A stretch of DNA of 64,000 nt from the NCBI GenBank assembly GCA_019187225.1, contig JABAQQ010000004.1, positions 62,001 to 126,000 on the forward strand, read 5' to 3'. Position 1 is the first letter of the stretch, and every line of letters starts with the position of its first letter. Shown piece after piece: positions 1-64,000 of the stretch. A model generated the notes under the pieces. The model did no database searches. It saw only the letters and a list, made by a program, of their open reading frames with translations, and had not been told where the DNA came from. Both the position numbers and the translations under genes were made by a program. This DNA is from Saprospiraceae bacterium (lineage in GTDB: Bacteria; Bacteroidota; Bacteroidia; Chitinophagales; Saprospiraceae).

Positions 1-347
1 CGGTAATAGGTTTGGTAGTCCTTTACCACATCGTCGAGGATAAGCGTAAAAAACAGAAAAAAAACGCCGAAAAAGGTCAGGAAAAACGTCCGCGTCAAAG
101 TGGCCAGGCGCGACAAGCGGTAGATGTCCACGTAATGATCAAAAATGCTGTACAACAGCACCCAGCCTGTGGGAATCAGCAATACGCCGAGGAAAAATTT
201 CGGGTCGTTCAGGATTTGAGGACCGAACGGCACGCTTTCCACACTCGTCTTTCGCCAGATGAAAAACAATGCCCAAGCCAGCATCGCCATGAAAAAATCG
301 GCGACGCCATAAAAGAAGGTATCTCGTTTGCGTTGATGACGAAGCAC
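1..347 (-). CDS. Polyprenyl-phosphate sugar transferase, N-terminal part (cut by window edge)
   Basis: The reverse strand is open from the window edge back to a GTG at 347-345. No ATG lies upstream before an in-frame TAA at 362-360, so GTG is the only reasonable start. The about 115 residues seen begin LRHQRKRDTFFYGVADFF and contain three hydrophobic segments (FFYGVADFFMAMLAWALFF, FLGVLLIPTGWVLLY, TFFLTFFGVFFLFFTLIL). Between the second and third are the basic DHYVDIYRLSRL and RTFF stretches, and after the third comes LDDVVKDYQTYY. This pattern is typical of the membrane N-terminus of Bacteroidota exopolysaccharide polyprenyl glycosylphosphotransferases, which load the first sugar phosphate on undecaprenyl phosphate at the inner membrane. 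The catalytic C-terminal domain lies outside the window, so the family call rests on the N-terminus only. Confidence 0.66.
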   Translation of the reverse strand, partial: MLRHQRKRDTFFYGVADFFMAMLAWALFFIWRKTSVESVPFGPQILNDPKFFLGVLLIPTGWVLLYSIFDHYVDIYRLSRLATLTRTFFLTFFGVFFLFFTLILDDVVKDYQTYY

Positions 348-400
348 GGGATTTACGATTTACAACTTACGACCTGAAAAATGAATCACCTTGCTGGCAC

Positions 401-445
401 TCTCACGCCCTCTCACGTTCTCTCACATCTCTCACACCCTCTCAG
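401..445. repeat. Short tandem repeat with a 10-bp period (word TCTCAC)
   Basis: Four consecutive units begin TCTCACGCCC, TCTCACGTTC, TCTCACATC and TCTCACACCC, followed by a partial TCTCAG. The array sits at and just beyond the stop codon of the lipoprotein gene and upstream of the sugar transferase. The reiterated word resembles the one in the inverted repeat at 33766-33852. I see no coding role. Confidence 0.7.
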
Positions 446-1305
446 AAATGTACCAGCCGGATGTTGTCAATCATGACTTTGCCGGCGGGTTGGGTGTAAT
501 TGCCTTTTTCATCCTTTGGCAATGAGGCCCGGAAAACGAGCCGGTGTTCTTCCTGCAGGGACGCAACCAGAAATTCGGTCAGGTTGATATAGATCTTATT
601 CCAGTCCTCCGTATCGTTGAACAGATAAACCGCCTGTGCGAATTCGGTCGAACTGGGAGTGATACTCAACAGGATGAGCGTAAACGGCATATCATTGTTG
701 TGGTGCAACTCCAGCCAGACTTCCTGTGCAGCCGAGGTTGGAAGCGTCACTTTTTCGGTTGCGATCTCGATCAGTGTATGCGCGGTGTCCACCTCCATAC
801 GAATGGATTTGCCCGCATAAGCGCCTTCCGTGGTCAGCACATAGCTGGTAGTGGTATCGCCGTCCCGGTTGATGAGTTGCAGATCGGAGGCGCCGTCGAA
901 ATCGCCCCGCTCCTCCCAGGGGATAATCGCTGCCGCCTCATACTCCGTCCGGGGTTGGATCACCGTTTCTCCGGGCGGCGACAGGTTGACGGTGGTTTCA
1001 TAACGGGCCAAAAAAGGATAAATATTGGGCGTATAAACGATGCCGTTTTCCTTCACGCCGGGAAATAAGACGATGTCGCTCTCGCCCTCCGCCAGAACCG
1101 GTACGGTGGCCGGTAAAGTATAAGCGCCCAAAAATTCGTTGTTCACGTACAGCCAGCCGTCGGTGATCTTTTGCCAACCGGCCCCACCTTTTTCATCCAC
1201 GATAAAAGGTTCGATCCGAAGGTAGGCCGGGATAGGCTCGGGATCGTCGCATGCTGCCGCACCGAGCAACAGCAGGAAGACAAGGTATTGGATGCGTTTT
1301 TTCAT
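442..1305 (-). CDS. Putative outer-membrane or periplasmic lipoprotein, unknown function
   Basis: This is a 287-residue protein starting at the ATG at 1305. The reading frame is open further upstream, but that part overlaps der and lacks any signal, while MKKRIQYLVFLLLLGAAAC is a clear lipoprotein signal with the modified cysteine at about residue 19, followed by DDPEPIP. The mature protein is rich in beta-type sequence. Near the C-terminus, GKVMIDNIRLVHF resembles the last strand of galactose-binding-like jelly rolls, where a domain describing IDNIRL is common. No enzyme motif is visible. It lies downstream of der on the same strand with about 150 bp between them, and upstream of the sugar transferase. 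I do not recognise the family; a sugar-binding lipoprotein is only a suggestion. Confidence 0.75.
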   Translation of the reverse strand: MKKRIQYLVFLLLLGAAACDDPEPIPAYLRIEPFIVDEKGGAGWQKITDGWLYVNNEFLGAYTLPATVPVLAEGESDIVLFPGVKENGIVYTPNIYPFLARYETTVNLSPPGETVIQPRTEYEAAAIIPWEERGDFDGASDLQLINRDGDTTTSYVLTTEGAYAGKSIRMEVDTAHTLIEIATEKVTLPTSAAQEVWLELHHNNDMPFTLILLSITPSSTEFAQAVYLFNDTEDWNKIYINLTEFLVASLQEEHRLVFRASLPKDEKGNYTQPAGKVMIDNIRLVHF

Positions 1306-1314
1306 GTGTTTATC

Positions 1315-1452
1315 TGTTATTAACGTCATTGGGGGCATTGAGTCATTAACGTCGTTAGGGGCGCATTCGCCGTTTCGGATTATCCACCTGATCTCATTAT
1401 CCATTACAAAATGACGACAATGGCGATAATGTCCCCAATGGCGGTAACGAGG
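1315..1452. repeat. Imperfect long inverted repeat between der and the lipoprotein gene
   Basis: The left part (about 1315-1361) contains reiterated words such as GTCATTGGGGGCATT and GTCATTAACGTCGTTAGG. The right part (about 1408-1452) contains the complements AATGACGACAATGG, AATGTCCCCAATGG and GGTAACGAGG. The two halves can pair as a long imperfect hairpin. The GTCATTA word recurs in the cleaner inverted repeat at 36882-36958. It is probably a transcript-end or processing structure for der; decay makes the boundaries approximate. Confidence 0.5.
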
Positions 1453-1456
1453 ACAA

Positions 1457-2758
1457 TCATTTCGCCCGCATGAAAACTTCCATCGGCACACCCTTGAAAT
1501 TGAAGTGTTTGCGCAACTGGTTTTCCAAAAATTGCTTGTAGGAGTCGCGCACGTAATTCGGGTTGTTGACAAAAAACGCGAACGACGGAAAAGGTGTCGG
1601 CAATTGAGTGACGTATTTGAACTTCGGGTAGCGGCTGTGCACCGACGGCGGTGGAGTGGCTTCTATGACGGCCATCATCACTTCGTTCAGCTCGGAGGTC
1701 TTGATGCGCCGGGTTCTGTTTTCATATACCTCCATGGCAGCCTCTACTGCCTGGAAAATGCGTTGTTTGTCTTTGGCAGAAATAAAGACAATGGGTACGT
1801 CGTCGAACGGAGCGAGTTTATTCTTGATCGCTTTCTCGTAGTCGCGGGCGGTATTGGTATCCTTTTCCAACAGATCCCATTTGTTTACCAGGATGACCAC
1901 GCCTTTGTGCCGTTTTTGTGCCAGGCGCAGGATGTTCATGTCCTGCGCTTCCAGGCCTTGAGTCGCATCCAGCACCAGCAGGCACACGTCGGCTTCTTCC
2001 ACCGCCCGGATCGCCCGCATCACGGAATAAAATTCAAGGTCTTCTTCTACCTTGCTCTTTTTGCGGATTCCCGCCGTGTCGATCAGGATGAATTCTTTGC
2101 CGAACTTGTTGTAAACCGAGTGTATCGGATCGCGCGTAGTGCCCGCGATCGGCGTTACGATGTTGCGTTCTTCGCCGAGCAGGGCATTGGTCAGCGATGA
2201 TTTGCCGACATTGGGGCGACCAACTATGGCGAACTTGGGGAGGTCAGTATCGAGTTCAGGTTCGTTCTCGATGTGTTCCACCACCGCGTCGAGCAGATCG
2301 CCCGTACCACTACCGCTGATGGATGCGACAAAAAAGGTGTTTTCAAAACCCAGGCCCCAGAACTCATTGGCTTCCAGCATGTTGCTGTAATTGTCCACCT
2401 TGTTCACCACAAGGAAAACGGGCTTGTCGCCGCGTCGCAGCGCTTTGGCAATTTCCTCGTCGAGGTCGGTGACGCCCGTTTGAGCGTCCACCATAAAAAT
2501 GATGGCGGCGGATTCTTCGATGGCGATTTTCACCTGGTTGCGGATGGCCGATTCGAACACGTCGTCGGAGCTGTAAACGAACCCTCCCGTATCCACAACG
2601 GTGAAACGTTTACCGTTCCACTCGCAAAAACCGTATTTACGATCGCGCGTCACCCCCGAAAAGTCGTCGGTTATGGCATCGCGCATACCGACCAGACGGT
2701 TGTAAAGGGTGGATTTACCGACATTCGGGCGACCAACGATGGCAACAATGTTTCCCAT
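1457..2758 (-). CDS. der: Ribosome assembly GTPase Der (EngA)
   Basis: This 433-residue protein has the diagnostic tandem GTPase arrangement. The first G domain has GRPNVGKST near residue 9, DTGG and NKVD. The second has GRPNVGKSS, DTAG and NKWD. A KH-like C-terminal domain follows and ends EVFMRAK. Length and order match the family (about 430-490 residues). Der acts in the cytoplasm on maturation of the 50S ribosomal subunit and is essential in many bacteria. The start is the ATG at 2758, giving MGNIVAIVGRPNVGKS, the usual N-terminus. A perfect TAnnTTTG-type -7 box (TACTTTTG, 2792-2799 on this strand) lies about 35 nt upstream, but without a well-spaced -33 element. Confidence 0.97.
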   Translation of the reverse strand: MGNIVAIVGRPNVGKSTLYNRLVGMRDAITDDFSGVTRDRKYGFCEWNGKRFTVVDTGGFVYSSDDVFESAIRNQVKIAIEESAAIIFMVDAQTGVTDLDEEIAKALRRGDKPVFLVVNKVDNYSNMLEANEFWGLGFENTFFVASISGSGTGDLLDAVVEHIENEPELDTDLPKFAIVGRPNVGKSSLTNALLGEERNIVTPIAGTTRDPIHSVYNKFGKEFILIDTAGIRKKSKVEEDLEFYSVMRAIRAVEEADVCLLVLDATQGLEAQDMNILRLAQKRHKGVVILVNKWDLLEKDTNTARDYEKAIKNKLAPFDDVPIVFISAKDKQRIFQAVEAAMEVYENRTRRIKTSELNEVMMAVIEATPPPSVHSRYPKFKYVTQLPTPFPSFAFFVNNPNYVRDSYKQFLENQLRKHFNFKGVPMEVFMRAK

Positions 2759-2856
2759 TAATATTTACATTTGCCCTTAACAAAGGCGCGGCAAAAGTAG
2801 TTATTTTACAAACAAACCTTTCTCCTTGTCAAATACCCCTGCTGAAGAACCGCAGT

Positions 2857-2886
2857 TTTGCTCTGATAATCAGTGTGCTGCCTTTG
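2857..2886 (+). promoter_or_regulatory. Candidate Bacteroidota promoter for the MBL-fold gene
   Basis: TTTG at 2857-2860 is followed after 18 nt by TGCCTTTG at 2879-2886, one mismatch from the TAnnTTTG consensus. Transcription would begin near 2893, about 64 nt before the ATG at 2957. It is supported by sequence pattern only. Confidence 0.38.
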
Positions 2887-2956
2887 CCGGAAATTTTCCG
2901 TTCCCAAAACCGGATTGCTTTCAAATGACCAAACATTCACCCAACTCGAAGCCGCT

Positions 2957-3871
2957 ATGAACAAAATCATCTACCGGGATCCCAGTATCACCATTTTTCA
3001 AAGCGCGTTATTTCAAACCAATTCGACTGTCGTGCGAACGGAAGACTCCATTCTTGTGGTAGATCCGGCCTGGCTCCCCGAGGAGGTGGCCAATATAAAG
3101 CGGGAAGTGGACGATATGCGCGGAGACCGGCCTGTTTTCCTGGTCTTTACGCATTCCGATTACGACCACATCATCGGTTACAAGGCATTTCAGGCCGACA
3201 AAGTTTTTATGTCGAAAGCCATGGCCGACAATCCGCGCAAGGAGGAGGCCGTGGAACAGGCACTCGATTTTGACGAGAAATATTACATCGAACGCTCTTA
3301 TCCCATTGAATATCCGCAAGGCGATTTTTTTGTATACCGCGATGGTGTGCAATACCGCCAGGGGCAAACCAAAATGACGTTTTATCTCACACCCGGCCAT
3401 ACAGCCGACAGCATGATGATCATTGTATGGCAATTAGGTCTTTGTATCGCGGGCGATTATCTTTCCAACATCGAATTTCCTTTCATTTATCACAGCAGCG
3501 TAGATTATGTAAAAACGCTGGAAAAACTCCCGCGTATCCACGACCGCAACTGGTTCACCCGCCTGGTGCCGGGTCATGGCGACCCTGCCCTGAGTATCAA
3601 CGATTGGTTGCACCGCCGCACCGAAAGCCTCGCTTATATTTATGCGGTACGCGAAAGCATTGCCACAGGTGTGCCTTTTGACGATGCTTCGCTGTGGAAT
3701 CGCTACCGCTTCCCGCGCCTGCAGCAAAAATATCACGCCGACAATGTGGCGCTGATGACCCGCGAATACGAACAGGGACTCTGGACCTGGGATCCGGAGT
3801 TTTCGCTGGAGATGCTGCAAGACAGTCCTATCGAAGCGAATCAGAACATTGCGGATGAAGAGGGCGGCTAA
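2957..3871 (+). CDS. MBL-fold metallo-hydrolase
   Basis: This 304-residue protein has the metallo-beta-lactamase-fold metal-binding series: HSDYDH, then TPGHTADS, then AGDYLSN, then VPGHGDP. These correspond to the HxxxDH, GHT, GD and terminal GHG motifs that hold two metal ions. It is cytoplasmic, with no signal peptide. The frame continues upstream, but the ATG at 2957 (MNKIIYRDPSITIF) gives the normal N-terminal beta strand of the fold, so I prefer it to an earlier start at 2873. Substrate cannot be told; the family includes glyoxalase II, lactonases and phosphodiesterases. The next gene, an ACMSD-type enzyme, is on the same strand 147 nt downstream but need not be functionally linked. Confidence 0.85.
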   Translation: MNKIIYRDPSITIFQSALFQTNSTVVRTEDSILVVDPAWLPEEVANIKREVDDMRGDRPVFLVFTHSDYDHIIGYKAFQADKVFMSKAMADNPRKEEAVEQALDFDEKYYIERSYPIEYPQGDFFVYRDGVQYRQGQTKMTFYLTPGHTADSMMIIVWQLGLCIAGDYLSNIEFPFIYHSSVDYVKTLEKLPRIHDRNWFTRLVPGHGDPALSINDWLHRRTESLAYIYAVRESIATGVPFDDASLWNRYRFPRLQQKYHADNVALMTREYEQGLWTWDPEFSLEMLQDSPIEANQNIADEEGG

Positions 3872-4018
3872 GATCGCACCGTAAACAACAGGTGATACGT
3901 CGTATTTGAATGGAAGCAGGAGCAAAAAAAACGCGGTGTCGCAAAATTATCCCACAGCATCCGGATGCTTTTTCCCCTTGCATCTTTTTTCAACCTTTGC
4001 TGTGTTAAATCTGCAGCC

Positions 4019-5014
4019 ATGCAAAAAATAGACATGCACACCCACCTCCTGCCGGAACGGATGCCCGACTTCGCGGAGAAGTTCGGTTACGGGGATTTTA
4101 TCCACCTTGTTCACCACAAACCCGGTTTTGCCCGGATGATGAAAGGCGGGGTGTTTTTCCGGGAGATCAGCAGCAATTGCTGGGACCCGGAAGTCCGCAT
4201 CGGCGAATACCTGCACTTCAAAACGCCGGTACAGGTGGTCTGTACAGTGCCCGTGATGTTCAGTTACTGGGCCAAACCTGCCGATTGCCTCGCGCTTTCC
4301 ATGTTCCTCAACGATCATTTGGGCGGCATCGTGGAGGATTTTCCTGAACATTACATCGCGCTCGGTACGATCCCCATGCAGGATACCGATCTGGCGATCA
4401 AAGAATTGGAACGGCTGAAACAGCTCGGATTTCCAGGCATCCAGATCGGCTCCAATGTCAACCGGCACAATTTGAGCGAACCGCAGTTCTTTCCCATTTA
4501 CGAAGCCTGCGAACAGCTCGACCTGGCGGTTTTCGTGCATCCCTGGGAAATGATGGGAGAGGCGGACATGCGCAAATACTGGCTGCCCTGGCTCGTCGGT
4601 ATGCCCGCCGAAACGAGCCGCGCCATCTGTTCGCTGATCTTTGGCGGAGTCATGGAGCGTTTTCCAAAACTGCGTTTCTGCTTCGCGCACGCCGGCGGTT
4701 CGTTCATCCCTACCATTGGTCGCATTCAGCATGGCTATGATTGCCGTCCCGACCTGGTCGCAGTGGACAATCCAGTGCCACCACGCCATTATTTAGGAAA
4801 ATTCTGGGTGGACTCCGCAACCCACGACCCCCAACTGCTGCGTTATATTCTGGAAGTGATGGGCGACGAGCGGGTCTGCCTCGGCACGGACTATCCCTTT
4901 CCGCTGGGCGACTTGGAGATCGGCAGCTTTATCGAACAGATGGATCTGCCGAAAGTGACACTGGACCGGATATTTTATAAAAATACGCTGGAATGGCTGT
5001 ATGGGACTTCCTGA
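4019..5014 (+). CDS. ACMSD: 2-amino-3-carboxymuconate-6-semialdehyde decarboxylase (ACMSD-type amidohydrolase)
   Basis: This 331-residue protein follows the ACMSD family closely along its whole length. It has the MHTH metal pair (H7, H9), FGYGDFIHLVHH, NCWDPEVRI, VPVMFSYWAKP, FPGIQIGSNVN, FVHPWEM, YWLPWLVGMPAETSRAIC, FAHAGGSF and LGTDYPFPLG, the last carrying the catalytic-site aspartate. ACMSD decarboxylates aminocarboxymuconate semialdehyde in the kynurenine route of tryptophan breakdown and so diverts it from quinolinate and NAD synthesis. The ATG at 4019 gives MQKIDMHTH, the standard N-terminus; an upstream extension is rejected. It ends 14 bp from the convergent methyltransferase gene. 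No other kynurenine-pathway gene is in the window. Confidence 0.92.
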   Translation: MQKIDMHTHLLPERMPDFAEKFGYGDFIHLVHHKPGFARMMKGGVFFREISSNCWDPEVRIGEYLHFKTPVQVVCTVPVMFSYWAKPADCLALSMFLNDHLGGIVEDFPEHYIALGTIPMQDTDLAIKELERLKQLGFPGIQIGSNVNRHNLSEPQFFPIYEACEQLDLAVFVHPWEMMGEADMRKYWLPWLVGMPAETSRAICSLIFGGVMERFPKLRFCFAHAGGSFIPTIGRIQHGYDCRPDLVAVDNPVPPRHYLGKFWVDSATHDPQLLRYILEVMGDERVCLGTDYPFPLGDLEIGSFIEQMDLPKVTLDRIFYKNTLEWLYGTS

Positions 5015-5028
5015 TGTATCTCACTCCT

Positions 5029-5799
5029 TCACGGTTCGGCTTTAAGCCGGTATGTCCCGCTCTCCAACCTTTTTTTTGCAAACTCAAAATACTCCGGTAC
5101 CACCTCAAATCCCATATATCGCCTCCCTTCCAGACGGCTTACCACCGCCACCTGCCCGGAGCCGAGAAAAGGATCGAGCACCAGGTCGCCCGGTTCGCTG
5201 CTGTAGGCTAATATCTTGCGAATGAGTTCAGCCGGCAGTTTGGTAGGGGTTTTCACATCGCCCGTCCAATATTCGCGCGGAATGTTCCACACGTCTTCTT
5301 TGTCTTTATAATGGGCGCTGCCGCCGTTGGGGTGGCGTTCGTCTTTGTCGAAGCGCGCGTAGGGAAAAAATTTGCGCTGTTTTTCGTCGAGGCTGCAAAA
5401 AAGTATGTGGTAGTGCGAAGTGACGTATTTGCGCTTGGTGACAAGACCGAACTGGTATTTCCAAATGAGGTGGTTGACGAGGGTAAAATCCAGTTCGTCG
5501 AGCACGATGAGCAGGTCTTTCAGGTAATTCCAGCCGGAAAAAATGTAGAGGCTGCCGGAAGGTTTTAACACTCGTTTTACCTGGTCAAGCCATTGGCGCG
5601 TAAAATCTAAGTACTCAGCTCCTTTGACCTCGTTGTAACCTTCCAGAACGCGACTGCCCTTTCGGTTGTAGTTCGCTTTTTTTGCCTGAAATTCGATTCC
5701 GAACGGCGGATCGGTGACGACGAGGTCCACCGACCGGTCTGGAAGGCGGGCAGCCATGCCGGCGATGCAATCCTCGTTGAAAATCTGGTTGTACTTCAT
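5029..5799 (-). CDS. DNA adenine methyltransferase, beta class, without partner restriction enzyme
   Basis: This 256-residue protein starts NQIFNEDCIAGM, and has catalytic motif IV as TDPPF (about residues 29-33) and S-adenosylmethionine motif I near the C-terminus as LDPFLGSGQVAVV. Catalytic motif before SAM motif is the beta-class order, and DPPF is usual for N6-adenine enzymes (N4-cytosine enzymes usually have SPPY). The region between holds the target-recognition part with WNIPREYW and KTPTKLPAELI, which is common in this group. No restriction nuclease or specificity gene is adjacent, so it may be a solitary methylase, possibly with a regulatory or mismatch role, or a relic. The recognition sequence is not predictable here. 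Confidence 0.9.
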   Translation of the reverse strand: MKYNQIFNEDCIAGMAARLPDRSVDLVVTDPPFGIEFQAKKANYNRKGSRVLEGYNEVKGAEYLDFTRQWLDQVKRVLKPSGSLYIFSGWNYLKDLLIVLDELDFTLVNHLIWKYQFGLVTKRKYVTSHYHILFCSLDEKQRKFFPYARFDKDERHPNGGSAHYKDKEDVWNIPREYWTGDVKTPTKLPAELIRKILAYSSEPGDLVLDPFLGSGQVAVVSRLEGRRYMGFEVVPEYFEFAKKRLESGTYRLKAEP

Positions 5800-5874
5800 T
5801 GAGGTTGCAAGATTACAAGGTTTCAGGGTTTCACGGTTGCAGCGAGACAGTAAAAAGGAAGAATTACCGGGAAT

Positions 5875-5910
5875 AAAAGCGGGCGACCCCCGAAGTCCGG
5901 AAGCCGCCCG
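5875..5910 (-). terminator. Rho-independent terminator of the small secreted protein gene
   Basis: On the reverse strand, CGGGCG at 5910-5905 pairs with CGCCCG at 5885-5880, with further partial pairing inside, and is followed by CTTTTATT. It lies just downstream of the stop codon of the gene at 5938-6258. Confidence 0.65.
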
Positions 5911-5937
5911 TTTGTGTTTAATTGTTTGTCAGATGAT

Positions 5938-6258
5938 TTATCGGTTGAAATCGGTCATTTTTTTGTTGCCGACCATAACGGAATACCTGCCCTCGGGCAG
6001 CGACTCGATGCGCAGCGACCAGTCGGTCATTTTGGAGGAAAAGTATTTTTCCATAACGACTTTGCCTTTTTCATCGAGCACCTGAACGCTGAGGCATTTG
6101 ACCGAGATCTCGTCGGCCACCAGCCAGATGCGTTTTTGACTGACGACTACTTTAATATCCGGGTCGTTGTGAAATATGGTCGAATTGGCGGTCGCAAAGG
6201 TTTGGCTAAGGCCGAGGAAAAGGCTGAAGAGCGCAACCAACAATAATTTCGTTTTCAT
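5938..6258 (-). CDS. Small secreted protein of unknown function (DUF3244-like)
   Basis: This 106-residue protein has a clear signal peptide, MKTKLLLVALFSLFLGLSQTFA. The remaining 84 or so residues have alternating beta-type sequence (VQVLDEKGKVVMEKYFSS, then SLRIESLPEGRYSVMV). This resembles the Ig-like fold of small Bacteroidota periplasmic proteins and of T9SS tail domains. The motif LPEGRYSVMVGNKKMTDF resembles the end of a sorting domain, but the protein is too short to be cargo plus tail. It is a single gene with its own terminator downstream. The likely location is the periplasm or outside the cell; function unknown. Confidence 0.72.
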   Translation of the reverse strand: MKTKLLLVALFSLFLGLSQTFATANSTIFHNDPDIKVVVSQKRIWLVADEISVKCLSVQVLDEKGKVVMEKYFSSKMTDWSLRIESLPEGRYSVMVGNKKMTDFNR

Positions 6259-6408
6259 AGCAGAAAGTAAGATCGTGAAGAAAGATTATTTTGTCAGAAT
6301 AGACAAGTTCCATTCCAAAAAGGTTGCAACGGGTTAGAATTAACCGATTGACAACAGAAATCTGCCGACGAAATTGCGTTTTCCTCCTGTAATCCCTCCG
6401 CGGTATTG

Positions 6409-7461
6409 TCATGGATGGGCCGCGTTATTTTTCCAATCTTTCACAGACAACGGCGTAGCGAGATCAAATTGAACGGTTTGAATCGGGAAAGGGATGTTGA
6501 TACCTTCCTTTTTATAGCGGGTATGAAGGGCTTTGATAAAATCATGCCGCATCAGGAATTGTTCTGAAAATTCTTTGGCCCGCAGCACGACCCGGAAGTT
6601 GATGCTCGAATCGGCGAATTCATTGAACCGAACGACGGGTTCGAATCCTGGCGCCGCACCGGGATGCGAAGCCTGTATCGTCCCGGCGACCTCCAGGGTG
6701 ACGCGTTCCACATATTCAAGATCGCTGTCGTAGCTGACTCCTACCGGGATGGCTACCGCAATTTCGGGATCGGGCACCCACGTATTGGTGATGGTCGAAT
6801 CGGCGAGCTTGGCATTGGGCAAAATGATCGTTTGATTGCTCAGTGCCCTGATGGTGGTGCTGCGCCAGTTGATGTCGGTGACATAGCCTTCAAGCCCTTC
6901 TTCCAGCCGTATAAAATGGCCGATCCTTATTTTACGGGATGCGATGATCTGTATCCCGGAAAAAAGATTGCTCAGCGTTCCTTGCAATGCCAATGCAACA
7001 GCCAGACCGCCCACACCGAGCGCTGTAAGCATTGGCGCCACAGATATGCCCTGCGTTTGCAACAGCACCATGAAACCGATCATAAATATCAGAGCCTTTG
7101 CCACATTCTGAAGTAAGGTAGCTGTGGGTAACAGGCCGTTGCCATCCGACATTTTTTTGTTGATCAACCGGCCCGTAAGCCGCGCCAGATAAATAGTAAT
7201 GGCAAGAATAAAAACAGATTGCCAAAGAGATAAAATGATATTTCGCCAGGATTCCGGCAATTGAAAATAGCGCAATAATATGTGCACGCCCATCCACGCT
7301 CCCGCAAAAACACCCAATCCTCTTAACGCGCCGAAGATGTAATTATCTTTTAGCCACCGGCGCAAAGCAATGCGCTCCAGCAACCATCCGATGAAAACAC
7401 TGCCCGCGAGCGTTGCCAATGACAATAAAAAGGCGTACATGAATTCAGTTGATATTTCCAT
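6409..7461 (-). CDS. MscS-family small-conductance mechanosensitive channel
   Basis: This 350-residue inner-membrane protein has four hydrophobic segments in the first 160 residues. The last forms the glycine/alanine-rich pore helix, LTALGVGGLAVALALQG, followed by LSNLFSGIQIIASRKIRIG. The beta domain then has VTDINWRSTTIRALSNQTIILPN, and the C-terminal domain ends with GINIPFPIQTVQF; these are standard MscS signatures. The channel opens under membrane tension to release osmolytes during downshock. It is monocistronic, divergent from the secreted hydrolase gene at 7582. It is a short MscS, without the long N-terminal sensor of MscK-type members. Confidence 0.95.
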   Translation of the reverse strand: MEISTEFMYAFLLSLATLAGSVFIGWLLERIALRRWLKDNYIFGALRGLGVFAGAWMGVHILLRYFQLPESWRNIILSLWQSVFILAITIYLARLTGRLINKKMSDGNGLLPTATLLQNVAKALIFMIGFMVLLQTQGISVAPMLTALGVGGLAVALALQGTLSNLFSGIQIIASRKIRIGHFIRLEEGLEGYVTDINWRSTTIRALSNQTIILPNAKLADSTITNTWVPDPEIAVAIPVGVSYDSDLEYVERVTLEVAGTIQASHPGAAPGFEPVVRFNEFADSSINFRVVLRAKEFSEQFLMRHDFIKALHTRYKKEGINIPFPIQTVQFDLATPLSVKDWKNNAAHP

Positions 7462-7581
7462 AATTTTAAGCGTTTATCAGCCCCAAAAGGCCGGTTTATT
7501 AAATATTTGGGATCAATCCATCATTTGCTAACGAAAATGCCGAAGCCAGGTTTATATTTTTTGTGATTTTGCGCGGTAAAA

Positions 7582-9483
7582 ATGCTCTTCCAACTCGTTA
7601 TGCTCCGACGTTTTTCTCTCCTGCTATTTGCGATTGCGGTATGTGCTATCCCGCTTTTTTCACAACCCGCAGCCGATTCCGCTTTCATCCGCGATCACTT
7701 CACCAAACGCGAAGTCATGATCCCGATGCGCGACGGCGTGAAGTTGTTCACTTCGATTTACTCACCCAAAGACAAGTCGAAAAAACACCCCATCATCCTC
7801 CGCCGCACGCCTTATTCCTGTTCGCCATACGGAGAAGATAAATACACGACCTATATTCAAAACATGCACCTCGCAAGGGCGGGCTACATTTTCGTTTTTC
7901 AGGATGTCCGGGGCCGCTACATGAGCGAGGGCGATTTTGTGGACGTGCGGCCCTTCAATCCTGACAAAAAGTCCCCTCAGGAGGCAGACGAAGCCTCCGA
8001 CACTTACGATGCGGTCGAGTGGCTTGTGAAAAATGTGCCCGACAACAACGGACGCGTCGGCGTGATGGGCATTTCATACCCCGGATTCTATGCCACTATG
8101 GCTGTATTGGCCAACCACCCGGCCATCAAAGCCGTGTCGCCGCAGGCGCCCGTGACCGATTGGTTCATTGGCGACGATTTTCACCACAATGGCGCGCTGA
8201 TGCTGATGGATGCCTTCAGTTTTTATTCCGGTTTCGGCAAGCCGCGCCCCAAACCCACGACCGAATCATCGAAGGGTTTCTCGGACTGGAATACGCCGGA
8301 CAATTACGATTTTTTCCTGCGAGCCGGGGCCATACCCCATTTTTCAGAAAAATTCGGGATGAAAGACATCCCATTCTGGAATGATTTGATGGCGCATCCT
8401 GACTACGACGAATTCTGGAGAGCCCGCAACCCGCGGCCGCATCTGAAAAACATCATGCCGGCCGTGATGACCGTCGGCGGCCTTTTCGACGCAGAGGATT
8501 GCTTCGGCGCCTGGCGTACTTATGAGGCGATCGAAAGACAAAACCCGCAGACCTTGAGCAACCGCATCGTTATGGGCCCCTGGGTGCACGGCGGATGGGC
8601 GCGTACGACCGGCGACCGGCTCGGCAATGTGGTGTTCGGCCAAGCGACGAGTGAATGGTATCAAAAAAATATCGAACTGCCGTTTTTTGAATATTACCTG
8701 AAAGACAAGGGAGAAATGGATCTACCGGAGGCATTGGTTTTTGAAACCGGCAGCAACCAATGGACGCAGTACGATGCCTGGCCTCCCCGCCTTGCCCGCC
8801 CGGTCAAGTTTTTCTTCCACGAGGGTGGAAAACTCGCCGTCGCTCCCCCACCCTCCCCCGACCGTTTGCCCGCCGACAAACAAATGGACGAATACGTCAG
8901 CGACCCCTCCAAACCCGTGCCCTACACCGAAGACGTGCACCTGCACCGTACCCGCGAATACATGACCGACGACCAGCGCTTCGCCGCCCGGCGCCCCGAT
9001 GTGCTTGTATATCAAACGGATGCATTGAGCGATGCCATCACTGTCACTGGCACGGTCACTGCCGACCTGTGGGTCAACCTCAGCACCACCGACGCGGATT
9101 TTGTGGTAAAACTGATAGATGTTTTTCCGGATACGCTCAAAGGTGAAGAGAATGGCGTCCCGCTCGGAGGCTATCAAATGCTCGTCCGGGGCGAGATCAT
9201 GCGCGGACGCTATCGCAATAGCTTCGAGCAACCGCAGCCTTTCGTGCCGGGCACGGTGACCCAGGTGCGTTTCGACCTGCCCGATGTGGCGCATACGTTC
9301 AAACCAGGGCATAAGATCATGGTGCAGGTGCAAAGTAGCTGGTTCCCGCTGGCCGACCGCAATCCGCAACAGTTCGTCAACATATACCGGGCTAAGGATG
9401 AAGATTTTATACCAGCCAATGTGCAGATATTTCACACGCCGCTGGGGGCCTCGGGAGTGATTATGCCCGTGTTGAGGAAATAA
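7582..9483 (+). CDS. Secreted CocE/NonD-family (S15-like) alpha/beta hydrolase
   Basis: This is a protein of about 633 residues with a signal peptide, LLLFAIAVCAIPLFSQ, then the domain beginning VMIPMRDGVKLFTSIY. The nucleophile elbow is GISYPG, with the serine near residue 165. The Asp and His motifs are GGLFDAEDCFGAW and GPWVHGGW. The C-terminal half is the jelly-roll domain of X-Pro dipeptidyl peptidase/cocaine-esterase proteins (DLWVNLSTTDADFVVKLIDVF, then the RGEIMRGRYR motif). These enzymes act on acyl or peptide bonds, often N-acyl amino acids or glutaryl-7-ACA analogues, and the substrate cannot be fixed. Two start codons are possible: ATG 7582, or ATG 7600, which gives the more compact signal MLRRFSLLLFAIAV. 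No sorting domain is present. Confidence 0.92.
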   Translation: MLFQLVMLRRFSLLLFAIAVCAIPLFSQPAADSAFIRDHFTKREVMIPMRDGVKLFTSIYSPKDKSKKHPIILRRTPYSCSPYGEDKYTTYIQNMHLARAGYIFVFQDVRGRYMSEGDFVDVRPFNPDKKSPQEADEASDTYDAVEWLVKNVPDNNGRVGVMGISYPGFYATMAVLANHPAIKAVSPQAPVTDWFIGDDFHHNGALMLMDAFSFYSGFGKPRPKPTTESSKGFSDWNTPDNYDFFLRAGAIPHFSEKFGMKDIPFWNDLMAHPDYDEFWRARNPRPHLKNIMPAVMTVGGLFDAEDCFGAWRTYEAIERQNPQTLSNRIVMGPWVHGGWARTTGDRLGNVVFGQATSEWYQKNIELPFFEYYLKDKGEMDLPEALVFETGSNQWTQYDAWPPRLARPVKFFFHEGGKLAVAPPPSPDRLPADKQMDEYVSDPSKPVPYTEDVHLHRTREYMTDDQRFAARRPDVLVYQTDALSDAITVTGTVTADLWVNLSTTDADFVVKLIDVFPDTLKGEENGVPLGGYQMLVRGEIMRGRYRNSFEQPQPFVPGTVTQVRFDLPDVAHTFKPGHKIMVQVQSSWFPLADRNPQQFVNIYRAKDEDFIPANVQIFHTPLGASGVIMPVLRK

Positions 9484-9505
9484 CGTGATCAGACTCTGCG
9501 ACAAT

Positions 9506-10276
9506 TCAGGCAATTCTGAGCATCTTCGAACGATTGTTCAATCCTAATATCTCCACTACTTCATCCTGTTTGCGGCGCGATACGGGTGCGACTGCTCCGT
9601 TATTCAGGTGCAATACGAGCCCGTCCGTTTTGGCCGCCAGGCGAATACTGTTGATGTTGACAATATGCGACTGATGGGTACGGATAAAATGATCGGACGG
9701 TAGCAACTCCTCAAATTCCTTAATGGACCGTGCCGCAAAATGCGTCGTGCCATTGGTCAACGTAACATAGGTATAGTTGCCCTCCGATCTGATGTGCACG
9801 ATCTCTTCCAACTGCACAAAGAAATGCCCTTCGGTGCCGGGGAATACGATACGCTCCAGGCGACGGTCGCGGTAATTTTCGCGCAGATTGTGGAGCTGCC
9901 CGGAATATGCGTCCGGGTGCGTTTGCCGGGACAGGCGAGCGACCGCAGCAGCCAGATCGTCGGAGTTGATGGGTTTGAGCAGGTAGTCCAGTGCGTTATA
10001 GCGGAAAGCCGTGATAGCAAATTCATCGTGCGCGGTGATAAAAATCACAGCAAAATGAGGTGATGGAAATATCTCCAGCAGATCGAAGCCGGAGCCGTCG
10101 CCCAGGTCTATATCGAGAAAAACGACATCGGGACAGCATTGGGCAATGACGGCTGCGCCCTGCAGCGCATTGTTCGCCTCACCGCAAATGATCACATCAG
10201 GGGCGCAGGTGCGGAGCAATAGTTGAAGGACGCTTCGGGCGCCAGGTTCGTCATCAATAATCACTGCTTTCATCAT
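9506..10276 (-). CDS. LytTR-family response regulator
   Basis: This 256-residue protein has an N-terminal receiver domain with the acidic pocket D8/D9, phosphoacceptor D55 in VVFLDIDLGDGSG, the T/S in FITAHDEF and the lysine in LLKPIN. The C-terminal LytTR DNA-binding domain, from about residue 150, has EEIVHIRSEGNYTYV, FIRTHQSHIVN and the closing VSRRKQDEV. It lies 35 bp downstream of the sensor kinase on the same strand, so the two form one operon. Phosphorylation by that kinase would control binding to paired promoter repeats; targets are unknown. Confidence 0.95.
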   Translation of the reverse strand: MMKAVIIDDEPGARSVLQLLLRTCAPDVIICGEANNALQGAAVIAQCCPDVVFLDIDLGDGSGFDLLEIFPSPHFAVIFITAHDEFAITAFRYNALDYLLKPINSDDLAAAVARLSRQTHPDAYSGQLHNLRENYRDRRLERIVFPGTEGHFFVQLEEIVHIRSEGNYTYVTLTNGTTHFAARSIKEFEELLPSDHFIRTHQSHIVNINSIRLAAKTDGLVLHLNNGAVAPVSRRKQDEVVEILGLNNRSKMLRIA

Positions 10277-10311
10277 AGTAATATCGGGTGTGGTTAAACA
10301 AGGTATGCGAT

Positions 10312-13300
10312 TCAGTTGGAATGACTCGAATCAGAAACGACGTTGGACAAAGGCAAGCGCAAAAGCACTTCCGTACCATCGCTTGTCGAATGCGTTATAT
10401 ACTCGAAATCAATCTTTTCCGATTTGTATTTTTCCCTGAGAAGCGCGAAGCGTTTTTGGGTGCGGCTGATGCCGAGTGAGGCGCGGTGATGAGCGTTTTG
10501 ATTACCGGCGTTCGGGCGGATACCGGAGCCGTTGTCGAAGATGCGCACACAAAGCAATTCATCCCGGTTGAAAAACGCTACCTGGATTTTCCCGCCGGAT
10601 TCCTTGCCCTTCAGCCCGTGCAATATCGCATTTTCCACGAAAGGCTGCACTATGATGGGCGGCAAAACAGTATCGAATACGTCCAGATTGTCGTCCACCC
10701 GGATTTCATATTCGAATTTTCCCTGAAAACGAAGTCGCTCTAATTGCAGGTAATTGTCGAGCATTCGAACTTCGTCTTCCAATGCCACTTCGCCGTTCAC
10801 CGAAGCGTTCAGAGTGTCGCGCACCAACGATGCAAATTTAGACAAAAACCGCGCCGCTTCCTCCTTTTCATTGTTCAAAATAAACTGCTGGATCGAATTG
10901 AGACAGTTGAAGATAAAATGCGGGTTCATCTGCGCCTGCAAGGCCGACTGTTCCAGCCGGTGCATCTGGGTTTTGACATCTGCATCGCGCCTGATTTGCC
11001 CGACGCGCCACTTGTAAATGCCGAAAGCGGCCGCGCCCAGCAGCCCCAATCCCAGCGACCGCGCCCACCAGGTAGCCCACCACGGCGGGCGGATAAGAAT
11101 GGGCAGCACCGACAGGGCGCTCCACAGACCGTCCTCGTTTTGTGCCTGCACTTCGAAGCGGTATTCGCCGGGTGCGAGATTAGAGAAATAGACAAGGCGT
11201 TCGATTGTATTTTTCCAAACGGTGTCGCCGCTGCTTGCCCTCAGCCGGAACCGGTAGGGAATGGCGCCGCCGCTGCGGTAGTGCAGCGAAAAAAATTCGA
11301 TACTCACACTGGCGCTGTCGTAGGGGAGCAGAAGCGCATGGTTCGCGGGATACGGTATATTATTGACAATTATATTCTGAAAAAAAGGCGGGGGGATGGT
11401 CGTTGCGAAAGGTTTGGCTCTCAGGCGGAAAAGTCCTTTGGCAGTGGCTACCCACACATCGTTGCCGAGCGTCGTCACTTCGTTGATGGTATTGGAAGGC
11501 AGGCCGTGTTTAACGGTGAAATTATCCACCCGGTAGCGACCACCGCCTTGCGGGGCCAACTGGCTCAGTCCTCTTTGGGTGCAAGCCCAGATGACATCGC
11601 CGGATGTGACGTGCAGGGCATCTATTTTGTCGGAAAGCAGGCCGTCTTTTTGGGAAATTTGAAAAACCTGCAACGTGCCGGGCTTCCAAATGATGACGCC
11701 AAATCCTTTGGGGCAAAGCACAAGGCTGCCGTCGCTCAAATACCGGATGTCGGGCGAGTTTTGCAAAAAGGCAGGGTGTTCGAATTCAGGACGGCACAGT
11801 ACGCTGTCGCCCAGCCACTCGAAAAGCCCGTCATAGCGCGACGCCCACACCCGCCCGTCGGGCGACTGGCGGACGGAATAAAAACGCATTGCCTTTTTAA
11901 AACCCCATTGAGTAGCGTCCGACACCAATTTCTTTTCATAGTCCACTTTCCACAAGCCGGCCATATCCGCACCAAACCAAATGCCCGCAGTGTTGCCCGG
12001 GCTTTTATAGGTAAAGCCGCCGCCAGAGCCCTTTGTTCCGGTACCGGGGTTAAAAATTTCCGCCATGTCCCAGCGACCGTTTTTGTAAAAAGTACCGGAT
12101 GTGCCTGCCAAGCCAAGTATCCTGCTCTTTTTGTGATAAGAAAGGCGCGATATGTAGTGCGTTTGCGGCGGCGATATGTCGCGGATGCCTCTGTCCGTCA
12201 ACGAAACCTCGAATACCTGACCGTTCATCAAACCTGCATACAGGCGGTTTACGCCATCACTGGCGACCGATTTGACGATTTGACCTTCCAAAAGTGGGGT
12301 TTTCACGGTATTGCCACCGTCCCAGGTGGGACAATAAAATACGCCTTCCTGCTGCGTACCAACCCAATACCCACCCTCGCGATCCTGCAACAGGGCTGAG
12401 ACAGAAAGACCGGACAAATAGACGGCTTCTATCTTCCCCTGTCGTAAATCATCGGGCGAGCGATATTTTTCCAGGCCTTTGTTGTCGAGGTTTCCTACCA
12501 GAATGGCGCCGTCGCTGTCTTCCAGCACACAGTTGGGGCGGAGTTCGTAAGGACGCATCCAAAGGAGGCGATTTTTTTCCAGACAATACAAGAAACCCCT
12601 CAGAAAAAGGAGCCATTTCCCGTCGCGTAGTCGTTGGGCGAATTCATAGAAATTCCGTTGTTTGCCTGGCCAGGGCAGGCTGTCCACCGTGGTGGCGCCC
12701 GATTCGTTTTGAAAGATAATGCCAGGTAAATAGCGGGGAAGTGTTGGATAATCAAGGGTGAAATAATTGCGCCACCACCTGCCAGCATGCTCAAAAATTT
12801 GAGTAGCATATCCGGCCGGCGGCACTATCCGTTCCCATTGGCCTTCTCCCCATACATGCAAAACGCCGTAGTTATTGGCAAACAACCAAAACTCCTTCCC
12901 GCTTTCGCTGACACACAGGCTATGGATAAAATCAAAAAAAAGTTTTTGCGCGGCGATCACGTCGTTGTGGGGATAGGGGCGAATGATGCCTTTTTCGATG
13001 CAGAAAATCCGGCCTTTTATATCGGAATACCACATCCTGCCATGCGCGTCTTCTGCCATGGCGCTGCTCATCACGGAAGTGTAGTTGGTATAAAGGGTGT
13101 CGGCAAACTGCTCGAATTCGTATCCGTTGAAACGACACACACCATGGTTCGTACTGACCCAAATATACCCGGCGCGATCCTGCAGGATGCCATAAACCCA
13201 GTTGTTGGGAAGCCGCTGATCGGTGGAGTAATTGCGGAATGCGGGGGCGAAGGTCAGCTGTTGCGCGAAGAGGCACAAGGGGCAAAAAAACGGCAGGAGT

Positions 13301-13320
13301 GTTTTCAGGCAGGTACTCAT
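10312..13320 (-). CDS. Sensor histidine kinase: periplasmic beta-propeller, Y_Y_Y domain, LytS-type kinase
   Basis: This is a 1002-residue protein. A signal peptide (MSTCLKTLLPFFCPLCLFAQ) leads into propeller blades with the usual GILQDRAGYIWVST, VWACTQRGLSQL and NDVWVATAKGLFRL motifs up to about residue 700. A Y_Y_Y domain (YRFRLRASSGDTVWK, LAPGEYRFEVQAQNEDG) follows, then one transmembrane helix (ATWWARSLGLGLLGAAAFGIY). The His_kinase domain is QMNPHFIFNCLNSIQ with H801, PPIIVQPFVENAILHG, and FDNGSGI for ATP binding. It lacks the fused receiver and AraC domains of hybrid kinases and works with the LytTR gene downstream. The ATG at 13320 is chosen because it begins the signal peptide; the frame is open 63 codons upstream without one. 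Confidence 0.93.
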   Translation of the reverse strand: MSTCLKTLLPFFCPLCLFAQQLTFAPAFRNYSTDQRLPNNWVYGILQDRAGYIWVSTNHGVCRFNGYEFEQFADTLYTNYTSVMSSAMAEDAHGRMWYSDIKGRIFCIEKGIIRPYPHNDVIAAQKLFFDFIHSLCVSESGKEFWLFANNYGVLHVWGEGQWERIVPPAGYATQIFEHAGRWWRNYFTLDYPTLPRYLPGIIFQNESGATTVDSLPWPGKQRNFYEFAQRLRDGKWLLFLRGFLYCLEKNRLLWMRPYELRPNCVLEDSDGAILVGNLDNKGLEKYRSPDDLRQGKIEAVYLSGLSVSALLQDREGGYWVGTQQEGVFYCPTWDGGNTVKTPLLEGQIVKSVASDGVNRLYAGLMNGQVFEVSLTDRGIRDISPPQTHYISRLSYHKKSRILGLAGTSGTFYKNGRWDMAEIFNPGTGTKGSGGGFTYKSPGNTAGIWFGADMAGLWKVDYEKKLVSDATQWGFKKAMRFYSVRQSPDGRVWASRYDGLFEWLGDSVLCRPEFEHPAFLQNSPDIRYLSDGSLVLCPKGFGVIIWKPGTLQVFQISQKDGLLSDKIDALHVTSGDVIWACTQRGLSQLAPQGGGRYRVDNFTVKHGLPSNTINEVTTLGNDVWVATAKGLFRLRAKPFATTIPPPFFQNIIVNNIPYPANHALLLPYDSASVSIEFFSLHYRSGGAIPYRFRLRASSGDTVWKNTIERLVYFSNLAPGEYRFEVQAQNEDGLWSALSVLPILIRPPWWATWWARSLGLGLLGAAAFGIYKWRVGQIRRDADVKTQMHRLEQSALQAQMNPHFIFNCLNSIQQFILNNEKEEAARFLSKFASLVRDTLNASVNGEVALEDEVRMLDNYLQLERLRFQGKFEYEIRVDDNLDVFDTVLPPIIVQPFVENAILHGLKGKESGGKIQVAFFNRDELLCVRIFDNGSGIRPNAGNQNAHHRASLGISRTQKRFALLREKYKSEKIDFEYITHSTSDGTEVLLRLPLSNVVSDSSHSN

Positions 13321-13343
13321 GCGGAGGTTGGTTGACCGTTTTT

Positions 13344-13372
13344 CAAAAATATCCCACCGAATTTCATGCCAA
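13344..13372 (-). promoter_or_regulatory. Candidate promoter of the kinase/regulator operon
   Basis: On the reverse strand TTG (13372-13370) is followed after 18 nt by TATTTTTG (13351-13344), a perfect TAnnTTTG box. Transcription would start near 13337, about 17 nt before the kinase ATG. The divergent intergenic region also holds a small perfect inverted repeat, CCCCTGTTAGGGG (about 13435-13447), a possible operator. Confidence 0.5.
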
Positions 13373-13559
13373 GCCTGCCGCTTTCCACAAACACACGCGT
13401 AATACGCCACTGGAAGCCCAATTTTGGCACTATCCCCTGTTAGGGGTAACATTTTCTTTTGCCCGTTGATATGTGTTTGTCCTTGATGCGGTGTTTCGCA
13501 ACATCGCAAAAGGACAATCGTATTTTTCTTTTCTCACTTTTGAAAAACAAAAGAAAACC

Positions 13560-16500
13560 ATGCGAAAAATCTACTTCGCGTTCTTCCTGTCTGCTATATG
13601 CACGGCACTCCATGCTCAAGACCCCTGCCCCAGCAACCACGCGCTCGACTTCGACGGCGTAAACGACTACATTCAACTCAACAACAGCACCCTGACGGGC
13701 AACAGCAATTTTACCGTCGAGGTTCGTTTTTTCCGCGACCCCGCCGCCCCTGGCGCATCCAATCAGCGGAGGCTGTTTTCTCTGGGCGGATTGCTGATTA
13801 CGCCCCCTTTTAACATTGTGACCACCCGCTTCGATGTTTTCGAGATCAGCGGGCAGTTGTATTTCCAGTGGAATGCTGATCCTGCTTATACTGTCGCCAA
13901 CAACATCAACGACGGGAACTGGCACCATCTGGCCGCTGTGCGCAACGGCAACAATTTTAAAATTTACTTAGACGGCAACCTGATCAAAGACCAGAACGTC
14001 AGCACAGCGCTGAATATCACGGCTTTTCGCCTCGGTACCTCCTGGGTGAGTCCAGGTACGGGATTCTACTGGGACGGCAAGCTCGATGAAGTGCGTATCT
14101 GGAACACGGCGCGGACGGAGGCGCAAATTGACCCGTATATCAATTGTTCGCTTGCCAGTTGCAATCAGACGAATCTGAGGGCATATTACAAGTTTAATCA
14201 GGGCATCGCCAACGGCAACAATTCAGGTCTCACTACATTGACCGATTGTACGGCCAATAACCTCAACGGGGCGCTTACCGGCCCTTTCGCGCTCACCGGA
14301 AGTTCTTCCAACTGGGTATGCGGCGACCCGCAATTCGGCGCCGTCTGCTGTCCGGCTGACTTTTCCTGGACGAGCGACAGCTGCGGCAACGTGCAATTCA
14401 CCAACCTGACACAGCAGCCTGTACCGCCTCTGTACACTTATGCGTGGGATTTCAACAACGACGGCACGACAGACTCCAATACAGCCAACCCTTCCTGGGA
14501 TTTTTCTACTCCGGGCAATTATACGGTTTGCCTTTCCTTGATCACAGGCGCCGGAGATATTTTTTGCAAAACATGTAAAACAGTCACTGTCACAGATATT
14601 TCCGGACCGCCGGTCATTGTCAGTTGTTCGCCCAATGTGACACTCAATTGCGGCGATCCTTACCAGGTACCTGTGCCGGCAGTGCAAAATAATCCCTGTG
14701 CCGACCAACTTAACATCACCGGGAGCCGGAGCGACCTGCTCTTTATGAACGATCCCTTTCCCGTCGGCGTCACGGTGATCACCTGGACAGCCACCAATGA
14801 ATTTGGCAGCAGCACCTGCACCAATACTGTGACAGTAACAGACAATGTACCGCCGGTGGCCTTGTGCAATAATATCACGTTCGTCCTGAACGGCAGCACC
14901 ATCACTGTGACTCCTCAAATGGTGAACAACGGGTCGTTCGATGCCTGTTGCCCGAATGTAACGCTATCATTTCCAAATGCGCCGGCTGGACTGACTTTCG
15001 ATTGTCAGGACGCCTGCCCGCCCATTCCGCAAACAGTGGTACTGATGGTAAGCGATTGCAACGGCAATACCTCGACCTGCACGGCGCAGTTGGCAGTGGT
15101 GGATAACACGCCGCCCATCGTGTCGTGCCACGACCAGTTAATCATTCAGGTGGACGCTTTCGGTTTTGCGTCCATTTCGGTCAACGATGTGATCGAAGGT
15201 GTGGCGTTCGACAACTGCGGCATCACAGATATGTTCCTCAATACCAATGGATTCGATTGCAGCGTCGCCTGCGGTCCACCTCAGACCGTCGTGCTGACGG
15301 CAGTGGATTGCGCAGGCAACACAGCCCAGTGCTGGACGAGTGTGGAGGTGGAGGACAAAATCCCTCCGCAGATCGTCTGCCCGCCCAACCAAACAGTCTC
15401 CACAGATCCCGGCATTTGTCAGGCCACTGTGTCGGCAGCGCCTGCTTCGCTCACCGACAATTGCACCGTGGCTTTCCTGCAACACACACTCTCCGGTGCG
15501 ACCACCGGCAGCGCGCCCGGGCCGGTTCAAAATACGCTGTTCAATACCGGGGTGACTACCTGCAACTATATTGCGCAGGACGATTGTGGCAACACGGCCA
15601 CCTGCTCGTTCACAGTGACGGTGCTTGATTTCGAATCGCCCGTCATCATTAACTGCCCGCAGAATATCAGTGTGAGCGCCCTGCCGGGTCAAAGCGGAGC
15701 GGCGGTTTCATGGATTTCTCCTTCCGCTTCGGATAATTGCCCGGGAGTAACGCTGACTTCCACCCACACGAGCGGCGATATCTTTCCCTGCGGCGTAACG
15801 GTAGTGGCTTATATTGTGGAGGATGCGAGCGGAAATACCGCTACCTGCACATTTTCCGTGACGGTGGATTGCCCGCCGCCGCCTTCCTGCGAGTGCGGCG
15901 GTTTCAGCAATTTGACCTTTGGCCCTCAAGGTACTGCTCCGCAAAATGTGGCCTGCGGTCAATTTATCAACGTACCCTGCCCCGTCGATGGGACGACTTT
16001 TGTGCTGAATGGCAATTTTACCTGTGTCGGCCCCAATTGCCTGCCCTCCAACATTCAATTGGTCAACAGCGATAACACGCCAATTGGATCCGGCAGTATA
16101 ACAGGGACGAGTTTTTCCTGGTCTTTTGGCGGCTATCAAATCAGCAATCCGGGTTGGTATGAACTGTATTTGCGGGGTGATTGCGGGCAGCAGACCTGTG
16201 AGTGTATTGTGCGGTTCGTGGTGCCGGAATGCCCGGACACTACTTGTGAAAATCGTGCATTGGACTTCGATGGGATCGACGATATGGTGACGGTGAATCC
16301 CAGCCCGGTGCTGGGCGATGATGATTTTACAGTGGAAGCCCTGTTCACCAGCACTGCAAATGGCGGCACAACAACTTGCAGCGGGGATTTCAGGAGACTG
16401 TTTTCTTTTGGCGGAACCAACTCCAGATTTGAAGTGGGCGAATGCGCCGGCTTAATGAGCATATATTGGTACAATGGCATTTCTAACGGCCCGTACAATA

Positions 16501-19500
16501 TGAGCGACCAAAACATTCGGGATTCCAATTGCCATCACATTGCGGTCATCAGATACGACGACAGCGTGCGGGTATTGCTGGATGGAACGCTGATATTTCT
16601 CAGTGGCGGCGTAAGCCCCCTCAATACCAGCTTTTTCAGATTGGGTCAGTGGGTCGGCAGCCTGGCTCCCGGCGAGAACTGGCAGGGCCTGATTGATGAA
16701 GTCAGGGTGTGGAATTATCGGCGCAGCGAAACGGATATTTTGGCAAACAACGGCTGCGAACTGCTTGGCAGCGAAACTGGTTTGGTAGGTTATTGGCCCT
16801 TGAACCAAGGCATTGCAGAGGGCAACAACTCCACCGTGACACAATGCACGGACATGGCGGGCAACGACCATCCGGGCGTGATGTCGAATTTTACCCTGAA
16901 CGGCAAAACGTCGAACTGGGTGTGCGGGTGCGAATTGTGCAAACCATCCAGAGATACCCTGGCGTGCGGGGATGCAGTGGTCACTTGTTATTCCGGTTTA
17001 CCCGGCGCATCGGGAGTAGTGGCTGCTATCAAAAAACTTCAAAATGTATATAGTCTGCCTACAGGAACGGATTTGTCCGGCTCCATTTCCACTTCCAAAA
17101 TGTGGTTGAAGACAGAACTGGGAGAGGTCTTTGGAATTGCCATTGACAACAACAATCAAGGCGATATCTATTTCACTTCAACTACCGTTTACGGTCCCAC
17201 TGCGCCCGGACCAAACGGATACGGTGGTATTTACAAGGTTGACGGCAACACGCTGCTGGTCGATCCAGGCTGGGTGGTAAGCCTGCCTAATTTGCCCGGA
17301 TCCGCGGTGACCAGCGCATCTTCTTCACTCATCCATTCCCCCGGATTGGGCAATATTTGTTATGACAAATGGAACAACCAATTGCTTGTCACCAACTTCG
17401 AAGATGGGAGGATATACAGGATTGGCCCCACTGGCACTGGCTCCGTCATTGATTATTTTGATCCGTATGGCGACAATGGACTACCGGGTTTCGCACCCAT
17501 CGGGGAGCGTCCGTGGGGTATAGATGTTACGCAAAATGCGGCGGGAGAGATAGAAGTATATTACGCTGTCTGGGCCGTAGACAAATTGAGATACGGCGGA
17601 GGCGCCTACAACTCGATCAGAAGAGTGAAACTCAATCCCGGAGGCAGTTTTGATACCGGATCAGACGTGGAAGTTATTCAACTGCCGTATACGATTGCGG
17701 TGAACTACTCCAATCCGGTTTCCGACATAGCTATTTCCCAGGATGGAGAAACGATGCTGCTCGCAGAGCGTACTATGGACGGTGATATGAAACCTGATAA
17801 TGCGATTACGGCTGTTTGGGCCCACCAGTCCAGATTGCTGAGGTATGAAAGGACCGGAAGCACCTGGACTTATGACCAAACTATCCCAATTGGCGAATAC
17901 GGCTCAGGTACATTCGGAAGAAACAGCGCAGGAGGTGTTGATTTTGGCAATTACATATCTGCCAACGACTCTGTGACTACCTGCGATACTTCTATTTGGT
18001 GTACCGGAGACTATTTGAGGATATCTTGGCCCAATAAAGTATATGGGATGCAGGGTTTTTATCACGATAATCCGGCTGTCACAAACGTCAATTCCTGGCT
18101 ACTCGATTTTGACGGTCTCCTTGCCCAATATGACAAATCCCTGCTCGGAGATGTTGAAATCTTCAAATGTGTTGACTGCCCGATCGTCAATCCATGCGAA
18201 AGTATTTCGGCGGTCGCAGTACCCGATTCCACTAAAACCGGTTGTTGTTATACTTTACACACAGGCAATCAGACACCCGATTTCTTTACCTATGTCAACA
18301 TCTCCGTCATCGACGGCGGCTCGCTGGTCACTTCACCACCACCAGCAGCGGGCGCGGGATGGACTTTGCAGGGTTATTCCGGTAACAGCGCTCTGTTCCA
18401 GCCCACAGGTGGTACCATACCCACCGGCCTGCAGCAGGTCGCCGATTTCTGCCTCGAAAACCTGACTGCCGACGAGCAGACCATCGTCATCGAATTTTAC
18501 GATCAAAGTGATTCGGTCGTTTGCCGCGACACGCTCAAATTAAAATGCGACGCCTGCGTGCAGACCTTCGTGGATTCGGTGTATTGCGAATCCTGGAATG
18601 TCTATAAAATGGACTTCTGCGTAAAAGCGGGTGAAGATTTGGACTGGACGATCGGCTCGATTAGCATCCATCCGCCGGCAGGCATCACTTTCACGCCCGA
18701 CGTGTTCTCGCTGCCGGACCTGACGGCTGGGCAGACTTATTGTTATCTTACCACCACTGTGACCGGTGGGACGCCGGGGCAGGTGATTTGCTTCAGTTCT
18801 GTCGTCCACCACGAAGACATCGCCGCCGGAGAACTGGACCTGAGTTGTTGCGCCGATACGGTGCCGGTTTGTTTCACATTACCCGATTGCGATCCTTGCG
18901 ACGACAGCACAACTTACGCCACAGCCGTGCAGGCGATACTCGACGGTGACTCTTGCTGCTGGAAAATCACGCTGCACAACCCGCCCGGCTACTACACCGG
19001 CGTCAGCACGGAAATCATTACGCCGGGCGTGGTATTCGGCGCTGTCAGCAATTTCCCGCCGGTCACGGGTTGGCAGATTGCCGGCAGCACATCGAGTTAC
19101 CTCTCCTGGGACCCCTTCGGCATTCAGGGCACGCACGTTCAGGACGGCTGGATGTTACCGGTGATGTGTTTCGACGGAACGGCCCCGGGGCCCTGGGAAC
19201 TGGCCATCACCTGGTACGCGGAAGATTCCACCGAGTGCTACGACACGCTTGCGTTCAACTGTACTCCGCCTGCCGGCAGCGATTGCGTCCTGCTCGACAC
19301 CTTCGACCTGGAGTGCCTCGACGACGGCGTTTATACGTTCAACTTTACGATCACCAACGTCACCGACAACCCGGCCATCACCGCCGACCATATTGTGCTG
19401 GGACAACTCAAACCCGCTCCGCCACCCTACGATGTTTTCGACCCGCAGGTACACTGGCAGACCATACCGCCCAATACCCCGGTTTCCTTCTCCTCCCAGT

Positions 19501-20420
19501 TGCATGGCAACCCCGGCGACACCATCTGTTTTACCATCGCCCTGCACGACGTGAACGACGACTCGCTGCACCTGAACTGTTGCGCCGACACCTTCTGCAT
19601 CGTATTGCCGCCCTGCGGACAAACGTTGGAATGTGCGGAGAACATCGTCATCGATGGAGGTTTTCTCAACACCTACCACCCGCAATTTCAAAACTTGACG
19701 GATTTCTGGGTAGCGTATGACCTTTCCACGCCCAATTACATTACCGATGATTCCTGCAACAACAACAACTCGGCAGAAATGATGGGCACTCAATTGAGCG
19801 GGGAGGGTATTTACCAAAAGGTCAACTTCATCGCCGGGCATTTGTACGCTATCCGACTCTGCGCCAGGTATGCCGACCCCTTCGGCGGCCTTCAGCCTCA
19901 AATCCGTTTGTTCGCCGACGACGGCATCGGGACGAGTACTTACCCCGCTTCGGGATGCACATTGCCTGATTGCGAACTGATCGGATTTACGCCTGTACTG
20001 GGCACCAATTGGGCCTTTTATACCCTGAACTGGGTCGCGGACAACGATTACACAAGGCTCATACTCACGCCCTGGAACCAATCCGTCATTCCCGGCCAGG
20101 AAGTGCCGTCCGTTGTCCGGGTCGACCGGATTTGCGTGGACGATCACGGTGTGGTCTTGCCCTCCTACTCCGGACTCTCTGTACGGGCGTATCCGAATCC
20201 GACTTCGGGCAATCTGACGCTGGAACTCGACCGTGTATTGGGCGCCAGCGCGACGTTGCGGGTGTTCGATGCGTTCGGGCGGTTGGTGAAAACGGAGCGC
20301 GTCGCCGAGGCGCAGTTGCAGCACGAATTATCGCTCGATGGACTTCCGGCGGGCGTCTATTTCGTGGAAATCGGCGATTCGGAAGCCCGCCTATGGGGGC
20401 AAAGGATTGTGAAAGAATAG
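13560..20420 (+). CDS. Giant T9SS surface protein with LamG, PKD and HYR modules (2286 residues)
   Basis: A signal peptide (MRKIYFAFFLSAICTALHAQ) precedes, in order: a LamG/concanavalin-like domain (about 22-230, LDFDGVNDYIQL, EVRIWNTARTEAQI), a PKD domain (about 265-340, YAWDFNNDG), several HYR-type Ig modules (about 348-777, repeating DNTPPIVSC-like starts), a second LamG (about 897-1120, LDFDGIDDMVTV), a propeller-like region (about 1130-1540), a Cys-rich block shared with the next gene (about 1545-2018), a jelly-roll-like region and a type A T9SS tail (about 2203-2286, VRAYPNPTSGNLTLEL to GVYFVEIG). The protein is exported and probably cell-surface attached, as an adhesin or glycan-binding protein. 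The ATG at 13560 begins the signal peptide. It is divergent from the kinase operon. Confidence 0.9.
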   Translation: MRKIYFAFFLSAICTALHAQDPCPSNHALDFDGVNDYIQLNNSTLTGNSNFTVEVRFFRDPAAPGASNQRRLFSLGGLLITPPFNIVTTRFDVFEISGQLYFQWNADPAYTVANNINDGNWHHLAAVRNGNNFKIYLDGNLIKDQNVSTALNITAFRLGTSWVSPGTGFYWDGKLDEVRIWNTARTEAQIDPYINCSLASCNQTNLRAYYKFNQGIANGNNSGLTTLTDCTANNLNGALTGPFALTGSSSNWVCGDPQFGAVCCPADFSWTSDSCGNVQFTNLTQQPVPPLYTYAWDFNNDGTTDSNTANPSWDFSTPGNYTVCLSLITGAGDIFCKTCKTVTVTDISGPPVIVSCSPNVTLNCGDPYQVPVPAVQNNPCADQLNITGSRSDLLFMNDPFPVGVTVITWTATNEFGSSTCTNTVTVTDNVPPVALCNNITFVLNGSTITVTPQMVNNGSFDACCPNVTLSFPNAPAGLTFDCQDACPPIPQTVVLMVSDCNGNTSTCTAQLAVVDNTPPIVSCHDQLIIQVDAFGFASISVNDVIEGVAFDNCGITDMFLNTNGFDCSVACGPPQTVVLTAVDCAGNTAQCWTSVEVEDKIPPQIVCPPNQTVSTDPGICQATVSAAPASLTDNCTVAFLQHTLSGATTGSAPGPVQNTLFNTGVTTCNYIAQDDCGNTATCSFTVTVLDFESPVIINCPQNISVSALPGQSGAAVSWISPSASDNCPGVTLTSTHTSGDIFPCGVTVVAYIVEDASGNTATCTFSVTVDCPPPPSCECGGFSNLTFGPQGTAPQNVACGQFINVPCPVDGTTFVLNGNFTCVGPNCLPSNIQLVNSDNTPIGSGSITGTSFSWSFGGYQISNPGWYELYLRGDCGQQTCECIVRFVVPECPDTTCENRALDFDGIDDMVTVNPSPVLGDDDFTVEALFTSTANGGTTTCSGDFRRLFSFGGTNSRFEVGECAGLMSIYWYNGISNGPYNMSDQNIRDSNCHHIAVIRYDDSVRVLLDGTLIFLSGGVSPLNTSFFRLGQWVGSLAPGENWQGLIDEVRVWNYRRSETDILANNGCELLGSETGLVGYWPLNQGIAEGNNSTVTQCTDMAGNDHPGVMSNFTLNGKTSNWVCGCELCKPSRDTLACGDAVVTCYSGLPGASGVVAAIKKLQNVYSLPTGTDLSGSISTSKMWLKTELGEVFGIAIDNNNQGDIYFTSTTVYGPTAPGPNGYGGIYKVDGNTLLVDPGWVVSLPNLPGSAVTSASSSLIHSPGLGNICYDKWNNQLLVTNFEDGRIYRIGPTGTGSVIDYFDPYGDNGLPGFAPIGERPWGIDVTQNAAGEIEVYYAVWAVDKLRYGGGAYNSIRRVKLNPGGSFDTGSDVEVIQLPYTIAVNYSNPVSDIAISQDGETMLLAERTMDGDMKPDNAITAVWAHQSRLLRYERTGSTWTYDQTIPIGEYGSGTFGRNSAGGVDFGNYISANDSVTTCDTSIWCTGDYLRISWPNKVYGMQGFYHDNPAVTNVNSWLLDFDGLLAQYDKSLLGDVEIFKCVDCPIVNPCESISAVAVPDSTKTGCCYTLHTGNQTPDFFTYVNISVIDGGSLVTSPPPAAGAGWTLQGYSGNSALFQPTGGTIPTGLQQVADFCLENLTADEQTIVIEFYDQSDSVVCRDTLKLKCDACVQTFVDSVYCESWNVYKMDFCVKAGEDLDWTIGSISIHPPAGITFTPDVFSLPDLTAGQTYCYLTTTVTGGTPGQVICFSSVVHHEDIAAGELDLSCCADTVPVCFTLPDCDPCDDSTTYATAVQAILDGDSCCWKITLHNPPGYYTGVSTEIITPGVVFGAVSNFPPVTGWQIAGSTSSYLSWDPFGIQGTHVQDGWMLPVMCFDGTAPGPWELAITWYAEDSTECYDTLAFNCTPPAGSDCVLLDTFDLECLDDGVYTFNFTITNVTDNPAITADHIVLGQLKPAPPPYDVFDPQVHWQTIPPNTPVSFSSQLHGNPGDTICFTIALHDVNDDSLHLNCCADTFCIVLPPCGQTLECAENIVIDGGFLNTYHPQFQNLTDFWVAYDLSTPNYITDDSCNNNNSAEMMGTQLSGEGIYQKVNFIAGHLYAIRLCARYADPFGGLQPQIRLFADDGIGTSTYPASGCTLPDCELIGFTPVLGTNWAFYTLNWVADNDYTRLILTPWNQSVIPGQEVPSVVRVDRICVDDHGVVLPSYSGLSVRAYPNPTSGNLTLELDRVLGASATLRVFDAFGRLVKTERVAEAQLQHELSLDGLPAGVYFVEIGDSEARLWGQRIVKE

Positions 20421-20449
20421 ACTGTATTCTGAGGGCGAAGTTTTAGAGG

Positions 20450-20521
20450 TTTTTTTGACAGGATTTACAGGATTTACAATAGAAAATCAATAGATAAATC
20501 CTGTAAATCCTGTCAAAAAAA
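20450..20521. terminator. Perfect 27-bp inverted repeat downstream of the 2286-residue gene
   Basis: Arms 20450-20476 and 20495-20521 are exact reverse complements with an 18-nt loop. Each arm has seven T (or A) at the outside and contains the word ACAGGATTT twice. It starts 30 bp after the stop codon. Such a stem would end or stabilise the upstream mRNA. The same GGATTTACAGGATT word family is common in many bacterial intergenic regions. Confidence 0.7.
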
Positions 20522-20553
20522 CGACTTGCAGAACGGATAAAATAATTCATTTT

Positions 20554-20675
20554 GTAACTATTTAGGTAGGGGCAGCGCCCCGTAATATTTGTAGCCGTTT
20601 AGGCCCAAAATCTCCCGTGGAGGGGCAGCGCCCCGAAACAATCTCCGGGGCGCTGCCCCCTGCCTAAATAGTTAC
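20554..20675. repeat. Palindromic REP/MITE-like element with GGGGCAGCGCCCC core
   Basis: The ends 20554-20582 and 20646-20675 are inverted copies (about 29-30 bp, one mismatch and one indel) starting GTAACTATTTAGG. Inside is a further copy of AGGGGCAGCGCCCCG at 20621-20635. It has no ORF and sits between the two giant surface genes, its right end 22 bp before the ATG of the second. The ends look like terminal inverted repeats of a non-autonomous mobile or REP-like element; I see no clear target-site duplication. Confidence 0.68.
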
Positions 20676-20697
20676 TTTATTTCAAAATCATCACATC

Positions 20698-23600
20698 ATG
20701 GCTTACCGGGTAAAAGTCAATGTCAGCAAGATTTTCATTGTCTTGCTCTTATTATCAGGCTCGCGCATGCAGGCCCAAACCATTTCCGGCAACGTCCACC
20801 GCAACAGCGGTCAACCCCTGCCCAACGCGACGGTGGACATGACGGGCGATGTCACAGGCGCGGATTTGACTGGAATACCGGGCGATTATCTGTTTGAAAA
20901 TATCCCGGCTGGCAGTGATGTGACCCTGACACCATCGAAAGATGTGGATCATACGGAATGTGTGAGCGTGCGCGACCTGATTTTTATATCGAAGCACATA
21001 CTCGGTCTCATGCCCCTGCAAAGCCCTTACCAGTTGATCGTGGCCGATGTAAATAAAAGTGGCTCTATCACTACATTCGATGCCGTGGAGTTGCGCAAGT
21101 TGATACTCGGTATTTACACCCAATTTCCGAACAACACTTCATGGCGTTTTATGGACGCCAATTATATTTTCCCCAATCCGGCCAATCCGTTCCAAAGCGC
21201 CTGGCCCGAATCGGCGGGCATTGCGGATATCCAGGCCGACGTGGTGCAGGATTTTATAGGCATGAAAACCGGCGATGTTACGGACTGCGTGAACGACGCG
21301 CCCGCCCCGGCTTTTCTCACACTTTCGGCCTCCAATGCCAGTGGAATGACCGGTCAGCAGGTGAGCGTGGATGTGTCGGTACAGGGGTTCAACGACGTGC
21401 TGGGACTGCAATTTTCGATGGAATGGGATCCGGCGGTGCTGCAACTCGACCAGGTGAACAACCTGAACCTCGCCAATCTGTCTTTAGCCAGCATGAACAG
21501 CACCAGCGGCAAATTGGCTGTTTGCTGGACCCACGATGTCGCCTCCGGCGGCCTGAGCGTCCCCGACGGCACGAATATCTTTTCGCTGCAATTTACCATT
21601 GTCGGAACGGACGGCGGCGTCACGCCCATCGCTTTTGTGCAGACGCCGACAAAATTCGAGGTGGTGGACGGCGATTGTTTGCCTTACGGTTTGAATGTCA
21701 GCAACGGGAATGTGCAGTGGTCAGGGGACGGAAATCCGGACCTTCAACTGATAGCCTCTTCAGCGACCGCCTGCCCCGGCGAGACGGTTTGTGTGGACAT
21801 AAGTGTGGCCGATTTTAATAACATTGTAGCAGGGCAATACAGCATGAGCTGGGACCCCTCAGTGATCAATTTTCAACAAGTACAAAATTTCGGCTTGCCG
21901 GGATTGACATCTGCCAATTTTGGCACTTCGCAGGTTTCTTCGGGTTTATTGAGTTTTGCCTGGTTCGACCAAAATGCTACAGGAGTCACCTTGCCTGACA
22001 ATTCGGTGTTGTTTGAAATTTGTTTCGAGGTGATCGGGGCATCGGGGGCTTTATCCCCGGTTGAGTTCGCCAGTTCCCCCACTGGGCTGGAATTTATCAA
22101 TGTCGCCGGGGGTGTCGTGCCGGTTCAATCAGACAACGGTTCGGTCGCGATAATTGATTGCCAGCCAGGCGATTGCTGCACCGACCAGCAGGCTTTCGAG
22201 GACAACGTAAATCAGGGTTTCTCTTTCAGTCAGCACAAATGCGGCGTATCGGTCGCGCCGAATGGCCTGGGGCATTGTCAGCAAGTCGCCTATACCTGGG
22301 GCGACGGTTCCACGAGCGGGCCTTTTACCGGAAATACTCCGGCCTCTCACCTGTACGCTGCGTCAGGCTATTATTCCTTGTGCGCCATAGTGGAAGAACT
22401 CGACACTCTGGGGCAGCCGTGTTTTACGAGGGACAGCTGTTGGGAAATTTGTGTGACCTGCGACACTTGCTCCGAGCCGGCGATCATGCTTAACTGGTCG
22501 CGCGCGGGAGGGAATTCGTTCAATATCGGTGGCAACAATTCCAATTTTTACATCTCGTCCAATGCGTCCGGCGATTTTTTCGTGACGGGCGGTTTTTCGG
22601 GCGCTTACCAGGGTTTGAACTCTGCTACTGCCGGTGCGCACGATTGTTTCGTGGCGAAATACTTCAACGACGGCACGCTCGACTGGGAATTCGGCTTCGG
22701 CGATGCCGGGGAAGAAATCGGCACAGTCGTCAAAACGGATGCGGCAGGCAATATTTTTGTCACGGGGATTTTTAACAGCCCCTCTTTCACCATACCTTCT
22801 CCGGGAGGAGGTACTGGCCCAATAGCGCTTTCCAACAACGGCGATGAAGACATTTTTCTCGCCAAATTCGATCAAAGCCGCAATTTGCAATGGGCATTCA
22901 GCCTCGGCGCGGCGTGGGGCGAGCATGTAGAGGATCTGGATATAGACAAGGACGGCAATATTATCATCGTCGGGCTGTTCAGGGCAACGGTGGATTTCGA
23001 CCCGCTGTTTACCCATACGACCTACACCAGCAATAACGGCAGCAATTTTTACGCTGCAAAGTACCTTTCTTCCACCGGGCAAATGGTTTGGGTAAAAACC
23101 ATCAACGACGACGGGGGGGCATTTCCGTTGGGCGTCAGCACTGAGCCTGTGAGCGGCGATGTCTACGTCGCAGGCCATTTTTCCCAATCGGTGGATTTTG
23201 ACGGCGACGTCATTCCCGAAATTACGCAAAGCGGCGTCGGCTCCAATGCGATTGCCCCGTTTATCGTAAAATATTCCGCTGCAGGTGCGTATCAATGGGC
23301 GATTGCCATTCAGGACGCTCCCAAAACCAGCACAGGGATTGCCTGGGACGTAGAAGCCGACGCAGGCAGCGTTTACGTGGCCGGAGATTATGGCAATGCG
23401 CCGGGAATTGACTTCGACCCCATAGGTGGCGATCCCGCATTTGAATTGAACGGCAGCGCCAGTTTTGTCGCCCGGTATGACCACAGCGGTAATGCGCAAT
23501 GCGTACAAAACGCCCCTTCCAATGTTGGCGTCCGTGAATTGTCCATCGGGCCGGATGGCCGTATCTACCTGTCGGGCAACAGGTACAACCAGCGCATGTT

Positions 23601-26589
23601 CGTCGGCATATTCGACCAGGATTGCGGGATGATCAAATCCATGGAACCTCATGGCACTCCTTCCTCCTGCGCTTTCAGTTGGTCGGTAGCGCCCGACCCG
23701 TTCGGCGATTTTGCGATCATCGGGCGCTTCACCGATCCCGATTTCGACGCCGACCCGATGGCAGCCAACGGTACTGAACACAACTCGGACGGGGTTTGCG
23801 TTGGTCCCGGCAACGGTATTACCGACTTGTTCGCTGATATTTTCATCGGAAAATACAGCTGCTTTTGCCCCGGTTCCACACCTTTTTGTTCTTCCTGCGA
23901 CTCTGTCGCCACAACCGCCGTCAAAGACACTTCGGCATCGGGCTGTTGCTATACTTTGAACGTGCACAACGACAAACCCGGCTATTTCACCTACGTCAAT
24001 ATCGTCGTGCAGGGCGGCGGCTCTTTGATGACTTTCCCGCCGCCAGCCCCAGCGACAGGCTGGACTTTGCAAGGTTATGCGGCCAACAGCGCCCTGTTCC
24101 AGCCGGTCGGCGGCACGATTCCGGCGGGTTTGCAGTCAGTGGCCGGTTTTTGCCTCGAAAACCTGACCGCAGACGAGCAAACCATCGTCATCGAATACTA
24201 CGGCCCGGGCGATACCGTCGCCTGCCGCGATACGCTTATATTGAAATGCGACGCCTGCGTGCAGGCCATCGTGGATTCGGTATATTGCGAATCCGGGACC
24301 GTTTTCAAAATGGATTTTTGCGTGAAAGCGGGCGAAAGTCTCGACTGGACGCTCGGTTCCATCAGCATCCATCCTCCTGCGGGCATCACTTTTACGCCCG
24401 ACGTGTTTTCGCTGCCGGACCTCACGGCAGGGCAAACGTATTGCTACCTGACCACCACTGTCACCGGCGGAACGGCGGGACAAGTGATTTGTTTCTCCTC
24501 CGTTGTCCACCACGAGGATATTGCCGCCGGCGAACTGGATTTAAGTTGTTGCGCCGACACTGTACCGGTTTGTTTCACGCTGCCAGCCTGCGACCCCTGC
24601 GACAGCACGATTACTTATGCCACAGCCGAACAGGTTATCAGTCCGACCGACAGTTGCTGCTGGAAAATCACCCTGCACAACCCGCCCGGCTATTACACCG
24701 GCGTCAACACCCAAATTGTCACGCCAGGCGTGGCGTTCGGCGCTGTGAACAATTTCCCCCCAATAAGTGGCTGGCAGATGAGCAGTACTTCATCAGACTA
24801 CATCGCATGGACGCCTTTCGGCCCTCAAGGTAGTCACGTCCAGGACGGCTGGATGTTGCCGGAAATTTGTTTCGACGGCAACGCACCCGGGCCCTGGGAA
24901 CTGGAGATCACATGGTACACAGCGGATTCCACCGAGTGTTACGACACGCTTGAATTCAATTGCCCTGCGACGGGAACAGGCGGCAATGATGACTGCGCGA
25001 TAATGGATTCGGTATCCATCTTCTGCAATCCGGACGGCACTTATTCCTTCAATTTTGTGGTTACCAACCTCGCCACATCGCCGCCTTTCACTGCCGACCA
25101 TATTCATTTGACGCCGATGGGACCGTTCACCGTAACGCCTTCCGATTTTTACCTCCTCCTGCCGCCATTTGCCACCAGCCCGCTCCTCACGGCCACCATC
25201 ACCGGAAGTCCGACGGGCGGGGTATTTAACTTCCTCGTGTCGCTCCACGACATCGCCGACGATAGTTTGCACCTCAATTGCTGCACGACCGACACCATTC
25301 CGGTGCCGGTAGGCGACAGCTTCGGCCCAACCTGTACCGCACCGCCCAATGTGACGGTGGACTGTGAAAATTTCGACCCGGGCCTGAACTACGGAACAGC
25401 GACCGGAACCGACGAGTGCTGTTTCGACACGATCATTGTTTCAACGGATTACTCCCTGCTCGACTCGTTCTGCCACCGGGGAACCGTTACCAGGACGTTC
25501 ACGGCGCTCGATTGCGCGGGCAACGCCACCACTTGTCAGCAGCAGATCAGCGTGGTATACAAGCAGGATTATTACGTCAAATTCCCCGACGACCTGATCC
25601 TGACGAATTGCAACGGTACGGGAGACTATGGAACGCCCGTATTTTACGGTGAGGATTGTGAATTGATCGCGACATCGTTCGAGGATGAAGTCTTTACCAA
25701 TACCTCCGATGCTTGTATCAAGATCGAGCGCAGCTGGACGATCATAAACTGGTGCACCTACGACCCGGGCCTGCCCTGCACGGTTGTGCCCAATCCCAAT
25801 CCGGTGGCCGATGTCAATGATCCGGCTAACCTGCCTGGCCCAGTCGTGTCGGAATCCGGCAACAGCGTCGGGGGATGGGCGCCCACCGTGGCCGCTATCA
25901 ACCCCGGCGATTCGCCGACGGATTTTTCCACCTTCTGGAGCACCGCTACCAATTGCTACCAATACAAGCAGATCATCAAATTACCGGATTGCGAGGCGCC
26001 GGAATTGTCGTGCGTTCAGGGATTGGTTGTCAATATTGGGCAGACCGGCCCGCCAACGGTCATCGTTTGGGCAACATCTTTCGTTCAATCCGCGCAGGAT
26101 AATTGTACGCCGTTCCAATTCCTGACTTTCGGCATCCGCATCGTCGGATCGGGAACTGGATTTCCGGGCGGCCAGGAAAATATAACATTCACCTGCAACG
26201 AACTGGGCATCCAGCAGGTGGAGATATGGGTAATGGACGAAGCCGGTAACGTGAATTTCTGCGTGACATCTGTCACGATTCAGGACAACTCCAATTTGTG
26301 CCCCCAGGCGATTTCTGGTGACAGCAAGGCGTTCCGCTTGTATCAAAACCAGCCGAATCCCTGGAGCGAACAGACCCTTGTGCCTTTTTATACCCCGGAC
26401 GCCGCTACTGCGACGCTGACAGTGTACGATGCCATGGGACGGGTTCATCACACGGCCACCGGCGAATTCCCCAAAGGCGACAATGTGTTTGCGTTAGATA
26501 AAAAAGTCGCCGATGCAGACGGGATGCTCTACTACCGCGTGGAGACGCCGACAGCAAGCGCAACGATGAAAATGGTGAAAGAAAAGTAA
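20698..26589 (+). CDS. Giant T9SS surface protein with dockerin, two cohesin-like domains and SBBP propeller (1963 residues)
   Basis: After a signal (KIFIVLLLLSGSRMQAQ) come a CarboxypepD_reg-like strand region (about 28-80) and a type I dockerin with two 12-residue calcium loops, D82-D93 and D117-D128 (DVNKSGSITTFD), 35 residues apart. Two cohesin-like domains follow (about 206-342 and 349-487; VSVDVSVQGFNDVLGLQFSM and VCVDISVADFNNIVAGQYSM). Then come a Cys-rich PKD-like part, a propeller of SBBP-type repeats (about 600-1060), the block shared with the 2286-residue protein (about 1067-1540), HYR-like modules and a T9SS type A tail (about 1885-1963). It would be anchored outside the outer membrane and could both dock and be docked to. 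Cohesin assignment is by pattern, not by search. Confidence 0.87.
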   Translation: MAYRVKVNVSKIFIVLLLLSGSRMQAQTISGNVHRNSGQPLPNATVDMTGDVTGADLTGIPGDYLFENIPAGSDVTLTPSKDVDHTECVSVRDLIFISKHILGLMPLQSPYQLIVADVNKSGSITTFDAVELRKLILGIYTQFPNNTSWRFMDANYIFPNPANPFQSAWPESAGIADIQADVVQDFIGMKTGDVTDCVNDAPAPAFLTLSASNASGMTGQQVSVDVSVQGFNDVLGLQFSMEWDPAVLQLDQVNNLNLANLSLASMNSTSGKLAVCWTHDVASGGLSVPDGTNIFSLQFTIVGTDGGVTPIAFVQTPTKFEVVDGDCLPYGLNVSNGNVQWSGDGNPDLQLIASSATACPGETVCVDISVADFNNIVAGQYSMSWDPSVINFQQVQNFGLPGLTSANFGTSQVSSGLLSFAWFDQNATGVTLPDNSVLFEICFEVIGASGALSPVEFASSPTGLEFINVAGGVVPVQSDNGSVAIIDCQPGDCCTDQQAFEDNVNQGFSFSQHKCGVSVAPNGLGHCQQVAYTWGDGSTSGPFTGNTPASHLYAASGYYSLCAIVEELDTLGQPCFTRDSCWEICVTCDTCSEPAIMLNWSRAGGNSFNIGGNNSNFYISSNASGDFFVTGGFSGAYQGLNSATAGAHDCFVAKYFNDGTLDWEFGFGDAGEEIGTVVKTDAAGNIFVTGIFNSPSFTIPSPGGGTGPIALSNNGDEDIFLAKFDQSRNLQWAFSLGAAWGEHVEDLDIDKDGNIIIVGLFRATVDFDPLFTHTTYTSNNGSNFYAAKYLSSTGQMVWVKTINDDGGAFPLGVSTEPVSGDVYVAGHFSQSVDFDGDVIPEITQSGVGSNAIAPFIVKYSAAGAYQWAIAIQDAPKTSTGIAWDVEADAGSVYVAGDYGNAPGIDFDPIGGDPAFELNGSASFVARYDHSGNAQCVQNAPSNVGVRELSIGPDGRIYLSGNRYNQRMFVGIFDQDCGMIKSMEPHGTPSSCAFSWSVAPDPFGDFAIIGRFTDPDFDADPMAANGTEHNSDGVCVGPGNGITDLFADIFIGKYSCFCPGSTPFCSSCDSVATTAVKDTSASGCCYTLNVHNDKPGYFTYVNIVVQGGGSLMTFPPPAPATGWTLQGYAANSALFQPVGGTIPAGLQSVAGFCLENLTADEQTIVIEYYGPGDTVACRDTLILKCDACVQAIVDSVYCESGTVFKMDFCVKAGESLDWTLGSISIHPPAGITFTPDVFSLPDLTAGQTYCYLTTTVTGGTAGQVICFSSVVHHEDIAAGELDLSCCADTVPVCFTLPACDPCDSTITYATAEQVISPTDSCCWKITLHNPPGYYTGVNTQIVTPGVAFGAVNNFPPISGWQMSSTSSDYIAWTPFGPQGSHVQDGWMLPEICFDGNAPGPWELEITWYTADSTECYDTLEFNCPATGTGGNDDCAIMDSVSIFCNPDGTYSFNFVVTNLATSPPFTADHIHLTPMGPFTVTPSDFYLLLPPFATSPLLTATITGSPTGGVFNFLVSLHDIADDSLHLNCCTTDTIPVPVGDSFGPTCTAPPNVTVDCENFDPGLNYGTATGTDECCFDTIIVSTDYSLLDSFCHRGTVTRTFTALDCAGNATTCQQQISVVYKQDYYVKFPDDLILTNCNGTGDYGTPVFYGEDCELIATSFEDEVFTNTSDACIKIERSWTIINWCTYDPGLPCTVVPNPNPVADVNDPANLPGPVVSESGNSVGGWAPTVAAINPGDSPTDFSTFWSTATNCYQYKQIIKLPDCEAPELSCVQGLVVNIGQTGPPTVIVWATSFVQSAQDNCTPFQFLTFGIRIVGSGTGFPGGQENITFTCNELGIQQVEIWVMDEAGNVNFCVTSVTIQDNSNLCPQAISGDSKAFRLYQNQPNPWSEQTLVPFYTPDAATATLTVYDAMGRVHHTATGEFPKGDNVFALDKKVADADGMLYYRVETPTASATMKMVKEK

Positions 26590-26642
26590 AGTATAAAGGC
26601 CGGCAGATCGTATATAAATCAGTTGTTAATCAGCATGGAGAG

Positions 26643-26675
26643 TTGCTACAGACAATTCATCGGTTCGTAATTTTG
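26643..26675 (+). promoter_or_regulatory. Candidate promoter of the 180-residue secreted protein gene
   Basis: TTG at 26643-26645 is followed after 22 nt by a perfect TAATTTTG at 26668-26675. Transcription would begin near 26682, about 25 nt before the ATG at 26707. The spacer is slightly long for the group. Confidence 0.45.
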
Positions 26676-26706
26676 TGTTTGAAACGAACAATACTCATTC
26701 CGAACC

Positions 26707-27249
26707 ATGCGAGTCATTATCAACCTCTCCATGTTGATTTTTTCTTTGGCGCCATGTCATCAGGCAGTGGCACAAAACACACCGCCTTCCTTCCGGGAAA
26801 TGGAGCGCCAAATGCTCGAAATGCAGCAACGGCTGATGGAACAATTCCGCAACAGCCCATTCAACGATCCCAATTTCGCTATGCCGCAATGGGACGCCAC
26901 TTTCTTTTTCCGTTTCGACACTACTATTGAAGGCGGCAATATGTCGCACTTTTTTCATTTCTCCCCTTTTGGTGCCGACAGTACCCGTCAGAAGGGTTTT
27001 TTCGGTTTCGACAACTTCTTCGACCAGTTTTTTAACCTCAATCCACAGTTCGGGCAACCGGATTACGGCATCCGCGATTTCCCGAAAGACGACGGCAATG
27101 TGCCGCAGGATGACGACGAACTGTTGCCCGAAGAACGGCTGCGCCAACAGGAAGAGCAAGGTGAAAATCCTGAAAACAGGAAGCCCGCTCCCAAGTCCAA
27201 ATCAGTCGAGCCGAAACCGGACCCGAAAGTGAAGACGATACGGATTTAA
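26707..27249 (+). CDS. Small secreted protein, unknown function
   Basis: This 180-residue protein has a signal peptide (MRVIINLSMLIFSLAPCHQAVAQ). A Gln/Glu/Met-rich helix follows (REMERQMLEMQQRLMEQF), then an unusual Phe-rich centre (DATFFFRFDT, SHFFHFSPFG, FFGFDNFFDQFFN) and a charged, probably disordered tail rich in D, E, K and P ending KPDPKVKTIRI. No catalytic motif is visible. It has its own predicted promoter, and a hairpin follows before the convergent FN3 gene. Phe-rich amphipathic stretches suggest a membrane- or self-associating secreted protein; I do not recognise a family. Confidence 0.72.
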   Translation: MRVIINLSMLIFSLAPCHQAVAQNTPPSFREMERQMLEMQQRLMEQFRNSPFNDPNFAMPQWDATFFFRFDTTIEGGNMSHFFHFSPFGADSTRQKGFFGFDNFFDQFFNLNPQFGQPDYGIRDFPKDDGNVPQDDDELLPEERLRQQEEQGENPENRKPAPKSKSVEPKPDPKVKTIRI

Positions 27250-27390
27250 CTTATTTGTACATCTACATAAAGGCAATGAACATGATTTCTTCCAAAATCA
27301 TGAGTTTAATCACCCAACCGATTACCCCGAACGTCGTAAAACGAATCCGGTATCTCAGCAGAGCGCTGTCACAGTCAGGGAATATATTTT

Positions 27391-27423
27391 CCGCCCTGCC
27401 CGTTGAATAACCAGGCAGGGCGG
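27391..27423. terminator. Bidirectional hairpin between convergent genes
   Basis: CCGCCCTGCC (27391-27400) and GGCAGGGCGG (27414-27423) form a perfect 10-bp GC-rich stem with a 13-nt loop between the stops of the 180-residue gene and the FN3 gene. T-tracts are weak on both strands. Confidence 0.6.
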
Positions 27424-27443
27424 AATTAGTCTGAAATGACAAA

Positions 27444-29723
27444 CTATATTTTTGTTACAGGGAAAGTCTGGAGATAACCATCGCAGGTGATTCGTACAAA
27501 ATAATTACCGGCTGGAAGATCCGAACAATCAAGTCGCAATTGTTCAGAAAAATTACCCTGAACGCCGGCTACTTTTAAAGAATATACATTCAACAATTCT
27601 ACAGTGAATCCGGTAGCGGAAGAATTATTTTTTATTGGAGGAATAATCCTTAGCACATTTTTGATCGGATTAGGATTCACTTTGAACTCATCCGTAGGAT
27701 TACCGGTGAAACCAACGAGAGAAAACCGGTAGGTTCTTGACTTGCCAGCGCATTCCCCTTCTAAAAAATCAAATTGAAAAACTACATCAGCACTACTCTG
27801 AAAAATATTTATTGAATTGCCGTTAACACTCCAGAGAGCTTGGCCTGACACTATGTTCCATGAAAAACCCGTTCCCGGGGGCAGATCGAGGTTGACTGTA
27901 TAGCTTGAAGTATACATTGGATTATAACTCTGCAGAGGCTGACCCTCTACAACAAACGGCGAAGAAATGGTTCCGCTTACATAACAGGGATCCGACACCT
28001 GGATCGTCATATAATAAGTCATAACCGCCCCATCGCAACGGATTACCGATGCTGCCAGGACTACAGTGCCAGGTTGTTCAAAAGAGAGGTTAACTATATT
28101 GGGATCATTGGTTGGAATAATTGTGGCTGCTCCCGACGCAATGCTCCAATTGACATCTGTATAGTAAAAGGGATTTTCATACAATCCATATTCTTCCAAT
28201 GCCGGCAATTCTTTCACATTTCCATTTCCGTAAATTGGATTGCTTTCGTTGTTATAACATTTCATACACCTTCTAACCTCCATGGAATAACACTTGTTTC
28301 TGTAATCGATCTCCCAGTTAATGTTTTGTTTACGGGAAATCACTAAATAATGTTGATGACCCGGATTCACAGCAAAGAATGGTCGCCCATAATCTGCCTG
28401 TAATGGGTCATCATAAAAATAATACATAGGAACTTCCGTAAAGTTTTCATCATATATTTTAACCGGCATATCTGCCAGTTGTTCAAACCAATCATCCTGG
28501 TAAGTTGGAACAAGAGGATGATCCACCAGTACTTGTATTCGTTCGCAAGGAGGAATAAATGCATAATAATCTACATCCGTTAAGGTGCTAATGCTGGCTG
28601 AATAATTCTGGTCGAGGGAAATTGGAGTGGCTTCTGCAAATGAGTTATTATTTTCGTATATATCGCAATTTGTTTTAAATTTCCAGACCTGGGAATTGTA
28701 GGAACATTGTGCTGAGGGATTGCAATTAGGGGTTACCCTTACATTGTACGGTAAATTTGGAAAAAGCCCGGTAATCGTATAACTTAAATCCGATGTAGTT
28801 GCGGAAAAGGTTTGCGCCGGTACGACCCACCAACTTATCGTATAATTATCCGGTGGATATTGGCCGTTTGGCCCCCAGTAAACCGTAGCACTCGTGCCGG
28901 TAATATCGGTTACGTTTGTAATATTGACAGAGCAATCACTCGTCTTAAAAGTAATTGTTTTGGACGCGACGCCACAAACTCCCGGAACTGTAACTTTAAA
29001 TTCATATTCTGTGCATGGGTCTAACCCTGTCAAAATATATTCCGGATAGGATGCATCCGGCAAGACTATCCAATCACTTGGCGGCGAAGTTTTGCGGCGA
29101 TAGGCCACCTGCACATCACCGGAAGGTTTGGCGTTGTACGTCCATGATATATGTGCAGTCTGATTGACAAGATTGATATTTGTGACCTCCATATTGTTGA
29201 TCCAGGGGCCTGGGCAAAGTTTATAAGTCCATGGACGGGTCACGTTATTCATTGGTTCGCCGTTCAAAAAATTTTCAACCTGCGTGTAAGCGTCACAACC
29301 AGGGTAAGGGCATGGACAATTGACCCTGAACTCATATTCCACACCTGGTAAAAGCCCATAAACTGTAACAATATAATCACTAATATCATTCCACACGGAA
29401 GTCTCGGACACTTGCCATGGGTCCGAAGAACCGGCTACCCGGTATAACACATGGTAAAAGTACTCATCATACATATCGAACAGATCCATCGGAAGGCCCA
29501 AACAACTGAATTGAAAATTATAATGGTAACTGACCAACTCGTCATATTCATTGTATACCGGATCGATGTAATTGTAGCCCGGAGGCTGGATTTCTTCGCC
29601 ATTACAATAGCATTGGGCGTCAATAGAGTTCTGTGGGAATAAAAACAGAAAAAAAAACAGGGCAGTCCATGGCCAATTCTTATTTTCGGACCATTGGAAG
29701 GTGCAGGAGGAGGCATTTTTCAT
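27444..29723 (-). CDS. T9SS-secreted protein with fibronectin type III domains
   Basis: This 759-residue protein has a somewhat long N-terminus with a hydrophobic signal (WTALFFFLFLFPQNSIDAQ). FN3-like domains lie at about 165-265 and 265-360 (TGLDPCTEYEFKVTVPGVCG; ITGTSATVYWGPNG; ITGLFPNLPYNVRVTPNC), with an earlier FN3-like region around 60-150 (LLPGVEYEFRVNCPCPYPGC). A PPC-like domain (ENNNSFAEATPISL, DVDYYAFIPPCERIQVLV) precedes Ig-like modules and a T9SS tail (KVNPNPIKNVLRIIPP to LPAGNYFVRIT). It is secreted or on the surface, with no enzyme motif. Codons are visibly AT-richer than in the neighbouring giant genes, suggesting recent acquisition or relaxed selection. Confidence 0.85.
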   Translation of the reverse strand: MKNASSCTFQWSENKNWPWTALFFFLFLFPQNSIDAQCYCNGEEIQPPGYNYIDPVYNEYDELVSYHYNFQFSCLGLPMDLFDMYDEYFYHVLYRVAGSSDPWQVSETSVWNDISDYIVTVYGLLPGVEYEFRVNCPCPYPGCDAYTQVENFLNGEPMNNVTRPWTYKLCPGPWINNMEVTNINLVNQTAHISWTYNAKPSGDVQVAYRRKTSPPSDWIVLPDASYPEYILTGLDPCTEYEFKVTVPGVCGVASKTITFKTSDCSVNITNVTDITGTSATVYWGPNGQYPPDNYTISWWVVPAQTFSATTSDLSYTITGLFPNLPYNVRVTPNCNPSAQCSYNSQVWKFKTNCDIYENNNSFAEATPISLDQNYSASISTLTDVDYYAFIPPCERIQVLVDHPLVPTYQDDWFEQLADMPVKIYDENFTEVPMYYFYDDPLQADYGRPFFAVNPGHQHYLVISRKQNINWEIDYRNKCYSMEVRRCMKCYNNESNPIYGNGNVKELPALEEYGLYENPFYYTDVNWSIASGAATIIPTNDPNIVNLSFEQPGTVVLAASVIRCDGAVMTYYMTIQVSDPCYVSGTISSPFVVEGQPLQSYNPMYTSSYTVNLDLPPGTGFSWNIVSGQALWSVNGNSINIFQSSADVVFQFDFLEGECAGKSRTYRFSLVGFTGNPTDEFKVNPNPIKNVLRIIPPIKNNSSATGFTVELLNVYSLKVAGVQGNFSEQLRLDCSDLPAGNYFVRITCDGYLQTFPVTKI

Positions 29724-29811
29724 CGAAAAAACATTTTGTGTTACATTATAAACTAAATGTGTTGACCCGGATATTCAACACTTCTGAAAAAATTCAAATA
29801 AAACCTATTCA

Positions 29812-29842
29812 CAAAAATAGCTCTCTCGTTTTTCGACTCAAA
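29812..29842 (-). promoter_or_regulatory. Candidate promoter of the FN3/T9SS gene
   Basis: On the reverse strand TTTG (29842-29839) is followed after 19 nt by TATTTTTG (29819-29812). Both elements and the spacing match the Bacteroidota consensus. Predicted start near 29805, giving a leader of about 80 nt. Confidence 0.58.
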
Positions 29843-30146
29843 GCGTAAAATAATAAGTGTGTTTATCCAATCGATAACCGTGTAATATGTGGAGTTTTTC
29901 GCTATGTGCATTTCCGAGCAGACACCTGGCGGCTCCGGTATTTCGTTCCTAGGATTGGGCGGCAAATGAAATTGGGTAGGTTAAAGGCTGTAGAAAAAAG
30001 AAGCGGAAAAAATTATAGTGAGTCATTTTTCAACCCTTTTCCCTTTCTTTGCCCCGGCGCTTCAAAGAAAAACTAAACAGTCTGTACAAACATTTGCCAC
30101 ATCCCGCTGTTTCTTAGCCAATAATCGAAAGGCAAAATCTCCGGCC
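29843..30146. other. Intergenic stretch without recognised gene
   Basis: About 300 bp between the FN3 gene promoter and the ATG at 30147. A frame that runs into the next gene from 30018 lacks a signal or conserved start and is probably not translated. I see no convincing RNA gene or repeat here; a CTTTCTTTGCC run near 30043 could be part of a weak promoter for the downstream gene. Confidence 0.5.
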
Positions 30147-30587
30147 ATGCAAACGAACGAACAAGTAGATGTCATCATCTACCGCGTCGGCGAAAAAGGA
30201 CTTGAAGTCTTTTTAGTCAATCCTGCTGAACAGCAAGACACCGAAAACCAGTGGAAAACGCCGACCGCTACCGACAATGCGCCGGAACGCCTCGCCAACT
30301 GCATCCAACTCGACCCAGTCACAGACGCCAACGGCGAATCGCGCAAAGCCATCGCCATCGAAGCCGACTGGCACGAAATCCCCTCCCTCCGCGCCCTCAT
30401 GTACGAAGATTACCGGGTAGCTAAGGAAAAAGCCAAGCAGCACATCAAAAATCTGGTTCCGGATTTAGACAAAGGCGCCTTTTTTGCAGTCAAAGAAGCC
30501 CTCAAGCGGGTCATGCCGGAGCAATATGCCTACCTGAAAGAGTTGAAAGACATTTTGTTGGAGAAAAACTCCACTAAATATCTCTGA
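30147..30587 (+). CDS. Nudix-fold-like small cytoplasmic protein lacking the Nudix box
   Basis: This is a 146-residue protein from the ATG at 30147 (MQTNEQVDVIIYRVGEKGLEVFLV). The opening strand pair VIIYRVGEKGLEVFLVNP and the following QWKTPTA look like the first strands of Nudix hydrolases such as ApaH-type Ap4A enzymes. The diagnostic GX5EX7REUXEEXGU helix is absent, and the C-terminal half is a charged helix-rich region (EDYRVAKEKAKQHIKNLV, YLKELKDILLEKN). It may be a degenerate or regulatory Nudix relative; the assignment is tentative. It ends 4 bp from the convergent membrane protein gene. Confidence 0.6.
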   Translation: MQTNEQVDVIIYRVGEKGLEVFLVNPAEQQDTENQWKTPTATDNAPERLANCIQLDPVTDANGESRKAIAIEADWHEIPSLRALMYEDYRVAKEKAKQHIKNLVPDLDKGAFFAVKEALKRVMPEQYAYLKELKDILLEKNSTKYL

Positions 30588-30591
30588 TTCC

Positions 30592-31101
30592 CTACCCTTT
30601 CCCGTTTTCCGACTTGCCTTCGAAGAGGGCCAGGATGATGTTGCCCATGTAAACGCCCAGCGCCGATTCCACGAAGGTGAGGAACATGGTCATATCCTGA
30701 AAGTTGAGGATATTGGGCGCCAGCGCCTTGAGCGAGATCAGGCTGAGCACGATGATGAAATGGCCGTTGACGAGCCATTTGACGAGGCTGCTGATCGGCG
30801 CATTGCTTTGAACATTCAGATTGGGTTCGGTGATGCTGCGTCCCAAAAAGCGGAATACGGCGCCTCCATAGAGCGCTGTCACAGGGGCCAGAATGCCCAT
30901 GAGCGAAGTAAACTCTTCGAAGTCGAATCCGCGCAAAATGTAAAAAATGCACGAAACGCCGATGAGCGCGAAGTGATACACCAATATCAGCCTGGCGATG
31001 CGGGTACGCGGCGATAGTTGGCCCTGGTCGGAGGCGGAGTTAGTTGTCGTTTCAGTATTTGCCACTGGCGTTGCCATGGTCCGTGTGCTGCTGGTTGTCA
31101 T
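30592..31101 (-). CDS. Small integral membrane protein, unknown function
   Basis: This 169-residue protein has a polar Thr/Ser-rich N-terminus of about 35 residues, then four hydrophobic segments (ILVYHFALIGVSCIFYIL, LMGILAPVTALYGGAVF, HFIIVLSLISLKALAP, MFLTFVESALGVYMGNIILAL) and a charged tail. No family motif is recognised. Its ATG overlaps the stop of the upstream secreted protein gene by 4 bp (ATGA), so the two are translationally coupled in one operon. Confidence 0.75.
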   Translation of the reverse strand: MTTSSTRTMATPVANTETTTNSASDQGQLSPRTRIARLILVYHFALIGVSCIFYILRGFDFEEFTSLMGILAPVTALYGGAVFRFLGRSITEPNLNVQSNAPISSLVKWLVNGHFIIVLSLISLKALAPNILNFQDMTMFLTFVESALGVYMGNIILALFEGKSENGKG

Positions 31102-32024
31102 TGGCGAAGGTAATCCGTTAATTTTTTAAAGAGGCGTTTCTGGTATTCTTCCAGATTGCTCTTGTAACGCAAATCCATGTCTTTATAGTCGTTTTTGCGG
31201 GGGGGAAAAATGATACCGGAGCCATATTTTCCCTGAAATTCCCAGGAAAGTTCCACATCATTGCCTTTTTGCAGGCCTTTTACGTAGATGCGGTGGTATT
31301 CGAAGAAACCGTCGGGGCAAATTTCGTAATTCAGATGGGTCACTTCCAACACAAATTCATCGTAGGTCGTGTAAGAAGTATCCACTTTGGCGCGCCAGAG
31401 GATCGGAGTGCCTTTCATTTTGTAAAAATTGGTCAGATAACGGCGGGCGTTGCCGCACACTGTACTCACTTTTTTGTTCGGCACCATAAATTTATTGTCG
31501 CCGGTATTCACCCCCTGCAAAGAAGAAGGCGTGCTCACGTCAACCACTGTACCATCGCGGATGCTGCGCTGTTCCACAGGCACTTTCCCTTCGCGGCTGT
31601 AAACTTTGGCTAAAAAGTGCGCCGGATCGTGGCAACGCACCACAACCTCGGCCTGGCCGGGCGGCACTTCGGAGAGAAAAGCCCATTTGTGCAACAGGCG
31701 TTCGTGAAAAAACTGGCCGTTCACCCTTTTGTTCCCCTGTTCGAGTTTCGTCCAGGCGCATTGGATGGAATCGCAGGCCCGTTTGCTGTCGAAGGCCGGG
31801 CGCAGGAAAAGGGTCACTTTTCTGGCGCTTACAGCCACGCTGTCGGCCCTGAATATCCGGTCTAACTGGTTTTGCCGGAGCCAAAGACCGAATTCGTTCC
31901 TTTTCTTTTGGAAAAATACTTTGTCCTTTCGAAGATCGGTTGATGGTTGCGCCCCTGCCCGGATAGCGCTGAAGCAGGACAAAAAGCAGGTCAGGAAGAT
32001 TAGCCATAAAAGGCGGAAGGCCAT
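31098..32024 (-). CDS. Secreted protein, unknown function
   Basis: This 308-residue protein has a signal peptide (FRLLWLIFLTCFLSCFSAIRAGAQ) and a mature part with no clear enzyme motif. Conserved-looking stretches include PGQAEVVVRCHDPAHFLAK, CGNARRYLTNFYKMKGTP and VTHLNYEICPDGFFEYHRIYVKGL. The C-terminus is a helical tail (YKSNLEEYQKRLFKKLTDYL). It overlaps the small membrane protein gene by 4 bp, so the pair is probably cotranscribed and may act together at the envelope. The start is the ATG at 32024, which directly begins the signal peptide. Confidence 0.75.
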   Translation of the reverse strand: MAFRLLWLIFLTCFLSCFSAIRAGAQPSTDLRKDKVFFQKKRNEFGLWLRQNQLDRIFRADSVAVSARKVTLFLRPAFDSKRACDSIQCAWTKLEQGNKRVNGQFFHERLLHKWAFLSEVPPGQAEVVVRCHDPAHFLAKVYSREGKVPVEQRSIRDGTVVDVSTPSSLQGVNTGDNKFMVPNKKVSTVCGNARRYLTNFYKMKGTPILWRAKVDTSYTTYDEFVLEVTHLNYEICPDGFFEYHRIYVKGLQKGNDVELSWEFQGKYGSGIIFPPRKNDYKDMDLRYKSNLEEYQKRLFKKLTDYLRQ

Positions 32025-32115
32025 TGCGGAAGTTTTTGTTGTGTGCGGATGAATGACGCTGGCCCGATACCGCTTATTTTCAGGGAATTTCGGTTTAACA
32101 TTTGCATAATGTATG

Positions 32116-32173
32116 CCGGAAGTCCGTTCCGGCAGAGTTTCACCTTAGGCCCAACGCCGGAACGGACTTCCGG
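32116..32173. terminator. Inverted repeat downstream of yicC
   Basis: CCGGAAGTCCGTTCCGGC (32116-32133) and its exact complement at 32156-32173 form an 18-bp stem with a 22-nt loop. Each arm is itself nearly palindromic (CCGGAA and TTCCGG), so the DNA can form cruciform or two-hairpin forms. It lies 7 bp from the yicC stop on the reverse strand and upstream of the secreted protein gene. No T-run is present. Confidence 0.6.
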
Positions 32174-32179
32174 TGTACG

Positions 32180-33055
32180 TCAAAGTACATTCGCCAATTG
32201 TTCTTTTATCTTCTCCAATTCATCTTTCATCTGTACCACCAATTTCTGGATATCTGCATCATAAGCCTTTGCGCCGAGTGTGTTGATCTCGCGGCCCATT
32301 TCCTGTGAAATAAAACCCAGCGAACGACCGGCGGATTGTTTGGCGTTTTCAATCTGTTCGAGAAAATATTTGCAGTGTTGTTCCAGGCGCACCTTTTCTT
32401 CTGTTACGTCCATCTTTTCCAAATAATAAAGGATTTCCTGCTCAAACCGGTTGGCATCGAGGTTTTCCTTGCCAAATACCTCTTCCATGTTGTTGCGCAT
32501 ACGCTCGCGCATCCGGGTGAATCGCTCTTGTTCGAATGGGGTTACTTCACCCAACAACAGCAGGATATTGGCCACACGCAGCCGCAGATCGGCTTCCAAT
32601 GCCTTGCCTTCCTGACGACGGAAGTGGTGAAGGTGTTCGAGCGCGCGGGTCACCGTTTCACAAACGGCTGCCCACTCATCTTCATCCACCTCGCCGCTGG
32701 GAGCTGCCACAACGTTAGGGATGCGCAGAATGGCCTGAAGCATATCGGTCTGACCGATACCCAGATCCCGGGCGATCCGGTTGAGCTCGCGGTGATACCC
32801 TCTGAACAAAGCTTCGTTGAGGCTTACCGTAGCCGCCCCGTCGGCATTTTGCACATCCACCACCACATCGAGCTTGCCCCGTTCGGCGTGGTCGGTCACG
32901 AGTTTGCGCAGTTCGACTTCTTTTTCCTTATAATCTCCGGGCAACCGGAGTTTCAGGTCGGTCATTTTAGAATTGAGCGCCCGCACTTCTGCGTTGATGG
33001 TTTTTTCGCCGAAACTGCCGGAAGCACGGCCATAGCCGGTCATGGAGAGAAGCAT
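32180..33055 (-). CDS. yicC: YicC-family endoribonuclease
   Basis: This 291-residue protein starts MLLSMTGYGRASGSF, the hallmark YicC N-terminus. It contains ERGKLDVVVDVQN, DEDEWAAVCETVTRALEHL, REGKALEADL, EQEILYYLEKMDVTEEKVRL and the conserved ending GRSLGFISQEMGREINTLGAKA. YicC proteins are stress-linked RNases that take part in small-RNA turnover. The ATG at 33055 fits exactly. A longer frame to 33334 translates a hexanucleotide repeat as an Ala-Val run and is rejected. A perfect TACTTTTG box (33189-33196, reverse strand) lies upstream, which would put the repeat tract inside the leader. Confidence 0.95.
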   Translation of the reverse strand: MLLSMTGYGRASGSFGEKTINAEVRALNSKMTDLKLRLPGDYKEKEVELRKLVTDHAERGKLDVVVDVQNADGAATVSLNEALFRGYHRELNRIARDLGIGQTDMLQAILRIPNVVAAPSGEVDEDEWAAVCETVTRALEHLHHFRRQEGKALEADLRLRVANILLLLGEVTPFEQERFTRMRERMRNNMEEVFGKENLDANRFEQEILYYLEKMDVTEEKVRLEQHCKYFLEQIENAKQSAGRSLGFISQEMGREINTLGAKAYDADIQKLVVQMKDELEKIKEQLANVL

Positions 33056-33110
33056 ACCGATAACAATGATAACTATGAATGATGAATGATGAATATGAAC
33101 ACGCTCCGTC

Positions 33111-33178
33111 ACTGCCCACTGCCCACTGCTACTGCCACTGCCTACTGCCACTGCCACTGCCACTGCCACTGCCACTGC
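33111..33178. repeat. Hexanucleotide microsatellite (ACTGCC)n in the yicC leader
   Basis: About eleven near-perfect copies of a six-base unit read CACTGC/CTGCCA on the plus strand, purest at 33146-33178. A short GATGAAT reiteration adjoins it at 33079-33096. It lies between the yicC -7 box and its start codon. Repeat number could vary by slippage. Confidence 0.8.
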
Positions 33179-33366
33179 AAAGGAGGAGCAAAAGTATGAA
33201 AAACCGCCGGGCACCGGAGCCAAGAGAAATTTTTTAAGTAAAATGTTTGTAAAGTGCTGAATTTGAGCGAGTTTTCGGCGCGAAATTGAGAAAGTGCGTT
33301 TTTCAGCCCTGAAATGATTTTCTTTGATATTCAAGACGATAGAAACCGGAAATTTTCAGGGAAAAG

Positions 33367-33397
33367 TTTGCTGGGGTGAAAAATTGTGCGAACTTTG
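33367..33397 (+). promoter_or_regulatory. Candidate promoter of the HU-family gene
   Basis: TTTG at 33367-33370 is followed after 19 nt by GAACTTTG at 33390-33397, one base from TAnnTTTG with correct spacing. Start near 33404, about 57 nt before the ATG. Confidence 0.5.
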
Positions 33398-33460
33398 CGT
33401 CTCTTTTTCGAGAATACCCATTTTTCGTTCATAATTCATTCAAAATCAACGAAATAAAAC

Positions 33461-33760
33461 ATGAGAAAGGCTGACCTTGTGAACGCTATTTCCGAAAAAA
33501 CCGGCGTCGCCAAAGTGGACGTCCTCGTCGCGCTCGAGGAACTTTTTAAAGAAATCAAGTCCACCATGACCAATGGCGAAAATGTATATATCCGCGGCTT
33601 CGGCAGCTTCGTGATAAAAAAACGCGCCAAAAAAGTGGGCCGCCACATCAAAAAAGGCAAGTCCATCGAAATCCCCGAACACTATATCCCATCGTTCAAA
33701 CCGGCAAAAGTGTTCACCGAACAAGTGAAGAAAAAAGTTCATTCTTTGCCGAAAGACTAA
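33461..33760 (+). CDS. HU/IHF-family nucleoid protein
   Basis: This 99-residue basic protein begins MRKADLVNAISEKTGVAK and has the DNA-binding arm signature ENVYIRGFGSFVIKKRAKKVGR. It is followed by KGKSIEIPEHYIPSFKPAK, where the intercalating proline region sits. Size and order match HU/IHF subunits that bend and compact DNA as dimers. The family is usually present in several copies in Bacteroidota, so I give no specific symbol. It has its own predicted promoter, and an imperfect inverted repeat follows the stop. Confidence 0.95.
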   Translation: MRKADLVNAISEKTGVAKVDVLVALEELFKEIKSTMTNGENVYIRGFGSFVIKKRAKKVGRHIKKGKSIEIPEHYIPSFKPAKVFTEQVKKKVHSLPKD

Positions 33761-33765
33761 GAGAT

Positions 33766-33852
33766 GTTGAGAAAGGTTAAGAAAAATTGAGATAGTTGAG
33801 TTCCTGGTTGTACCCTTCTGAACTTTCTCACCCCTTCTCATCCTTTCTCAAC
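33766..33852. repeat. Imperfect inverted repeat after the HU gene
   Basis: GTTGAGAAAGG at 33766 pairs with CCTTTCTCAAC ending at 33852. The inner parts repeat GAGAA/TTCTC words with mismatches, giving two arms of about 27 nt. It probably ends or protects the HU mRNA. Confidence 0.5.
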
Positions 33853-33863
33853 CAATTTTCTTG

Positions 33864-34646
33864 ATGAATAAAGCACAATATCTGGCTGTTTTGGCTGCAT
33901 TGGCCTTGTTTTTGGGCCTTTACTTCGGATTTGATACCAAAACGGACAAGCAGAAAACGACGGAACGTTCACGGTCGCTTCAGGCTGAAAGTACGGGTTT
34001 TGAGACCATAGTAGCCGACGCAAAAGCGCATTTGGATGCTTCTCAATCCACGCAGGTGGCCGAACGGGAGCAAGCGCTTGAAAAAGCCGCCTCTGACGCC
34101 GACCGGATTTCCGCTTTGAAACGGCTTTCCGGGTTGTGGTATGAATTTGGACAAATACCTGTCGCCGGCGGTTTTGCCGAACAGGCAGCCGAACTCGAAA
34201 ACGCGGATTCTTCATGGTCGGTCGCAGGCGCCACTTTTTTCAATGGACTAATGGCGTCTCAAGACCCTGTTGTCCGTCGGTATTGTGCCGATCATGCCGT
34301 TAAAGCCTTCGAAAGCGCCGCTTCGCTCAACCCCGCACAGGTGGAACACCGCGTCAACCTCGCGTTGGTGTACGCAGAAAACCCGCCACCTGACAATCCG
34401 ATGCAAGCGGTACTGATGTTGCGGGAGCTCGAAAACAAATATCCGGATCATCCGGCTGTTTATAACGCCCTGGGGCGTTTGGCCATTAAAACCGGCCAAT
34501 GGCAACGGGCCGTGGAACGCTTAGAAAAAGCCTGGGCACTCGATAAAAACAACCTCAATACACCCTGCCTTCTGGCAAAAGCTTATGAAGGCGCAGGAAA
34601 CATCACAAAAGCAAACGAGTTTGCGGGTATTTGCAAAGCCCGGTAA
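33864..34646 (+). CDS. Membrane-anchored TPR protein
   Basis: This is a 260-residue protein from the ATG at 33864 (MNKAQYLAVLAALALFLGLYFGF), which gives an N-terminal hydrophobic anchor. A charged coiled region (about 30-80) leads into TPR-type helices: SWSVAGATFFNGLM, AVKAFESAASLNPAQVEHRVNLALVYAE, VYNALGRLAIKTGQWQRAVERLEKAWALDKNN and LAKAYEGAGNITKANEFA. It is likely held at the inner membrane with the repeats facing the periplasm, acting as a protein-interaction scaffold. It has no enzyme motif. It sits between HU and the 30-residue peptide gene, all on the same strand. Confidence 0.85.
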   Translation: MNKAQYLAVLAALALFLGLYFGFDTKTDKQKTTERSRSLQAESTGFETIVADAKAHLDASQSTQVAEREQALEKAASDADRISALKRLSGLWYEFGQIPVAGGFAEQAAELENADSSWSVAGATFFNGLMASQDPVVRRYCADHAVKAFESAASLNPAQVEHRVNLALVYAENPPPDNPMQAVLMLRELENKYPDHPAVYNALGRLAIKTGQWQRAVERLEKAWALDKNNLNTPCLLAKAYEGAGNITKANEFAGICKAR

Positions 34647-34687
34647 CTCATAACACACATAACTCATAACTCATAACTCGTAGCAGT

Positions 34688-34780
34688 ATGCCTTGCGGAA
34701 AAAAACGTAAACGTCATAAAATCGCCACCCACAAGCGTAAGAAGCGCCTTCGTAAGAATCGCCATAAGAAGAAACGTTAG
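34688..34780 (+). CDS. 30-residue basic ribosomal-type peptide (AURKAIP1/COX24-like)
   Basis: ATG at 34688 to TAG at 34778-34780 encodes 30 residues beginning MPCGKKRKRHKIATHKRKKR. Lys, Arg and His make up most of it. This matches the tiny basic proteins annotated in Bacteroidota as AURKAIP1/COX24-domain proteins, which resemble small-subunit ribosomal peptides of mitochondria and actinobacteria (bS22-type). A strong terminator follows 82 bp downstream. A short direct repeat (ACTCATA words, about 34646-34679) precedes it. The family memory is mine and unverified, but a random ORF of this composition is very unlikely. Confidence 0.78.
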   Translation: MPCGKKRKRHKIATHKRKKRLRKNRHKKKR

Positions 34781-34861
34781 TAACTGAACCACAGGCATTT
34801 GGCATTCCGGTATTCCGGAACCGCCGTGCCGGGGTCAGCGCCAGACGCAACCGTCGAATCG

Positions 34862-34905
34862 AAAAAACTTTCCGGAAGCCCCTGACTGCTGCCGGAAAGT
34901 TTTTT
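34862..34905 (+). terminator. Strong rho-independent terminator
   Basis: AAAAAACTTTCCGG (34862-34875) and CCGGAAAGTTTTTT (34892-34905) are exact complements with a 16-nt loop, ending in six T on the plus strand. It ends the transcript of the 30-residue peptide gene. Confidence 0.85.
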
Positions 34906-35085
34906 CGCTGTCTGCCCTGTTTGGACATAATCAGTCCTCCTGATTGGCGACTCAACCGCCGTTCTTTGGCAAGTCCACCCCAATTTTGTTTTTGCTGCGC
35001 TTCGTGACCGCCCAAACAGGAAGCGATACAGCCCTCCTTGCCGAACGATACGACGCCCATCGCCCTCCCGGGGCGAGCGCCAATT

Positions 35086-35101
35086 TCGCAAACGTTTGCG
35101 A
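35086..35101. promoter_or_regulatory. Perfect palindrome resembling a LacI/PurR-family operator
   Basis: TCGCAAACGTTTGCGA is its own reverse complement and contains CGCAAACGTTTGCG, the pattern bound by E. coli PurR and related LacI-family repressors. It lies upstream of rng. Whether this organism has a matching regulator cannot be seen. Confidence 0.45.
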
Positions 35102-35116
35102 CGGTCTCTTTTTGAC

Positions 35117-35160
35117 GCCCGTGCCGACCCCGGTGCTCGGTGAAGGGCTTTTGCTTTTTT
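35117..35160 (+). terminator. Hairpin with T-run in the rng leader (possible attenuator)
   Basis: GCCC (35117-35120) pairs with GGGC (35145-35148), and CCGA (35124-35127) pairs with TCGG (35137-35140). The sequence then runs TTTTGCTTTTTTG. A transcript starting upstream could terminate here about 160 nt before rng begins. Confidence 0.42.
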
Positions 35161-35318
35161 GTTTGGTTGCTGGTTATCAGTTATTTGTTATTGGTTCATT
35201 GGCTGTGACATGCCCGCCTGAAACCGACCTGTCTCATACCAATAACAATCAACCGGTACCCAATCTCCGACTCCCGCCCTTCCGCCCCCTGCCTGTACAA
35301 AACCAAACTCACATCATT

Positions 35319-36872
35319 GTGGATAAAGAACTCATAATCAACGCATCCGAAACGGGCGTTGAACTCGCCCTGCTCGAGGGCGGAAAACTCGTAGAACTCC
35401 ACCACCAAAAGACCAACAACAATTTCACCGTCGGCGACATCCTTATCGGCAAAATCAGGAAGATGATGCCTGGACTGAACGCCGCTTTTGTGGATATTGG
35501 CCACCGCAAAGACGCATTCCTGCACTACACCGACCTGGGGCCGAAACTGCGCTCGCTCGTCAAGTGGACGAACGGCGTGATGAACGGCAGCATCAACACC
35601 CACAAACTGGACCATTTCAAATACGAAGAAGAAATTGTCAAGACCGGCAAGGTGGACCAGGTATTGAACAAACGCTGGCCCATTCTCGTACAGATTTTGA
35701 AGGAACCGATCTCCACCAAAGGCCCGCGCCTTTCCTGCGAACTGACGCTGCCGGGACGTTATATGGTGTTATCGCCTTTTTCCGATGCCGTATCCGTATC
35801 CAAAAAAATCGCAAGCGGTGAAGAGCGCAAACGCCTGCATACCCTTGCCGAAAGCATCAAACCCAAGAATTTCGGGCTTATTATCCGCACCGCCGCAGAA
35901 GGCAAAAAAGTGCAGGAACTGCACGAAGAGCTGATGCGCCTGCTGGGACAATGGGAAGATATTTACCGCCAGTTGAAAACGGTAAACCCGCCTGCCAAAC
36001 TCCTGAGCGAGCTCGACAAGCCGGCCAGCGTACTGCGCGACCTGCTCAGTGACGGCTTCAGCCGAATCGTGGTAAACGACAAGGACTTGCACGCCGACGT
36101 CAGGGCATATCTGCAAAACATCAGCCCCGATCAGGTAGGGATCGTCCAGTATTACACCGGTACGAAACCGATCTTTGACGCTTACGGCATCACAAAACAA
36201 ATCAAAGCATCTTTTGGCAAAACGGCCACGATGAACAGTGGCGCCTACGTCGTCATTGAAAAAACCGAAGCCATGCACGTCATTGACGTGAACAGCGGAC
36301 ACAAGATCACTTCTGCCGACGTAGAGCAGACCATCTTTGGCGTGAACCTCGAAGCGGCAGAAGAAATAGCCCGCCAAATCCGCCTGCGCGACATTGGCGG
36401 CCTGATCGTGATTGACTTCATAGACATGAAAAACCAGGAACACAAAAAGTTGCTGGCCAAAAAAATGGAGGATTTCATGCGCAAAGACCGCTCGCAGCAT
36501 ACGATCCTGCCTTTGTCGAAGTTCGGCCTGATGCAGATCACCCGCGAACGCGCGCGCCCCGAAGTAGTCGTGGATACCGCCGAAGTGTGCCCCACTTGCG
36601 GTGGCACCGGCAAGGTGAACGCGACCATACTGCTTACCGACGACATCGAACGCGACCTGGAATTTATCATGCAATCGCGCCCGAAATCCCCACTGATTCT
36701 TTTGGTGCACCCCTACCTCGAAGCATATCTCAAAAAAGGTTTGTGGAAAAGCCGCCAGGTAAAGTGGTTTTTCAGATACAACAAGTGGATCCGTATCCGG
36801 CCCAATGCGGATTACCAGTTGACCGACTACCGCTTTTTTGATGGAAATGACGACGAGATCAGGTTGAATTAA
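35319..36872 (+). CDS. rng: Ribonuclease G/E family endoribonuclease
   Basis: This is a protein of about 517 residues. The conserved family N-terminus VDKELIINASETGVELALLEGGKLVELHHQ starts at a GTG at 35319; no ATG lies near, so I choose this codon. The S1 domain is FTVGDILIGKIRKMMPGLNAAFVDIGHRKDAFLHY. The catalytic core has MNSGAYVVIEKTEAMHVIDVNSG with the metal-binding aspartates (IDVNSG and VIDFIDM). The zinc-link motif is CPTCGGTGKV. Length fits RNase G-type enzymes without the large degradosome tail of E. coli RNase E. It processes rRNA and starts mRNA decay in the cytoplasm. Confidence 0.94.
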   Translation: MDKELIINASETGVELALLEGGKLVELHHQKTNNNFTVGDILIGKIRKMMPGLNAAFVDIGHRKDAFLHYTDLGPKLRSLVKWTNGVMNGSINTHKLDHFKYEEEIVKTGKVDQVLNKRWPILVQILKEPISTKGPRLSCELTLPGRYMVLSPFSDAVSVSKKIASGEERKRLHTLAESIKPKNFGLIIRTAAEGKKVQELHEELMRLLGQWEDIYRQLKTVNPPAKLLSELDKPASVLRDLLSDGFSRIVVNDKDLHADVRAYLQNISPDQVGIVQYYTGTKPIFDAYGITKQIKASFGKTATMNSGAYVVIEKTEAMHVIDVNSGHKITSADVEQTIFGVNLEAAEEIARQIRLRDIGGLIVIDFIDMKNQEHKKLLAKKMEDFMRKDRSQHTILPLSKFGLMQITRERARPEVVVDTAEVCPTCGGTGKVNATILLTDDIERDLEFIMQSRPKSPLILLVHPYLEAYLKKGLWKSRQVKWFFRYNKWIRIRPNADYQLTDYRFFDGNDDEIRLN

Positions 36873-36881
36873 GGTAAATGA

Positions 36882-36958
36882 GGGTCATTAAAGTCATTAG
36901 GGGTCATTATTAAAGGTCAATCGTTATTACGAATGCCCCCTAATGACTTTAATGACCC
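36882..36958. terminator. Long near-perfect inverted repeat between convergent genes
   Basis: Arms 36882-36908 and 36932-36958 (27 bp each) match with one mismatch. Each arm holds three copies of a GTCATTA-type word. It starts 10 bp after the rng stop and lies 22 bp from the end of the small lipopeptide gene, so it may serve both strands. Further GTCATTA copies trail to about 36980. Confidence 0.7.
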
Positions 36959-36980
36959 CTAATGACTCTCTTAATGACCC

Positions 36981-37091
36981 TTAAAAATGCGGACAATCGC
37001 ATTTCGGCTTAAAAAGACGGCAACTTTCCAACACGACCATCCCCACCATCAGCAGCAGGAAAGCGGCGCGCCACCAATTAATTTTTTTCAT
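36981..37091 (-). CDS. 36-residue lipopeptide
   Basis: The ATG at 37091 starts MKKINWWRAAFLLLMVGMVV, followed by LESC and then RLFKPKCDCPHF. The LESC sequence fits a lipobox, so the mature product would be an acylated peptide of about 12 residues ending CDCPHF. The same kind of tiny lipoprotein with a CDCP ending is, to my recollection, recurrent in Bacteroidota. A frame upstream of this ATG is open but has no signal features. A candidate promoter lies 30-58 bp upstream. Confidence 0.68.
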   Translation of the reverse strand: MKKINWWRAAFLLLMVGMVVLESCRLFKPKCDCPHF

Positions 37092-37120
37092 AGTCGAAAC
37101 TGTGTTTACTTTTACGATGG

Positions 37121-37149
37121 CGAAAGTAGCTAAATCGCTGCTTACCAAA
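37121..37149 (-). promoter_or_regulatory. Candidate promoter of the 36-residue lipopeptide gene
   Basis: On the reverse strand TTTG (37149-37146) is followed after 17 nt by TACTTTCG (37128-37121), one base from consensus. Start near 37114, about 23 nt before the ATG. Confidence 0.42.
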
Positions 37150-37214
37150 CGAAATTTTAACCTTGTCATTTGTATTTCACCTCAAAAACGCCAGGCAGGG
37201 TACAATCTTCCGCT

Positions 37215-38303
37215 TTGAAACGCATCCTCGTCGCACCGCTCAACTGGGGCCTCGGGCATGTTGCCCGCTGCATCCCGCTCATCCAGGCGCTCCGGAACAT
37301 GGGCGCGGAAGTGTTGCTGGCTTCCGATGGCGACGCCTTGCGCCTCCTGAAAGCTGAGTTTCCACAACTTCCCGCTTTTCAACTGCCTTCCTACCGCATT
37401 CGATACGACTCGCCCAATATGGTGCGCAACATTGCCTGGCAATTGCCACGCATCGTCTATGCTATACGCGCCGAGCAATGGGCAACCGAACGATTGGTGA
37501 ACGAACACGGGATTCAGGGTATTATTTCCGACAACCGCTACGGATGCTTCAGCCGCAAAGCCAACAACGTTGTACTCACCCACCAACTCCATCTGCGTGT
37601 ACCCGGCGTTTTTTTGGAATGGTCGGCCAACCGGGTTTTGCGCCGGGCTCTGGTGCAATTCGACACCATTTGGGTGCCGGATATCGCCGGCGAACCGAAT
37701 CTGTCGGGCGATCTTTCGCACGGAGAGCGGGCAATTCATCCGGACATCCATTTCATCGGGCCTTTATCGCGTATGCAAGCCGCCCATCCCTCCGGCGCCC
37801 ACCGCGAATCGGAATACGACATAGCCGTTGTGTTATCCGGCCCGGAGCCGCAGCGCACTTACTTAGAGCAGCGTCTGCTGGAGCAGGCTATGTTGTTGCC
37901 GCAAAAATTTATTTTCATCCAGGGAAAAACGAAAGCCAAGGAACACTATTACGTGGCGGAAAACGTGGAAGTAGTATCTTACCTGACTTCACACGAATTA
38001 AATGAAGTGTTGCTCGCCAGCAAAGTGTTGGTGTGCCGTTCGGGCTACAGCAGCATCATGGATTTGGCGGCCTTAAGCAAAAAAGCCCTGCTCATCCCCA
38101 CCCCCGGCCAGACAGAGCAGGAATACCTTGCCGGTTTTTTCTCGGCGCAAAACACATTTCTGGTCCAGAAGCAGGATGAAATAGACCTCGAATCGGGCTT
38201 GGAAAATGTACCGGAAACGTCAGGCTTTCAGCCCGGACAATTCGATACCGGGGCGTTTGAGCCGTTTTTAAAAAATTGGGTAGAGACATTGCGCACTCAT
38301 TGA
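37215..38303 (+). CDS. Glycosyltransferase, MurG/GT28-like
   Basis: This is a protein of about 362 residues. The N-terminal domain starts KRILVAPLNWGLGHVARCIPLIQAL, where GLGHVAR is the glycine-rich acceptor loop typical of MurG/UGT-like GT-B enzymes. The C-terminal part has VVLSGPEPQRTYLEQRL, FIFIQGK, VLVCRSGYSSIMDLAALSKKALLIPTPGQTEQEYLA, the nucleotide-sugar binding signature of GT28. There is no ATG at the front: TTG at 37215 gives LKRILVAP and is the best start, with another TTG at 37170. It is cytoplasmic or membrane-associated. Donor and acceptor are unknown; a glycolipid or UDP-sugar role is probable. Confidence 0.82.
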   Translation: MKRILVAPLNWGLGHVARCIPLIQALRNMGAEVLLASDGDALRLLKAEFPQLPAFQLPSYRIRYDSPNMVRNIAWQLPRIVYAIRAEQWATERLVNEHGIQGIISDNRYGCFSRKANNVVLTHQLHLRVPGVFLEWSANRVLRRALVQFDTIWVPDIAGEPNLSGDLSHGERAIHPDIHFIGPLSRMQAAHPSGAHRESEYDIAVVLSGPEPQRTYLEQRLLEQAMLLPQKFIFIQGKTKAKEHYYVAENVEVVSYLTSHELNEVLLASKVLVCRSGYSSIMDLAALSKKALLIPTPGQTEQEYLAGFFSAQNTFLVQKQDEIDLESGLENVPETSGFQPGQFDTGAFEPFLKNWVETLRTH

Positions 38304-38348
38304 ACAGTTGACTTTCTAAGTTTGCAGCACGATCAAAACTTTCTGACA

Positions 38349-41300
38349 ATGAAATCCGTCCTTTTTCTTGCGCTCTGCCTTCTCCCCGCTTCGCTTTCCG
38401 CTCAAAACCCTCAAACCCTCAAACCATATTTCCAACAGGAAGTCAACTATAAAATTGTTGCAACGCTCGACGATAAAACCCATACCCTGACCGGCAACAT
38501 CGAAATCGAATACATCAACAACTCCCCCGACGCACTCACCGAAGTATGGATGCATCTCTGGGGCAATGCCTATAAAAACCGCCAAACTGCCTTTTGCAAA
38601 CAAAAACTGCGCGACGGCAGCAGCCGCTTTTATTTTGCAGAAGAAAAGGATCTCGGTTATTTCAAGAACCTCGATTTTGCTGTAAACGGCCAGAAAACGG
38701 AGTGGCAATATGATACGAAAAATCCCGATATTGCCTTATTGAAATTGACACAACCGCTCGCCCCCGGCGAGCGGATCACCATCGCCACGCCCTTCGTGCT
38801 CAAAATCCCCGCCTCCTTTTCCCGGCTCGGCCACGTCGGCACTTCCTATCAAATGACGCAATGGTACCCCAAACCGGCGGTATACGACCGCAAAGGCTGG
38901 CACCCGATGCCTTATCTCGACATTGGCGAATTTTATTCCGAATTCGGATCTTTCGATGTGACGCTCACTTTGCCTGAAAATTATGTGGTGGGCGCGACGG
39001 GCGTCCTAAAAACGCCTGCGGAGGTGGAATTTCTGACAAAAAAAGAGGCGGAATCACGGGAGATGTTGTTTGTAAAAATGGCAAAGCCCAACCAGGAGCA
39101 TACGCAGGGCGACTCTTTCCCGCCCTCCAGTGCCACCCTGAAGACAATTCGTTACACCGCCGGGCGCGTACACGATTTTGCCTGGTTCGCCGATAAAAGG
39201 TTTTTTGTTTTGAAAGACACGGCTCGCCTGGCATCCGGCCGTACGGTGGACTGTTGGGCTATGTTCCCGCCTTCAAGACTCAGCGCATTGAAAAGATCGC
39301 AAGCAGATATGTGGAAAAAAGGCGCTTTTTACGTGCGGCGCGCCGTCGAATTTTACTCCGAAAAAGTGGGCGAGTATCCCTGGCCTCAAGCGACGGCGGT
39401 GCATTCGGCGCTGAGCGCAGGTGGCGGTATGGAATACCCCATGATCACCGTCATCGGCAATTCCTCCTCAGCCAAAGATCTGGACGACGTGATCACGCAT
39501 GAAGTGGGGCATAATTGGTTTTACGGCATACTCGCTTCCAACGAGCGCGATCACCCCTTCATGGACGAAGGTCTGAACTCCTATTACGAGCAGCGTTATA
39601 TGAACCAATATTACGGCAGTTACGACCCGGTCGGACTGCCCAAATTCATATACGAACCGAAAAAAAACGGCCCCTTGCTCAACACCGGCTATCTTTTACT
39701 TGCCCGAGAACACAAGGATACGCCTCCGGATTCCCATGCCAACGACTTTGCACCGATCGCATATGGCCTGCAGGTGTACATGAAAACGGCTCTGTGTATG
39801 TACTGGTTGGAAAAATCCGCCGGTACAGAACGGCTCGATGCAGCCATGCAGGAATACTACCGCCAGTGGCAATTCCGGCATCCGTATCCTGAGGATTTGA
39901 AAGCGGTTTTTGATCAAAACGGTCTCGATGCGAATTGGTTCTTCGAAACCATGCAAACACAGAAAAAGGCGGATTTTGCATTAAAAGGGATCAAAAAGGA
40001 CAATGGACATTGGACACTGGACATTGAAAACAAAGGAGATCTGCAAGCCCCTTTTTCCGTGACGGCGCTCAGGGATGGAAAAGCGGTAGAGACGAAATGG
40101 TATTCCGCACCGGGACAACTCGAATTTCCGGACGCGGATGCCGACGTATTCGTCATTGACCATGAATCCGTTGTGCTGGACTTGAACCGAAAGAACAACC
40201 GCCGTCGCAGCTCCGGTTTTTTGCCCGGTTTCGAGCCTTTGGAACTCAGAACCCTGGCGCCGTTTCAAAGTCCCGGACGCAGCACCCTCGCCGTAATGCC
40301 CTGGCTCGGCTGGAACAATTACGACAAGACCATGGCCGGCGTGTTGATTTACAACCCAGTCCTGCCCTCCCCCCGGCTGCAATACTTCCTCGCGCCGGGC
40401 TACGGTTTTGGCTCGCGCCAGTTCGCAGGAATGGCCGACGTGCAATATCGCTTTTATCCGGGCGGACTGTTTCCGAAAATAAGCGTCGGTGTGAACGCAA
40501 AAATGTTCGATTTCGACTATAACGAGCGGGATGATTATTATTCCAAATTCTATCGGGTAGCGCCACAGATCAGGGCCGAATTGCGCGACAATTCCCTTTC
40601 TTTCAGACATTTTTTGAATTTCCGAACCCTGTTCATCGGCAAAGAATCCGATGTGCGCGATAGCACCGTTTTCGTCGGAAAGGAGTACGATAAATATACG
40701 ATATACGAAGCCCGTTATGAGGCAGAACAACGCGGGATGCCCAATCCCTGGCGGTTTGCAACGGCATTGGAATGGCAGAACGGCCGCGATGCTTTCGGCG
40801 ATAAAGGCAAATACCTGCGCGGTTCGCTCGAATGGCGTCAGCAGATCTTTTATAAACCCGGCAGGAAAGTCACGGCGCGCATATTTGCGGGCGCCTTTTT
40901 GCAAAACGACCGCCGCAACGACGGCATCCTCGCAGGCGATCCTGCCCAAGCATCGTTGGCGCTCAATCCCCAGGGTTTCAACGACTATCGCTTCGACCAG
41001 ATTTTCCTCGCCCGGAGCGGAGGCGCCGATATTCTGGGCCGCCAGGTGAGCCAAACGGAAGGTGGATTCAAGGGAGCATTCGGAGCGCCTTTCGCGGGTA
41101 CCATCGGCATATCGAACAATTTCATCGTGTCGCTCAACCTGAAGGCCGACCTCCCGCAGCGGCTACCGCTCGGATTGCCGGTGAAACCCTGGTTCGACAT
41201 CGGCTGGTTCGACGACGCCACACTTCTGGGCGAAAACCGCCCAAAAGAAGAACAACTGCTCTGGAGCGGTGGCTTTATGCTCGAATTCTTTAACGGGGGA

Positions 41301-41450
41301 TTGGAAATTTATTTCCCTGTCATCCATTCCAAATCGCTGAAAAACAAATACGACGAAGTATTTGGGGGCAATTACTGGAAATGGATTTCCTGGAGCATGC
41401 AGTTAGGAAAGCTTGAACCGACGGAAATCCTGGACAGTATGGTACGGTGA
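38349..41450 (+). CDS. M1-family zinc metallopeptidase fused to an outer-membrane beta-barrel-like domain
   Basis: This 1033-residue protein has a signal peptide, MKSVLFLALCLLPASLSAQ. The M1 N-terminal domain and catalytic domain contain GGMEYPM (in the place of GAMEN) and the zinc site HEVGH at 384-388 with E407 (HEXXH-X18-E). From about residue 620 onward the sequence changes to alternating aromatic strands (VMPWLGWNNYDKTMAGVLIYN, YFLAPGYGFGSRQFAGMADVQYRFYP, KITARIFAGAFLQND-like) up to the C-terminus WKWISWSMQLGKLEP. This resembles an outer-membrane barrel, which would hold the peptidase at the outer membrane. There is no T9SS tail. A TAAGTTTG box (38317-38324) lies 25 bp before the ATG. 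Confidence 0.87.
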   Translation: MKSVLFLALCLLPASLSAQNPQTLKPYFQQEVNYKIVATLDDKTHTLTGNIEIEYINNSPDALTEVWMHLWGNAYKNRQTAFCKQKLRDGSSRFYFAEEKDLGYFKNLDFAVNGQKTEWQYDTKNPDIALLKLTQPLAPGERITIATPFVLKIPASFSRLGHVGTSYQMTQWYPKPAVYDRKGWHPMPYLDIGEFYSEFGSFDVTLTLPENYVVGATGVLKTPAEVEFLTKKEAESREMLFVKMAKPNQEHTQGDSFPPSSATLKTIRYTAGRVHDFAWFADKRFFVLKDTARLASGRTVDCWAMFPPSRLSALKRSQADMWKKGAFYVRRAVEFYSEKVGEYPWPQATAVHSALSAGGGMEYPMITVIGNSSSAKDLDDVITHEVGHNWFYGILASNERDHPFMDEGLNSYYEQRYMNQYYGSYDPVGLPKFIYEPKKNGPLLNTGYLLLAREHKDTPPDSHANDFAPIAYGLQVYMKTALCMYWLEKSAGTERLDAAMQEYYRQWQFRHPYPEDLKAVFDQNGLDANWFFETMQTQKKADFALKGIKKDNGHWTLDIENKGDLQAPFSVTALRDGKAVETKWYSAPGQLEFPDADADVFVIDHESVVLDLNRKNNRRRSSGFLPGFEPLELRTLAPFQSPGRSTLAVMPWLGWNNYDKTMAGVLIYNPVLPSPRLQYFLAPGYGFGSRQFAGMADVQYRFYPGGLFPKISVGVNAKMFDFDYNERDDYYSKFYRVAPQIRAELRDNSLSFRHFLNFRTLFIGKESDVRDSTVFVGKEYDKYTIYEARYEAEQRGMPNPWRFATALEWQNGRDAFGDKGKYLRGSLEWRQQIFYKPGRKVTARIFAGAFLQNDRRNDGILAGDPAQASLALNPQGFNDYRFDQIFLARSGGADILGRQVSQTEGGFKGAFGAPFAGTIGISNNFIVSLNLKADLPQRLPLGLPVKPWFDIGWFDDATLLGENRPKEEQLLWSGGFMLEFFNGGLEIYFPVIHSKSLKNKYDEVFGGNYWKWISWSMQLGKLEPTEILDSMVR

Positions 41451-41469
41451 GAAAAGAGAGGTTTCAATT

Positions 41470-42114
41470 TTAAACAGTCTCCTTGACCATCAAATGAAGC
41501 CGCAGCAAATCTTTCAAATGATCCGTAAAGCGGGCCCTGCCTTTTGCGGAATAAATATTGTCTTCGCAGTCCTCTCCCAGCATGATACACATCAGTTTGC
41601 CCTGTCCTATGAGTGTTGAAAAAGAGCCGAATACGGTTGCTATGGTCAATTCCACATCAGCCGGGCGGAACATTCCTTTATCCTGACCTTCCAGGATGAA
41701 TCCGCGTATCACACTGAGAACATTAGCGAAATGATCCGTGATGGCGTTCACAAGTTTGGGGCGCTGGCTCAGTGACATCTCCCGCATGATGATTCGGTGA
41801 AAATTGTATCCCTCGAACAATTTTTCAGCATACATATCTACTGTAGCCAGGAGTTTCTCCCAGGGAGTAGAGATAGAGTTGGCTATTTCACTCAATCGTT
41901 CGAGGGTGAGGGGAAATTTTTCGGCGATCAATGCTTCCAGGAGGCCGACTTTCGATCCGAAGTGGTAACTGACCATGGCAACATTCACCCCCGCTTCATT
42001 GGCAAGTTGGCGGACGGTCACCGCCTCGAAACCCTTCCGGGCAAAAAGCCGTTCGGCGACTTCGAGCAGGATTTCCCGGGTGTCATTTCTTTCAGGCGGT
42101 GAAAAGTCGGCCAT
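41470..42114 (-). CDS. TetR/AcrR-family transcriptional regulator
   Basis: This is a 214-residue protein from the ATG at 42114 (MADFSPPERNDTREILLEVAERLF). The N-terminal helix-turn-helix is complete: ARKGFEAVTVRQLANEAGVNVAMVSYHFGSKVGLLEALI. The C-terminal ligand-binding helices differ from known effector classes, so the ligand is unknown. It is convergent with the M1 peptidase gene (20 bp apart) and has its own promoter, so it is probably not in an operon. Targets cannot be predicted; autoregulation is usual. Confidence 0.92.
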   Translation of the reverse strand: MADFSPPERNDTREILLEVAERLFARKGFEAVTVRQLANEAGVNVAMVSYHFGSKVGLLEALIAEKFPLTLERLSEIANSISTPWEKLLATVDMYAEKLFEGYNFHRIIMREMSLSQRPKLVNAITDHFANVLSVIRGFILEGQDKGMFRPADVELTIATVFGSFSTLIGQGKLMCIMLGEDCEDNIYSAKGRARFTDHLKDLLRLHLMVKETV

Positions 42115-42134
42115 AATCCGTTGGTTACAAAAGG

Positions 42135-42167
42135 CAAAAGTAAAAAAATTAAACACCCGTTTGACAA
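42135..42167 (-). promoter_or_regulatory. Candidate promoter of the TetR gene
   Basis: On the reverse strand TTG (42167-42165) is followed after 22 nt by a perfect TACTTTTG (42142-42135). Start near 42128, about 15 nt before the ATG at 42114. Confidence 0.5.
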
Positions 42168-42180
42168 TCAGGGTATTTCT

Positions 42181-43608
42181 TTAACGCCTTTCCAACTTTT
42201 TTGTCACTTGCCCTGCAAGCCATTCGCGGTGCATCATTTCCCGCGCCGGTGGTAATTGTTCATAAAGGGACTGGTAGCGCCCGCGGTCGCCGGGAGGGAT
42301 TTTTATAAATTTGGCAGTGAACTCCACAAATTTTTGCATTTGCCGTTTGCGTTCCGGGTCGAGCACCTGGTTGCGATGCAAGAATATCCGCGTAGCTTCC
42401 AGGTACGATACCAGCAGCTCGGTCTGGTCGGTTTCACAAAATATCTTGATGAGCAGGCTGCGGACCGTAATATTGAGCAGCACGTCGGTAAATTCGACCT
42501 GGAGCAGGGCCTGCTGGGCCTCGTCGTATTGTTTCAGGTGGTAATGATATTGGGCAAGGTTGTAACGGAAAACGTTTTCCGCGTATTCCGCCGGAAGCCG
42601 CCCGCAGTAATCGTGGATAAACTTGCTGGTCCAATCGGCTTGTCCGGTTTTAAGGCCGACCGCCACGATGTTGGTATAGTCCCAGGGCGAAATAAAACCG
42701 CCATTGAAGATCAACCCGTTTTTCAGAAGTATTTTATTGATCTCCAAATGTTCATGTAAAAAACGGTCGTCGTTGAAACGGTTGATCCGACGGGTGCAAT
42801 AGTTGAGCAATTGAAGATAGAGCTGTTGCAATTCGCCGGATTCAAAAAAATGCTCCGAAGCGGCGATCAGGGATTTAGCCGATTCGAAGTGCTCCGTCTC
42901 ATCGGGATGGGTCAACAGCAACAACAGGTTGCGGTAAATCCGGATTGCCGGAATATCAGAATAAATTTCCGACTCCGACCAGGCCATGACCTCATCCAGG
43001 TAAGGGGTATCGTAACGTATGTTCAACACGGTTTCGTAATTGAGCATTTCACAGGCATAACGCAGTTTTTCGGCAATGAAATAAACATCGAGGGCATCGG
43101 CAGCCACCTGAAGACGCTCGTTGTAAATCCTTTGATGGTGGTCGCCGTGCTCGTAAAAAAAACGCCTGGCGATGAGTTGTTCTCTATAAAAACCGGCATC
43201 GCGCAGAGGCGACAACGCTAATATTTTTTCTGCCTCTGCCTGCGTGGATTTATAATGCTTAGGCAAATCCAGATCGCGATACAACTGCATTAATGTCAGT
43301 TGTTGTTTCCATTCGTCGGAAAGGAACGACTCTACAACGAGGAATCTTTCAGTTAGTGCGAGCAGGCGGCTGGACAAATGAGCCAGCGATTTTTCGTCCA
43401 GCGATTTGTTGACCGTCAGTTTTTTCAGCACATTTTGACGCGAAAGTTGCGGATGGTTAAAGGCAGGCGCGTATTTTTGTAAATAATTGAAAAGCAGCAG
43501 ACAATCGTCATTCTTGTTAAAAAAAGGCGACTGCAGAAAATCGCCTAACCGCGATAATTGCCGCGGCGTCAGCGCCCTGAAAAGTTCGATGAGTTTGCTG
43601 TCTGTCAC
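42181..43608 (-). CDS. Conserved helical hypothetical protein (475 residues)
   Basis: The start is GTG at 43608 (MTDSKLIELFRAL), supported by an upstream GGAGG eight bases before it, one of the few Shine-Dalgarno sequences in the window. The protein is almost all helical with Leu/Tyr-rich repeats resembling TPR/SEL1 solenoid helices (YRNLLLLLTHPDETEHFESAKSLI, LYLQLLNYCTRRINRF, YNLAQYHYHLKQYDEAQQALLQVEF). There is no signal or membrane segment, so it is cytoplasmic. No catalytic motif is visible. I do not recognise a named family; a scaffold or regulatory role is possible. It is divergent from the dockerin-type T9SS gene with only 66 bp between start codons. Confidence 0.72.
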   Translation of the reverse strand: MTDSKLIELFRALTPRQLSRLGDFLQSPFFNKNDDCLLLFNYLQKYAPAFNHPQLSRQNVLKKLTVNKSLDEKSLAHLSSRLLALTERFLVVESFLSDEWKQQLTLMQLYRDLDLPKHYKSTQAEAEKILALSPLRDAGFYREQLIARRFFYEHGDHHQRIYNERLQVAADALDVYFIAEKLRYACEMLNYETVLNIRYDTPYLDEVMAWSESEIYSDIPAIRIYRNLLLLLTHPDETEHFESAKSLIAASEHFFESGELQQLYLQLLNYCTRRINRFNDDRFLHEHLEINKILLKNGLIFNGGFISPWDYTNIVAVGLKTGQADWTSKFIHDYCGRLPAEYAENVFRYNLAQYHYHLKQYDEAQQALLQVEFTDVLLNITVRSLLIKIFCETDQTELLVSYLEATRIFLHRNQVLDPERKRQMQKFVEFTAKFIKIPPGDRGRYQSLYEQLPPAREMMHREWLAGQVTKKLERR

Positions 43609-43674
43609 GATAGAACCTCCATGCGCCTAAAGTTCCGGCACTTTCAGCGTCATTTCCTAACCAAATGCACAATT

Positions 43675-44799
43675 ATGCGCCTACTGCTCTATCCACTCGT
43701 CATTTGTATCATCACAGCAAATTTTTGCCAGGGCCAACCGGTAGTGATGTATCCAGGCGACACCAACAACGACGGCACCGCCAATCACTTCGATCTCCTG
43801 CCCATCGGGATCGCTTATGGCAGCGTTGGTCCGCCGCGTTTTCCCGCTTCGCTCGTTTGGGTACCGCAGCAAGCCGAACCATGGCCGCAAACATTGCCTG
43901 TCAGCCAAATCAATCTGGCTTTCGTGGACTGCAACGGCATGGATACCATCAACTCGCTGGACGTCGTCGCCATCGGCCTCAATTACGACAGCGTACAGGG
44001 ACCGCCCGCTTTTCCACCTCCTTCGCCATACCAGCCGAAACTGACCGACACCTGTTTCAGCTGCCCCAAGCCGGATATCGCCATCACATTCAACAAGGAT
44101 GTTGTGGATGTAACGGGCGAACTGGAAGCTTATATCCGCCTTGTTTATCCACCGGGAGTTCCCTCCTCGCTTGGCGCGCTGGGCATAGCTTTCGACGTGG
44201 AATACCACTACACCAACGAGATCATTGATTCGCTCACACAGGTTTTTCCGGATCAGTTTCCTGCCAACCGGATGTATGTCGCCGCAACGCATACCAATGT
44301 ACTGGCAACGGGTTCGCTGCCACCACCGGGCCGGATCGGGTTCGCAGCGGCAGGTCGCGGGCAAAACGTATTTTTTTCTACGGACACTCTGCTGACGGTA
44401 GAATTCATTATAACGGACATGATCATCCGGGACGAAGCGGCCGATACTTTTTCTTTAAATATTTCCAATATTCTGATCCTGAACAGGTTGGAGCAAGTGA
44501 TCTGTATGGGAAATATCACCAGAGACTCTGTGATTATTGTGTCGGCCAAAGCTCCGCCGGCATCAGGCCCTTTTGTTCGTATTTTACCCAACCCTGTCGG
44601 AGACATCTTGATTGTAGAATCGCCGGAATCGCCCGTGGAGAAAGTTGAAATATACGGCCTGAACGGTGCGTGTGTATTACAGGAAATGGCCAGTGAACAG
44701 AACAGAATCGAATTGCCAGTGGGCGCCTTATCGCCGGGGCTATGGCTGGTGGTTGTTCAGACAAAAGCAGGCGTTTTTACCAACAAATTCCTCAAGTAG
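43675..44799 (+). CDS. T9SS protein with dockerin-like loops and cohesin-like domain
   Basis: This 374-residue protein has a signal peptide (MRLLLYPLVICIITANFCQG), then two calcium-loop sequences, DTNNDGTANHFD (29-40) and DCNGMDTINSLD (85-96), like the two EF-hand-type loops of type I dockerins but separated by about 56 residues rather than the usual 35. From about residue 124 a beta-sandwich with PDIAITFNKDVVDVTGELEAYI, LGIAFDVEYHYTNEII and LTVEFIITDMII resembles a cohesin. The T9SS tail is VRILPNPVGDILIVESPE to SPGLWLVVVQTKAGVF. It is exported and probably surface-attached. Dockerin and cohesin calls are by motif only. It converges on the anti-sigma-type gene with a 4-bp gap. Confidence 0.75.
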   Translation: MRLLLYPLVICIITANFCQGQPVVMYPGDTNNDGTANHFDLLPIGIAYGSVGPPRFPASLVWVPQQAEPWPQTLPVSQINLAFVDCNGMDTINSLDVVAIGLNYDSVQGPPAFPPPSPYQPKLTDTCFSCPKPDIAITFNKDVVDVTGELEAYIRLVYPPGVPSSLGALGIAFDVEYHYTNEIIDSLTQVFPDQFPANRMYVAATHTNVLATGSLPPPGRIGFAAAGRGQNVFFSTDTLLTVEFIITDMIIRDEAADTFSLNISNILILNRLEQVICMGNITRDSVIIVSAKAPPASGPFVRILPNPVGDILIVESPESPVEKVEIYGLNGACVLQEMASEQNRIELPVGALSPGLWLVVVQTKAGVFTNKFLK

Positions 44800-44803
44800 A
44801 CGC

Positions 44804-45547
44804 TTACAATTCCTTCAACAACACCTGCGCCTGTTCGTAGCGGGCATCGCCGGGTGCTATTTTTTGCAATTCGGTTTTACAGGCTGCGGTGTTTTTGTCT
44901 TTTAAAAAACTCAGTGCGACATACCACGTTGCTTCGCCAAGAAGGGCCGTACTGCCTGCCGCCACCGGCGTCAAAACCGCCCGCGCGTCGGCAGTGCGGT
45001 CGAGTTCGATCAGGCATATTCCTTTGTACAGGAGTGCCGTCGGATCACGGGGTTGTTCGGCCAGCAAGCGATCGAGGGCGGAAAGCGCTGTGGCATAGTC
45101 CTTTGAATTGAAAGCCGCTTCGGCATCGGCAGCGGACTGTTCCGCTGCACCGCGCACGGTAAGGGAAAGCGGCGCGTGTTGGGCATATTGACGATACGAC
45201 GGGCTGCCGGTCGAGGTAATAAACCACACAGCGATGGCCACCAGGGCAAGACCCGCCGCCGCCGCCAGCCAGCGCAGGCGCGTCATGCGGGCGGTCATAG
45301 GCGGCTGACCGACAGATTTTTTTAATTCCGCCTCCTTAAAAAAATCGGTGCCGACAGCGGACAGCGTATCGGAAAAAACCTGCCGTTTCGCAGCACGGCG
45401 GGGGAACGCCTCCATTTCCCGCCGCAGGTCGAATTCCCGCCCGAATGCAGCATCCGAAGCTGCACGCATTTCAACGGCTTGCGCGTTTTCGGGCGACAAC
45501 AGACCATTGAAATAGTCGTCTAACAGTTGAATATCTTGCTCGTTCAT
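44804..45547 (-). CDS. Membrane TPR protein, probable anti-sigma partner
   Basis: This is a 247-residue protein. The first 90 residues are a charged cytoplasmic part (LLDDYFNGLLSPENAQAVEMRAASDAAF) with the acidic, small-helix pattern of anti-sigma N-termini. One membrane helix follows (LRWLAAAAGLALVAIAVWFI, about 91-110). The outer part has TPR helices (AEAAFNSKDYATALSALDRLL, ALLYKGICLIELDRTADARAV, TWYVALSFLKDKNTAACKTEL). It lies 41 bp downstream of an ECF sigma gene on the same strand. A sigma/anti-sigma pair with extracytoplasmic TPRs is the natural reading: the TPRs would sense or bind an envelope partner. No CxxC/zinc anti-sigma motif is present. Confidence 0.72.
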   Translation of the reverse strand: MNEQDIQLLDDYFNGLLSPENAQAVEMRAASDAAFGREFDLRREMEAFPRRAAKRQVFSDTLSAVGTDFFKEAELKKSVGQPPMTARMTRLRWLAAAAGLALVAIAVWFITSTGSPSYRQYAQHAPLSLTVRGAAEQSAADAEAAFNSKDYATALSALDRLLAEQPRDPTALLYKGICLIELDRTADARAVLTPVAAGSTALLGEATWYVALSFLKDKNTAACKTELQKIAPGDARYEQAQVLLKEL

Positions 45548-45588
45548 GGCGTGGCGGAGTTAAGAGTTATGAGATATTAGTGATGAAC

Positions 45589-46146
45589 TTATGGTTCATT
45601 ATAAATCGCCCGCCACCGCTCGGTGCAAGCGTTTTTGCGCCGGTATAGCGTGTCCACGCTGTTCATTTGCAGCGTTTCGGCAGCTTCTTTCGCAGCGGTG
45701 CCGTTTGAAAGCAGCGTGAGCAGCTGACGACACAAGTCGCTCAATTGCCCGAAAGCCCGTGCCAGCCGTTCCTGACGGCTTTGTTCGGCCAGGGCCTCTT
45801 CGGCAACGGTCAACACGTCGGCGGCGACTTCGAGGTTATATCGCCGCTCCTCCTCATTTCTTACCTCTGCCTCCCTGCCTTTTTGCCGCAGCCGGTCGAT
45901 CCACTTGCGCGACCATATCACGTGCAGCAGCGCGCCGAGCGGGCAAGTCAGCACAAAATCAGGCTGTTGCGCTTTTTCAAACACGGCCATCAGCGCTTCC
46001 TGAAAAATATCGCGCGCATCGTCGGGCGAGCCGCCGCGGGCGACCACCCAGCGCAACGCCTGGGCGGAATGCTGTTTGTAAATCTCCCGGATGTCGCGCT
46101 CGGAGTGGCGGCGCAGGGCTTCGATGTAGCGGTGGTCAGCGTGCAT
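45589..46146 (-). CDS. ECF-type RNA polymerase sigma factor
   Basis: This is a 185-residue protein. Region 2 holds DIREIYKQHSAQALRWVV, DARDIFQEALMAVFEKA and the promoter-melting helix LLHVIWSRKWIDRLRQKGRE. Region 4 is QLSDLCRQLLTLLSNGTAAKEAAETLQMNSVDTLYRRKNACTERW, a helix-turn-helix for the -35 or -33 element. Linker length fits an ECF (group 4) sigma factor. The ATG at 46146 is used. It is cotranscribed with the TPR membrane protein. Targets are unknown; the PKD/TPR-CHAT genes on the other side of the repeat array are candidates. Confidence 0.88.
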   Translation of the reverse strand: MHADHRYIEALRRHSERDIREIYKQHSAQALRWVVARGGSPDDARDIFQEALMAVFEKAQQPDFVLTCPLGALLHVIWSRKWIDRLRQKGREAEVRNEEERRYNLEVAADVLTVAEEALAEQSRQERLARAFGQLSDLCRQLLTLLSNGTAAKEAAETLQMNSVDTLYRRKNACTERWRAIYNEP

Positions 46147-46343
46147 GGTGGTGAGCAGTGGGCAGTGGCAATAACCGGATTGTTCTCATGGCGTAGTGAG
46201 CAGGTTTGAGATAAGACTACAAAAGAACGCAGATTCCGGATTATTCGGAAGAGGAGTCCTGCGCTATTCAGATACATCGGTAAGTCCCACCAATAAATCG
46301 GTGGGTTGAACGCAAAAAATCCTCCGGATTTGGCACTCAGCCC
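46147..46343. other. Intergenic region upstream of the sigma gene
   Basis: No gene seen. One inverted copy of the hairpin word (CCCACCAATAAATCGGTGGG, 46287-46306) precedes the main array. No clear promoter for the sigma gene was identified. Together with the array and the part up to 46861 this makes a gene-free stretch of about 715 bp. Confidence 0.5.
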
Positions 46344-46576
46344 ACCGATTTATCGGTGGGGAAAAACGACGGATTCAGCACCGGTTTATCGGTGGGGAAA
46401 AACGTCGGATTCAACACCGATTTATCGGTGGGGAAAAACGTCGGATTCAACACCGATTTATCGGTGGGGAAAAACGACGGATTCAGCACCGGTTTATCGG
46501 TGGGGAAAAACGTCGGATTCAACACCGGTTTATCGGTGGGGAAAAACGTCGGATTCAACACCGATTTATCGGTGGG
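46344..46576. repeat. 36-bp tandem repeat array, seven copies, each with a hairpin
   Basis: Seven copies of TTTATCGGTGGGG occur exactly 36 bp apart (46349, 46385, 46421, 46457, 46493, 46529, 46565). The connecting part reads AAAAACG-A/T-CGGATTCA-A/G-CACCG-A/G. CACCGATTTATCGGTG within each unit is a palindrome with stem CACCGAT/ATCGGTG. Because 36 is divisible by three, several frames are open (12-residue repeats), but none starts or ends like a gene. Units abut without spacers, so it is not CRISPR. The remaining stretch to 46861 holds no other feature I can support. Confidence 0.9.
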
Positions 46577-46861
46577 AGGTAAGATTTTTTAAAACCTGCG
46601 ATATGTATCAAAACAGAGATCGCATGGATAATCCGGAGGTCATCCCAACCAAAACTAATTCCGGAAGACCACACAGTGACATGCGGAGCCTCTCCGTATG
46701 GCGGCGATTCCCGGGCGCTCCCGGTTCCGCAAACGAGCGGGACGGGGGCGCTCAAACCATTGAATGACAGAGATACGGCACGATTTTTACACCTTTGGGA
46801 TATCTTTTCGGGAGACAACCGGTGCACAACATTATTTTACGACCATAAACAATTTTTCCCG

Positions 46862-48868
46862 ATGAAAAATCTGCACAACCTTTTCCTCGCATTTTTCCTT
46901 TTGTCCGGCAGTCCGCTCATGGCACAGGACGCGCTGCCTGAACGGCAGGCTGATTTCACGTTTGCAAAGGAAGGAGAAGGCATTCGTTTCCAACCCCTTA
47001 TGCCGCCATTGGTGCAAAAAGCGGGTGCACCGGCAGCGTACTACACCTACTTCTGGGAGTTCGGCGACGGCGCCTTCAGCCGGGAGGAAAAACCGTCGCA
47101 CCGCTATGCCCAACCGGGCGAGCACGAAGTCATCCTCGACGCTACCGCGCATTATGACAACGGCAAAAAAGCAAAAAAAAGAAAAAACAAAGTGCCCGGC
47201 GAGCGCCGGGAAGCGCTGGCCGGCATCGCGCTTCCCGATGTGTTTGAGGAAAAAAGCAAACAAGCCATCGCCATGGCTGCGAATGCCATGCCCAGGGCGG
47301 AGGAAGAACTGACCCTCGTCATCAGCTACCGCAACAACGGCTTCGTAACCACCGATGGACGGCTGCACCTGTTTTTCAACGAGAAAAAATACAAAACCGC
47401 GCATTTCGATTTTCTGGAAGCCCGCACCCATTTCGGCGAAACTGCCGACCCGCTTTTTTCTCAAACTTTGCCGACGCATACGCTTCCCGTTTCGGGCTGG
47501 ACGGCATTGTCCCTGCGGTCGTCCGCCGGAGCATGTATTTCCTGGCAGGATAATGATGCGACTTTCAGCATTTTGCAGGACATGCTGAACAACGCCCGTA
47601 GCGCCTATCGCGAGGAAAAAGCCTGGCGTTTCACCGGTCTCGAAGCCGGAGACAAACGCAACCTGTTCGTCAGTCTCGCAGGCACCTCCGGCATGCTCAA
47701 AGACACCAGCGCTTTCATCCACCTCGAGGTCGTTTTTGCACCCGACGACCCCGCCACGGCGCCGGAGCGGTTCGAGCTGGAGATCGAGATCGTCGCTTCC
47801 CACGACCCCAATGTGATCGCCGTGTCGGACAACCGTGTGAGTTACCGCACCCTTGGCAGTAAAAATTTCGACTACAAAGTGCAATTCCAGAACAATGGCG
47901 AAGGTTCTGCCAGCACAGTGGAGTTGAAAGTCGAAATTCCCGATGGACTCGACATGACCCGGATGCGCCCCATCAAATGGCACCCGGAATGCCCGATTTG
48001 CCCCAAAACGCCTACCGACCGCAGTTGCCTCGATACGGCGTCTTCCAAAAACGGCCTGATCTTCACTTTCCGCAACATTTACCTGCCCGGCAGCCGCCAG
48101 GAGGGCGTGGACGACCGGGATTCCACCAAGGGTTTTGTGAAATACCGCATTGTTGCGGACAAAGACATGCCCAAACGTTCCTTCCGCAGCCGCGCCAAAA
48201 TTACTTTCGATAAAAACCCGCCCATCTATACCAATTTCACCAAAACCCGCTTCAAAACCGGCATCTCGCCCGGATTGAAAGCAGGCTATCATTTTGCGCC
48301 CGATTCCGGCAATACCGGCTATTTTTTTCTCGGCGCCAGCCTTTCGCCCTACAAACCGTGGCGCATCTACCCGCAAATCGAACTATTGACGGGGATCAAA
48401 GGCCGGACGGACGCGCCGGATCAAATGTTCACCTCGGCTGACACCATTGTTCATCCCGGCGCGCTGACCCGTATCATCCGGACCGATAGCCTGGTGAAAG
48501 GCCGGCAAGGGCACCTCTCACTCGAATTACCAGTGTTGCTGCGCAAAAACTTTACGGGATATTTTGGTGCGGGTGTGGGCGGCGCTTTACAAATATTCTT
48601 TGAAAATGGCGAGCGCAGCACACAGACCAGAACGATCAACAGCCTGGTTTCTCCTGACAAACCCGAGCCCGTCGCCGCAGATACCATACTTTTTGCAGCC
48701 GTCAGCAGCACATATTCCGAAACGCGCACGCGGTTCGCCGCCTTTGCCGACTTCACTTTCGGGTCGGTGCGCGCCGGTCCCAATCTCGGCATCAGGGCAG
48801 GTGCCGTGCTGGGGCGAAGGAAAGAGATGAAGCCTTTCGTGCAGGTGTCGCTGGAGATGAAGTTGTAA
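46862..48868 (+). CDS. Exported PKD/DUF11-like protein with C-terminal outer-membrane barrel
   Basis: This is a 668-residue protein from the ATG at 46862 with a signal peptide (MKNLHNLFLAFFLLSGSPLMAQ). A PKD domain (about 30-105, YTYFWEFGDGAFSREEKPSHRYAQPGEHEVIL) and an LxxGDKRNLFVSL-type Ig module precede a DUF11/DUF7619-like domain (about 310-470: DPNVIAVSDNRVSYRTLGSK, YKVQFQNNGEGSASTVELKVEIP). The C-terminal about 180 residues are barrel-like (LKAGYHFAPDSGNTGYFFLGASLSPY, FTGYFGAGVGGALQIFF, ending FVQVSLEMKL). It is probably an outer-membrane-anchored surface protein. It is followed 46 bp later by the TPR-CHAT gene on the same strand, so the two are likely in one transcript. Confidence 0.8.
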   Translation: MKNLHNLFLAFFLLSGSPLMAQDALPERQADFTFAKEGEGIRFQPLMPPLVQKAGAPAAYYTYFWEFGDGAFSREEKPSHRYAQPGEHEVILDATAHYDNGKKAKKRKNKVPGERREALAGIALPDVFEEKSKQAIAMAANAMPRAEEELTLVISYRNNGFVTTDGRLHLFFNEKKYKTAHFDFLEARTHFGETADPLFSQTLPTHTLPVSGWTALSLRSSAGACISWQDNDATFSILQDMLNNARSAYREEKAWRFTGLEAGDKRNLFVSLAGTSGMLKDTSAFIHLEVVFAPDDPATAPERFELEIEIVASHDPNVIAVSDNRVSYRTLGSKNFDYKVQFQNNGEGSASTVELKVEIPDGLDMTRMRPIKWHPECPICPKTPTDRSCLDTASSKNGLIFTFRNIYLPGSRQEGVDDRDSTKGFVKYRIVADKDMPKRSFRSRAKITFDKNPPIYTNFTKTRFKTGISPGLKAGYHFAPDSGNTGYFFLGASLSPYKPWRIYPQIELLTGIKGRTDAPDQMFTSADTIVHPGALTRIIRTDSLVKGRQGHLSLELPVLLRKNFTGYFGAGVGGALQIFFENGERSTQTRTINSLVSPDKPEPVAADTILFAAVSSTYSETRTRFAAFADFTFGSVRAGPNLGIRAGAVLGRRKEMKPFVQVSLEMKL

Positions 48869-48914
48869 ATCAGGGTTGGAAAATCCCTTACTTTGTTGCG
48901 CAATACCGGAATCT

Positions 48915-51710
48915 ATGCATATCCGACAGGCGGTGGCCGTCTTTATTTTTCTGTTGTTAAAAATTTATTCAATTCCGGCCCAAACCGGCAGTGACCTGCA
49001 CCGGTACGACCTGAATATCGCCCGCTTTTTGGAGCGCAACCAACGCGACAGTTTTCTTTTTTACGCTCAGGAAAAACTCTGGCTTGCCCGCGCGTCTGAC
49101 AGCCTCGCCGTATGGGGCTGGACGCAATTGGATTTACATGATTTTTATTCGGAGAACGGCGATGACGAACAAGCCCTGACTGCCCTCGAAACCGCATCGC
49201 AACAGCGTTGGCGCGAACCGAACAACCCGGAAGAATGGGAGCCTTTTCTGTATGTGCAGCAAAATAAGGGTTGGTGTTTGTTCCAGTCAGGCAAAGTCTG
49301 GCAGGCCGTACAGGCGTACGAAAGCGCCGCCCAACTGTATGAGCGTTTCCGATATCCTGACCTCGACGCGGTAGAGACGATCTACAAACCCCTCGGCGCT
49401 CATTACACCCGCTTGGGCGACAACGAAAAAGCCATTGCCGTTTTTGAAAAAGCCCTTTTGCTGGGTGGAGACTCCGAGTCTATGGCCGGACTTTACAGCA
49501 ACATCGGCATTGTGCAGTGGAACCGGGGCGAATTTATTCCTGCTGCTGCGGCTTTCCGGAAGGGTTTGGATTTGAAGCATGTTTCCGCGATCAAAAAGGC
49601 TTTACTGCTTTCCGGACTCGCTCAAACCATGCTCGACGCAGGTGAAGTCCGCCAGGCATTTGAAATCGCGAAGCAATCTCTTGCACTGATCCAAACACAG
49701 CGGCACAAAGACCCTCAAACCATCGAATACCGCGCTTATGCCCGCCGTGCCGCCGGGCAGGCCGCTACTGCGCTTGGTCGCTACGCCGATGCCGGTCAAT
49801 TTCTTGCCGGCGCGCTGACCGATGCAGCCGCCGTTTTTGGCAATACTTCCCGCGACGTCGGCAAAATCGAAATTGCCCGCTCCCATTTATTCCGGAAACA
49901 AGGCAATTTGCAATCCGCCATCGAATCAGCCAACCGTGCGCTGAGCGCCATATTGCCCGGTTTTAAGCCGAAAAAGCCCCGCGACATCCCGGATTTAGAC
50001 AGTTTTTATGAAGAAAACGTCATTTTTGAGGCATTAGAGGCGAAAGCCCTGGCTGCTGAGCAAATGTTTCGGCAATATGGCGATGTGGACTGGCTTTCTC
50101 TTGCTCTCCTGTGCCACGACCTCGCCTGGCAAGCCGAAATAAAACTGCGCAAGGTGCACCAATACAGCTCCTCCAAATTGAACCTGCAACAAAACATCCG
50201 TGTCCGCGAGGAGTCGGCTATGCGCATTGTGCGGCTTTTGTATGAAAAAACCGGGCAAGCGAAGTATATTGAAAAGGCTTTTGCAATAACGGAGCGCAGC
50301 AAAGCCATTCTTTTGCTCGACGCTGTTCGCGACAATCTGTTGCGCCAGGGTGCGGCAGGAAAAGACGCCCGTTTCGCGCAAATTACGGCGCTTCGCCAAA
50401 GTCTCGCCTACTTTGAACGCAACCTCCTGCTCGAACCCGCGAATTCGAAAGTCCCGCAATGGCGCATCGAAGCCGACGTCCTGAACAGTCAGATCATCCT
50501 GCTCGAACGCGATCTGGCCGCCAGTTATCCGCACTTGTCGAACCGCCCGATAGTATCCTCCGAAATGCTTCCCTCGACCGGAGACCTGGCCGACAACGAA
50601 GCATTGGTCGCTTATTTTGCCAGGGAAAACACCCTGGATGTTTTTATTTTTCAAAAAAACGAGCCGCCAATATGGCATTGTCTGTCGAATGACGATACCC
50701 TGAAAACACTCACCATCCGGTTTTTATCTTTTTTTGAGAACAGCGCCGCTATCCTGAACGCACCGCAGGCATACCTCGGGTCGGCCCATGCACTGTGGCA
50801 AAAGATCGTACCTTCCGAAGTCACCGGCATTGCCCGGCTGTGCATCATACCCGACGGCTTTCTGAATTTTATCCCGTTTGAAGCGCTGGTAGTCGAGCCT
50901 CCGGGCGGTTACACTTCATTGCGTAATGCTGCCTATCTGATTGTAAAACAGGAAGTTCGCTACGCCTGGTCGCTGGCCGTGCTGCATCAGCAAAACAATT
51001 TGCAACAACGGGCAGAGCGATACTTGCTTGCCGTCGCCCCTGGTTTCGCCCATGGCGAACGTGGTCTCGCTCCTTTGAAGAGCGGGCGAAATGAATGGGA
51101 GCCGGCGGCCGGGGGAATCCGGGAACTCGTGGAGCAGGAAGCTGTTGCGCAACATTTTTTGCAGGAAGCGCCGCATTACCGGATAGTGCACCTGTCGTCT
51201 CACGCTTTTTCCGATCTGAATCCACGTGTGGAATTGTACGACCGGGCGCTCTTCCTGCCCGACATTTATGCCTTGCCGCTCGATGCCGACCTGGTGGTGT
51301 TGAGCGCCTGTCAGACGGGTCAGGGCCGCGAGCAAAAAGGCGAGGGTGTCATGAGCCTCGCACGGGCATTCGCGCAATCCGGCGCAGCCTGCATCGTATC
51401 GAGTCTGTGGTCGGTGAATGATCACAGCACGGCCTGGATACTGGCTCGTTTTTATCAGCATCTCCATGAAGGAAATACCATTTGTAAGGCGCTGCGACAG
51501 GCCAAAATAGATTACCTCACCGACCCCAATATCGGCCCTGCCGTACAATCCCCTTATTTTTGGGCGGGTCTGGCGCCAGTAGGCGCCGACCGGAAGATCC
51601 GGGCAGGCGGGCATGATTGGTCTATCCTGGCGCCGGTTCTCGGAGCGGCAGTAGCAATGGCGCTGCTCGTACTTTTCCGGTATTTCATACGGCGCAAGGC
51701 GATGGGATGA
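48915..51710 (+). CDS. Exported TPR-CHAT protease with C-terminal membrane anchor
   Basis: This 931-residue protein has a signal peptide (MHIRQAVAVFIFLLLKIYSIPAQ), then TPR helices over about residues 40-330 (ETIYKPLGAHYTRLGDNEKAIAVFEKALLLGG, MAGLYSNIGIVQWNRGEFIPAAAAFRKGL). The caspase-like CHAT domain, from about 560, has catalytic His763 in HLSSHAF and Cys799 in LSACQTG, 36 residues apart, plus GVMSLARAFAQSGAACIVSSLWSVND. The very C-terminus is one transmembrane helix (LAPVLGAAVAMALLVLFRYFI). Signal peptide plus anchor places the protease domain outside the cytoplasm, unlike the cytoplasmic TPR-CHAT proteins of type III-E CRISPR systems. The substrate is unknown. It is translationally close to the upstream PKD/barrel gene. 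Confidence 0.92.
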   Translation: MHIRQAVAVFIFLLLKIYSIPAQTGSDLHRYDLNIARFLERNQRDSFLFYAQEKLWLARASDSLAVWGWTQLDLHDFYSENGDDEQALTALETASQQRWREPNNPEEWEPFLYVQQNKGWCLFQSGKVWQAVQAYESAAQLYERFRYPDLDAVETIYKPLGAHYTRLGDNEKAIAVFEKALLLGGDSESMAGLYSNIGIVQWNRGEFIPAAAAFRKGLDLKHVSAIKKALLLSGLAQTMLDAGEVRQAFEIAKQSLALIQTQRHKDPQTIEYRAYARRAAGQAATALGRYADAGQFLAGALTDAAAVFGNTSRDVGKIEIARSHLFRKQGNLQSAIESANRALSAILPGFKPKKPRDIPDLDSFYEENVIFEALEAKALAAEQMFRQYGDVDWLSLALLCHDLAWQAEIKLRKVHQYSSSKLNLQQNIRVREESAMRIVRLLYEKTGQAKYIEKAFAITERSKAILLLDAVRDNLLRQGAAGKDARFAQITALRQSLAYFERNLLLEPANSKVPQWRIEADVLNSQIILLERDLAASYPHLSNRPIVSSEMLPSTGDLADNEALVAYFARENTLDVFIFQKNEPPIWHCLSNDDTLKTLTIRFLSFFENSAAILNAPQAYLGSAHALWQKIVPSEVTGIARLCIIPDGFLNFIPFEALVVEPPGGYTSLRNAAYLIVKQEVRYAWSLAVLHQQNNLQQRAERYLLAVAPGFAHGERGLAPLKSGRNEWEPAAGGIRELVEQEAVAQHFLQEAPHYRIVHLSSHAFSDLNPRVELYDRALFLPDIYALPLDADLVVLSACQTGQGREQKGEGVMSLARAFAQSGAACIVSSLWSVNDHSTAWILARFYQHLHEGNTICKALRQAKIDYLTDPNIGPAVQSPYFWAGLAPVGADRKIRAGGHDWSILAPVLGAAVAMALLVLFRYFIRRKAMG

Positions 51711-51928
51711 CACATCAATTTTTCTTCATCTACTGTGATTTTGAATTTGAAAAAATTCAGACATTTGCACATCCTTCTTTCGCCCACATCCTAATCCGAA
51801 AGCCCCTTTCCCAACCAATTTCCCGCCGTAGTCTCTGGTTTTCAAACCTTTCGTTAATCATTTTTGTCCGCGTAAGAAACGCGGCTGGCCGCCGTTCTAC
51901 CGCCCGGACGAAATTTAACCCATTCCCC

Positions 51929-54900
51929 ATGTCATTACACAAACACCATTTATTGCGGCGAAACAAATCCTTTGGCTTATTCCTACTCCTCCTTGCTCCT
52001 CTTTACCTTTTTTCCCAAACCCCTGTAGAAGACTGCAACAACGGCCTCGACGACGACGGCGACGGCCTGATTGACTGCTACGATCAGGACTGCACCTGTA
52101 CAGGTCAATGCGAAGATTTTTATTACACCACCTGCAATGCCGATTGCTTTTACATTCCGCCTTGCGGCCAGATCTCGCTCGGTATCCAATGGACCAGCGA
52201 CGCCGAAACCGGCACCTATTCGCCCCTTGTGGCGGGCGATATGGATGCGGACGGCATCCCCGATATTGTAACCACCCGCGTTGAAGCGCCCGACCTGTAT
52301 ATCATTGACGGCGCCACAGGCCTTACCAAAATCCACGTTACGGCTCCTACTGTGTGGCCGGGCGGCACTGCCCCGGCCATCGCCGACCTGGATCACGACG
52401 GTTTCGGCGAAATCGTCATCGTGGGTTTCGACCGCTTATTATATTGCTACGAACACGACGGCACGCTGAAATATACCAGCGCGATCCAGGTGGGATACGC
52501 GGGTCGCTACCGTTATTCGGTACCCAATATTGCCGATTTCGACCACGACGGTTGGGCGGAAGTGAACATCGGCAATCAGGTTTTTAACGGACAAACGGGA
52601 GCGCTGCTCGCGCAGGGAGGCTCCAACGTGTCGGCAGGAGAACATCCGGCACGCGTCGCCACCGGTTTTTCCTTCGCCTCACCGGTGGCGATTGACGCAT
52701 TACCCGACAGTTTTTGTCCCGATTGCGACGGATTGGAGATCGTTGCAGGCAACCAGGTTTTATCCGTCAATCTTGTCACTGGAGCGGTCACGCCGGTGGT
52801 CACAGCGGACCCGCCGTTTACCGACGGTTTTACCAGCGTGGTGGATTTTGACCGCGACGGCGACCTCGATGCCATCGTGCAGGGGCGCAAAACCACGAAC
52901 AACTTCAATACAATATATTGCTGGGATATCCAGACTGGTACGGTCCTGCGCCAGTTCCAACTCCTGAACAACTGGGCCGAAGGGGCTTCGCGGGTGAACG
53001 TGGCCGACCTGAACGGCGACGGGGAGTTGGAAGTCAGCTTTGTCAGTCACCCGCGGCTTTACGCTTTGCGCAACAATTTCAGCATCATGTGGACGAATTC
53101 CATTTACGATGCGTCGTCTATTACCTGTTCCAGCGTGTTCGACTTTTGCGGCGACGGTTCGGCGGATATTGTATACCGCGGTCAGTTCAAGTTGCAGGTG
53201 CTGAACGGCGCGACCGGTCAGATCAGTTGGGAAGACGATTGCCTGAGTGCCACGCACATCGAAAACCCACTCGTGCTCGACGTGGATGCGGACGGTCAGA
53301 CGGAAATCGTCATACAATGCGGAGCAAGCGATTATGCGAGCACCGGCAACGGCACCGTGGTAGCCTACGAAGCGGTTGGTACGCCGGGTATCGCATCGCG
53401 CCAGGTATGGAACCAGCACGCCTATTTTAACACCAACATCAACGACGACCTCAGTGTACCGCGATACCAGCAAAATCCGCACATTATCGGCGACAGCCTG
53501 CGGATGAATACCTTTCTGAACCAGTTTTTCAACCCCACTTTCCCTTCGCCCGACGGCGTACTGACCCTGCAAAACGCCGTATGCGTTCAGGATTCCATAG
53601 AAATATCGCTCTCCCTTTGTAATCCCGGCGACAACCTCCTGCCACCCCAAACTCCCGTGTCGGCCTATCGCGGCAACCCGCAAACGACAGCCGCACAATG
53701 GCTCGGCGCCGCGCCGCTGGGGTTCGATCTGCAAAAGGACAGTTGCCGCACCTTCACTTTTCGCATTCCCCGTGTGGCCAATGATTCGGTGTTCATCGTC
53801 CTGAACGACGACAATTCCCTGCCGACGCCGTATGACCTCGCGCAGGATTTTCCCGTGACGGCCATCGGCGAATGCGGTTTTACCAACAACATCATTTCTT
53901 TTTTTATCAAATACCAACCCGACGCCGTCAACCTTGGCCCCGACACCGCCATCTGCGACAACACGACGATACCTTTGAATGCCGCAGGCAACGACCTCGT
54001 GGGCTGGCTCTGGCAAGACGGCTCCTTCGACCCCGATTTCACTGTGCCGGATGCGGGGGTATATTCCGTCACCGTGACCGACGTGTGCGGGATCATTCAA
54101 GTGGACACCATTGTGGTGGAGATTGACAGCAGCACGGTGGTCAACATCGGCGCCGATCCTTTCATTTGCCAGGGTGAAACGGTAGCCTTGTCCGAATCGG
54201 GTTTCGATTTTTACAACTGGACGGGCGACGGACTGAGTTGCACCAACTGCCCGGCCGCCACGGCAGGGCCGTCAGCTTCGACCCTTGTGGTATTGGAAGC
54301 GGGTTTTGCCAACGGTTGCGTCAACCGCGACTCGGCATACATCACTGTCTACGATACGTTCAACTATAAAGTGGACACAACGATATGCTACGGGCGTACG
54401 GTGTTCTGGAACGGCGAGATCATCCCGCCCGACAGCAACAGGACGTTTTTCCTGCAAACCGTGCACGGCTGCGACTCGACAGTTCAGGTACGTGTGACCG
54501 GCACGACGCTCGGTACCTTCAACATCACAGTAGACACAGCGGTCTGTCTCGGCTCTACCCTGGAGATCAACGGCGCCCACCTTCCACCCGGCGCGCAGGA
54601 AACGTTTTACCTGTCCACTGTCGCCGGCTGTGACTCGTCGGTTTTGGTCAAGGTAGCGCCCAAAGACACCTTCTCGACGGCGGAAAACCGCACGATCTGC
54701 TCCGGCGAATCTTCCGATATTTTCGGGATACCCCAAACCGCAAGCGGCGTTTTTCAACAAACTTTTGTCGCCAAAAACGGCTGCGACTCGACACATACCG
54801 TCCGCCTCACGGTACTCGACCCCATCGTGTTGGAAGTGGACGGCACGCCCACCTGCTTCGGTGAAGCGACCGGCTCTTTGTCAGTCACTGCGGGCGGAAC

Positions 54901-55813
54901 GGCGCCGCCTTTTAGTTTTGCCTGGAGCCTTCCCGGCGAAAGCGGGACAAAGGTGGACGACGTGCCGGCCGGGAATTATACCGTCACTGTGACCGACGCC
55001 AACGACTGCACTGAAACAGGCGACGCCACCGTGCCTGCGTATCCACCCATTGTATTCAGTGCCACGGCGGACTCAGCCACTTGTTTCGGTCTGCCCGACG
55101 GTTCCATCACCGTGGAAACATCCGATACGACGCTGGTTTTCAGCCTCGATGGCGATATTTATTCCCAAAATAAATTCTATGAGAATCTGACGGGCGGCAC
55201 GAATTACGAATTGTTCGCCCAGGATGTGTATGGCTGTGTGGATACGCTGCCCATCGCCGTATTGTCGCCGCCGCAATTGGTGCTCGTGATGCCCGCCGAC
55301 GCGGAAGTTCAACTTGGCGATTCGTTGCAGATCAACGTACTGGCCTCCGGCCTCGAACCGCTGACTTTCGCCTGGGCGGACTCGTTTTACCTCAGTTGCC
55401 ACAACTGCCCCGATCCGGTATCGAAGCCGCTTTCCGATGTGTTGTACAGCCTCACCGTAACGGACAAGAACGGCTGTACGGCCTTCGACCAGTTGCAGAT
55501 CACCCTGAAATATATCGTGGATGTGTTCGTACCGAACGTCTTTTCGCCGCTTTCTGCAAGCGACCAGAACAGCCGCTTCGAACTGAGTTTCGGCCCGGCA
55601 GCACAGCGCATACGCCTGATGCGGGTGTTCGACCGCTGGGGCGGGCTGATGTATGAGATCGAGGATGTGTTCCCGAACGACAACTCGCGCGCCTGGGATG
55701 GCCGGCGCGACGGAAAGGTGGTATTGCCCGGCGTCTATACCTGGATGTTGTGGGTAGAGTTGGTGGACGGCACGACGCGGAAATATCAGGGGGATGTGAC
55801 CATTATTCGTTGA
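51929..55813 (+). CDS. Surface protein with FG-GAP propeller, SprB-like repeats and gliding-type C-terminal domain
   Basis: This is a 1294-residue protein from the ATG at 51929. A signal (SFGLFLLLLAPLYLFSQ) is followed by NNGLDDDGDGLIDCYDQDC, a MopE-like metal motif. Seven FG-GAP/VCBS blades follow (about 60-450; e.g. AGDMDADGIPDIVTT, ADFDHDGWAEVNIG, DVDADGQTEIVI), each with a calcium-loop signature, forming an integrin-like seven-bladed propeller. Cys-rich Ig-like and SprB-like repeats (VDGTPTCFGEATGSLSVTAGGT) lie at about 960-1110, then the gliding-motility-associated domain (about 1190-1294: VDVFVPNVFSP, VFDRWGGLMYEIEDVFPN, LPGVYTWMLWVEL). It is a T9SS type B cargo and a candidate gliding or adhesion protein. 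Confidence 0.88.
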   Translation: MSLHKHHLLRRNKSFGLFLLLLAPLYLFSQTPVEDCNNGLDDDGDGLIDCYDQDCTCTGQCEDFYYTTCNADCFYIPPCGQISLGIQWTSDAETGTYSPLVAGDMDADGIPDIVTTRVEAPDLYIIDGATGLTKIHVTAPTVWPGGTAPAIADLDHDGFGEIVIVGFDRLLYCYEHDGTLKYTSAIQVGYAGRYRYSVPNIADFDHDGWAEVNIGNQVFNGQTGALLAQGGSNVSAGEHPARVATGFSFASPVAIDALPDSFCPDCDGLEIVAGNQVLSVNLVTGAVTPVVTADPPFTDGFTSVVDFDRDGDLDAIVQGRKTTNNFNTIYCWDIQTGTVLRQFQLLNNWAEGASRVNVADLNGDGELEVSFVSHPRLYALRNNFSIMWTNSIYDASSITCSSVFDFCGDGSADIVYRGQFKLQVLNGATGQISWEDDCLSATHIENPLVLDVDADGQTEIVIQCGASDYASTGNGTVVAYEAVGTPGIASRQVWNQHAYFNTNINDDLSVPRYQQNPHIIGDSLRMNTFLNQFFNPTFPSPDGVLTLQNAVCVQDSIEISLSLCNPGDNLLPPQTPVSAYRGNPQTTAAQWLGAAPLGFDLQKDSCRTFTFRIPRVANDSVFIVLNDDNSLPTPYDLAQDFPVTAIGECGFTNNIISFFIKYQPDAVNLGPDTAICDNTTIPLNAAGNDLVGWLWQDGSFDPDFTVPDAGVYSVTVTDVCGIIQVDTIVVEIDSSTVVNIGADPFICQGETVALSESGFDFYNWTGDGLSCTNCPAATAGPSASTLVVLEAGFANGCVNRDSAYITVYDTFNYKVDTTICYGRTVFWNGEIIPPDSNRTFFLQTVHGCDSTVQVRVTGTTLGTFNITVDTAVCLGSTLEINGAHLPPGAQETFYLSTVAGCDSSVLVKVAPKDTFSTAENRTICSGESSDIFGIPQTASGVFQQTFVAKNGCDSTHTVRLTVLDPIVLEVDGTPTCFGEATGSLSVTAGGTAPPFSFAWSLPGESGTKVDDVPAGNYTVTVTDANDCTETGDATVPAYPPIVFSATADSATCFGLPDGSITVETSDTTLVFSLDGDIYSQNKFYENLTGGTNYELFAQDVYGCVDTLPIAVLSPPQLVLVMPADAEVQLGDSLQINVLASGLEPLTFAWADSFYLSCHNCPDPVSKPLSDVLYSLTVTDKNGCTAFDQLQITLKYIVDVFVPNVFSPLSASDQNSRFELSFGPAAQRIRLMRVFDRWGGLMYEIEDVFPNDNSRAWDGRRDGKVVLPGVYTWMLWVELVDGTTRKYQGDVTIIR

Positions 55814-55821
55814 TTGAAGAA

Positions 55822-55918
55822 TGCCGATTACAGGATTGTTGATTTTAGAAGTGCCGGGCGTGACAACAAATAATCACGCTCTCAGCTACATCTAAAATCA
55901 ACGATCCTGTAATCGGCA
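55822..55918. terminator. 28-bp inverted repeat between convergent genes
   Basis: Arms 55822-55849 and 55891-55918 are complementary with one mismatch over 28 bp, starting TGCCGATTACAGGAT, with a 41-nt loop. It lies 8 bp past the propeller-protein stop and 34 bp from the stop of the convergent helical protein gene. Confidence 0.7.
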
Positions 55919-55952
55919 ATCGTAAATCATAAAATTCCTTAAAGGATCCCTC

Positions 55953-56357
55953 TTACGCCGTCTTGCTTTCATCTGCGTCTTTATCCTTCCCGGTCAGGAA
56001 CTGGCGGGCGTCGTCCGTTTTTTCGGCTGCATAATCTTTGGCTTTTTCCCAAAAGTCTTTGCCTTTTTCGCTTACTTCGGCCATTTCTTCTTTGGCTTCG
56101 CCGTAGATTTCCTTGGCCTTATCGGAAATATAGCCCAGCGCCCCGCCTTCGTGGGTGGCCATTTTTTCGCGCAGGGCTTTTAATTCGGCAGCGGCTTCTG
56201 CGGCTTCTTCTTTGCCTTCGGCGGCTAATTTTTCGGCCTTCGCGCTCAGTTCCGCAAATTTTTCCGAAGCGGTTCCTTTGAGTTCCTCGTAAGTGACGCC
56301 CGCTTTTTCAAGGGCTACTTTCGCTTTGTCGGACAGGTTTTTCCAAAAGTCTTCCAT
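55953..56357 (-). CDS. LEA-like charged helical protein
   Basis: This 134-residue protein is rich in A, K and E (EDFWKNLSDKAKVALEKAGV, KAEKLAAEGKEEAAEAAAEL, DKAKEIYGEAKEEMAEVSEK, KDYAAEKTDDARQFL). It has no signal peptide. Its 11-residue-like KEA pattern resembles group 3 LEA proteins and YtxH/CsbD-type stress proteins, which become helical under desiccation or salt. It is likely cytoplasmic and stress-protective; this is inference from composition. A clear promoter lies upstream and the 28-bp hairpin downstream, so it is a single-gene unit. Confidence 0.75.
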   Translation of the reverse strand: MEDFWKNLSDKAKVALEKAGVTYEELKGTASEKFAELSAKAEKLAAEGKEEAAEAAAELKALREKMATHEGGALGYISDKAKEIYGEAKEEMAEVSEKGKDFWEKAKDYAAEKTDDARQFLTGKDKDADESKTA

Positions 56358-56391
56358 ATTGTTTATTTTGTTTTGTGAACGATTGAGGCTG

Positions 56392-56422
56392 CGAATGTAA
56401 GGATGAGCAGCGTCATTTCCAA
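56392..56422 (-). promoter_or_regulatory. Candidate promoter of the LEA-like gene
   Basis: On the reverse strand TTG (56422-56420) is followed after 20 nt by TACATTCG (56399-56392), one base from TAnnTTTG. Start near 56385, about 28 nt before the ATG. Confidence 0.5.
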
Positions 56423-56471
56423 GTTGATTCTTATCAACAGGGGGAAACGTATGAGACAGCGTCCCCGTAAT

Positions 56472-57704
56472 TCAACTCTTCTCCTCCCATATCTGCGCCA
56501 GATGCACGATCGTTTCCGCGGCTTTGTCCATATCCTGCACGGAGACCCATTCCTGTTTGGAGTGGAAAGCGTGTTCACCGGCGAAAAGATTGGGGCACGG
56601 CAGTCCCATAAACGACAGCCTGGAACCGTCGGTGCCGCCCCGGATGGAGCTTTTTACCGGGTTTTTGAATCCGGCGCGCTGCAAGGCCTCGATGGCATGG
56701 TCCACCACCTGAGGATGCCGGCGCAGCACTTTGCCCATATTGCGGTATTGCACCGTGAGGTTGATTTCCGCGCGGGAATTGGGGAATGACTTCAACACGC
56801 CGTCCACTATTTTTTGCAGAGTTTTGGCGTGGCGTTTCAGGCCGCTTTCCGTGAAATCCCGGATGATGAGTTTGATCGTGGCTTTTTCCAGGTTGCCCTC
56901 GAAATGGACGGGATGGATGAAGCCCTGCCGGCCTTCGGTGTGTTCGGGGCTGAGTTTGTCGGGAAATTTGGCGACGATACGGGCCGCGATTTTCAGGGCG
57001 TTTTCCATTTTTCCTTTGGCAAAACCGGGATGGGCAGACACGCCGTATACGGTCACTGTGGCCGCATCGGCGCTGAAAGTCTCGTCCTCGATGCTGCCGG
57101 CAGTTTCTCCGTCAATGGTGTAGCCAAAACGCGCGCCGAGTTTTTTCATGTCCACTTTGTCCACCCCGCGGCCGATCTCCTCGTCGGGTGTGAAGAGGAT
57201 GCGGATCTTGCCGTGTTTCAGGTTTTTGTCGTTCAGCAAAGTATGCGCGGCGTCCATGATAGCGGCGACGCCGGCTTTGTTGTCGGCGCCAAGCAGCGTC
57301 GTGCCGCTCGCCGTAATGATGTCGTTGCCGATCTGGTGCTTCAGGTCTTCGTGCTCGGCCATCCGGATGACCACTGATGGGTCGTCGGGCAGCACCAGAT
57401 CCTGGCCTTTGTATTTGGCGTGCACGATGGGTTTCACGCCCGCGCCGGAGCAGTCGGGCGACGTATCCACGTGCGAACAAAAGCACAGTACCGGAACTTT
57501 TTTGTCTGTATTGGCAGGGATGGTGGCATAGACGTAGCCGTGCTCGTCGAGTTCGGTATCGGTGACGCCCATTGCTTTCAACTCATCCACGAGCAGGCGG
57601 CTCAGATTTTTTTGTTTTTCCGTGCTGGGGCAGGTCGGGCTGTTGGGATCGCTCTGGGTATCGATGGTGACGTAGCGGAGAAAACGCTCTTTGGCAGTGT
57701 GCAT
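56472..57704 (-). CDS. pepT: Peptidase T (tripeptide aminopeptidase, M20B)
   Basis: This is a 410-residue protein from the ATG at 57704 (MHTAKERFLRYVTIDTQSDP). It has CFCSHVDTSPDCSG for zinc ligand and catalytic Asp, GTTLLGADNKAGVAAIMDA with the bridging Asp, FTPDEEIGRGVDK with the catalytic Glu, and SSIRGGTDGSRLSFMGLPCPNLFAGEHAFHSKQEW with the last His ligand. Length and order match PepT (about 408 residues). It removes N-terminal residues from tripeptides in the cytoplasm. The longer upstream frame passes through the intergenic repeat and is rejected. It lies 125 bp downstream of the dockerin protease gene on the same strand. Confidence 0.96.
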   Translation of the reverse strand: MHTAKERFLRYVTIDTQSDPNSPTCPSTEKQKNLSRLLVDELKAMGVTDTELDEHGYVYATIPANTDKKVPVLCFCSHVDTSPDCSGAGVKPIVHAKYKGQDLVLPDDPSVVIRMAEHEDLKHQIGNDIITASGTTLLGADNKAGVAAIMDAAHTLLNDKNLKHGKIRILFTPDEEIGRGVDKVDMKKLGARFGYTIDGETAGSIEDETFSADAATVTVYGVSAHPGFAKGKMENALKIAARIVAKFPDKLSPEHTEGRQGFIHPVHFEGNLEKATIKLIIRDFTESGLKRHAKTLQKIVDGVLKSFPNSRAEINLTVQYRNMGKVLRRHPQVVDHAIEALQRAGFKNPVKSSIRGGTDGSRLSFMGLPCPNLFAGEHAFHSKQEWVSVQDMDKAAETIVHLAQIWEEKS

Positions 57705-57828
57705 GGATTGCGGATTTCGGATTGCGGATTTCGGATTGCGGATTGCGGCGCGAAGTTCAGCATTCATTCTGAAATCCGAAATCCGCAATCCGAAATCTGC
57801 AATCATAAATCCGCAATCCGAAATCCAA
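57705..57828. repeat. Intergenic inverted repeat made of reiterated CGGATTGCGGATT words
   Basis: GGATTGCGGATTTC-type words repeat four times at 57705-57748. Their complements (GAAATCCGAAATCCGC, CCGCAATCCGAAATC) fill 57771-57828. The two halves can pair as a long hairpin between the dockerin protease gene and pepT. The array directly abuts the pepT ATG. Translations of it give artefactual ISDFGLRI-like peptides. Confidence 0.8.
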
Positions 57829-59739
57829 TCACTGTCCGGGTAAAGCGGTATTGTTCGCATCCCCCGTCTTGACGCCTCTGAAATTACCACCCGTGTAGTC
57901 GCCCTGCAGATTCAGGATCGAAATGACTTCCGGCGGCAAATTACCGGAGAAAGGTTGGCCCGGATCGGGGAAAGAGGCAGCCAGGGGGAAAAACCGCCAG
58001 GAGGTGTTGTTCGGATAGACGGTGTAAATGCCGAGTATGAGTTTCCGTATCTCCACGATATCGAAGGTGGTCACCGAATTGCTTTTGTTGGCGTCGGAAG
58101 CAATGATCTTCCAGGGACTGTCGAGCGGTTCGAGGCCGAGTATGTGTTTGGACATCAGCACCAGGTCAAAAGTGCTGACGCCGTTCAGGTCGTTGGTGTC
58201 GAGGGAAGCGGCAACGGTATAGTTGCCGCCGACTGGAATATTCGTGAATGTGTAGTTCCCGGCGGAATCGGTGTACACTGTCGCGCTGGCCCCACCGGTG
58301 ATCGTCATTTTCACGTTGGGCATAGGTTGCCCCCAATGGGTTTGCACGTTGCCGCTGACGCTGAACAGTTGCGGCGTAGGCTGCGGGTATCCGTTTTGGG
58401 TTGCGGGATTCAGGTTGTTCGGGTCGAGCCATTCGCGCAGGCGGTGCTGCGGGTCAATGCCCTGATCCCAGGAAAGGTCGAAACGGCCCCAGTACGGGAC
58501 GTTGTTGAGGCAGGGGTTCATCTGGTTGACGCTGCCGCCGTGCAGTTGGCCGACGATGCGCCGGTTCGGGTCGAACAAGGGACTGCCCGAAGAGCCCGGC
58601 TGGAAAATGCCGTAATCGGGCACGGTTTTCCAATGGCTGCGCGGCGGGCTGATGCCAAAAATACCGGACCAGTTGAGCGCCAAAGGGTGGATGACCGCCG
58701 CTCCCGAATCCACCGTGATCTTTTTGATGTCGCCCTGGGGGTGATGGATAAAAGTCGTGTAAGCCGCCGGTGTGGAATCGCGCGTCCAGCCGTTGAAATA
58801 CAAGCCGTAGTTGCCGGGCAAAGGATTCAGTTTCAGCAACATAAAATCGGTTTCCTGCCGGAAGGCGATGCGCTCGCAGCCGAGTGCCGATTTCGCGGCA
58901 GGTTCGTTGGCGGGGTTGTCGCAGCCGGCTGCTTCATAATCGAAGTCGAAAACCCACTGGTCGAAGTCGGGGTTCTGTCCGATCAGCTGGCAGTGGTGGG
59001 CGCTCAGAAAATAGGGTTCGGCCGTACCCGATGTGTTGGCGACCAGGGTGCCGGAACACCAGCCCGCGCCATTGGAGAAGATCATCAGGATACGCGCCAC
59101 GCCTTTCTTTTCGGTCTGCCAGGCGGCTCCTGTGGGACAATTGACGTTGATGTTGCAGGGCAAGGCGTCGCCGAAATCGAGCAGCCCGGCGGGATCGTAG
59201 GCGATATCGGCGCGATTCAGATGGATTTGTGCCTGTCCTTTGACATTTGCGGGTTCGTAGTATTCGAGCCGCACCGTTTCGCCGGGCAATACGCCGACGG
59301 TGAATTTGCCGGAAGGAATACAACTCCGGTCTGTGTATGCTCCTTTAATGATTTTTCCATCCGGCGAATACGCGAAAAAGCGGCTTCCCGGCGGCAGGTG
59401 GAATTGGTCGAACAACAGCACCAAACCCAGCGCGCCGGGCGATTGCAGGGCGCATTGCCACACACGGTCGCCATTCGGCAGGTCCGTCCAGGCGCCCGCA
59501 TTGTCCGGCGATATATCCGCTGCGACGGGCGCCGCGAAGCGGTTTTGCCCCGGTGTGCGCGCGTCTTCCTCCCGCACTTGTTGCACGTCGAGCGCGGGCA
59601 GCGCGACCGCTGCAGGCATTTTTCCGGATAAAAGAGATTGATTTTCAGGCAACAACGCCAGCGGTTTACCGCCGTCGCTGATCTGTGCGCCAGCGCAAAA
59701 CGCCGGAAGCAGGGCGAGCAAGGTAAGTCGGTTTCGCAT
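57829..59739 (-). CDS. Secreted trypsin-like serine protease with C-terminal dockerin
   Basis: This 636-residue protein has a signal peptide (LTLLALLPAFCAGAQ), a pro/jelly-roll region (about 20-190) and a trypsin-like domain (about 195-440) with catalytic His249 (SAHHC), Asp298 (QETDFMLLKL) and Ser384 (GSSGSPLF). Paired cysteines are typical of the lysyl-endopeptidase group. Next is a CarboxypepD_reg-like module (VSGNVQTHWGQPMPNVKM, GNYTFTNIPVGGNY), then a type I dockerin with loops D514-D525 and D549-D560, 35 residues apart as in the 1963-residue protein. The dockerin tail NNTSWRF to FRGVKTGDANN also matches that protein. It lacks a T9SS sorting tail. It is secreted; docking on a cohesin protein is a plausible means of retention. 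Confidence 0.9.
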   Translation of the reverse strand: MRNRLTLLALLPAFCAGAQISDGGKPLALLPENQSLLSGKMPAAVALPALDVQQVREEDARTPGQNRFAAPVAADISPDNAGAWTDLPNGDRVWQCALQSPGALGLVLLFDQFHLPPGSRFFAYSPDGKIIKGAYTDRSCIPSGKFTVGVLPGETVRLEYYEPANVKGQAQIHLNRADIAYDPAGLLDFGDALPCNINVNCPTGAAWQTEKKGVARILMIFSNGAGWCSGTLVANTSGTAEPYFLSAHHCQLIGQNPDFDQWVFDFDYEAAGCDNPANEPAAKSALGCERIAFRQETDFMLLKLNPLPGNYGLYFNGWTRDSTPAAYTTFIHHPQGDIKKITVDSGAAVIHPLALNWSGIFGISPPRSHWKTVPDYGIFQPGSSGSPLFDPNRRIVGQLHGGSVNQMNPCLNNVPYWGRFDLSWDQGIDPQHRLREWLDPNNLNPATQNGYPQPTPQLFSVSGNVQTHWGQPMPNVKMTITGGASATVYTDSAGNYTFTNIPVGGNYTVAASLDTNDLNGVSTFDLVLMSKHILGLEPLDSPWKIIASDANKSNSVTTFDIVEIRKLILGIYTVYPNNTSWRFFPLAASFPDPGQPFSGNLPPEVISILNLQGDYTGGNFRGVKTGDANNTALPGQ

Positions 59740-59912
59740 GAGACACGGGATGGATTGGTGATTGGTTGAATCGGGATTAGGGATTGGGAATTAGGAATGA
59801 TCGCACTTTTGAAAGAAAAAGCAATCAAAAATCGGCCCAAAATAAGGAGAATGGCGACTCCCGTGATCGCCGGTAGGGTGCCAACGATAGCAAAGAAGGA
59901 AAACAGAACGCG

Positions 59913-61415
59913 CTATCGAGCAATGACCACTTTCCGGCGCAGCAGCGCGCCTCCCAGCGTTCGCACCTCCAGAAAATATACCCCGCTCCCCAGACCGGCA
60001 ATCGAAATCTCCGTTTGCCCGATGATCCGCTCCTGTCGCGCTACCTGCCCTTGCGGGGTGTACAGGACGATTTCAAGGCCGGATGGGGATGGCGATTCTA
60101 TATGGATGAAGTCGCTGGCTGGATTAGGCCATACTCGAAGCGGACCTTTCGTACGGGGTATCTCCGGCGTCGCCACTGTCCCGCAATACAAAGTGTCTAA
60201 GCACCCATCGTTGGTCACTTTCACCAACCAGCAATAGTCGGTATTGCCCTCATTGGTCGTGCCGCCCGCCACAATACTGCTGCTGGACAACACACCCACA
60301 CCGCCGAAAAAACCGCTGTTGGTGTAGTACAGCGGCAGGAAAGGCGCGTTTATTTTCCGCTCCCAGATGCTGTCGCCTTCGGGCGAGAATTTGTAGAGCC
60401 AGCCCACGCGGCGGGTGGGATCGTCGCCATCCTTCACTAAGGTTTCGCCCGCGCCGATGTAATGGCCGTCGGCAGTGGGGGCGAAATCCCACAACTGAAC
60501 CATGGCATACAAGGCCCGAATACTTCCAAAATGGCTGACCCATTGAATCTGGAAATCAGAATCTAATTTTGACAGGGTAGGCTGGACTAATATAGTGTTG
60601 CCAATCTTGGCAGATACATACAAACCATAAACTATAATATTGCCATCCTCTACTGATACTATTTTTCGATTATAACCTATTTCAGGCTCCACGGGCGATT
60701 CCCAATATCCAATTTCTGCTCCTTCCAAATCGAACAATAAAAAAGAAGTAAAGCCTTGTGTTTGAGCAGAATTCGATTCAGTAACAACACCTGCAACATA
60801 AGTAGAGTCATTGATTTTTCTCATATCCTGAATCGTGGTGGAGTAATCACTATATTCTACATATTTAAACCAAACAGTGTTCCCCTGTTTATCCACATAC
60901 CGGATAAAGCCGTCATCATAGTAGTCGGGCCGCTGGATGGCGCCGTAGAGCAGGTAGCCTTCGGGCGTTTCTAATATCTTGTAAAAGTAATTGCTCAGGT
61001 TCACCGTATCGGGGTATTCTTTAATGAATTCGAGCTGGAGGTTGTTGTTCAATTTGATCAAAAAAGCGCTTGTTCGTTCTACAGTAGCAGCTATGGCAGC
61101 GTATCCACCGTCCGCAGTCTTAATAATGCCTCCCCATGCTTTGCCAACAGCCATCGCATCATCCAATGAATCCAGTATAATGTTGGAAGTCAAAACATTT
61201 CCAGATGAATCCAATTTTGCTATTACTACTCCTTGTTTCCACTCGATATTGTTATTGAATCCGATGCCTATTCCGGTGATAGTGTCATTATCCAATGTTA
61301 TATGCCTGAAATCCCCCTGAGGATATGGTAAGGATTTGGCGAGATTAAAGGTGTTTTGCCCACCCATTGGATAAAACCCGACAATAAATATAAAAACGAC
61401 AAAAACTATTCTCAT
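59913..61415 (-). CDS. T9SS-secreted beta-propeller-like protein
   Basis: This 500-residue protein has a signal (MRIVFVVFIFIVGFYPMGGQ) and then repeated strands of the kind seen in DUF-type lyase/propeller proteins that end in sorting tails (GGIIKTADGGYAAIAATVE, LETPEGYLLYGAIQRP, FAPTADGHYIGAGETL, SSIVAGGTTNEG). A Cys pair DGCLDTLYC precedes the T9SS type A tail (LRVWPNPASDFIHIESP, QTEISIAGLGSGVYFLEV). No enzyme motif is visible. The 173 bp upstream of the next gene's start contains short reiterated GGGATT/GGAATT words. It is exported and probably surface-held or released; function unknown. Confidence 0.8.
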   Translation of the reverse strand: MRIVFVVFIFIVGFYPMGGQNTFNLAKSLPYPQGDFRHITLDNDTITGIGIGFNNNIEWKQGVVIAKLDSSGNVLTSNIILDSLDDAMAVGKAWGGIIKTADGGYAAIAATVERTSAFLIKLNNNLQLEFIKEYPDTVNLSNYFYKILETPEGYLLYGAIQRPDYYDDGFIRYVDKQGNTVWFKYVEYSDYSTTIQDMRKINDSTYVAGVVTESNSAQTQGFTSFLLFDLEGAEIGYWESPVEPEIGYNRKIVSVEDGNIIVYGLYVSAKIGNTILVQPTLSKLDSDFQIQWVSHFGSIRALYAMVQLWDFAPTADGHYIGAGETLVKDGDDPTRRVGWLYKFSPEGDSIWERKINAPFLPLYYTNSGFFGGVGVLSSSSIVAGGTTNEGNTDYCWLVKVTNDGCLDTLYCGTVATPEIPRTKGPLRVWPNPASDFIHIESPSPSGLEIVLYTPQGQVARQERIIGQTEISIAGLGSGVYFLEVRTLGGALLRRKVVIAR

Positions 61416-61428
61416 GGCAACAAAAGAT

Positions 61429-61460
61429 TAAAAGGGTATTGAACCGAAGTCCAATACCCT
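61429..61460 (-). terminator. Rho-independent terminator of the M43 protease gene
   Basis: On the reverse strand AGGGTATTG (61460-61452) pairs with CAATACCCT (61441-61433), 9 bp, and is followed by TTTAATCTTTTG. It lies 20 bp beyond the stop of the M43/beta-helix gene. Confidence 0.65.
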
Positions 61461-61479
61461 GACAGGCAATTGATTGTTG

Positions 61480-64000
61480 TTAGTGGGAAACAACTACTTT
61501 TTGGGTGGATGTCAAACCCTGACCATAGTGGAATTCGACAAAATAAAGTCCGGGCATAAGTCGGCGGGTTTGAGTTGAAACGCTCGAGGACTGTTCAGGC
61601 AACTCTATATCGTTGACTATCAGACCTTGCGTATTGTACAACCGAAGCCGTCCCGACGACAAAAGTGTAGGATATTCAATAGTTAAAACACTGTTTGCAG
61701 GATTGGGGTAAATCTTTACGATTTCCTTTTTCCCGATTGAAGGGACAAAGGCTAAGGCAGGTCTATTTCCCCCTCCCGAACAATCGGGGCTATGTTCTAT
61801 GCCATTTCGCCAAAGAATGATTTCCGACAAAAAACCGGGTTCGTCGCAGTTCGATGCCCATGTTTTAAGGATTTCGAGGGTCAGATCCGGCAGTTTTTCC
61901 AATTCGGTTCCTGTGGAAAGGTGGGCGCGCAGCGTGTCATAAACCTCGCCCAGGCGCTCAAATTCATCCTCCGTGCCTTCGTCCAATTCATATTTAAAGG
62001 GAATCTGGCTCCACAGTGTGTCGAACGTCGCGTAATTGCCCGTAAAAAAATAGTGACGTGCTAAGCGCAGGTCAGCAGGATAAGTCTCTATCAAAGAGAG
62101 CCATTGGATAAGAGAGTCCACTTCGATGTCTGTAGTATCGAGGCTGTACTGCATCAATACCCGGCTGCCGTCCCGGTTCATGGCGATGCGCAGGCGGCGG
62201 ATCGCTTCGGCTTCGGCTTCCCGCTCTTCTTCATCGGTGATGTAAGGGAAGGCGGCTTTTTTGTCTATCCATTGCTGGCGGTTTTGGTGAAAACTTGTTT
62301 TCCAGACATTCACGTCTATCTCCGGGCAAGGAAAACAGGGCGGTTCCGTTTCGTCGCAGGCACCATTGGGTTGACTGACTGGCTCTCTTTTAAACCCACC
62401 AAGGTCCTCGCACGAATTATTTGGGTCGCCTGGTATGCCGGGGTCTTCCTGTGCAAGGCTATCATCATAGAAATAGTAATCGATTTCTAACCCCTGGTTC
62501 ACGATCGTACACACCGCAGTAGGGTCGCCTGAAAACGTATTGCCGGTAGGGCGTGTTTGGCCACTGAGTACTGTTTTCCCTTGCGTTTTTCTAATGCTAC
62601 CGGAAGTGATCAGGAAATCGGTACTGAAATTCTGGTTTTTGTTGCACAGGTACAGCAATCCGTCGTTGTCGTAGCCGTTGTCGCCGGATGCCCGGTTGCC
62701 GATAAACACCGTGGAGTAAGTGTTGTCAAAAATAACATTGCCCATGCCTTCGCCCAAAGCGATGCAGTCGGTGCCAATCAGCGTTTCCACCGGCGCTTCG
62801 GCCTCACCGGAGGCGAACTCGTTGTCATAAAACTCAAACCCGGTCGTGTTGCCTCTTATCTCCGCCCCGGTTATTTCCGGGAGCGCGGGACAATCATCCG
62901 GCTTTTTGACCGTAAACTCATTGCCATAAACCAAAAAACTGCCCGACGAGGTCAGTTCCAGCCCCTTGTAACACTGGCTGAAAAGACTATTGATAACGGA
63001 CATGGAACCGCTCAGTTCGCTCAATTGATCCGTCCGGATGCCTTTGTAGAGATTTTCAAAACGGCTGGACAGGGATACCCGGAAACCCGCGTTTTTGACA
63101 TCTATCCCGATGGCCCGTGCAGCAGGGTCCTCACATTCCGTCCTCAGGTCGCGGAAGTACCCGGCAGGAATACTCAAGCCTTTGACGGTATTGAGTTCCA
63201 GGTGAACGGGGCGTTGCGCGCCTCCCCTGTAATCGTCAGTAGTAGAGAAAAGCGGGTGAAAAAAGTAACTTTTATTGCTCGATGCGCCGATATAAGGGCC
63301 GAAACGGATGCCGATGAGGTTATCTTTGATCTGACCGGAAATAATCTTGACGATACCGCCGCCCGAGCCTCCGACCGGGCCGTCGGCGTCGATGTCCTGT
63401 ACGTCTATGCCGCAACGGGCATGTTCGACTTTGCCGGTATTTGTCACAATGACCTGGCCTTGATAGACAGGGTTTTGAGTGAGGTCCAATTGCGTCCCTT
63501 CCACGATAACTCCGCGCCACAATTGATCGCAAGCCCCGGTAATGGTGGCGTTTACTTTCAGGGTCGCGCCGGGTTTTACCCGGATGACGGCATCGGGAAG
63601 CATTTCGAGGGTAGAATCCACCTCATATTCGCCCGATTCGACGACGATATTACCTGAAGGGTTCGAAGGACTGTCGCCTGGGATTTCAGTATCTTTTATC
63701 AGAATATTTTCAAGTATCGAAGAGTTATCGAGATAAACCCGCATTCGCCTGGCTTGCTCCGGCGTAAACTCCTTTCTGCAAGTCCCCGGGACGACGTAAC
63801 TCATGAAGTTAACAGCAAGCGACGGATCAATCCCGGAGTTTACCGGAACACAATCGCCACTTGTCGAGATCGTTTCTACGTTGTTATTGATGGGAGTATC
63901 ATTCACATAATCCCCGCAGCAGTATCCCGGCGACACACCCGGAGGACAATCACAAGGCGTTTGGTCGCTTTGGAAACACCCGTTCGAGGCTTGATTACAA
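61480..64000 (-). CDS. M43-type metalloprotease/beta-helix protein with T9SS tail (start outside window)
   Basis: The frame is open to the window edge; a GTG at 63936 is internal, since in-frame sequence upstream reads NGCFQSDQTPCDCPPG and continues the domain. The visible first part (GYCCGDYVNDTP, VNFMSYVVPGTCRKEFTPEQARRMRVYL) is the C-terminal end of a pappalysin-like M43 zinc protease domain; the HEXXH site lies beyond the edge. Then comes a right-handed beta-helix-like region (VIVTNTGKVEHARCGIDVQD, SGSFLVYGNEFTVK, NVIFDNTYSTVFIGNRASG), a helical part and a T9SS tail (VKIYPNPANSVLTIEYP to PGLYFVEFHYG). About 839 residues are visible. It would be secreted and act outside the cell. Confidence 0.82.
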   Translation of the reverse strand, partial: CNQASNGCFQSDQTPCDCPPGVSPGYCCGDYVNDTPINNNVETISTSGDCVPVNSGIDPSLAVNFMSYVVPGTCRKEFTPEQARRMRVYLDNSSILENILIKDTEIPGDSPSNPSGNIVVESGEYEVDSTLEMLPDAVIRVKPGATLKVNATITGACDQLWRGVIVEGTQLDLTQNPVYQGQVIVTNTGKVEHARCGIDVQDIDADGPVGGSGGGIVKIISGQIKDNLIGIRFGPYIGASSNKSYFFHPLFSTTDDYRGGAQRPVHLELNTVKGLSIPAGYFRDLRTECEDPAARAIGIDVKNAGFRVSLSSRFENLYKGIRTDQLSELSGSMSVINSLFSQCYKGLELTSSGSFLVYGNEFTVKKPDDCPALPEITGAEIRGNTTGFEFYDNEFASGEAEAPVETLIGTDCIALGEGMGNVIFDNTYSTVFIGNRASGDNGYDNDGLLYLCNKNQNFSTDFLITSGSIRKTQGKTVLSGQTRPTGNTFSGDPTAVCTIVNQGLEIDYYFYDDSLAQEDPGIPGDPNNSCEDLGGFKREPVSQPNGACDETEPPCFPCPEIDVNVWKTSFHQNRQQWIDKKAAFPYITDEEEREAEAEAIRRLRIAMNRDGSRVLMQYSLDTTDIEVDSLIQWLSLIETYPADLRLARHYFFTGNYATFDTLWSQIPFKYELDEGTEDEFERLGEVYDTLRAHLSTGTELEKLPDLTLEILKTWASNCDEPGFLSEIILWRNGIEHSPDCSGGGNRPALAFVPSIGKKEIVKIYPNPANSVLTIEYPTLLSSGRLRLYNTQGLIVNDIELPEQSSSVSTQTRRLMPGLYFVEFHYGQGLTSTQKVVVSH

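Follow-up and report, generated by a model that had tools for sequence, protein, structure and literature searches.

The closest published system that we found is the cellulosome-like complex of Candidatus Stygibacter (Cloacimonadota), for which the consulted part of the source describes C-terminal dockerins on secreted enzymes, including peptidases of families S8/S53 and C25, and a cohesin-bearing scaffoldin whose C-terminal domain serves to attach it to the surface (PMC8542988). It was inferred from sequence, as is the system described here; according to the same part of the source it also includes glycoside hydrolases and a scaffoldin with CBM2/CBM3, whereas the present system has a lysyl-endopeptidase-like protease, a SprB-repeat scaffold that ends in CHU_C, a distinct protein with one cohesin, and an X-dockerin–cohesin unit in cis on many surface proteins. 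A partially consulted report on a rumen Bacteroidetes genome identified no cohesins or dockerins and called this consistent with other Bacteroidetes genomes (PMC5831590), and excerpts of two others report Pfam dockerins in some gut Bacteroidota (PMC10266427) and state that Saprospiraceae abound in wastewater plants and include protein degraders (PMC9304909). No title or abstract opening in the literature found names a cohesin–dockerin system in Saprospiraceae, and an earlier mention is possible.

Three other known groups bear on the comparison. In clostridial adaptor scaffoldins, a single non-catalytic protein bears several cohesins along with a dockerin, as is the case for the protein described below. 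The cohesin fold occurs outside cellulosomes, as here, in Archaeoglobus fulgidus (2xdh) and in a cohesin-like module of Clostridium perfringens (2jh2), and to our knowledge neither of these comes with a T9SS or a multi-cohesin scaffold of this kind. SprB-repeat gliding adhesins share SprB repeats and a CHU_C type IX tail with the two multi-cohesin scaffolds that were scanned, but the scaffolds here have N-terminal arrays of at least three cohesins, and we know of no such arrays in SprB.

The protein of interest is a 1963-residue T9SS surface protein encoded at 20698–26589 on the forward strand of the window, by which we mean the whole 64,000-nucleotide stretch of DNA that was analysed. A signal peptide, recognised by eye, occupies residues ~1–27 (20698–20778) and is followed by an X domain resembling CarboxypepD_reg (residues 28–79, 20779–20934; Pfam 18.7 bits, below the cut-off of 32.3), a Dockerin_1 module (81–137, 20938–21108), a conserved dockerin extension, NTSWRF...FIGMKTGDV (146–193, 21133–21276), cohesin 1 (206–342, 21313–21723), cohesin 2 (349–487, 21742–22158), an SBBP-type beta-propeller stretch (714–937, 22837–23508), further repeats, and a T9SS type A sorting domain (1886–1962, 26353–26583). 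The first-pass annotation had claimed a type I dockerin with two calcium loops, two cohesin-like domains directly after it, and a T9SS tail. The loops do lie at D82–D93 (DVDHTECVSVRD, 20941–20976) and D117–D128 (DVNKSGSITTFD, 21046–21081) of the translation, 35 residues apart from start to start; PF00404 scores above its cut-off, though only just (23.4 against 22.9 bits; 26.2 bits for the excised module); PF00963 matches two stretches with 60.8 bits (E 2.1e-16, cut-off 24.1), in line with the pair of cohesins; and the tail scores 27.1 bits with NCBIfam TIGR04183 (cut-off 23). The propeller matches the LipL53-type SBBP model NF047494 at E 4e-15, but with 55 bits against an equivalog cut-off of 400. 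The protein thus has the signal peptide (by eye) and the C-terminal domain of T9SS cargo, and, like an adaptor scaffoldin, it places dockerin and cohesins within one chain in which Pfam and NCBIfam scans detect no catalytic domain.

The dockerin was compared in an alignment of 94 rows, one for the window protein and the others for its 93 homologues. Loop 2 is complete, and its D117 and D128 are kept in all 94 rows. Loop 1 is atypical at positions 5–7, with T at position 5 and E-C at positions 6–7 (residues 87–88), where 92 of the 94 rows have N and 93 have G, respectively. The flanks are the CarboxypepD_reg-like X domain before the dockerin and the extension, conserved as FxGxKxGDV, after it. 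The Pfam dockerin model matches 93/94 rows of the family alignment (A3) at E 0.01, and a profile built from 42 family dockerins (A6) retrieves 25 different PDB sequences at E ≤ 10. Ranked first is 8zvk (AaBglC; E 1.9e-6), followed by the dockerin chains 4uyq_B (E 3.3e-6) and 4uyp_B, then by 8x39 (titled 'Serine protease'), 4dh2_B and 2vn6_B, with 1ohz_B lower in the list (E 0.0019). The high-ranking 4uyq and 4uyp are both titled 'Cellulosomal scaffoldin adaptor protein B', which we take to be ScaB of Acetivibrio cellulolyticus. The AlphaFold2 model of X domain, dockerin and extension is confident (pLDDT 96.5, pTM 0.88) and consists of a strand-rich X part followed by three helices and a few strands. 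In a Foldseek search of the PDB with this X-dockerin alone, none of the 50 best matches is titled as a dockerin; they are transthyretin-like and carboxypeptidase-domain chains, dioxygenases and others (best E 0.001), so that the dockerin is unconfirmed by structure search. This result, the marginal Pfam score and the atypical loop 1 all count against the network reading proposed below.

The cohesin assignment was examined by structure prediction for cohesin 1 and by sequence search for cohesin 2. The excised X-dockerin–cohesin 1 segment, modelled by AlphaFold2 with 94 sequences, has pLDDT 87.3 and pTM 0.86, and, judged by title, every one of the 50 PDB matches that Foldseek listed for it is a cohesin or a chain that includes one, among them 6kge, 5nrk and 1ohz (TM to target 0.74–0.76 for cohesin 1) and the non-cellulosomal 2xdh and 2jh2; a cohesin fold is therefore predicted for cohesin 1, as the earlier claim anticipated. 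Cohesin 2 matches the solved cohesins 2vn5 and 1g1k at E ~1e-4 in a single-sequence search. A FastTree phylogeny of 201 cohesins over 139 columns, in which 86/196 inner branches are weak, separates 85 post-dockerin cohesins from the rest with 3 label changes, against 64.7 when labels are shuffled. The nearest rows to cohesin 1 are scaffold cohesins and those to cohesin 2 are of the single-cohesin and scaffold types, and no starred set contains either. The window protein's cohesins thus group with the scaffold types and not with the usual post-dockerin type, and for this reason the protein resembles an adaptor scaffoldin, apparently a hybrid in which an X-dockerin is joined to scaffold-type cohesins. 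Its exact architecture appears to be rare, because among the matches listed from 100 family genomes (cut at 1e-40) no second protein spans X-dockerin through cohesin 2.

There are also differences from clostridial adaptor scaffoldins. The window protein has a T9SS tail, a CarboxypepD_reg-like X domain before its dockerin, and an atypical loop 1, and in its genome a search for GH9 found nothing and one for Cellulase (GH5) a single match, which has no dockerin. That GH5 match (C3:54877–55623) lies apart from all dockerin and cohesin matches; on the strength of these two families, the first-pass statement that there is no cellulase holds only in a loose sense. The defining parts of a cellulosome, dockerin-bearing glycoside hydrolases and a cellulose-binding scaffoldin, were not found among the scanned proteins of the genome. 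By Pfam, no CAZyme or CBM match occurs in 19 X-dockerin proteins (or parts) from this genome, in its scaffold or in the protease described below. That the protein is a surface scaffold of a Bacteroidota bacterium and binds partners, a possibility raised in the first-pass annotation, is the best-supported reading of the predicted domains.

The 7.18 Mb genome is rich in such modules. At E ≤ 1 the Pfam models match it 31 times for cohesin and 34 times for dockerin, with 21 and 15 of these exceeding the respective cut-offs, whereas 14 control genomes have cohesin matches in two (one over the cut-off) and dockerin matches in nine (two over); with nine of 14 controls matched, weak dockerin matches alone mean little. 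The many matches in this genome and in related loci exclude a one-off or chance combination of dockerin and cohesin. A family profile identifies 29 X-dockerin modules in the genome at E ≤ 0.01, and the architectures of the 28 scoring at least 60 bits with a local profile were classified. The common form is a C-terminal X-dockerin–cohesin–T9SS tail (24/28); the tail lies further from the module in two (the window protein and L034), one has a tail without a cohesin, and one, in the protease, is terminal. Among 120 X-dockerins of other genomes, 114 are of the X-dockerin–cohesin–tail form, none is tail-distant, two have a tail without a cohesin and one is terminal, with three more cut by contig ends and three weaker matches dropped; all these counts are biased, since loci were chosen by similarity or by cohesins. 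The cohesin of the common cis unit has diverged, as Pfam Cohesin matches only 42/94 tandem modules at E 0.01, the rest being cohesin-like by the local profile. The window protein, with its X-dockerin near the N terminus, departs from the common form, and the idea that it is simply a standard family module was rejected in part, since both the position of the module and the cohesin type differ. The 19 X-dockerin proteins scanned are mainly adhesin-like (HYR, Ig-like, BNR, WD40-like and SprB domains), with one redoxin-like; the scan left out eight X-dockerin frames of this genome (L012, L014 twice, L024, L027 of 2333 aa, L029 of 2203 aa, L030 and L034). The last 1068 residues of the frames L027 and L030, on contigs C26 and C55, are identical, through either a recent copy or an assembly effect.

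A second type of locus pairs a single-cohesin gene with a multi-cohesin gene. The single-cohesin protein is about 265 residues long, has one cohesin and a T9SS tail, and is often encoded beside a scaffold. Searched against 60 family genomes, a profile of ten such proteins gave matches in every one, but the profile also covers the widespread T9SS tail; 27 of the matches listed, one per genome, were judged to be full-length genes. Excluding this genome, 23 of the 26 single-cohesin loci have a neighbour with at least three cohesins, in two the contig ends after one cohesin, and one lacks neighbouring cohesins; the pair was also seen in five of 14 further loci picked otherwise. It is present in the genome studied here, where the scaffold has three cohesins by local profile together with SprB repeats, and where the tail of the single-cohesin protein scores 29 bits with the local profile and has no Pfam match at E 0.01. 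By Pfam, both scaffolds scanned, this one and that of L041, have SprB repeats and a CHU_C tail, and cohesin arrays reach ten in one frame (L132, L139 and L147). Directly upstream of the single-cohesin gene in 9/26 loci is an X-dockerin–cohesin gene (five) or its cut cohesin–tail end (four), and an X-dockerin–cohesin gene is likewise directly upstream in nine named loci found via the X-dockerin. In other genomes, several scaffold loci begin with a contig edge lying a short way upstream of the single-cohesin gene, which suggests that repeated tails may interrupt assembly. The locus of Phaeodactylibacter xiamenensis (L083) has about eleven cohesins after its single-cohesin gene, over two overlapping frames with one cohesin split between them; the break between the frames could be genuine or due to a sequencing error.

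The window also encodes, at 57829–59739 on the reverse strand, a 636-residue secreted serine protease that ends in an X-dockerin and is the proposed client. Its lysyl-endopeptidase-like catalytic domain (residues 194–440, 58420–59160) matches 4nsy (E 3.5e-30) and 1arb (E 9e-28), with Pfam Trypsin_2 at 18.5 bits, below the cut-off. The X domain (460–513; CarboxypepD_reg 37.4 bits, cut-off 32.3) and the dockerin with its extension (513–629) span 57853–58362 and end a few residues before the stop. The dockerin scores 19.7 bits with Pfam, below the cut-off and without a match at E 0.01 in the Pfam scan of the protein, and matches the family profile A2 at E 2e-63. No cohesin or T9SS tail was detected in the protease. 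In the ~130 bases beyond its stop (57829), non-coding translations repeat words, RNPQSEIRNPKSAI and, in another frame, AIRNPKSAIRNPQS, and this is probably a short intergenic DNA repeat.

Homologues of the protease occur in 73/100 family genomes (E 1e-10). The best 30 loci, the present one included, all end in an X-dockerin, with no T9SS tail or cohesin found. Forty further loci, 20 chosen for long frames and 20 for short, include 15 with a dockerin and no detected tail (L212 among them is truncated by a contig end, and L218 continues for 63 residues beyond the match), 18 with a T9SS tail (16 by local profile, two by NCBIfam), four with a GCX_COOH domain above the cut-off, and three with none of these. 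Overall, the 70 homologues comprise 45 with a dockerin and no detected tail, 18 with a tail and no dockerin, seven with neither, and none with both. A single branch (SH-aLRT 100) sets all 45 dockerin forms apart, which excludes many independent exchanges of tail for dockerin and indicates that the replacement happened once, long ago, and has been retained; the 45 cases do not count as repeated evidence. A strict motif count (13/45) had suggested that the dockerin-bearing proteases are dead, but the aligned His, Asp and Ser of the catalytic triad are each present in 45/45. T9SS cargo is described, in the consulted part of one paper, as folded and as requiring a folded C-terminal domain (PMC9251779), so that a protease without a tail would need another route or a partner; the portion of a T9SS review that was consulted held nothing useful on export of tail-less T9SS passengers.

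The distribution of the two modules differs. The best 80 of 555 related loci are assigned in GTDB to Saprospiraceae (53), Saprospirales (two), Phaeodactylibacter (three), Chitinophagales (three), plain Bacteroidota/Bacteroidetes (18) and Thermoanaerobaculia (one, perhaps misbinned). An order-wide sample of 149 genomes has the X-dockerin (E 1e-10) in 22/23 Saprospiraceae and 5/126 others, and a cohesin (E 1e-4) in the same 22/23 Saprospiraceae and 19/126 others; G065 is the sole exception within the family, without either module at these cut-offs. A phylum sample of 296 Bacteroidota genomes has the X-dockerin in eight (five of the six family members) and cohesins in 83, of which 78 are without an X-dockerin at the cut-off, so that a cohesin match alone says little. 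The X-dockerin without a cohesin at the cut-off was found in four genomes outside the family, G058 in the order sample and G299, G434 and G475 in the phylum sample. By these profile matches the X-dockerin is close to a Saprospiraceae trait, and cohesins are common in the phylum; the co-occurrence of the two arises in part because they are fused. Another family of the order contributes a scaffold-like frame (L148, genome G109) whose four cohesins have their starts spaced by 477, 477 and 748 residues, beside a cohesin–dockerin–cohesin–tail frame, possibly a separate version of a cohesin–dockerin system.

Judged by predicted domains, the system has three recurring parts: surface proteins of the X-dockerin–cohesin–T9SS tail form, the pair of single-cohesin protein and scaffold, and the X-dockerin protease. 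We lean towards the explanation that the window protein belongs, as an adaptor-like component, to a cohesin–dockerin surface network distinct from cellulosomes that would load the protease onto T9SS-borne scaffolds. Cohesins displayed through the T9SS, on the scaffold, the single-cohesin protein and the paired cohesins of the window protein, would bind X-dockerins in trans, presumably in a calcium-dependent manner, and this would gather the protease and other surface proteins on the cell surface; the likely clients are surface proteins and the dockerin-ended protease of the same window. The window protein's own dockerin would plug into a scaffold, and its two cohesins would serve as extra sockets. 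Saprospiraceae would then keep a plug-and-socket set with the protease as its clearest client, and, if the binding is true, the cellulosome principle extends to protein breakdown on T9SS surfaces, the export of tail-less T9SS passengers becomes testable, and new cohesin–dockerin pairs become available for protein assembly. A more ambitious version, which we regard as doubtful, is a protease-loaded surface machine in which scaffolds of the gliding-adhesin type, displayed by the T9SS and with up to about ten cohesins, capture X-dockerin proteins, the tail-less lysyl-endopeptidase leaves through the T9SS bound to a cohesin partner with its dockerin replacing the secretion signal, and the window protein is a branch point.

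Alternatively, X-dockerin and cohesin might have been reused as calcium-stiffened spacers in the stalks of surface adhesins, binding no partner. The unit's position directly before the T9SS tail in 114/120 classified X-dockerins of other genomes (a biased choice), the mainly adhesin-like character of the 19 scanned proteins, none with a CAZyme match, and the four genomes with an X-dockerin but no cohesin match are all consistent with spacers. Spacers leave unexplained, however, why a terminal X-dockerin has been kept throughout the 45-member clade of a tail-less protease, and why scaffold genes have cohesin arrays without any dockerin, and we consider this alternative unlikely. The case for a clamp in cis, in which each dockerin binds the adjoining cohesin of its own chain to form a closed module, and the window dockerin is capped by cohesin 1, is distinctly poorer, though the pTM of 0.86 for X-dockerin–cohesin 1 (against ~0.55 for a freely placed cohesin, by our own estimate) fits a rigid placement, an adjacent dockerin and cohesin in one chain may make up a single rigid unit, and the gap between the profile matches is 3–17 residues in 133/144 cases. 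Mean-field coupling analysis of 138 tandem sequences, at low power, gave no coherent dockerin–cohesin patch, the top 120 pairs including nine between dockerin and cohesin (of 8184 possible) against 18 within the dockerin (of 1891), and the protease dockerin has no neighbouring cohesin to clamp.

A further alternative concerns the protease alone: its X-dockerin could itself take the place of the T9SS tail in export or sorting and have no cohesin partner. The absence of any protease homologue with both dockerin and tail (0/70) fits such a role. Elsewhere, however, the X-dockerin precedes a T9SS tail in the same protein, and cannot be the sole sorting signal there; moreover, the predicted secondary structure of the X-dockerin, with its three helices, differs from the Ig-like sorting domains known to us. 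We therefore hold this to be very improbable, and retain the network of trans-binding cohesins and X-dockerins as the preferred reading.

A second, different dockerin-like group is also present, at 43558–44796 (forward strand) of the window and in L026, L033 and L031 (a reverse-strand frame). Its members have two EF-type loops, score 16–21 bits with Pfam, all below the cut-off, and mostly belong to short proteins in which the T9SS tail is weakly matched; L026 adds two cohesin-like domains. Immediately upstream of the window protein, at 13473–20420 (forward strand), is a 2315-residue T9SS protein with Laminin_G_3, HYR and PKD-like domains and with no dockerin or cohesin match. Farther upstream, an X-Pro dipeptidyl-peptidase (S15) at 7582–9483 (forward strand) adjoins a LytTR response regulator at 9506–10276 (reverse strand).
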